Part shown: positions 1-23,608 of the stretch, in pieces | Position numbering within the stretch: position 1 is the first letter of the stretch | Layout of the letters: each line of letters begins with the position of its first letter | From: a virus | Length of the DNA stretch: 23,608 nt | Direction: 5' to 3' (one strand) | Virus record (IMG/VR): IMGVR_UViG_3300045538_000326 | Location: 1 to 23,608 of that record | Notes under the pieces: model-generated | Databases searched by the model: none | Told to the model about the DNA's origin: nothing | The model's input: the letters and a program-made list of their open reading frames with translations, nothing else | Made by a program: the position numbers and the translations under genes

Positions 1-1
1 T

Positions 2-1303
2 ATTGATGATAATTTTTCTTCAAAATCTGTCCAATCATTATTAGATAAGAGATATTTATTAGATAGAAAGATGACTGATTTGACAAAGGAATTAACATCA
101 TTGGAAGATGAATTATCCGATGCCAAATCATCGTATGACAAATATAGTGGTTTGACGAAAGAGTTTGATAAAGAAACTCTTATGAAAAACAAAGAAAAAA
201 TTGATGATGTTAGAAACAAACTTACACAATTTGAAGCGGATTTGAGAAGTGTAAAGTTAAAAGTCCAACATTGTCAAGATAAAATTGACAATCTGAAAGA
301 CCATGAATACGATCCTAATTGTCAATTCTGTGTAAACAACGTCTTTGTAAAGGATGCAGAAAAGGCAAAATCACTTATATGGGGTTATGAACAAGACCGT
401 GATGAATTGATTTTTGAAATAAAAACACTTGAAAAAGAATTTTCAAACAATTCATCGGTATATTCTGAATTAGAAAAATTACATAGTCTTGAAAATAGTG
501 CTTTCAAATATGAAAAACAAATCTACTCAATAGAAAAGAGTATATTTTCGGTAAAGGAAGAAATCACAAAAATTGGTGAAGAACTATCAACGGTTGATAG
601 TCAAATTGAAAAGGTAAACGAAAACGAAGATACAATCAATCAGAATAACAAAATACAATCAGAGATTGATGAACTTGAAACAGAAAAGAATAATTCTTTG
701 AAGATTGAATTGAAAAAGATTGATGAAAACATTTTAGAATATAGTGGAAATGTTAAGGTTAGTGAGAAAACAATAAACGAATGTGAAGTTTCAATTCAAA
801 AGTTAAAAGACCTTGAAAATGAATATGAAGCATACGATTATTATTTGAAGGCGGTAAACAGAAACGGTGTTCCGTATGAATTGATTAGTAATGCTTTGCC
901 AAGTATTCAAGAAGAAACAAATAACATATTGGCAAACATTGTTGATTTTCAAGTTCTTTTCGATACGGATGGTAAGAGTATAAACACTTACATAGTTTAT
1001 GACAATGACCGTTTTTGGAATTTGGAATTGTCAAGTGGAATGGAAAAGTTTATTTCATCACTTGCAATTAGAACAGCATTGATACAAGTTTCGTCTTTAC
1101 CAAGACCAAACTTTATTGCGATAGATGAAGGATTGGGTGTTCTTGATCCAACAGTTATGGCAAACTTCTCTCTGTTCATGGAGTATTTGAAAACACAATT
1201 TGAGTTTGTCATACTTATATCACACATAGATAGTGTTCGTGATATGGTTGATAACCATATTGAAATTAAGAAGGAAAACGGATTTTCTAAAATAGAGAAT
1301 TAG
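2..1303 (+). CDS. Rad50/SbcC-like recombination ATPase subunit (T4 gp46-like), 3' part
   Basis: The reading frame is open from the window edge, so the first 433 visible residues are the C-terminal part of a longer protein; the Walker A half lies upstream. A Cys-X-X-Cys zinc hook (visible residues 107 and 110) sits between long Lys/Glu-rich coiled-coil stretches. The second ATPase half follows: ABC signature LSSGMEKF (from about 343), Walker B FIAIDEG (Asp375-Glu376), D-loop GVLDP and the ILISH switch histidine near the end. This order is that of Rad50/SbcC/gp46, which pairs with an Mre11/SbcD/gp47 nuclease to process DNA ends in replication and recombination. The Met in the signature is, from memory, usual in phage versions. 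An ATG at 71 is internal, not the start. The stop lies one base before the next start, so it shares a transcript with a fibre gene. The gp47 partner is not in the window. Confidence 0.9.
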   Translation: MDDNFSSKSVQSLLDKRYLLDRKMTDLTKELTSLEDELSDAKSSYDKYSGLTKEFDKETLMKNKEKIDDVRNKLTQFEADLRSVKLKVQHCQDKIDNLKDHEYDPNCQFCVNNVFVKDAEKAKSLIWGYEQDRDELIFEIKTLEKEFSNNSSVYSELEKLHSLENSAFKYEKQIYSIEKSIFSVKEEITKIGEELSTVDSQIEKVNENEDTINQNNKIQSEIDELETEKNNSLKIELKKIDENILEYSGNVKVSEKTINECEVSIQKLKDLENEYEAYDYYLKAVNRNGVPYELISNALPSIQEETNNILANIVDFQVLFDTDGKSINTYIVYDNDRFWNLELSSGMEKFISSLAIRTALIQVSSLPRPNFIAIDEGLGVLDPTVMANFSLFMEYLKTQFEFVILISHIDSVRDMVDNHIEIKKENGFSKIEN

Positions 1304-1304
1304 G

Positions 1305-4300
1305 ATGGTAGAATACAAACGACTTAAACGTAATCTCATAAATATAGCTACACAATTTGTAGATAATTCTGAATTATCTCCAAATTTTTTTAATATAACG
1401 TCTATACCAAATTACTTTACAGCCGGTAAAAATTCGTTCAAAATAAAACCAAATTTTAATTATCTATCTCAAAACTATCCAATATACATAGAAGTATTGG
1501 ATGCAAATGGAAACAATGTTTTCCATCACGTAACTACTGCAGATGAAGCAGACGGAACAAAAATAGTATCTGTTTATGTTTATAGAACAGTTGCTCTCGG
1601 TAGTGGAACGATTACATTTATAGGCACTTCAAATTTTGATTCAAAATTAAATAGATTAACACAAACCGAAGTAAAACAAAACAACATTAGATTTGTTTAC
1701 AAAATTGGTGTTGATAAATTCAAACCAAATGACAATGACATTATATTTGAAAACACTCCAGAAGTTAGTATAACTGAAAAAAAGTATTCTGTTATTGAAG
1801 ATAGATTTAATGGTTCATCTAAAAAAACAACCAAAACGGGAACTGTAAGATACTCATTAGAAAGTGGAACTCCAAAATTATTTTCTCTTGGAGAAACATT
1901 TAATGACAACTATGTTGGAGCAACAATATCCTTTCCTTACTTATCTGATGAACATACACCACTTACAACATATACAACTACAAGTTTTGATTATAGTGCA
2001 AGTATAATTTCAGTTGATAATAACTATTCAATGACACTTGATAATAGATTGTCATTGATAGGAACCGATGGTGAAGTAACAGACCTAACAACATCGGAAG
2101 TTCAACCATATTTTCTTTCATACAATCAAAATTCTACTGGCAAAAATATAACACAAAATGTTAAAAATTATGCCCGTATAGATATAAACAAAATAGATCC
2201 CGCCGTTGGTCATGTTAGTAGAGTAAAAGTATTTGCTAAAAGTAAAAACGATCCAAGTGCTGATTACAAAACATTGTATGATGCAAACATTGAACCAAAA
2301 AATATATTGATTGATTCAAGTTCACTAATAATAGATTATGAAATTGGAAAATTTAGTGTTGCCGCAAATGCAACTATTGCTGGACAACCATCTACATTTT
2401 CATTAAATTCATTAAACTATTGGTCAGTAGAATCTGTAAACGGTGCACCAACACCATCAACTGCACTTTACAATACTGATAAATTTACTGGTATAGAAGC
2501 AACACTTTCTATCGGTGCATTGACTGATAATCAAGCACTTCTGATAGCACAATCTTCAAGTGTTAGCACACCCTATTACAAAGATACTTTGTATCAAGTA
2601 GATTTTGATGCATACCGATATAGACCGAGTAATGATAAAAGGGATCCAAAACTTGAAGTTTATATTTCTGGTAGTGGATTCAATGGTGATACCGAATATG
2701 GTAAGTATGTAGGAACTATCGAATTAAACAATACCGATTCTCAATTCAGTTTGAACAATAGTCTTTCAATCGCACCTGATAAAGATGGTGACGGTCACTT
2801 AAAGTTTTTAGTTCATACTGGAGTTGTTTTACAAAATATAGAAGTAAAAGAAACGGTAGAATTTGGATTTACACCAAAAAGGACAACCATATATGTTCCT
2901 ATGGATCAAAACCATAAGTTAGAATATATGGATTTCAAATTACAATACTTTAATGATACTTTACGTGAATCTAATGTTGAAACTGTAAACAATGATGTAT
3001 TTTTTGAAGGGGGAAATGTATACATCCAAGGTGATGACAATATGATTTCCGGTTCAACATTTCTATCGTCATATACACAAAGTGGCATGCAATTATATGC
3101 AAATGCAAATAATACACCGGGTTCGTCTGGATCTGCTATAAACCCATATCAATATCAAGGTGTTCAAAATGCAATAAACAATCCAAATAATCCATCAAGT
3201 TTTGGGTGGGGTTTAACAACCGGAAATCCGTATAATCAAGCAGCGGGAACTTTTTCACAAAATAGTATAAACATGATAAATGAATGTGGTTCCACATTCA
3301 ATTTTGGATCAACACCTTCAAGTTTTGATTTGTTTATATTGGGTTCAAGTTCTGAATTTCTTTTGGGTTGGAGTGGTTCATATAATCCTGTTTTTGGAAG
3401 TGGTGGAACCGGAGGGGGTGGTAGTTGTAACAATGGAACTTGTGGTGAATCTTATATTAGATGGGATGGGTGTAAAGTAATAATAGAAAATGCTGTAATA
3501 AATGGTTCTACAAGTGGTGCAGGTAGTGCGGGAACACACGGAACAAGTGGAACTTCTGGAACATCTGGACAAACAGGTTCAAGTGGAACATCTGGTCAAA
3601 ACGGTTCATCTGGAACATCTGGACAAAACGGTTCATCGGGTTCTTCTGGAACATCCGGTCAAACGGGTTCAAGTGGAACATCCGGTCAAACGGGTTCAAG
3701 TGGAACATCTGGAAATTCTGGTTCTTCTGGATCATCCGGAACTTCTGGAGAAAACGGTTCATCCGGAACTTCTGGAGAAAACGGTTCATCTGGTAGTAGT
3801 GGAACTTCTGGTATAAGTGGTTTACAAGGAAATTCTGGAACATCTGGAAGTAGTGGAAGTTCTGGAACATCTGGATCTAATGGAACATCTGGAACTGCTG
3901 GACTTTCTGGTGATAAATACACAACAACATCAACAACTTCAAATACAATAGGAACTGGATCAAAAACATTTACAGTTGATACGGGATTACAATTAAGCGT
4001 AGGTCAGAATGTAATAGCTGCATATAATAGTTCTAACAAAATGGAAGGTGATATTACTTCCTATAATAGTGGAACTGGACAATTAGTAATAAATGTAACA
4101 ATAACAACTGGTAGTGGAACGTATTCAACTTGGAGTGTATCTCTATCTGGTTCACCTGGTCCACAAGGCACCGGTGGAACATCTGGAACATCTGGAACAT
4201 CTGGAACATCAGGTTCATCTGGAACATCTGGAACATCTGGACAAAATGGTTCATCTGGAACGTCTGGACAAAATGGTTCATCCGGAACATCGGGTTCATC

Positions 4301-5735
4301 TGGAATAACTGGTATAGCTGGGACATCCGGAAGTAGCGGAAGCAGTGGAACTTCTGGATCATCTGGAACTTCTGGAACTTCTGGAATAAAAGGACTTGAT
4401 GGTTCATCGGGAACTTCTGGATCAAGTGGAACTTCTGGTCAAAGTGGATCTTCAGGAAGTTCTGGAACATCTGGTAGTAGTGGTAGTAGTGGAATGGGAG
4501 GAACTGCAGGAACATCGGGAAATACTGGAACTGCTGGTTCATCTGGAACTTCTGGTGCAAATGGAACTTCTGGAACTTCTGGCCAAAATGGAACTTCTGG
4601 AACATCTGGATTTAATGGTTCATCCGGAACATCAGGTTCATCTGGAACTTCTGGATCATCTGGATCATCTGGATCATCTGGAACTGCTGGATTATCTGGT
4701 GACAAATACTCAACAACGTCTACTGATGTAATAGATTTAGATACCGTAAGTGGAAATATAACTATAACGATTGGAACTGGATTATCTTATATTGCTGGTC
4801 AAAACATAGTTGTTTCTTATGATGCTAATAATAAAATAATAGGAACAGTTGTAACATACACATCCGGAACGGGTTCACTAACATTTACAGTAAATGAGGT
4901 AATTGGTAATGGAACATATAGTGTTTGGAGAGTTTCGATTGCGGCTCTTAATGGAACATCTGGAACTTCTGGATCATCAGGAACATCTGGTAGTAGTGGA
5001 TCATCAGGAACATCTGGTAGTAGTGGTTCATCTGGAACTTCTGGAACTTCTGGAACCTCTGGAATTTCAGGTTCATCTGGAACTTCCGGAATAGATGGAA
5101 CTTCTGGATCATCCGGAACATCTGGTCAAAGAGGGACTTCTGGAACATCTGGAACATCCGGTAATTCAGGAACTTCTGGATCATCTGGAACTTCTGGATC
5201 ATCTGGAACTTCTGGATCAAGTGGAACTTCTGGCTCATCAGGAACATCTGGTTCATCTGGTTCTTCTGGTAATAGTGGAAGTAGTGGTTTAGATGGAACA
5301 TCGGGAATTTCTGGAACATCTGGTAGTAGTGGTTCATCTGGAACATCCGGAACTTCTGGAACCTCTGGAGCAAGAGGTGTGGATGGCATAAACGGATCAT
5401 CTGGAACATCTGGTTCATCTGGAACAGCTGGAGTTACCGGTTCATCAGGAACATCTGGTTCTTCTGGAATCACCGGAACATCTGGAACCAGCGGTAATTC
5501 TACTGCTAAAGCCGGCAATATACAAGCTATAAATTTTACGGGATTACCAAGAACAGCTGCCGTAACATTTGGTACATCATTTAGTGATGCAAACTATGCA
5601 GTAACGGTTACAGGTGAAGACCAAAGAACATGGACAATTCAAGCCAAAACAGCAGCAGGTTTTACTATAAATTCAAATGCAAATGATGCATTGACTGGAC
5701 CAACATATTGGATTGCTATTCCGTATGTATCATAA
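1305..5735 (+). CDS. Giant collagen-like tail fibre / virion structural protein (1476 aa)
   Basis: Residues 1-739 are a beta-rich, low-cysteine region with no family I can name, presumably the virion-attachment part. Then come three Gly-X-Y arrays (about 130, 184 and 180 residues) in which X and Y are almost always Ser or Thr, with some Gln-Asn, Gln-Thr or Glu-Asn. They are separated by two related domains of about 79 and 84 residues (from Asp870 and Asp1133, both opening DKY[TS]TTST). The last 80 residues (from about 1397) form a compact domain containing GEDQRTWTIQAKT and INSNAND, a type I recognise at the C-terminus of phage fibres and would take as a trimerisation or receptor-binding tip. 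The length, repeats and company of other fibre genes support a tail-fibre role. The ATG is one base after the preceding stop. Function is inferred from architecture, not from a full-length homologue. Confidence 0.85.
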   Translation: MVEYKRLKRNLINIATQFVDNSELSPNFFNITSIPNYFTAGKNSFKIKPNFNYLSQNYPIYIEVLDANGNNVFHHVTTADEADGTKIVSVYVYRTVALGSGTITFIGTSNFDSKLNRLTQTEVKQNNIRFVYKIGVDKFKPNDNDIIFENTPEVSITEKKYSVIEDRFNGSSKKTTKTGTVRYSLESGTPKLFSLGETFNDNYVGATISFPYLSDEHTPLTTYTTTSFDYSASIISVDNNYSMTLDNRLSLIGTDGEVTDLTTSEVQPYFLSYNQNSTGKNITQNVKNYARIDINKIDPAVGHVSRVKVFAKSKNDPSADYKTLYDANIEPKNILIDSSSLIIDYEIGKFSVAANATIAGQPSTFSLNSLNYWSVESVNGAPTPSTALYNTDKFTGIEATLSIGALTDNQALLIAQSSSVSTPYYKDTLYQVDFDAYRYRPSNDKRDPKLEVYISGSGFNGDTEYGKYVGTIELNNTDSQFSLNNSLSIAPDKDGDGHLKFLVHTGVVLQNIEVKETVEFGFTPKRTTIYVPMDQNHKLEYMDFKLQYFNDTLRESNVETVNNDVFFEGGNVYIQGDDNMISGSTFLSSYTQSGMQLYANANNTPGSSGSAINPYQYQGVQNAINNPNNPSSFGWGLTTGNPYNQAAGTFSQNSINMINECGSTFNFGSTPSSFDLFILGSSSEFLLGWSGSYNPVFGSGGTGGGGSCNNGTCGESYIRWDGCKVIIENAVINGSTSGAGSAGTHGTSGTSGTSGQTGSSGTSGQNGSSGTSGQNGSSGSSGTSGQTGSSGTSGQTGSSGTSGNSGSSGSSGTSGENGSSGTSGENGSSGSSGTSGISGLQGNSGTSGSSGSSGTSGSNGTSGTAGLSGDKYTTTSTTSNTIGTGSKTFTVDTGLQLSVGQNVIAAYNSSNKMEGDITSYNSGTGQLVINVTITTGSGTYSTWSVSLSGSPGPQGTGGTSGTSGTSGTSGSSGTSGTSGQNGSSGTSGQNGSSGTSGSSGITGIAGTSGSSGSSGTSGSSGTSGTSGIKGLDGSSGTSGSSGTSGQSGSSGSSGTSGSSGSSGMGGTAGTSGNTGTAGSSGTSGANGTSGTSGQNGTSGTSGFNGSSGTSGSSGTSGSSGSSGSSGTAGLSGDKYSTTSTDVIDLDTVSGNITITIGTGLSYIAGQNIVVSYDANNKIIGTVVTYTSGTGSLTFTVNEVIGNGTYSVWRVSIAALNGTSGTSGSSGTSGSSGSSGTSGSSGSSGTSGTSGTSGISGSSGTSGIDGTSGSSGTSGQRGTSGTSGTSGNSGTSGSSGTSGSSGTSGSSGTSGSSGTSGSSGSSGNSGSSGLDGTSGISGTSGSSGSSGTSGTSGTSGARGVDGINGSSGTSGSSGTAGVTGSSGTSGSSGITGTSGTSGNSTAKAGNIQAINFTGLPRTAAVTFGTSFSDANYAVTVTGEDQRTWTIQAKTAAGFTINSNANDALTGPTYWIAIPYVS
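3522..3911 (+). repeat. Collagen-like Gly-X-Y array 1 of the first fibre gene
   Basis: About 130 codons with glycine at every third position; typical triplets are GTS, GSS, GQN, GQT and GEN. Synonymous codons are well mixed (TCT, TCA, TCC, TCG, AGT), so the protein repeat is much more regular than the DNA repeat. Confidence 0.93.
3912..4148 (+). repeat. Inter-array domain, copy 1 (79 codons)
   Basis: Encodes a non-collagenous domain opening DKYTTTST and closing TYSTWSVSLS, with VDTGL, VGQN and SGTG in between. It is homologous to the copy at 4701-4952. From memory this domain type occurs between collagen-like segments in other phage fibres, perhaps as a trimer-registering knot. Confidence 0.8.
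4149..4700 (+). repeat. Collagen-like Gly-X-Y array 2 of the first fibre gene
   Basis: About 184 codons of Gly-X-Y. It opens with GSPGPQ, which holds the only prolines seen in the three arrays; the rest is chiefly GTS, GSS and GQN triplets. Confidence 0.93.
4701..4952 (+). repeat. Inter-array domain, copy 2 (84 codons)
   Basis: Opens DKYSTTST and closes TYSVWRVSIAAL. It shares the AGQN/VGQN, SGTG and GTYS motifs with the copy at 3912-4148 but has diverged clearly at DNA level, so the duplication is old. Confidence 0.8.
4953..5492 (+). repeat. Collagen-like Gly-X-Y array 3 of the first fibre gene
   Basis: About 180 codons of Gly-X-Y, mostly GTS and GSS, with a few charged interruptions such as GQR, GAR and GVD-GIN. 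It leads directly into the C-terminal domain. Confidence 0.93.
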
Positions 5736-5756
5736 TTAAATTTTAATCAATATATT

Positions 5757-5759
5757 GGG
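5757..5759 (+). promoter_or_regulatory. Weak ribosome binding site deciding the start at 5767
   Basis: A GGG lies 7 bases before ATG 5767. The in-frame TTG at 5755 overlaps it and has no such site, so ATG 5767 is the better start. Confidence 0.4.
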
Positions 5760-5766
5760 TATAAAA

Positions 5767-6951
5767 ATGCCACCATTATACGTAAGTTCAGGTAGTTTTG
5801 ATAATTTTGAAGTAACCGCTTCCGCAGTTTTATCAGGAAGCACAACTATACTTAGCGGTAGTTTAACTGGTTCAATATCTGGATCACTTAATGGTTATTC
5901 TGGATCTCTTAGTTGGTTAGATACTTTTGCTAGTTCATCAAATATACTATCCGCATCATTTAATACATTAACTGGATCATTCAATATATTATCTAGTTCA
6001 TTTAAGAAAATAACAGGATCATCGGATGTTGCAATATATGTATCTGGATCAAATACTGTTGGTGGTCCTACATATATTGATTTTCTAAAAGTATCTAATT
6101 CTACACCTGCCGTTGCAAATCCAAATAAAACATTTAGATTAGATAATGCAGGAACATTGCAGATAATAGATAGTTCGTATTTGAACAATATATGGTCACT
6201 TACTGATGCTGGGATTGTAAAAATACCGAGTGCTGCCGGTAAACAAACACAATTAAAGGCAACGGGAAGTGTAATAAGTTTTAATAATGATGGTGGTCAG
6301 ATATTCGATGACGGCAATTTTCACATACATAGTTTGAATCCAGATGGTTCTTTTTGGTTGAATGCATCTGGATCCGGTAAATTGATAATAAATGCACAAA
6401 CTGGTGCAACTGGTGGCGTTTTAATAGGAACACAAACTCAAGCAGGATATGTGACGATAAATGGAAGTGCTAATGTAAATTATTCATACGCATATTTAGC
6501 AAATATCGTTCCTGCACCATATACTGGAACTTCTTCTGGATTGTCACCATATTCATTAACTGCAAATGCACGAATACAGGCATCAGAATTTAATGCAACA
6601 TCCGATGAAAGACTTAAAAACATAATAGGTAAAATAAAATTAGCAGATGCTATTAGGTTTATCAAGGGTGTTGATTCTATTCAATTTACTTGGAAAGATG
6701 AATTGGATAAGGGAATTAAAACGGGATATTCTGCCCAACAACTTGTAAAAATGGGTTTTGATCATTTAGTTGGTGGTGTTCCAAAACCAGGATTAGAGGA
6801 AACAATAGATAATGATGGATTTATTTCACCAGAGGATATTCAACTTGTAGTAAACAATGATCAAATAACACCGTATCATAGTTTATTGATACAACATCTT
6901 TTAGAAAGAATAGAAAATTTGGAAAAAAGGTTGTTAGATTCAAATAATTGA
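5767..6951 (+). CDS. Tail spike/fibre protein with C-terminal peptidase S74 chaperone domain (394 aa)
   Basis: The first 278 residues are Ser/Gly/Thr-rich with short repeating beta motifs (LSGS, LTGSF, ASSSNI) followed by a more complex region. The C-terminal 116 residues match the intramolecular chaperone of endosialidase-type tail spikes (peptidase S74): ATSDERLKNI with the Ser279/Lys284 dyad spaced five apart, then GYSAQQL, a Pro-His-Ser segment and a C-terminal coiled coil (LLERIENLEKRLL). In this family the chaperone trimerises and folds the fibre, then cuts itself off just before the serine. The mature product would thus be about 278 residues. Start at ATG 5767 is preferred over TTG 5755 because of the GGG spacing. 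It sits between two structural genes and is very probably part of the tail or its receptor-binding apparatus. Confidence 0.85.
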   Translation: MPPLYVSSGSFDNFEVTASAVLSGSTTILSGSLTGSISGSLNGYSGSLSWLDTFASSSNILSASFNTLTGSFNILSSSFKKITGSSDVAIYVSGSNTVGGPTYIDFLKVSNSTPAVANPNKTFRLDNAGTLQIIDSSYLNNIWSLTDAGIVKIPSAAGKQTQLKATGSVISFNNDGGQIFDDGNFHIHSLNPDGSFWLNASGSGKLIINAQTGATGGVLIGTQTQAGYVTINGSANVNYSYAYLANIVPAPYTGTSSGLSPYSLTANARIQASEFNATSDERLKNIIGKIKLADAIRFIKGVDSIQFTWKDELDKGIKTGYSAQQLVKMGFDHLVGGVPKPGLEETIDNDGFISPEDIQLVVNNDQITPYHSLLIQHLLERIENLEKRLLDSNN

Positions 6952-6958
6952 TATTTAT
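6951..6958 (+). promoter_or_regulatory. ATATTTAT motif, candidate promoter element before 6983
   Basis: The octamer lies 24 bases before the TTG start of the next structural gene. The same octamer occurs before the starts at 8549, 16298 and 22017. Its role as a -10 element is inference. Confidence 0.35.
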
Positions 6959-6982
6959 ATTGGAACTAACGAGAGAGAATAA

Positions 6983-8524
6983 TTGCCAAGTACACAAAGA
7001 GACTTAACCAATCTATTTGTTTCCGAATCATATTATAGATTGCTTCAAACCGATCCTGTTGATGATTCAACACTTCTTGATGGAACTGGATCTCTTGTTA
7101 CGTTATTAGCTGTTTCTGGAACAGTAGACGCTTATTACTTCAAAGGTGATGGATCCCAATTAACTAACATTGGTGCAGCATCTTTACCAAGTGGAATAGT
7201 ATCTTCATCGGTTCAAACAGTATCACATCTAGTTGGAACAAATATCATATCAAGTTCTCAACAAAAAAATGTGTTAGGACTTGCAACCACAGACTCACCA
7301 ACATTCAATAATCTTACTCTAACTGGTGACTTAACTGCTAGACAACTAATAATATCTTCATCCGTAATAAATGTAACTCAATCATTTAGTAGTGGTTCAA
7401 ATATATTCGGTAATGATATATTAGACACACACCAATTTACAGGTTCAGTTTATGTTTCTGGATCTGTATATGGGACATTTGTTGGTGACGGTAGTGGTCT
7501 TACCAATCTTGTTGCTGCTGGGACAATTTCATCTTCACAACAAATACAAAATTTTGGTTTCATTACTTCAAGTGTTTGGGATGAAATTCAAAACAAACCA
7601 AGTGGTATTGTAACGAGTTCTGTTCAGATATTAGGTGGAACCGGAATAATATCATCTTCTAATCAAAGAAGTTCTATTGGATTGGGAACAACCGATAATG
7701 TTGTTTTCGGTAATATATCTGGCAGTAACTTAACAATAGATGGAAATGCTTTTATAGATGGAACACTTACTGCTAGAACTTATGTTGTATCATCTTCTAT
7801 TGTAGATATACAATCAATAAAAGCATCCGGTTCAACTCAATTTGGTGATACCGTAGATGACACACATCAATTTACTGGTTCGTTGTTTTTAAGTGGTTCA
7901 TTGACATCACAAGGAACTATAACTGCTCCACTTTTTAGTGGTGTATTTTCTGGTGTAATATCATCATCACAACAAATTCACGATTTAGGGTTTGTTACTA
8001 ACGGTGAATTGAGTGGTAGTGTATATTGGGATAACATTCTAAATAAACCAAGTGGTATTGTGTCAAGTTCAACACAAACATTATCACATTTATTTGGAAC
8101 AAACATAATATCTGGATCAGGTCAAAGGGATGTTTTGGGTTTAGCAGAATCCGATTCACCAAGATTCAATACCCTTTATGCAACAAATGGTAATTTTGAC
8201 GGAAATCTACTCGTTGGTGGAACGATAACTGCTAGAACGTATGTGGTATCTTCTTCGGTTGTAAATATACAAACATTGTATGCATCTGGATCTTCAAGAT
8301 TTGGTGATACACTTGACGATACTCACCAATTTACTGGTTCATTAAGTGTTACTGGAAGCACAACTTTGACTGGTGACTTATTGGTATTTACTGGTTCTGC
8401 ATATATGAGCGGTAGTCTAAATGTTGAAGGAACATTTGTATTACCAACAATAAATGAATTACCAATAATAGATTCAACTGGTAGTTTAGTGATTTCAGGA
8501 AGTAATCTATATTTATTCATATAA
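6983..8524 (+). CDS. Modular tail-fibre-like structural protein (513 aa)
   Basis: Rich in Ser, Gly, Thr and Val, with no signal or membrane segment. It is built of about three super-repeats of roughly 150 residues. Each has a GIVSSSVQ-type segment, an IISSSxQR or similar segment, a DSPTFN/LTGDLTA segment and a 45-residue unit ending FGDTxDDTHQFTGS. GDGSxLTN motifs occur between them. Such proteins are common in environmental T4-like phages as virion components, and I infer a fibre or tail decoration role from composition and neighbours. The start is TTG: the protein opens PSTQRDLTNL, a GAGAG Shine-Dalgarno-like stretch lies a few bases upstream, and there is no suitable ATG nearby. The final codons overlap a candidate promoter motif for the next gene. 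Confidence 0.75.
   Translation: MPSTQRDLTNLFVSESYYRLLQTDPVDDSTLLDGTGSLVTLLAVSGTVDAYYFKGDGSQLTNIGAASLPSGIVSSSVQTVSHLVGTNIISSSQQKNVLGLATTDSPTFNNLTLTGDLTARQLIISSSVINVTQSFSSGSNIFGNDILDTHQFTGSVYVSGSVYGTFVGDGSGLTNLVAAGTISSSQQIQNFGFITSSVWDEIQNKPSGIVTSSVQILGGTGIISSSNQRSSIGLGTTDNVVFGNISGSNLTIDGNAFIDGTLTARTYVVSSSIVDIQSIKASGSTQFGDTVDDTHQFTGSLFLSGSLTSQGTITAPLFSGVFSGVISSSQQIHDLGFVTNGELSGSVYWDNILNKPSGIVSSSTQTLSHLFGTNIISGSGQRDVLGLAESDSPRFNTLYATNGNFDGNLLVGGTITARTYVVSSSVVNIQTLYASGSSRFGDTLDDTHQFTGSLSVTGSTTLTGDLLVFTGSAYMSGSLNVEGTFVLPTINELPIIDSTGSLVISGSNLYLFI
7331..7465 (+). repeat. FGDT/HQFTGS module, copy 1 (45 codons)
   Basis: Opens LTARQLIISSS and closes DTHQFTGSVYVSGS. It is the most diverged copy: the FGDT position reads FGND. 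Confidence 0.8.
7766..7900 (+). repeat. FGDT/HQFTGS module, copy 2 (45 codons)
   Basis: Opens LTARTYVVSSS and contains FGDTVDDTHQFTGS. It has exactly the length of copies 1 and 3. Confidence 0.85.
8225..8359 (+). repeat. FGDT/HQFTGS module, copy 3 (45 codons)
   Basis: Opens ITARTYVVSSS and contains FGDTLDDTHQFTGS. Closest to copy 2, and related to the copies at 17507 and 18362 in another gene. Confidence 0.85.
8509..8516 (+). promoter_or_regulatory. ATATTTAT motif, candidate promoter element before 8549
   Basis: The octamer lies inside the last codons of the preceding gene and 32 bases before the ATG at 8549. Confidence 0.3.
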
Positions 8525-8548
8525 ACAACTCAAATTTTGGAGAATTAA

Positions 8549-9736
8549 ATGGCAACGTGGAAAAAACTTATAGTATCGGGTAGTGTAGCCGAACTTGCAT
8601 CGGTGAGTGCATCGGTTGGAGTGTTAGTCGGTACTAATCAACAAATTCAAACAACCCAGGCAAATACCCGTCTTACTGGTTCTTTCACAGGTTCATTTGC
8701 CGGTGATGGTAGTGGATTAACAAATGTAACTGCAACTGCAACATTTCCTGCAGTTGAAATTACTAATTTAACATCCGGTAACAAATTTTTTACAAGTGAT
8801 GGGACAAATTCATTTACAACCTATGGAAATCTTTTAACAGATCTTGCAGGTAGTGGTATATCAGTTGAAGGAACAGATAGTCTTTCTGTTAATTCAGGAT
8901 CATTACAAACATTTTTCAATTCATCATCTTATGCGGGTGTAAGTGGTGATATTCTCATCGATGCATCAACTGGTGTTGCATCTATACAAGCTAATTCAGT
9001 TGCATTAGGAACTGACACAACTGGTAATTATGTTGCTACTGTTTCCGGTTCTGGTGCTATTGTGTCAAGTGCAACAACTGGAGAAGGAAGCACACCCGAA
9101 ATTACTTTGAATACTGCATCAACAACATTTACAAGTGGTGTTGTTTCTGCTCTTCCTGCTGGAACAGTTAGTGGTTCATCACTAACAACTGGTGGTCAAG
9201 GTAGTGTAACACTTACAACAAATGGTGTTGCTCAAACTGTTGATTTAGGATTGGAACAATCTGATAGTCCAACATTCGTTGATTTAACATTGACCGGTGA
9301 TATTACTGTTGGTGGACAAGACATTAAATCGAATGGTGGAACAACCGCAATTACTTTGAATGGTGCAAATGCAACTGTTGCTGGAAATCTTACTGTTTCC
9401 GGTGATTTATCCGTTGTTGGTAGTGTAACTGAATTTCAAGTTGCAAACTTAAATGTTGAAGACCAATTTGCATTACTCGCATCTGGATCGGGAACAACTG
9501 ATGCTGGTATTATTGCTGCTTCCGGTTCTATAAATGCTGGTTCAGCACTATATCACGATATTACAGATAATAGATGGGCAGTTGCAAAGTCTGTTGCATC
9601 TAATGCTACTGCTGTTACACCACTTGAATATGTTACAACTGTTAAAGTTCAATCGGGTGTTCCATCAACACAAGAATATGGTGTTGGGGAAATGTATGTA
9701 AATACTGATAACGGTGAAATTTTTATTTACACATAA
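8549..9736 (+). CDS. Fibre-like structural protein with WKKLIVSGS N-terminal motif (395 aa)
   Basis: Opens MATWKKLIVSGSVAELASV, close to the N-terminus of the giant fibre at 16298 (MSNWKKLVVSGSGAHLASV), so the two probably attach to the same virion partner. A GDGSGLTNV motif (52-60) also occurs in the preceding protein. The middle is repetitive Ser/Thr/Gly/Val beta-type sequence (LTGDITVGG, LTVSGDLSVVGS). The C-terminal 100 residues (from about VTEFQVANLNVEDQF) form a more complex end domain with a DNRWAVAK segment. A good Shine-Dalgarno GGAG (8539-8542) lies 6 bases before the ATG. I take it as a virion structural protein, most likely tail fibre or baseplate-proximal fibre; no enzymatic motif is visible. 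Confidence 0.75.
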   Translation: MATWKKLIVSGSVAELASVSASVGVLVGTNQQIQTTQANTRLTGSFTGSFAGDGSGLTNVTATATFPAVEITNLTSGNKFFTSDGTNSFTTYGNLLTDLAGSGISVEGTDSLSVNSGSLQTFFNSSSYAGVSGDILIDASTGVASIQANSVALGTDTTGNYVATVSGSGAIVSSATTGEGSTPEITLNTASTTFTSGVVSALPAGTVSGSSLTTGGQGSVTLTTNGVAQTVDLGLEQSDSPTFVDLTLTGDITVGGQDIKSNGGTTAITLNGANATVAGNLTVSGDLSVVGSVTEFQVANLNVEDQFALLASGSGTTDAGIIAASGSINAGSALYHDITDNRWAVAKSVASNATAVTPLEYVTTVKVQSGVPSTQEYGVGEMYVNTDNGEIFIYT

Positions 9737-9739
9737 TTT

Positions 9740-9770
9740 TTTGATCTAATAATAAAATTTTGTATATTTG
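9740..9770 (+). promoter_or_regulatory. Possible Bacteroidetes-type promoter (TTTG-N19-TAnnTTTG)
   Basis: TTTG at 9740-9743 and TATATTTG at 9763-9770 are 19 bases apart, matching the -33/-7 pattern known for Bacteroidetes primary sigma factors. Transcription would begin a few bases downstream, before ATG 9797. In AT-rich DNA a chance match is possible. Confidence 0.3.
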
Positions 9771-9785
9771 TTATGAGAAAAATAA

Positions 9786-9789
9786 TAGG
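9786..9789 (+). promoter_or_regulatory. Ribosome binding site deciding the start at 9797
   Basis: TAGG lies 7 bases before ATG 9797, in a context (TAGGTTTTATCATGG) like those before 20952 (AAAGGTTTTGTTATGG) and 23225. The upstream ATG at 9773 has no such site. Confidence 0.45.
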
Positions 9790-9796
9790 TTTTATC

Positions 9797-9973
9797 ATGG
9801 GTTTAGTTAAAAAAGAAAACAATGAAAATAATCCGATACCTCCAATTCCTCCTTTTTCCAAGGAGGAGTTGGAGTTTTTATTGAAACTGGTATCCGATTG
9901 CACATTTAAGGGCAAAGAAGTTCAAGTTGTATATGACCTTGTTTACAAACTTCAACAGTTATATCTAAAATGA
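9797..9973 (+). CDS. Small protein of unknown function (58 aa), coupled to LamG-like gene
   Basis: The protein opens MGLVKKENNENN, has a short Pro-rich stretch (PIPPIPPF) and then a mostly helical C-terminal half (SKEELEFLLKLVSDC, VVYDLVYKLQQLYL). I recognise no named family, though small proteins of this shape are common in environmental phages. An upstream in-frame ATG at 9773 would add MRKIIGFI. I prefer 9797 because it has a TAGG site at the usual spacing and because the possible promoter at 9740-9770 would leave almost no leader for 9773. The TGA stop overlaps the next start (ATGA at 9970-9973), so the two are probably translated in a coupled way. A helper role for the LamG-like partner is possible but unsupported. 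Confidence 0.6.
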   Translation: MGLVKKENNENNPIPPIPPFSKEELEFLLKLVSDCTFKGKEVQVVYDLVYKLQQLYLK

Positions 9974-10704
9974 GTTTAACATTAAAAAATAATGGTGGTA
10001 ACGGTGGATTTCTATTAAGAAGCACTGGCGGTAATGGTTCATTATCATTAACATCTACACCACAATTAGTTACAGACGGACTTACATTACAATTAGATGC
10101 AGGTGATACAGCTTCATACATTGGTAGTGGAACGACTTGGACTGATATAGCAGGAACACAAGAAAACATTACATTAGTTGATTCACCAACATTTACGTCA
10201 GGAATACCATCATATTTTACATTTAACGGTTCAACACAAAGAGGTAGTGGAACTGGTTCAGTTTTATCATCAACTTCATATACAAAATCAGTTTGGTTTT
10301 ACTTAAATTCTTATGCGGATAATAATTTAGTCAGTAGTGAATCAGGAGGACATTATATGTTTTTTGGTGGCGGAACTAAAATGTATGCAGGTAATTCAAA
10401 TTGGGCTGGATTTCCAAATAACTTACAATCAACTACAACGTTTTCTTTGTCTACTTGGTATAATGCTACAATAACATTCAATACTACTGACGGAATGAAA
10501 CTGTATGTTAATGGAATCTTGGATAAAACATATACTACTGTAAAGACTGCATATACTGGAAACGGTTCAATAAACATTGCAGCTTATGGAGTTGGGAATC
10601 TATTAAATGGTAGAATTTCAAAAGTGTATTGTTACAATAGAAGTTTAACCGATGCAGAAGTTTTGCAAAATTACAATGTTGATAAATCACAGTTTGGATT
10701 GTAA
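9970..10704 (+). CDS. LamG/concanavalin A-like domain protein (244 aa)
   Basis: After a Gly/Asn-rich N-terminus (about 30 residues, NNGGNGGF, GGNGSLSL) the protein has the run of a LamG-type jelly roll: GLTLQLDAGD, WTDIAG, SYFTFNGSTQ, YTKSVWFYLNS, LSTWYNATITF, MKLYVNGIL, NGRISKVYCYNRSLTDAEVLQNY. The last segment is the usual closing strand of Laminin_G_3 (concanavalin-like) domains. Such domains bind glycans or proteins, and in phages they appear on virion proteins. It begins within the stop of the preceding small gene (ATGA). It ends 18 bases before the glycosyltransferase cassette. A receptor-binding or glycan-recognition function on the virion is inference; no catalytic residues of a glycanase are evident. 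Confidence 0.8.
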   Translation: MSLTLKNNGGNGGFLLRSTGGNGSLSLTSTPQLVTDGLTLQLDAGDTASYIGSGTTWTDIAGTQENITLVDSPTFTSGIPSYFTFNGSTQRGSGTGSVLSSTSYTKSVWFYLNSYADNNLVSSESGGHYMFFGGGTKMYAGNSNWAGFPNNLQSTTTFSLSTWYNATITFNTTDGMKLYVNGILDKTYTTVKTAYTGNGSINIAAYGVGNLLNGRISKVYCYNRSLTDAEVLQNYNVDKSQFGL

Positions 10705-10711
10705 ATAAATT

Positions 10712-10716
10712 AAAGG
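10712..10716 (+). promoter_or_regulatory. Ribosome binding site supporting the GTG start at 10723
   Basis: AAAGG, 6 bases before GTG 10723. Supports GTG as the true start; the protein then opens MKKVLFIVPHLSTGG, a normal GT-B N-terminus. Confidence 0.6.
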
Positions 10717-10722
10717 TGTTTT

Positions 10723-13308
10723 GTGAAAAAAGTTTTGTTTATTGTCCCCCATCTTTCAACGGGTGGACTGCCTCAATATACACTATCACTAATAAAAAAA
10801 ATAATGAACGATGTTGATGTCTACTGTATAGAGTATTCTATGATAGCAGACATTTTTGTTGTTCAAAGAAAACAAATAGTTGAATTATTAGGCGATAAGT
10901 TTTATTCTCTTAAAAACGAAAAAGAAGAATTGAATGAAATTGTAGATAAAATACAACCAGATATAGTTCATTTACAAGAACTTCCAGAGTATTTTATGTC
11001 TGGATATGTTGCTAATGATTTATATTCTATTGATAGAAAATACACTATCGTTGAAACTTCTCACGATTCTTCTTTTGATACAAAAAAGAAGTTATATTTT
11101 CCAGATTATTTTGCACTAATATCCGAATACCAAAGACAAAATTTTTCAAAATTAGATATACCGATACAGATTGTTGAATCAGACATAGAGTATAAAGAGA
11201 GAGGAGATAGAAGAACTGGTTTGGAAAAATTAGGTTTGAATCCAAGTCTAAAACACGTTTTGAATGTTGGTTTATTTTCGCCAAGAAAAAATCAAAGAGA
11301 GATTTTTGATTATGCAAAAAATATGTTAAACTATCCAGTGCAGTTTCATTTTGTTGGTAATCAAGCTTCAAATTTTGAAAACTATTGGTCTCCGTTGATG
11401 AAAGATATTCCATCTAATGTTAAAATTTGGGGTGAAAAATCTAACGTTGATGACTTTTATTCTTGTATGGATTTATTTCTATTTACATCAAGGGGTTCGG
11501 AACATGACAAAGAAACAAGTCCACTTGTTATACGAGAGGCAATAGGGCATGGTATTCCGTCTTTAATATACAATCTTCCAGTTTATATGGATATGTATAA
11601 CAAATATGACATAATAAATTATCTTGATTTTGAAAACAAGGAAAAAAATCTATCCTTGATAATAGACAAACTAGGATTTTCAACCGATCATATAGACAAA
11701 AAATTAGTTGAAGATACAATATCTGAAAGTAGATTTACAGTTGAATATGATAATAAAGAAAATAAAATTACATATTCATATAATCGTGATTTAGAAAATG
11801 TAATAATTTCTGTAAAAGATATAGATTCTAATGTTGTTATGTGGTCGGTGAAACATGATAGATACGAAAATAATCAAAAATTTTGGACAATACCTATACC
11901 AAAAAATTATTACGATTGTGAAACCGAACCTACTTTTGGTGGTTTTAATGTTGAGATATACTCGAATGGTAAGTTTTTGGATAGCAAACGTATTCGTATA
12001 AAAAATCCAAGTGTTGAAAAACCATTTATACATCTTAAAAATACAACAGAACCTACTTTTTTCAATTACAATGAATTTTTTATTGATAAGATATATGATC
12101 CTTATCTAAAAGGAAAAAATTTTAATACGGTTGTTGATGTTGGTGCAAATGTTGGTATGTGGATAGAATACATACGAAGTGTATCAAACGTAGAAAAAGT
12201 TTATGCAGTTGAACCAAATACAAATGCATTGAAAACTTTAAGGGATTCTTTTAATGATATAAATGTTGTAGATGCCGCATTGCATTACGAAGATGGTAAA
12301 TTGAGTTTGTATACCCATGATAATAACTCAACTGTATCTTCGATAGAAAATCACTCTACATTTTCCTCAACATATTCGGTTGATGCAATAACTTTGAAAA
12401 CATTTGTAAAGCAAAATAAAATTGAAAAAATAGATTTACTTAAAGTTGATATAGAATCTGCTGAATACGATTTGTTTAATTCATTTGATTCCGAAGATTT
12501 TTTAATAATAGATAATATATTGGTAGAATATCATTTGCTTGGAAACCGATATATGAAAGATGTTTTTGATTTATCATCAATGTTAGAAGAAAATGGATAT
12601 AAAACTAATATGAGAAATATGAACTCTGTTGGTGGTTTTATCTTTGCAACAAAAAATAAAAAGTCTACCGTTGGTAATGATGAAGATATTATTCGTGTTT
12701 TAGATTCAAACCCTTGTCCCGAAAAAAGAGATATTGCAAATCTTGTAAACCGTTTATATCCAAATGGTGTTGGTATAGAGATAGGTGTTCTTCGTGGCGA
12801 TTACTCAAAAATAATTTTAGATAGATGGCACAATGGGACTTTATACATGGTAGATACTTGGAGACATATTCCAGAGTATATCGATTTGAATGGTAGGGAT
12901 GACGAATATCATTATGAGTGTATGATACAAACTGCTAAATCTATAAAAGACCATCAACATCGTGCTCACATGATACGAATGGATAGCGTTAAATGTGCTG
13001 AACTTTTTCCGGATGAATACTTTGATTTCATTTATATTGACGCAGATCATTCTTATGAGGCCGTCCAAAGAGATTTACAAGTTTGGTGGCCAAAGGTAAA
13101 AAAGGGAGGATTGTTTACAGGAGATGATTATATTCCAGAAGACGGAGATATTTGGTTGATTAACAATAATGATGGGACAAAAAAATATGCTGGGAAATTT
13201 GGTGTTCGTAAGGCAGTAAATGAATTTGCCGATGAACATAAATTAAAAATATATTCAACAACACAAGAACCATATTGGAAACAATGGTATACTTTCAAAC
13301 CTTTTTAA
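10723..13308 (+). CDS. Three-domain GT-B glycosyltransferase / FkbM methyltransferase / Methyltransf_24 fusion (861 aa)
   Basis: Residues 1-330 are a GT4-like glycosyltransferase: KVLFIVPHLSTGGLPQYT start, VLNVGLFSPRKNQ hinge and an E-X7-E motif at Glu264/Glu272 before GHGIPSLIYN. Residues 335-450 are a beta-rich linker. Residues about 455-650 match FkbM-type methyltransferases: VVDVGANVG SAM site (470-478), YAVEPN, and LLKVDIESAE (573-581, Asp576). Residues about 675-861 are a second class I methyltransferase, Methyltransf_24 type: EIGVLRGD (686-693), MVDTW, YIDADHSYEAV (771-781), KKGGLFTGDDY. One polypeptide could therefore add a sugar and methylate it or a neighbouring group twice; acceptor and sugar are unknown. 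GTG start is supported by AAAGG. It heads a cassette with two more glycosyltransferases. Confidence 0.87.
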   Translation: MKKVLFIVPHLSTGGLPQYTLSLIKKIMNDVDVYCIEYSMIADIFVVQRKQIVELLGDKFYSLKNEKEELNEIVDKIQPDIVHLQELPEYFMSGYVANDLYSIDRKYTIVETSHDSSFDTKKKLYFPDYFALISEYQRQNFSKLDIPIQIVESDIEYKERGDRRTGLEKLGLNPSLKHVLNVGLFSPRKNQREIFDYAKNMLNYPVQFHFVGNQASNFENYWSPLMKDIPSNVKIWGEKSNVDDFYSCMDLFLFTSRGSEHDKETSPLVIREAIGHGIPSLIYNLPVYMDMYNKYDIINYLDFENKEKNLSLIIDKLGFSTDHIDKKLVEDTISESRFTVEYDNKENKITYSYNRDLENVIISVKDIDSNVVMWSVKHDRYENNQKFWTIPIPKNYYDCETEPTFGGFNVEIYSNGKFLDSKRIRIKNPSVEKPFIHLKNTTEPTFFNYNEFFIDKIYDPYLKGKNFNTVVDVGANVGMWIEYIRSVSNVEKVYAVEPNTNALKTLRDSFNDINVVDAALHYEDGKLSLYTHDNNSTVSSIENHSTFSSTYSVDAITLKTFVKQNKIEKIDLLKVDIESAEYDLFNSFDSEDFLIIDNILVEYHLLGNRYMKDVFDLSSMLEENGYKTNMRNMNSVGGFIFATKNKKSTVGNDEDIIRVLDSNPCPEKRDIANLVNRLYPNGVGIEIGVLRGDYSKIILDRWHNGTLYMVDTWRHIPEYIDLNGRDDEYHYECMIQTAKSIKDHQHRAHMIRMDSVKCAELFPDEYFDFIYIDADHSYEAVQRDLQVWWPKVKKGGLFTGDDYIPEDGDIWLINNNDGTKKYAGKFGVRKAVNEFADEHKLKIYSTTQEPYWKQWYTFKPF

Positions 13309-13320
13309 TGGAAATATATT

Positions 13321-14139
13321 ATGGTAGTATTTTTGTATAGTGATAAAAATTGTGAACATCAAGCGATATGTTGTATCAAATCATTGACACATAAAATAAC
13401 GGATGATGTAAAAATAGTTTATTACACAATAGGATTTGATAGTGATTTTCAATTTAAGAATCTCCACAAAATTAGAATTGAATTGAAACCAGAATATCCA
13501 ACATTTCATTACTATAAATCAGATTTATCATTACTTACTATGAATCTGTTTCCAAATGAACACTATATTTTTACAGATACAGATGTTCTTTTTTCTCGAA
13601 GATTTGATTTTAGTAAAACAACTCATATTGAAAATTATCCAATAGCAAGTTATGGTCCACATGAATATCCATTTATGTATTATGAAGAAAATGGATCTAG
13701 AATAATTTTTAATGAATTACCTTTAATGAAGTATTTTAATGTTGAAAAAAGAAGTCAAAGGTATGTTTGGTCTTGTTTCTATTCATTCAATCCAAGTTGT
13801 AAAGACTTTTTTGAAGAATACATTTCAATATGTAAAAATAAATACCTTATGGATAAAAGAAAAGACTATTTTCCTTATGCAGATGAGACACCTTTTAATA
13901 TATGTCTGTGGAAAAGAAATGCTACTAAAAACTATGAATTTGGTTTTGTCAATACTCATCGCTTGGAAACAGTTAAAGCAGTAGAAAACGGTATATCAAA
14001 TAAAACTTTTGAGAATGCAGTTGATAGACTTGGTAATGAGTGGGAATACGTTGTTGATTCTGAAAAGGTTTTGATATATCATGGATTCAAAGAAAAAGAT
14101 AGTATGGTTGAATCGTTAAATTATTTGATAAACATATAA
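13321..14139 (+). CDS. GT-A-fold glycosyltransferase, GT8-like (272 aa)
   Basis: The N-terminus alternates beta strands and helices as in nucleotide-sugar binding GT-A folds (VVFLYSDKNCEHQAICCIKS). A DXD metal/UDP-sugar motif appears as FTDTDVLFS (Asp86-Thr-Asp88). Later segments WSCFYSFNPSC, YADETPFNICLW and a C-terminal LIYHGF histidine resemble the acceptor side and the metal-binding histidine of GT8-like retaining transferases. Exact family, donor and acceptor cannot be settled by eye. It starts 12 bases after the preceding gene, with a weak leader (TGGAAATATATT) like that of the RCC1 gene, and is followed at 12 bases by another glycosyltransferase, so all three are probably one transcript. 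Confidence 0.7.
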   Translation: MVVFLYSDKNCEHQAICCIKSLTHKITDDVKIVYYTIGFDSDFQFKNLHKIRIELKPEYPTFHYYKSDLSLLTMNLFPNEHYIFTDTDVLFSRRFDFSKTTHIENYPIASYGPHEYPFMYYEENGSRIIFNELPLMKYFNVEKRSQRYVWSCFYSFNPSCKDFFEEYISICKNKYLMDKRKDYFPYADETPFNICLWKRNATKNYEFGFVNTHRLETVKAVENGISNKTFENAVDRLGNEWEYVVDSEKVLIYHGFKEKDSMVESLNYLINI

Positions 14140-14151
14140 TTGGTTTTATTT

Positions 14152-16254
14152 ATGAAAATTGCACAAGTAAATTTAGGTTTACTTCCAATACCACCTAACT
14201 CGTGGGGAGCTGTTGAAAAAATAATTTGGGACTATAAAATTGAATTAGAAAAACTCGGTCATACTGTGTCTATACCATATTCAAATGAAGTTGAAAAAGA
14301 TATGTATGATATTGTTCATGTTCATGTATGGAATCATGCATTGGAAATGTATGAAAAAGGAATACCTTACATATTTACTTGTCATGATCATCATTTATAT
14401 TTGAATGGGAAAGATACAAAAATGTATCAAGATAATTTAAGAGCAATGAGATTGGCTCAAATTGCATTTGTTCCTGCAAAGTATTTAGTTGATTATTTTG
14501 ATAATGTTCCTGTTTATTTGGAACATGGTGTTAGAATAGATAATTTTGTTGAAAATACACCGAATAAAAAACCAAGATTGTTATGTGTTGGTAATAATGG
14601 TCTGGCTAATGATGATTTATTTGATAGGAAAGGATTTAGATATGCAATAGAAGCTGCTAAAAAATTAGATATGAATGTAACAGTTGTTGGTCCAACAAAT
14701 GTAAACAAAAAATTTTTTGAACATAACAAAGATTTGACAGAAGATAATGTGACTATTTTATACGATTTAGATGATAAAAATTTAATAGACACATTCAGTA
14801 AACATGATATTCTTGTTCATGCAACATCAGTAGAAGCCGGTCATCCTCCACTTACGATACTAGAAGCGGCGGCATCTGGATTACCAGTATTAACAACAGA
14901 TTGTTCTGGTGATTTACATACAACTTTGATAAATAGAGATTCAAATGATGTTGTTGAAAAAATAAAATATGTAATGAAAAATTACAATCTTGAAAGAGAA
15001 AAAACTATTACTAGTGTTAAACAATTTGATTGGAAAAATGTTGTGAAAAAAATGAATAAAACATACGAAAAGGTTGTTACTAATGACATGAGAAGTTCAA
15101 TTCTCAATGTATATGATTCTGTTAAGAAAGTTAATTTTGAAAACAAAATAAATTTTTCTTTCAAAGAAGGTGCAATGGTAGAAATTACCGGACAAAAACA
15201 AGGAATTTATACAATATCATTCATAGATGACGATACAAACGAAGTTCTTTATCAAAATGATATTCTTACAAATTCTTGGGCAAAAACAAATAGAAGATAT
15301 TTTACAAATTGGAGAGTTGTTGTAACAGAAAACGGTGTAAAAAAGGCAGAACACAAATTAAATTTGAAGGGTAAAAAAGTTCTAATAAAATTAGATTCAA
15401 ATTGTCTTGGTGATACAATAGCTTGGTTTCCATATTTTGAAGAATTTAGAAAAAAACACCAATGTGATTTGTATGTGTTTACTTTTAATAATAAATTATT
15501 TGAAGGTAAATATCCAAAAATAACTTTTCTAAAAACAGTAAATGAAATACTTGCATTGGAAGATGTTTATGCGTCATACCTGATTGGTTGGTATTTTGAC
15601 ACAAAAAAAGGATATGATGATACTATAAATAAGATTCCTGGAAACAAAATACCACTTCAACAAGCTGCTTCTGATATTTTAGGATTGGATTTTGTTGAAA
15701 TAAAACCAAAATTAAAAGATTTGCCAGAATATATTACACCCAAACCTTATATTTGTATTGCAACAAATTCTACTGCTCAAGCTAAATTTTGGAATAATCC
15801 AACGGGTTGGCAAGAATTGGTTGATTATGTAAAATCGAAAGGGTATGACGTTTACCTTTTATCCAAAGAAGAAGATGGACACATGGGTAATAAACAACCA
15901 AATGGTGTAGTAAAAATCAGTAATAAAACACTTGAAGAAATTGGATCCATATTAAAGGGTTCAAAACTTTTTGTTGGTCTTGGTAGTGGTTTAACTTGGT
16001 ATTCTTGGGCACTAAATGTTCCAACTATATTGATAAGTGGGTTTTCTCAACCGTTTCAAGAAATGAAAGAGGGTATTACTCGTATAATAAATAATGATGT
16101 TTGTCATGGTTGTTTTGCTAAACATCTTTTTGACAAAGGAGATTGGAATTGGTGTCCAGAACACAAGGGAACAAATAGACAGTTTGAATGCACAAAGTTT
16201 ATTACTTTTGACATGGTTAAACCACATATTCAAAAAATACTAAAACTATCTTAA
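14152..16254 (+). CDS. GT4-like glycosyltransferase fused to TibC/Aah-like (BAHT) O-heptosyltransferase (700 aa)
   Basis: Residues 1-310 form a GT4-like GT-B domain: PPNSWGAVEKIIWDY, DIVHVHVWNH, RKGFRYAIEAAK and EAGHPPLTILEA (Glu228, Glu238) before SGLPVLTTD. Residues about 325-410 are a beta-rich segment (VEITGQKQGIYTISFID) typical of the N-terminal part of bacterial autotransporter heptosyltransferases. Residues about 410-700 match that GT9-related family: GDTIAWFPY (420-428), NSTAQAKFWNNPTGW (539-553), GLGSGLTWYSWAL (609-621), then a four-cysteine finger Cys651, Cys654, Cys668, Cys680 with GDWNWCP and RQFEC. Studied members (TibC, Aah) are iron-binding oligomers that move heptose from ADP-heptose to serines of autotransporter repeats. 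Start is ATG 14152; an in-frame TTG at 14140 overlaps the preceding stop region and lacks a site. Target is unknown; the flanking Ser-rich fibres are candidates. Confidence 0.88.
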   Translation: MKIAQVNLGLLPIPPNSWGAVEKIIWDYKIELEKLGHTVSIPYSNEVEKDMYDIVHVHVWNHALEMYEKGIPYIFTCHDHHLYLNGKDTKMYQDNLRAMRLAQIAFVPAKYLVDYFDNVPVYLEHGVRIDNFVENTPNKKPRLLCVGNNGLANDDLFDRKGFRYAIEAAKKLDMNVTVVGPTNVNKKFFEHNKDLTEDNVTILYDLDDKNLIDTFSKHDILVHATSVEAGHPPLTILEAAASGLPVLTTDCSGDLHTTLINRDSNDVVEKIKYVMKNYNLEREKTITSVKQFDWKNVVKKMNKTYEKVVTNDMRSSILNVYDSVKKVNFENKINFSFKEGAMVEITGQKQGIYTISFIDDDTNEVLYQNDILTNSWAKTNRRYFTNWRVVVTENGVKKAEHKLNLKGKKVLIKLDSNCLGDTIAWFPYFEEFRKKHQCDLYVFTFNNKLFEGKYPKITFLKTVNEILALEDVYASYLIGWYFDTKKGYDDTINKIPGNKIPLQQAASDILGLDFVEIKPKLKDLPEYITPKPYICIATNSTAQAKFWNNPTGWQELVDYVKSKGYDVYLLSKEEDGHMGNKQPNGVVKISNKTLEEIGSILKGSKLFVGLGSGLTWYSWALNVPTILISGFSQPFQEMKEGITRIINNDVCHGCFAKHLFDKGDWNWCPEHKGTNRQFECTKFITFDMVKPHIQKILKLS

Positions 16255-16255
16255 T

Positions 16256-16289
16256 TCCACATATTTATTGGTATTGATATAAACGTGGA
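16256..16289 (+). promoter_or_regulatory. Imperfect RNA hairpin over the ribosome binding site of the giant fibre gene
   Basis: TCCAC (16256-16260) pairs with GTGGA (16285-16289), and TTTAT (16264-16268) with ATAAA (16279-16283), around a 10-base loop; ATA and C form the internal bulge. The 3' arm covers most of the GGAG site, so folding could reduce translation. Not a terminator: no T-run follows. Confidence 0.35.
16261..16268 (+). promoter_or_regulatory. ATATTTAT motif, candidate promoter element before 16298
   Basis: The octamer lies 29 bases before the TTG start and at the end of the glycosyltransferase cassette. If it is a -10 element, much of the hairpin at 16256-16289 would not be in that transcript. 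Confidence 0.35.
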
Positions 16290-16290
16290 G
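16287..16290 (+). promoter_or_regulatory. Shine-Dalgarno GGAG supporting the TTG start at 16298
   Basis: GGAG, 7 bases before TTG 16298. With the conserved WKKLVVSGS N-terminus this fixes TTG as the start. Confidence 0.65.
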
Positions 16291-16297
16291 TTCTATT

Positions 16298-19200
16298 TTG
16301 TCTAATTGGAAAAAACTTGTAGTAAGTGGTAGTGGAGCACATCTTGCATCTGTAACTGCTTCTAATGGTTCTATCATATCCGGTTCACTCACCATGAGTG
16401 GATCTATAGTAAATGTTGATTACATAGATTTCATAGAAGCAACCGAAAATAAAGTTCCTGCAGAACTTCCAGGACGAATTTATTATGATAGTGAAGAAGA
16501 TGCTTTAACCGTTTATAGTAATATAGCAGATACCCAATTATATGTTGGTCAAGAAGAACATTATCTTGTAAAAAATAATTCAGGTACAACAATAAATGTT
16601 GGACAGTTAGTTATGTTTTCTGGATCAATCGGTAATTCTGGAAGATTAACCACCCAACTATGTGACCAAACAAAGTTGCCATCATCAGTTTATGTGATGG
16701 GAATTGCCGCTAATACAATGAATAACGGTGATGATGGTTTTGTAATTAACTTTGGTAAAGTAAAGGGTATAGATGCAACAGGAACTCCTGTTAGCCAAAC
16801 ATGGAATAATGGTGATATATTGTATGTTCACCCAACAATTCCTGGTGCTCTAACAAATCAAACACCATCCGAAGGCAAATGGAAACTGATAGTTGCTGCC
16901 GTAGTAAATAACACTGCAAATGGAACTATATTCGTAAGATTAACACCTGCAAATAACATCGGTGAATTGGATAATGTAACCGATAATAGTAGCACAAACG
17001 GTGACTTGCTGATTAAAAGCGGTTCGGTTTGGAAAAATTCAAAACAATTAACTGGTTCGTATGGTGTAACTGGTTCGATGGACATTACTGGTTCACTGAT
17101 AATAAACGGAACAAGTTATACTGCGGCAAGTTCTGGAACAAGTGGAACTGCAGGTTCATCCGGAACTGCAGGTTCTTCTGGAACTGCAGGTTCTTCTGGA
17201 ACATCTGGCTCATCCGGAACTGCAGGTTCTTCTGGAACTTCTGGTGCAAATGGAAGTTCTGGTTCATCTGGAAGTAGTGGAACATCTGGAGTATCTGGAT
17301 CATCTGGTTCATCTGGAACCTCTGGTGCAAATGGAAGTAGTGGTAGTTCTGGAACAAGTGGAACTGGTTTTACAACGGTATCAAATGCTGCTGATAACAG
17401 AATACTAACATCCGATGGTAGTTCAAATGCTGCTGTTGCAGAAAGTAATTTAACTTTTAACGGTTCAACATTGACCGTTACCGGTGATGCTGTTATTACC
17501 GGAAAAATAACTGCTCAAGAATTTCATACCGAATTTGTATCTTCATCTATATTATTTGAAAGTGGTTCAACAAAATTTGGTGATACATTAGACGACTTGC
17601 ATCAAGTAACCGGTTCAATGAGTATTACCGGTTCCTTGATAATAAATGGAACAAGTTATACTGCTGCTACATCGGGAACATCTGGAACTTCTGGTGCTAA
17701 TGGAAGTAGTGGAACATCCGGTTCATCTGGAACTTCTGGTTCATCGGGAACATCTGGTTCATCTGGAACTTCTGGTTCATCGGGAACATCTGGTTCATCT
17801 GGAACTTCTGGTGCTAATGGTGCTAATGGTTCATCGGGAACATCGGGTTCATCAGGAACATCTGGTTCATCAGGAACTTCTGGTGCTAATGGTGCTAATG
17901 GTTCATCGGGAACATCTGGTTCATCGGGAACATCTGGTTCATCTGGAACTTCTGGTGCTAATGGTGCTAATGGTTCATCGGGAACATCGGGTTCATCAGG
18001 AACTTCTGGTGCTAATGGAACATCGGGTTCATCAGGAACTTCTGGTGCTAATGGAACATCGGGTTCATCAGGAACTTCTGGTGCTAATGGAACTTCTGGT
18101 TCATCTGGTTCATCAGGAACTTCTGGTGCTAATGGAACTTCTGGTTCATCAGGAACATCGGGTTCATCTGGAACTTCTGGTGCAAATGGAAGTAGTGGTA
18201 GTTCTGGAACAAGTGGAACTGGATTTAATACTATAAACGGTCCTTTATCTGGAAGAGTCCTAATATCCAATGGAACAACTAATGCTGCTACTGCTTCGGT
18301 AAATTTAACATTTGATGGATCAACTTTAACCGTAACTGGAAATACAGTTGTTAGTGGAAGAATAACTGCTCAAGAATTTCACACACAATTTGTTTCCGCT
18401 TCAATTCTTTTCAGAAGTGGTTCAACAAAATTTGGTGATACATTAGACGATATTCACCAAATAACTGGTTCAATGTCAATAACTGGATCACTTCAAATTC
18501 CTCGATACGCAAGCAATCCAACTGCTTTACTCGGTGGAATTTACTACAATACAGGTGATAATAACATTTATCGTTCAAACGGATCAACTTGGTCATCAGC
18601 TGCTGGATCAAGTGGAACTTCTGGTTCATCTGGAACATCAGGTTCATCTGGAACTTCTGGTGCTAACGGTTCTTCGGGAACATCGGGAGTAAATGGTGCA
18701 GCTGGTTCATCAGGAACTTCCGGTTCTTCTGGAACTTCTGGTTCATCAGGAACTTCTGGTGCTAATGGAACATCGGGTTCATCAGGAACTTCTGGTGCTA
18801 ATGGAACTTCTGGTTCATCCGGAACATCTGGTGCTAATGGTGCTAATGGAACTTCCGGTTCATCTGGAACTTCTGGTGCTAATGGTGCTAATGGAACTTC
18901 CGGTTCATCAGGAACATCTGGTGCTAATGGTGCTAATGGTTCATCGGGAACATCTGGTTCATCCGGAACTTCTGGTGCTAATGGTGCTAATGGAACATCG
19001 GGTTCATCAGGAACTTCTGGTGCTAATGGAACTTCTGGTTCATCTGGTTCATCTGGAACATCTGGTGCTAATGGTGCTAATGGAACTTCTGGTTCATCTG
19101 GTTCATCTGGAACATCTGGTGCTAATGGTGCTGCTGGTGCTGCTGGTGCTGCTGGTTCTTCTGGAACTTCTGGTTCATCTGGAACATCTGGAAACACCGG

Positions 19201-19756
19201 TGTTTCTGGATCAAGTGGAACATCAGGAACATCAGGAACAGTAACATTATCTGGAACAACAGACAATGGTGTTATTACACTAAACGGTTCATCACCTAAT
19301 GCAACGGTAGAATCAAACTTAACATTTGATGGATCAACATTGGTGCTTACAGGATCAATGTCATTAAGTGGTTCCAAAGAAATTCAATATCCAACATTAG
19401 TTTCCTATACAGAAAAAATAAATATAGTATCTTCAAGTAATGCTGTTAGCGGTAATCTAACAATAAACTATCGTGATGGAAATGTTATTTTACATCATCA
19501 CAATGCAAGTTTAACAAATGTTACATTTACAAATGTTCCTGCTGCTGGTTCTGCTGCTAGTTTAACTTGGATGGTTAAAGGAACTAATGGATTATATGGT
19601 TTAAGTCCAGGTTCCGAAGTTCAATGGGAAAGTGGAAATGCTCCAAGTATACCATCAACAGATAATGAGATTTCAATTTTTACTTTAATGACAATAGATG
19701 GTGGTTCAACATGGCTAGGTATAGTTGTTGCTGAAAACCAAGCTAATTTAACGTAA
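16298..19756 (+). CDS. Second giant collagen-like tail fibre protein (1152 aa)
   Basis: The N-terminus MSNWKKLVVSGSGAHLASV is shared with the protein at 8549. Residues about 50-245 include a domain I recognise from phage fibres (EEHYLVKNNSGTTINVGQLV, MGIAANTMNNGDDGFV, WNNGDILYVHPT). Three Gly-X-Y arrays follow (77, 182 and 212 residues), separated by two modules of the form LTFxGSTLTVTG / ITAQEFHT / FGDTLDDxHQxTGS, homologous to the repeats in the protein at 6983. The last 170 residues (INYRDGNVILHHHNASLTN, ASLTWMVKG, DGGSTWLGIVV) are a common phage fibre C-terminal domain, probably the distal tip. TTG start is supported by GGAG at 7 bases. It lies directly downstream of the glycosyltransferase cassette and upstream of an RCC1 propeller. 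A tail-fibre role is strongly suggested by architecture. Confidence 0.85.
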   Translation: MSNWKKLVVSGSGAHLASVTASNGSIISGSLTMSGSIVNVDYIDFIEATENKVPAELPGRIYYDSEEDALTVYSNIADTQLYVGQEEHYLVKNNSGTTINVGQLVMFSGSIGNSGRLTTQLCDQTKLPSSVYVMGIAANTMNNGDDGFVINFGKVKGIDATGTPVSQTWNNGDILYVHPTIPGALTNQTPSEGKWKLIVAAVVNNTANGTIFVRLTPANNIGELDNVTDNSSTNGDLLIKSGSVWKNSKQLTGSYGVTGSMDITGSLIINGTSYTAASSGTSGTAGSSGTAGSSGTAGSSGTSGSSGTAGSSGTSGANGSSGSSGSSGTSGVSGSSGSSGTSGANGSSGSSGTSGTGFTTVSNAADNRILTSDGSSNAAVAESNLTFNGSTLTVTGDAVITGKITAQEFHTEFVSSSILFESGSTKFGDTLDDLHQVTGSMSITGSLIINGTSYTAATSGTSGTSGANGSSGTSGSSGTSGSSGTSGSSGTSGSSGTSGSSGTSGANGANGSSGTSGSSGTSGSSGTSGANGANGSSGTSGSSGTSGSSGTSGANGANGSSGTSGSSGTSGANGTSGSSGTSGANGTSGSSGTSGANGTSGSSGSSGTSGANGTSGSSGTSGSSGTSGANGSSGSSGTSGTGFNTINGPLSGRVLISNGTTNAATASVNLTFDGSTLTVTGNTVVSGRITAQEFHTQFVSASILFRSGSTKFGDTLDDIHQITGSMSITGSLQIPRYASNPTALLGGIYYNTGDNNIYRSNGSTWSSAAGSSGTSGSSGTSGSSGTSGANGSSGTSGVNGAAGSSGTSGSSGTSGSSGTSGANGTSGSSGTSGANGTSGSSGTSGANGANGTSGSSGTSGANGANGTSGSSGTSGANGANGSSGTSGSSGTSGANGANGTSGSSGTSGANGTSGSSGSSGTSGANGANGTSGSSGSSGTSGANGAAGAAGAAGSSGTSGSSGTSGNTGVSGSSGTSGTSGTVTLSGTTDNGVITLNGSSPNATVESNLTFDGSTLVLTGSMSLSGSKEIQYPTLVSYTEKINIVSSSNAVSGNLTINYRDGNVILHHHNASLTNVTFTNVPAAGSAASLTWMVKGTNGLYGLSPGSEVQWESGNAPSIPSTDNEISIFTLMTIDGGSTWLGIVVAENQANLT
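17135..17365 (+). repeat. Collagen-like Gly-X-Y array 1 of the second fibre gene
   Basis: About 77 codons; triplets GTA, GSS, GTS and GAN. A TCTGGAACTGCAGGTTC-type block is repeated near-perfectly at its start. Confidence 0.92.
17507..17635 (+). repeat. FGDT/HQxTGS module, copy 4 (43 codons)
   Basis: ITAQEFHTEFVSSS to HQVTGSMSITGS; same scheme as the 45-codon units at 7331, 7766 and 8225. Confidence 0.85.
17675..18220 (+). repeat. Collagen-like Gly-X-Y array 2 of the second fibre gene, with 72- and 36-base units
   Basis: About 182 codons. Copies of a block opening GGTGCTAATGGTGCTAATGG start at 17810, 17882 and 17954, exactly 72 bases (24 residues) apart. Two identical tandem 36-base units (GANGTSGSSGTS) fill 18008-18043 and 18044-18079. 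Confidence 0.93.
18362..18490 (+). repeat. FGDT/HQxTGS module, copy 5 (43 codons)
   Basis: ITAQEFHTQFVSAS to HQITGSMSITGS; the same length as copy 4 and very similar to it. Confidence 0.85.
18605..19240 (+). repeat. Collagen-like Gly-X-Y array 3 of the second fibre gene, with 45-base units
   Basis: About 212 codons. Blocks opening GGTGCTAATGGTGCTAATGG start at 18830, 18875 and 18920, exactly 45 bases (15 residues) apart. The 36-base unit of array 2 recurs from 18758. A short GAA triplet run (GAAGAAGAAG) lies near 19125-19150. Confidence 0.93.
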
Positions 19757-19780
19757 TACTTTAATTTTTGGTAATATATT

Positions 19781-20935
19781 ATGTTAGCAGATAGATTAAG
19801 AAATTCACCTATAAGAGATTATCTTGTTTCATATAATTTATATTCTTGGGGTGAGAATGGTAGTGGTGAACTTGGTATAGGTAACACCACAGATAAAAGT
19901 TCACCAAACCAAGTTGGTTCTGAAACAAGATGGACAGATATATCATCAGGAACTCACGATGACGTTGGAAAACAACATTCTCTTGCTATAGATAATAACC
20001 AAAGATTATGGGCATGGGGTGAGAATGGTAATGGTCAGTTGGGTATAGGTAACACAACTGATAAAAGTTCACCAATACAAGTTGGAACCGATAAATGGTT
20101 AAAAATTAGTGCTGGTTACGCAGTTAGTCATGGTATAAAGCATGATAATACCCTATGGGGCTGGGGATATTGGAACAACAGCAATATCGGTAGTGGATCA
20201 TTTTCTGATGTAACAACCCCATCTCAGATATTAAGTGGTTCGGGCGATTATTGGATAGAAGTTTCAAGTAGATACAATCATTCATTTGCTATTACTAATG
20301 TGGGTGTGCTTTTTACATGGGGAACTGATCTATATGGTGAAACGGGATTGGGTTATGGTCCACCAGTATTGACAACCATTTCAACGCCAGAGACAGTTAC
20401 ACCAACTCCTGAGTTAGGATGGAAAATAGCTTCTGCTGGTAATCGATTCAGTCTTGCAATACAAAATGATGGAACACTTTGGGCATGGGGCGAAGATACC
20501 TATGGTCAGATTGGACTGAATGGCGGCGGTAGTGGAATGGGATATGAAAGTGTTCCAGTTCAAGTTGGTGCACTAACAACATGGAAAAATGTATCAGCCG
20601 GAGGCGGACATTCTTTAGCATTAAAAAATGATGGAACTATTTGGTCATGGGGATATAATGGTAATGGTCAATTAGGACATGGTGATACAACGGATAGAAG
20701 TTCACCAACACAAATAGGAAGTGCAACTGATTGGGTTGATATAAGTGCTGGATATGAGTTTTCTCTGGCACTCAAATCCGATGGAAGTTTGTATGCTTGG
20801 GGATTGAATAATATAGGACAATTAGGCGATGGATCAACAACTACTAGATTAACACCAAGACAAATTGGAACAAACACTATAAAATATAGAAATATAGATG
20901 CTGGTTTTGATTATTCTATGGGATTACGAGAATAA
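19781..20935 (+). CDS. Seven-bladed RCC1-repeat beta-propeller protein (384 aa)
   Basis: Seven RCC1-type blades are visible, each with an aromatic-Ser/Ala/Gly/Thr-Trp-Gly core: Trp23, 79, 128, 180, 236, 290 and 340, spaced 49-56 residues. The motifs are of the form LWAWGENGNGQLG followed by SSPxQVG and WxxISAG/HSLAI. Seven blades make one complete propeller, with essentially nothing else but a 19-residue N-terminal lead. Eukaryotic RCC1 is a GTPase exchange factor, but bacterial and phage versions more often serve as binding scaffolds. Between two fibre/glycosylation genes a virion adhesin or host-protein binder is the likeliest role. Blades 1 and 2 are recently duplicated at DNA level. ATG 19781 has a weak leader TTTGGTAATATATT, like that at 13321. 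Confidence 0.87.
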   Translation: MLADRLRNSPIRDYLVSYNLYSWGENGSGELGIGNTTDKSSPNQVGSETRWTDISSGTHDDVGKQHSLAIDNNQRLWAWGENGNGQLGIGNTTDKSSPIQVGTDKWLKISAGYAVSHGIKHDNTLWGWGYWNNSNIGSGSFSDVTTPSQILSGSGDYWIEVSSRYNHSFAITNVGVLFTWGTDLYGETGLGYGPPVLTTISTPETVTPTPELGWKIASAGNRFSLAIQNDGTLWAWGEDTYGQIGLNGGGSGMGYESVPVQVGALTTWKNVSAGGGHSLALKNDGTIWSWGYNGNGQLGHGDTTDRSSPTQIGSATDWVDISAGYEFSLALKSDGSLYAWGLNNIGQLGDGSTTTRLTPRQIGTNTIKYRNIDAGFDYSMGLRE

Positions 20936-20939
20936 AGAT

Positions 20940-20944
20940 AAAGG
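20940..20944 (+). promoter_or_regulatory. Ribosome binding site deciding the start at 20952
   Basis: AAAGG, 7 bases before ATG 20952. The same frame is open upstream to 20898 but overlaps the RCC1 gene and has no site, so 20952 is preferred. Confidence 0.6.
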
Positions 20945-20951
20945 TTTTGTT

Positions 20952-21965
20952 ATGGTAGTAAAAGAAGAAATGCATCCGTTAGATATTGCATTGCAGTTTT
21001 GTATAAATGGAAATCCAACTGAAAGTGAAAATATATTGAAATCATTACCCAATAATGATCCAAGAGTGCTTTTTAATTTAGGATGGCATGAAATGCGCCA
21101 TGGAAATCTTAAAAAAGGTTTTGAATATATGAATTGTGGTCGTTTCATAAATGTATTCGGACTACCTGCACTTCCTGGAAAGATATGGAAAGACGAATCA
21201 CTTGAAAACAAAACGCTTCTTTTCAGATGCGAAGGTGGTTACGGTGATCAAATACTTAATTTTCGTTTTGCTAAAAGATTTCAAGAAATGGGTGCAAGGG
21301 TTTTAGTATCATGTGCACCAGAATTGAAAGCATTATTCTCCCGTCATGGATTTATCTGTGTTGATAACGAAGTAATAATGTGTGCACATTATGATTATTG
21401 GGTGCCTGCTATGTCAGCTGCATACGTTTTGGATATAGAATATGACAAATTAGATGGATCTGCATATATTTTTCCAAATAATCCATTAAATCTTTTTTCA
21501 AATGAAAAAAAATTAAAAGTAGGTATTCGTTGGAGTGGAAATCCTGAGTTTGAACACGAACAACATAGAAGATTTCCTCCGGAACTAATGATAGACTTAC
21601 ACAATACATCAAATACAACATTTTATTCACTTCAACGTGATAGTAACACAAAAAATGGTCTTCCATTTTCAGATATGGCAGATAAAATGAAAAGTTGGGA
21701 TGATACGGCAAACATAATTGCGGGTTTAGATTTAGTAATCACTTCATGCACTTCTATTGCTCATCTTGCCGCTGCTATGGGCATTCCAACGTGGATAGTT
21801 GTTCCAATAATGCCATATTATACATGGTCTTATCCGGGTGATAAGAGTTTTTGGTATAATTCCGTTACATTATTCAGACAGGAAGAATATGGAAATTGGG
21901 ATAAACCTTTCGATGATATAAAAAAAGAGTTAATTAAACTTGCTAATAACAAAACTTTTTTGTAA
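20952..21965 (+). CDS. TPR-containing GT9/GT41-like glycosyltransferase (337 aa)
   Basis: The N-terminal 80 residues look like one or two TPR helical pairs (PLDIALQFCINGNPTESENI, DPRVLFNLGWHEMRHGNLKK). A GT-B transferase follows with the phosphate-binding-type start EGGYGDQI (94-101), KVGIRWSGNPEFEHE in the middle, and ITSCTSIAHLAAAMGIP (His271) near the end, then LFRQEEYGNWD. This order is that of bacterial TPR-glycosyltransferases related to GT9 heptosyltransferases and GT41 O-GlcNAc transferase-like proteins. It is therefore a fourth sugar-transfer gene in the window and the second with a heptosyltransferase-like fold. TPRs often bind the protein acceptor, which fits a protein-glycosylating role, but donor and acceptor are unknown. 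Spacing of 16 bases to the RCC1 gene suggests one transcript. Confidence 0.75.
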   Translation: MVVKEEMHPLDIALQFCINGNPTESENILKSLPNNDPRVLFNLGWHEMRHGNLKKGFEYMNCGRFINVFGLPALPGKIWKDESLENKTLLFRCEGGYGDQILNFRFAKRFQEMGARVLVSCAPELKALFSRHGFICVDNEVIMCAHYDYWVPAMSAAYVLDIEYDKLDGSAYIFPNNPLNLFSNEKKLKVGIRWSGNPEFEHEQHRRFPPELMIDLHNTSNTTFYSLQRDSNTKNGLPFSDMADKMKSWDDTANIIAGLDLVITSCTSIAHLAAAMGIPTWIVVPIMPYYTWSYPGDKSFWYNSVTLFRQEEYGNWDKPFDDIKKELIKLANNKTFL

Positions 21966-21974
21966 TTTAGTAAC

Positions 21975-21982
21975 ATATTTAT
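21975..21982 (+). promoter_or_regulatory. ATATTTAT motif, candidate promoter element before 22017
   Basis: The octamer lies 34 bases before ATG 22017, in a 51-base gap (21966-22016) that is among the longest in the window and otherwise holds only AT-rich sequence. Confidence 0.35.
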
Positions 21983-22016
21983 AGTATATTGTTTACATAT
22001 AACATTTAGAGAAAAA

Positions 22017-22466
22017 ATGCAATACATCTATGTAGAAGATAATCAAGTTAAAGGATCTCCTAGTGAAATTCCTAAAAATTGGAAAAATATATCTAATTTT
22101 CATGCATTTGATGCAGAATTTTGGAAAATTCATGGCTGGTATCCGTATCGTTTTGTTAAAGTAGATGTTAATGATAACGAAGTATTAAATGGATCTAATG
22201 TAGTAATTGAAGAAAATGAAGTCGTTGAATATCAATTAAAGAGATTGAAAACCGAAGATGAAATACAAAATGAAATAAAAAGTGGATGGAGTAGAATTAG
22301 ACTTCAAAGAAATGAATTATTAAAAAGATGCGATTGGACACAATTACCAGATTCACCATTAAACTCACAAAAGAAAACGGAATGGCAAATTTATCGTCAG
22401 CATTTAAGAGATATAACAGATCAAGAAAATCCATTTTCTATATCATGGCCAATAAATCCAGAATAA
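22017..22466 (+). CDS. Tail-fibre assembly / tail assembly chaperone-like protein (149 aa)
   Basis: The N-terminal half is a small domain (QYIYVEDNQ, WKNISNFHAFD, WYPYRFVKV) of a kind seen in phage proteins encoded next to fibres. The C-terminal 55 residues follow the phage tail assembly chaperone pattern (Pfam PF16778-like): RNELLKRCDWTQLPDSPL (98-115), then Trp123, YRQHLRDIT (126-134) and a final SWPINP. Such proteins accompany tail-fibre genes and are thought to aid fibre or tail assembly; some are virion parts. Position a few kilobases downstream of two giant fibre genes agrees. A TAGAGA sequence shortly before the ATG is a plausible ribosome site. Confidence 0.75.
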   Translation: MQYIYVEDNQVKGSPSEIPKNWKNISNFHAFDAEFWKIHGWYPYRFVKVDVNDNEVLNGSNVVIEENEVVEYQLKRLKTEDEIQNEIKSGWSRIRLQRNELLKRCDWTQLPDSPLNSQKKTEWQIYRQHLRDITDQENPFSISWPINPE

Positions 22467-22469
22467 AAT

Positions 22470-23213
22470 ATGAATAATAAAATCTTAAAACTAATAAAAG
22501 AAATGAATCTTGCCATATTCAATGAAAATGAATTGGTAGATAAAGACGTTCTTGTAATTTATCCTGGTAAATTTCAACCAATGGCAATTTATCATCGTGA
22601 AGAATATGAAAGAATTTGCCGTAAGTTTGATAAAGATAATGTGTATATTGTTACCGATGATGTTACGGATCCAATAGAAAAACCATTGACCTATGACGAA
22701 AAGTTTGCAATTATGCGTCGTCATAATGTAAAACATATTCATAAATCAAATACACCGTTTCATGCAACAAATGTTATTGAACAATTTGATGGTGATTCAA
22801 CTATTCTAATTTACGCGGTAGATAAAGCTGATGTTTCTAAATTAAAAGATTACAAAAGGTTAATGAAATGGAATGGTAGTAGTAAACTACCATACAAAGA
22901 TATTCAGAATCCGTATGTTTATTACATGATAACAAATCATGTTCGATATGACATTCCATCATTTGGCGAAATGAATCCCAAATCAATTCAAAAGGCATTA
23001 AGTGATAGAGAAGCAAAATTATCGGAATTGAAATCTCGTTTCATTTCTATATTTGGTTGGTTTGATGCTGATATATTCAATATGGTTATCAGTAAATTCA
23101 ATAGTAAACGTGGAAAAATAAAAGAAGATAACAAAGATAAAAATGGTTTAAGACCATTACACATGATAACAAGAAAATTTTGGAATAAAGTTTACAACGA
23201 AATAATAAAGTAA
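22470..23213 (+). CDS. Nucleotidyltransferase-fold (cytidylyltransferase/NMNAT-like) protein (247 aa)
   Basis: VLVIYPGKFQPMAIYHREEY (27-46) has the first strand and G-[KR]-F-Q-P signature of the HIGH-type nucleotidyltransferase superfamily (NMN adenylyltransferase, cytidylyltransferases). VYIVTDD, PLTYDEKFAIMRRH and TILIYAVDKAD follow in the expected order. The HxGH site is atypical: the second histidine is kept (His42) but the first is replaced and the Gly is Tyr. Proteins of this type occur in T4-like environmental phages, where their substrate is not established. The C-terminal 90 residues (SRFISIFGWFDADIF, GLRPLHMITRKFWNKVYNEI) are helical and unassigned. It starts 3 bases after the preceding stop. 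It could make an activated sugar or cofactor, or be a structural derivative of the fold. Confidence 0.7.
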   Translation: MNNKILKLIKEMNLAIFNENELVDKDVLVIYPGKFQPMAIYHREEYERICRKFDKDNVYIVTDDVTDPIEKPLTYDEKFAIMRRHNVKHIHKSNTPFHATNVIEQFDGDSTILIYAVDKADVSKLKDYKRLMKWNGSSKLPYKDIQNPYVYYMITNHVRYDIPSFGEMNPKSIQKALSDREAKLSELKSRFISIFGWFDADIFNMVISKFNSKRGKIKEDNKDKNGLRPLHMITRKFWNKVYNEIIK

Positions 23214-23224
23214 AAGGTTATGTT

Positions 23225-23608
23225 ATGGAATTAAAAATTGATAGTCTTGATGATGTTAAGAAGTTACTTGCTGGAAAACATGAAAGTCAAGAAAAAGTTC
23301 AAGTTGGTTATACGGAAGAAGATACAGAAAAAAATCTTTCGAGAAAAGTTGGAGATAGATGGTTTGACGAAGATGGCAATGAGTGGGAACAAAGAAAAGG
23401 ATATAAAATAAAACTTGGAAAGGAATGGCAACAAGAATTACATGAGTATCTAAATACATTTCAAAAATGTCCAAAAGAAACATGCACTTGCACTATGCCA
23501 AAAAGACTTGACCAAAAGATGAAGGCAATTCATGGAATGTGTTTTGATTGTGTTATTGATATGGAACATAAAATTCGTCTCGAAGGTAAATGGGATGAAT
23601 ATGAAAAA
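23225..23608 (+). CDS. Cys-rich protein of unknown function, 3' end beyond the window
   Basis: ATG 23225 follows AAAGG and a TTATGTT leader like those of 9797 and 20952. The frame stays open to the window edge for 128 codons. It opens MELKIDSLDDVKKLLAGKH, has a RWFDEDGNEWEQRKGYK segment (45-61), and then a cysteine cluster, Cys82, 87, 89, 106 and 109 (CPKETCTC ... MCFDC), which looks like a small zinc-binding site. The end reads VIDMEHKIRLEGKWDEYEK. Similar hypothetical proteins occur in T4-like phages as far as I recall, but I know no function. It is probably co-transcribed with the nucleotidyltransferase-fold gene (11-base gap). Confidence 0.7.
   Translation, partial: MELKIDSLDDVKKLLAGKHESQEKVQVGYTEEDTEKNLSRKVGDRWFDEDGNEWEQRKGYKIKLGKEWQQELHEYLNTFQKCPKETCTCTMPKRLDQKMKAIHGMCFDCVIDMEHKIRLEGKWDEYEK

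Follow-up and report, generated by a model that had tools for sequence, protein, structure and literature searches.

Putative glycosylation of proline-free, collagen-like tail-fiber arrays by a TibC-type enzyme cassette in a T4-like aquatic phage

A T4-like aquatic phage, a freshwater bacterial virus, very probably coats its tail fibers with sugar. The putative modification is attributed to genes at positions 10723 to 16254 of IMG/VR record IMGVR_UViG_3300045538_000326, the whole of which is the 23.6-kb stretch of DNA that was analyzed (the window). We propose, with considerable confidence, that these genes form a protein O-glycosylation cassette and that the serine-rich, proline-free arrays of the two flanking fibers are its acceptors. 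The reading of the genes as such a cassette is based on the enzyme family, the intact residues of the enzyme, its co-occurrence with the arrays, joint absence of the two, adjacency in bacteria, and gene fusions.

In the window, an SbcC-like gene is followed by an unbroken series of tail-fiber genes on the plus strand. Fiber gene A (1305 to 5735; 1,476 amino acids) and fiber gene B (16298 to 19756; 1,152 amino acids) encode the proposed acceptors. Between them, on the same strand, lie three sugar genes, at 10723 to 13308, 13321 to 14139, and 14140 to 16254. The gaps here are 0 to 43 bp, which suggests one transcription unit. All of the open reading frames on which an initial, sequence-only reading was built were present where it had placed them. 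Its starts 14152 and 20952 fall on in-frame ATGs within the open reading frames listed here at 14140 and 20898, and each is likely to be the start of its gene.

The arrays are seven Gly-X-Y tracts comprising 957 codons, 489 in fiber A (3522 to 3917, 4176 to 4490, 4500 to 4706, and 4953 to 5501) and 468 in fiber B (17135 to 17359, 17675 to 18214, and 18605 to 19243). Ser (55%) and Thr (22%) dominate the X and Y positions, from which Pro is absent, and Ser occupies 76% of the Y positions. Ser, Thr, Asn, Ala, and Gln together account for 94.5% of the X and Y residues, in agreement with the initial description of about 960 array codons in which nearly every residue other than Gly belongs to this set. 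Both TCN and AGY codons are used for the array serines. The unbroken Gly-X-Y tracts are long, as in collagen-like proteins, the longest reaching 61 and 71 triplets, compared with at most 5 to 6 in 500 residue shuffles of the two fiber proteins. Thus, the length of the arrays is far beyond chance. A triple helix is the putative fold of these proline-free tracts.

The product of the gene at 14140 to 16254 consists of a GT4 glycosyltransferase domain (residues ~1 to 310) fused to a GT9/TibC-like domain of the TibC/Aah O-glycosyltransferase type (residues 331 to 704; nucleotides 15130 to 16251). TibC is the structurally solved O-heptosyltransferase of an Escherichia coli autotransporter. The TibC match region comprises the C-terminal 374 residues of the product. 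NCBIfam model TIGR04414 (Aah/TibC) scored 292 bits, above its curated cutoff of 200, and the structure-database match was to TibC (4rap; E 6e-64) over residues 336 to 700. The Pfam family for the N-terminal beta-barrel (TibC_1st) scored 22.3 bits, below its cutoff of 27; the alignment to TibC spans the barrel region.

In TibC, D110 is the catalytic base, T226, K230, and W305 belong to the donor site, and R286 contacts the adenine of ADP-heptose (PMC4358343). The window enzyme has the catalytic Asp (D425), T545, K549, W620, and the iron-finger cysteines C655, C658, C672, and C684. All 36 viral relatives, the window included, retain the counterparts of TibC D110, T226, K230, and W305 along with the iron-finger cysteines; all four cysteines (TibC Cys339, Cys342, Cys358, and Cys370) are present in 39 of 39 viral and 69 of 69 bacterial enzymes. 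Because these residues are kept, the C-terminal domain should be a protein O-glycosyltransferase that works in the TibC-like mode. The position of TibC Pro300 is Gly in the window enzyme, and that of Arg286 is Ile; Arg is found there in 2 of 39 viral and 57 of 69 bacterial enzymes. Since the adenine-contacting, ADP-specific Arg is missing from 37 of the 39 viral enzymes, ADP-heptose should not be assumed to be the donor, and heptose as the sugar finds no support.

Some viral loci (L043, L050, and L078; G147 and G156) have a second, shorter TibC-type copy (~290 amino acids) beside the full one. This copy is without the N-terminal barrel region and in one case has an in-frame stop. In an uncultured very large phage (LR756501.1, 735 kb; locus L475), an array open reading frame adjoins GT4 and GT4-TibC-type genes, and the enzyme is among the few viral ones with Arg at the 286 position.

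The gene at 10723 to 13308 has profile matches to a GT4 glycosyltransferase, an FkbM methyltransferase, and Methyltransf_24, and is without a counterpart in array-less relatives; we propose that it is a putative glycan extension and O-methylation gene. Family searches assigned no family to the product of 13321 to 14139 from its sequence. Its AlphaFold model (pLDDT 86) matches GT-A galactosyltransferases (E 4e-10), and its homologues keep a DxD motif (D86, D88) and an HGxK motif (254 to 257). As modeled, this product is a GT-A-fold glycosyltransferase. Homologues of this product frequently occur as fusions with the TibC-type enzyme, and in other phages GT4, GT-A, and methyltransferase domains are all found fused with that enzyme, which fits a shared pathway. 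The glycosyltransferase, FkbM, and Methyltransf_24 domains bear out the initial description of the region as having four sugar-transfer genes, one of them with two methyltransferases.

Phage glycosyltransferases are described, in work cited in PMC12619734, as often acting on modified bases. It is nevertheless extremely unlikely that the cassette enzymes glycosylate phage DNA, as in T-even-like DNA hypermodification. The cassette is located in the tail-fiber region, its key domain resembles TibC and includes an iron finger, and domain searches found no base-hydroxylating gene in the window.

The sequence-only reading had suggested a survey of phage genomes for co-occurrence of the enzyme with Ser/Thr arrays, and the two were found together far above background. 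A Ser/Thr-rich array was present within 10 kb on either side of 25 of 48 nonredundant enzyme loci, compared with 8 of 87 tail loci without the enzyme (p 9e-8). On contigs of at least 60 kb, arrays were present in 23 of 26 with the enzyme (24 of 26 by a looser count) versus 0 of 10 controls, and on contigs of 20 to 60 kb in 8 of 18 versus 4 of 38. When contigs were selected by their arrays, the enzyme was found in 21 of 50, versus 2 of 50 controls. Among array-selected contigs of at least 60 kb, 14 of 18 had the enzyme and 4 did not. Contig fragmentation lowers all of these viral figures, and since the controls were contigs of other tail-bearing phages, shared ancestry may explain part of the contig-level association. 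The pairing is not strict, as the enzyme is present without an array in G044 (162 kb) and G051 (84 kb). No difference in array composition was seen whether or not the contig encoded the enzyme.

Close relatives of the phage were defined as contigs sharing core genes (e.g., g6983 at 75 to 92% and the cytidylyltransferase-like gene at 84 to 91%). The cassette and arrays are both present in the window, G001, G007, G010/G029, G011, G012, G015, and G017, and also in the fragments L347 and L367. Neither visible fiber has an array in G008/L365 and G018, fiber B is array-less in L341 and L349, and the cassette is cleanly absent from all of these. In the cassette-less relatives, the array-less fiber B comes immediately after LamG or g9773, except that one unrelated open reading frame lies between them in one case. 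In G086/L468 the cassette lies beside an array-less fiber B, and fiber A is off the contig. On the trees, no more than one or two independent changes of cassette state can be counted among the close relatives, too few for a sign test, and the comparison taken alone is suggestive. In the SbcC tree, supported branches show three or more changes in the array state of fiber A. Switches of fiber A between the array type and RCC1-propeller or poly-Gly types were observed (G003, G004, G008, and G016 versus G005/G013; loci L286, L287, L293, and L302 versus L288 and L299) in phages whose SbcC is nearly identical.

The pairing extends to bacteria. In a phylogeny that combines viral with bacterial enzymes, the TibC branch, with 50 bacterial loci, is apart from the rest. 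A gene with Gly-X-Y or (G-S/T-S/T)n repeats was near the enzyme at 13 of 19 bacterial loci outside the TibC branch, some of which may be phage-derived contigs, versus 0 of 50 loci within it (p 7e-10). Most of the array genes at these 13 loci were within 1.2 kb of the enzyme. For example, in Methylobacter the gene for a 287-amino-acid secreted (GTSGTAG)n protein is 44 bp upstream of the enzyme gene. Secreted proteins or lipoproteins that are largely (G-S/T-S/T)n are encoded beside an array-branch TibC-like gene at L478, L479, L483, L491, L492, and L524, and some bacterial partners are small lipoprotein-like proteins that extend scarcely beyond the repeat. The TibC-branch neighbors, at the four loci scanned, are AIDA-type autotransporters. 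In a follow-up of 201 genomes from the order of Methylobacter, an array gene was next to the enzyme at 6 of the 8 array-branch loci and at 0 of the 5 TibC-branch loci, and an array-branch enzyme was encoded in 5 of 9 genomes with a (GT[ST])4 pattern versus 3 of 192 without it.

These bacterial units bear on whether the cassette and the array fibers are simply exchanged together as one tail module, with the acceptor being a non-array part of a fiber or another virion protein. We consider such hitch-hiking quite improbable. Fiber B adjoins the cassette, which makes a joint swap possible, and independent changes among the close relatives are few. However, fiber A, with several conserved genes between it and the cassette, still changes state with it where both are visible. 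Furthermore, the same pairing is found in phages that are not related and in two-gene units of bacteria in which the partner is scarcely more than an array.

It is also unlikely that the cassette remodels the host surface (LPS or O-antigen) against superinfection. The key domain is nearest to a protein O-glycosyltransferase, above the curated cutoff, the presence of the enzyme tracks the Ser/Thr arrays, and the array-branch enzymes of bacteria adjoin genes for secreted (GTS)n proteins, even though LPS gene sets typically include GT4, GT9, and FkbM genes and a host-surface role was proposed for the host-recognition-cluster glycosyltransferases of pelagimyophages, which are pelagic T4-like phages (PMC7029224). 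For such a role, the glycosyltransferase gene at 20898 to 21965 on the plus strand, which is kept regardless of arrays, is the more plausible candidate.

That gene encodes a GT9-type GT-B protein whose N-terminal segment consists of helical repeats. The protein matches GT9 weakly by sequence, and structure comparison indicates a GT-B fold nearest to TibC, WaaF, and WaaC in the PDB. The gene, as 20952, had been counted as the fourth transferase of the system, but it was rejected as a cassette member because it is kept at ~74% identity in relatives that lack both arrays and cassette. It is regarded here as a neighbor outside the proposed system whose product may modify the host surface or another part of the virion. 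A cytidylyltransferase-like gene at 22470 to 23213 was considered as donor maker for the cassette but is mostly 81 to 91% conserved in close relatives, whether or not they have arrays. Of the original suggestion that the phage decorates its own fibers, the link between cassette and arrays is upheld by viral contigs, array-less relatives, and bacteria; membership of 20898/20952 and heptose as the sugar are not.

In the proposed O-glycosylation pathway, the TibC-type domain (15130 to 16251) would act in the cytoplasm, adding the first sugar to array serines while the fibers assemble or earlier. Extension of the glycan would fall to both GT4 domains, the fused one and the second one, and to the GT-A enzyme, and the FkbM-type methyltransferase(s) would O-methylate it. 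The glycan would hydrate the proline-free triple helix and make it more stable. We infer that the arrays serve as the acceptor in this phage, and likewise the residue modified, the order of the steps, the function of the modification, and its benefit to the phage. A point against the proposal is that in the partner of TibC the modified residue found was serine, not threonine, and the known acceptors are beta-helical autotransporters (PMC4358343). Glycosylation is described as stabilizing at least one collagen that has been studied (Bann et al. 2000, as cited in PMC3368898), which suits arrays with no Pro. A wider proposal, which we modestly favor, is that a TibC-family branch found in aquatic phages and in some bacteria has O-glycosylation of proline-free (Gly-Ser/Thr-Ser)n collagen-like arrays as its dedicated role, with a donor that in phages is probably not ADP-heptose, and that the sugar replaces (hydroxy)proline in stabilizing the helix of phage fibers and bacterial secreted proteins.

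The closest known system is that of TibC/Aah (BAHT; TIGR04414), in which the enzyme is a dodecamer with ADP-heptose as donor and Ser as acceptor. The catalytic domains are homologous over their full length, with the Asp, Thr, Lys, Trp, and four Cys residues kept, and in both systems the enzyme gene adjoins that of a repetitive Ser-rich partner. In contrast, the window enzyme is phage encoded, fused to GT4, joined by GT-A and FkbM genes, and on a separate branch of the tree, with Ile for the adenine-contacting Arg286 and Gly for Pro300. Its partner is a Gly-X-Y fiber, and no AIDA-type beta-helical autotransporter was found in the window. The mycobacteriophages Che8, Corndog, and Myrna are reported to glycosylate their own virion proteins (Freeman et al. 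2023, via PMC12363180 and PMC12619734). These systems, compared by description only, are similar in that phage-encoded glycosyltransferases act on the phage's own virion, as is predicted by homology for the window; the targets described in those accounts are capsid and tail-tube proteins, with no TibC-type enzyme or collagen-like acceptor. Collagen-like exosporium glycoproteins of the BclA type and the mimivirus collagen glucosyltransferase L230 are further cases in which Gly-X-Y proteins of microbes or viruses are glycosylated (PMC8968730, PMC9614988). However, BclA is a spore protein, and L230 hydroxylates lysine and attaches glucose to it, resembling, as described, a human collagen transferase, whereas the window combines a TibC-family enzyme with proline-free repeats rich in Ser. 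A search of the open-access literature found no account of TibC-type enzymes in phages or of (GTS)n fibers that are glycosylated.

Tail-region glycosyltransferases of aquatic phages are usually taken for modifiers of LPS or DNA. If the proposal is correct, a widespread set of these enzymes glycosylates the virion itself, and the common (Gly-Ser/Thr-Ser)n repeats of freshwater phage fibers serve as glycosylation scaffolds. The TibC family would have a second class of acceptor, and there would be a natural collagen that is proline free and stabilized by sugar. The enzyme-substrate pair would be small enough for a direct test, as exemplified by the secreted repeat protein and single enzyme of Methylobacter.

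The proposal is also testable in a cultured phage with the same layout, Microcystis phage Mel-JY01 (PP395634, 190 kb), whose SbcC is 40% identical to that of the window. Mel-JY01 encodes an FkbM-TibC-type fusion and has a 1,016-amino-acid array open reading frame with 174 triplets. Its homologue of fiber A spans the ends of the deposited record, which was opened inside the fiber gene. The array open reading frame is unannotated (L474, PP395634.1 1 to 3049; L477), and two hypothetical coding sequences are annotated on the opposite strand instead.

Follow-up and report, generated by a model that had tools for sequence, protein, structure and literature searches.

The DNA analyzed here (the window) comprises positions 1 to 23,608 of the IMG/VR virus record IMGVR_UViG_3300045538_000326, 23,608 nucleotides in all. 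Its source is a freshwater-type tailed phage, and the gene under study lies in a myovirus-like tail-fibre module for host recognition (Table 1). It encodes a glycosyltransferase with a domain of the bacterial autotransporter heptosyltransferase (BAHT) family. Its open reading frame is intact, with an ATG at 14152 and a stop codon included in 16254. An alternative TTG start is found at 14140, four codons 5′ of the ATG; the alignment of PHROG 33732 to the ORF begins at the ATG. The tail-region setting proposed in the initial annotation was borne out by the tail assembly chaperone, the S74 tail fibre and the two collagen-like fibres found around the fusion gene.

Table 1. Features of the window around the GT4-BAHT gene
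Feature	Coordinates	Strand	Evidence
Second collagen-like fibre, 1476 aa, Ser/Thr-rich; proposed substrate	1305..5735	+	PF01391, 218 bits
Tail fibre with S74 intramolecular chaperone	5755..6951	+	PF13884, tail-fibre PHROGs
GT4, FkbM methyltransferase and Methyltransf_24 in one ORF; candidate glycan-elongating/methylating partner	10723..13308	+	Domain matches
Putative GT-A transferase, TDTDVLF DxD-like motif; ends 12 bases upstream of the fusion	13321..14139	+	Sequence only
GT4-BAHT fusion glycosyltransferase, 700 aa	14152..16254	+	ORF, Pfam, NCBIfam, AlphaFold2 model
N-terminal GT4 (GT-B fold) domain, residues 1-314, EAGHPPLTILEAAASG motif	14152..15093	+	PF00534/PF13692; Z 29 to tll1591
C-terminal TibC/Aah-type domain, residues 330-700: beta-barrel, GT-B core, finger cysteines	15139..16251	+	TIGR04414, 4rap, Z 41.7
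Collagen-like fibre, 1152 aa, G-[T/S]-S repeats, next gene downstream of the fusion; proposed substrate	16298..19756	+	PF01391, 213 bits
Putative GT-B glycosyltransferase, weak GT9 similarity	20898..21965	+	PF01075, E 0.019, below cut-off
Phage tail assembly chaperone	22017..22466	+	PF16778, 68.5 bits

The product of the putative GT-A transferase gene had no match in Pfam, NCBIfam or PHROG. An RCC1-like beta-propeller protein (19781-20935; 303 bits) is encoded directly 3′ of the downstream collagen-like fibre. A cytidylyltransferase-like gene (22470-23213) was considered as a heptose nucleotidyltransferase, and this assignment found no support: the gene resembles one of Microcystis phage Mel-JY01 and, weakly, a cytidyltransferase PHROG.

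The protein had been described as a GT4 domain fused to a TibC/Aah-like domain, and profile searches agree with this description. The N-terminal half matched PF00534 (Glycos_transf_1) with 45.7 bits (cut-off, 26.4), and residues 330-696 matched TIGR04414 (hepto_Aah_TibC) with 292.1 bits (E 5.5e-87; profile positions 9-374 of 374), the curated NCBIfam cut-off being 200 bits. Pfam likewise placed GT4 in the first half and a GT9-like similarity in the second. An AlphaFold2 model of the fusion, built from 50 phage sequences, had a mean pLDDT of 90.4; because its pTM was 0.57, the mutual placement of the two halves is not interpreted. The predicted N-terminal half adopts a GT-B fold close to that of the GT4 alpha-1,2-glucosyltransferase tll1591 (Z 29), and its EAGHPPLTILEAAASG motif is common to 13 of 16 aligned full-length fusions. 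At the EX7E position the GT4 half reads EAGHPPLTILE, with nine residues separating the two glutamates, and the same spacing is kept among phage relatives of this GT4-BAHT type.

Enzymes of the TibC/Aah type decorate bacterial adhesins with heptose. TibC and AAH make up the bacterial autotransporter heptosyltransferase family (TIGR04414; PDB 4rap, 4rb4; PMC4358343). TibC (4rap; E 6e-64) is the sole PDB relative that covers the whole C-terminal half, and the predicted half superposes on it with Z 41.7 and an rmsd of 1.9 Å over 359 residues (span, 331-700; target-normalised TM, 0.87), the finger lying inside the matched span. The N-terminal beta-barrel of this half scored 22.3 bits with PF21129 (TibC_1st), under the cut-off of 27; in the model, barrel strands are seen at 332-402, and the TibC superposition begins at residue 331. 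When BAHT and LPS heptosyltransferase profiles were compared, TIGR04414 was ahead of every one of the latter by more than 250 bits. The best of them, heptosyltransferase I (TIGR02193), remained below its cut-off (34.4 bits vs 185.3), heptosyltransferase III gave 20 bits, and PF01075 (GT9) gave 41. An ordinary LPS heptosyltransferase was thus excluded. As no partner autotransporter (strand-loop-strand adhesin) was detected among the scanned proteins of the window, itself a genome fragment, we assign the C-terminal half by its sequence to the TIGR04414 family and do not file it as an autotransporter heptosyltransferase.

Functional residues were transferred from the TibC paper (PMC4358343) by alignment. 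The motifs quoted in the initial annotation (NSTAQAKFWNNPTGW, GLGSGLTWYSWAL, GDWNWCP and RQFEC) all lie in the C-terminal half, and the cysteine finger it reported, C651-X2-C654-X13-C668-X11-C680, is intact. These cysteines align with C339, C342, C358 and C370 of TibC, are invariant in 55 of 55 distinct phage homologues and, judging from the alignment plus the whole-domain superposition, constitute a putative iron finger. Also invariant in the 55 homologues are D421, the equivalent of the catalytic base D110 of TibC, and T541, K545 and W616, which correspond to T226, K230 and W305, the residues that bind phosphate and heptose in TibC (PMC4358343).

Other positions have diverged. R286 of TibC contacts the adenine, is called highly conserved, and its mutation abolishes or strongly reduces TibC function (PMC4358343). 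Its equivalent in the window protein is I597; an Arg is found there in one of the 55 phage sequences and in 51 of 58 sequences from bacterial and archaeal assemblies. Arg286 is not among the criteria of the TIGR04414 model. P300 of TibC is replaced by Gly here and by Gly or Ser in nearly all phage sequences. The TibC dodecamer is built by a beta-hairpin thumb with two hydrophobic residues at its tip (PMC4358343); the thumb is shortened in the window protein, with H577-M578 at the tip, and absent from 36 of the 55 phage sequences. Since the adenine-contact Arg and most of the thumb have been lost in the viral clade, both the donor and the oligomer may differ from those of TibC.

At least 183 viral relatives of the C-terminal half were found in a scan of IMG/VR. 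INPHARED contains four, the closest being that of Mel-JY01 (57%). BAHT relatives with 35-40% identity are also present in three huge phages of 636-735 kb (LR756501.1, LR756503.1 and LR756504.1). A tree built from 112 sequences had a branch with SH-aLRT 100 that separated 56 phage and nine genome-assembly sequences from TibC and the canonical bacterial sequences; the tree is a single, quickly computed one, several of its branches are long, and its bacterial sample had been picked by similarity to the phage sequences. Members of the phage clade are mostly fused, either as GT4-BAHT or to GT9, FkbM or other methyltransferases, or sugar-binding DXD transferases, and some are unfused. No comparable fusion occurs in 46 canonical bacterial copies, whose extensions reach 98 aa at most, with one of 195 aa. 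The fusion recurs within a large viral clade and is no peculiarity of the window phage. Four records (G014, G058, G027 and G005) carry a second, shorter BAHT-like ORF after or near the main one; in the first three it stands in tandem and is missing about 80 positions at the start of the model, which correspond to the beta-barrel.

Phage BAHT sequences are already in databases under names such as 'Glycosyltransferase Aah/TibC'. One of them, A0A6J5SVC1 from an uncultured Caudovirales phage, was a structural match with a BAHT domain 40% identical to ours; it is known from its database name alone, and no description of a substrate or a fusion was found. The open-access literature, judged by title and snippet, yielded no description of phage BAHTs. 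The Mel-JY01 protein WWT39291, annotated as methyltransferase FkbM, resembles the window protein in its BAHT domain (57% identical), in the C-terminal position of this domain within a fusion, and in adjoining a collagen-like ORF and a cytidylyltransferase-like gene. It differs in size (1227 aa): where the window protein has a single GT4, the Mel-JY01 protein has a longer N-terminal part that carries an FkbM annotation. In the Mel-JY01 record (L082, PP395634.1), the collagen-like ORF (2-3052, 1016 aa, plus strand) is cut by the first base of the record. Two annotated hypothetical genes overlie it on the opposite strand and a CDS at 2519-3052 is in frame, so that misannotation is possible.

Collagen repeats (PF01391) were detected in 28 of 32 BAHT phage records, over the cut-off in 27; four BAHT phages (G008, G013, G030 and G031) have no collagen nearby or anywhere in the record. 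Presence alone turned out to be a poor guide. In 24 T4-like records selected by capsid, collagen was found in 5 of 7 with BAHT and in 7 of 17 without (P 0.37): aquatic T4-like phages commonly carry collagen-like genes without having BAHT. Mere presence was therefore dropped as proof of the substrate.

The informative variable is the composition of the collagen. Ser or Thr occupies 77-98% of the X/Y positions in 21 of 21 BAHT-positive loci (77% in the two fibres of the window, pooled), compared with 18-24% in 6 of 6 BAHT-negative T4-like records, where Gln, Ala, Pro and Lys are found instead. The negative controls are few and include near-duplicates, and some positive loci are closely related; when close relatives were roughly collapsed, to 18 vs 4 loci, Ser/Thr composition still separated the two sets fully. 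Viral collagen-like repeats as such fall into two compositional classes, one rich in Ser/Thr (66-98%) and another rich in Gln/Ala/Pro/Lys (less than 31% Ser/Thr).

The association was also examined in reverse, starting from the collagen type. BAHT was present in 15 of 30 records with Ser/Thr-collagen and in 2 of 20 with GPQ-collagen (P 0.005); one of the two GPQ exceptions, G089, harbors both kinds of collagen. Limiting the test to contigs of 40-90 kb gave 6 of 19 vs 1 of 19 (P 0.09). The association is weaker when length is matched, and contig completeness therefore accounts for part of it. Collagen runs were absent from all 46 canonical bacterial BAHT loci; among 13 phage-clade or partial BAHT loci from genome assemblies, six had a Ser/Thr-collagen (65-87% Ser/Thr). 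In five records (G006, G014, G018, G021 and G026) the contig ends within a collagen gene near BAHT, as if the repeats broke the assembly.

The reading that we favor, and that we consider probable, is that the window protein is a bifunctional protein glycosyltransferase that O-heptosylates the collagen-like fibres of its own phage, the GT4 half extending the glycan. The data establish the family and fold, the catalytic and finger residues, the fusion, the tail context, the association with Ser/Thr-collagen and the HldE-like genes found beside some relatives (see below); the substrate, the sugar and the order of the two steps are inferred. The TibC-type half would use a nucleotide donor to attach heptose, or a closely similar sugar, to the Ser/Thr hydroxyls of the G-(S/T)-(S/T) fibres. 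The fused GT4, aided by neighboring transferases and methyltransferases, would then extend or cap the glycan, and a single enzyme might in this manner build a two-step glycan. Glycosylated proline-poor collagens exist, and they provide the basis for thinking that a glycan might make up for the almost complete lack of proline in the repeats. The glycans would thus take the place of proline/hydroxyproline in stabilizing proline-poor triple helices, and might shield or tune the fibre.

The sugar admits another explanation: the protein-glycosylating role would be kept, and the loss of Arg would reflect a switch to a nucleotide sugar other than heptose. The Ile at position 597, the lack of Arg in 54 of the 55 phage sequences and the nearly general replacement of P300 by Gly or Ser are in favor of this view, which we deem unlikely in light of the invariant equivalents of T226, K230 and W305 and of the genes that directly follow BAHT in relatives likewise devoid of the Arg. 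In L010 and L012-L014, a gene resembling the HldE adenylyltransferase (TIGR02199) lies directly behind BAHT and is followed by one resembling the HldE kinase (TIGR02198); these are separate genes (11100-12225 in L010, 9504-10635 in L013). L006 has the HldE-like nucleotidyltransferase only, behind BAHT (11050-11496), and L052 has nucleotidyltransferase and kinase near BAHT on the opposite strand (12361-13483). All these matches are under the equivalog cut-offs. The idea that HldE domain II marks BAHT phages in general was rejected, since BAHT-negative records have it too, and HldE evidence was counted only as adjacency in one clade plus L052. No phage-encoded GmhA-type isomerase (SIS_2) was detected in 30 records. 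With these bounds, the HldE-like genes beside some BAHT copies suggest a heptose donor. The aligned relatives L006 and L009 also lack the adenine-contact Arg, and a single phage sequence in all retains it; for this reason, loss of the Arg appears compatible with a heptose donor, of which the base or the exact sugar may differ.

A rather unlikely alternative is that the acceptor is some virion protein other than the collagen (the capsid, the tail tube or a further fibre such as that encoded at 6983-9736), the collagen being linked to BAHT at the module level only. The nearest collagen lies at 10 kb or less from BAHT in 17 of 24 records tested, closer than expected from random placement (combined P 9e-7; four of the 24 records relied on partial lists). 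This counts in favor of the collagen-like fibres as acceptor, but such proximity may only mirror a shared host-recognition module. Three loci with BAHT (L042, L046 and L081) have no collagen nearby and carry other Ser/Thr-rich proteins (26-32%) close by. Mycobacteriophage virion glycosylation would be a comparable working if the substrate of the window enzyme is a virion protein; in the work cited in PMC12619734, however, the glycans are on capsid and tail-tube C-termini, not on collagen fibres. Linkage alone would not predict the contrast in Ser/Thr content between collagens with and without BAHT, which argues for the collagen-like fibres as substrate.

It is also quite improbable that the enzyme alters the host surface polysaccharide (LPS or O-chain) to block superinfection, the role commonly presumed for glycosyltransferases of phage host-recognition clusters. 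Clustered glycosyltransferases of pelagimyophages have been assigned to O-chain modification (PMC7029224), and the C-terminal half has the GT9 fold of LPS heptosyltransferases such as WaaC, with which it shares a GT-B fold and distant sequence similarity. The LPS enzymes, however, score 34 bits or less and are devoid of iron finger and beta-barrel, whereas the window domain retains both and tracks Ser/Thr-rich collagen fibres. A decayed, inactive homologue retained as a structural fusion, as the shortened thumb and the loss of R286 might indicate, is highly implausible given the intact ORF and the strict conservation of catalytic base, donor and finger residues over a diverse clade.

In summary of its relationship to TibC/AAH, the window protein shares a family score above the curated cut-off, the beta-barrel and GT-B core (Z 41.7), the four-Cys finger and the equivalents of D110, T226, K230 and W305. 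It differs in that it is phage-encoded and fused to GT4, has Ile for R286, Gly for P300 and a shortened thumb, belongs to a separate clade (SH-aLRT 100), and has Ser/Thr collagen fibres as its proposed partner instead of an autotransporter.

Phage glycosyltransferases are usually taken to act on DNA or on host LPS. The family of the enzyme described here modifies proteins, and the way the enzyme is distributed suggests a specific, abundant virion substrate. As a tentative generalization, which we view as possible but somewhat doubtful, a widespread clade of tailed phages might O-glycosylate their own proline-poor Ser/Thr collagen fibres by dedicated modular enzymes, made of a TibC-type initiator plus extending transferases and methyltransferases and sometimes accompanied by their own nucleotide-heptose genes, with sugar replacing hydroxyproline as stabilizer of the triple helix. 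Mel-JY01 is a cultured BAHT-positive phage, so that the question of the substrate is open to virion proteomics. If O-glycosylation of the fibres is true, it would offer a minimal system to produce O-glycosylated recombinant collagen-like protein. Many aquatic phages would then bear glycosylated collagen-like fibres, a matter of relevance to adsorption, to recognition by host and grazer and to the stability of the fibre. A virus that dresses its own surface in glycans by this route would be using a strategy that has been little explored.
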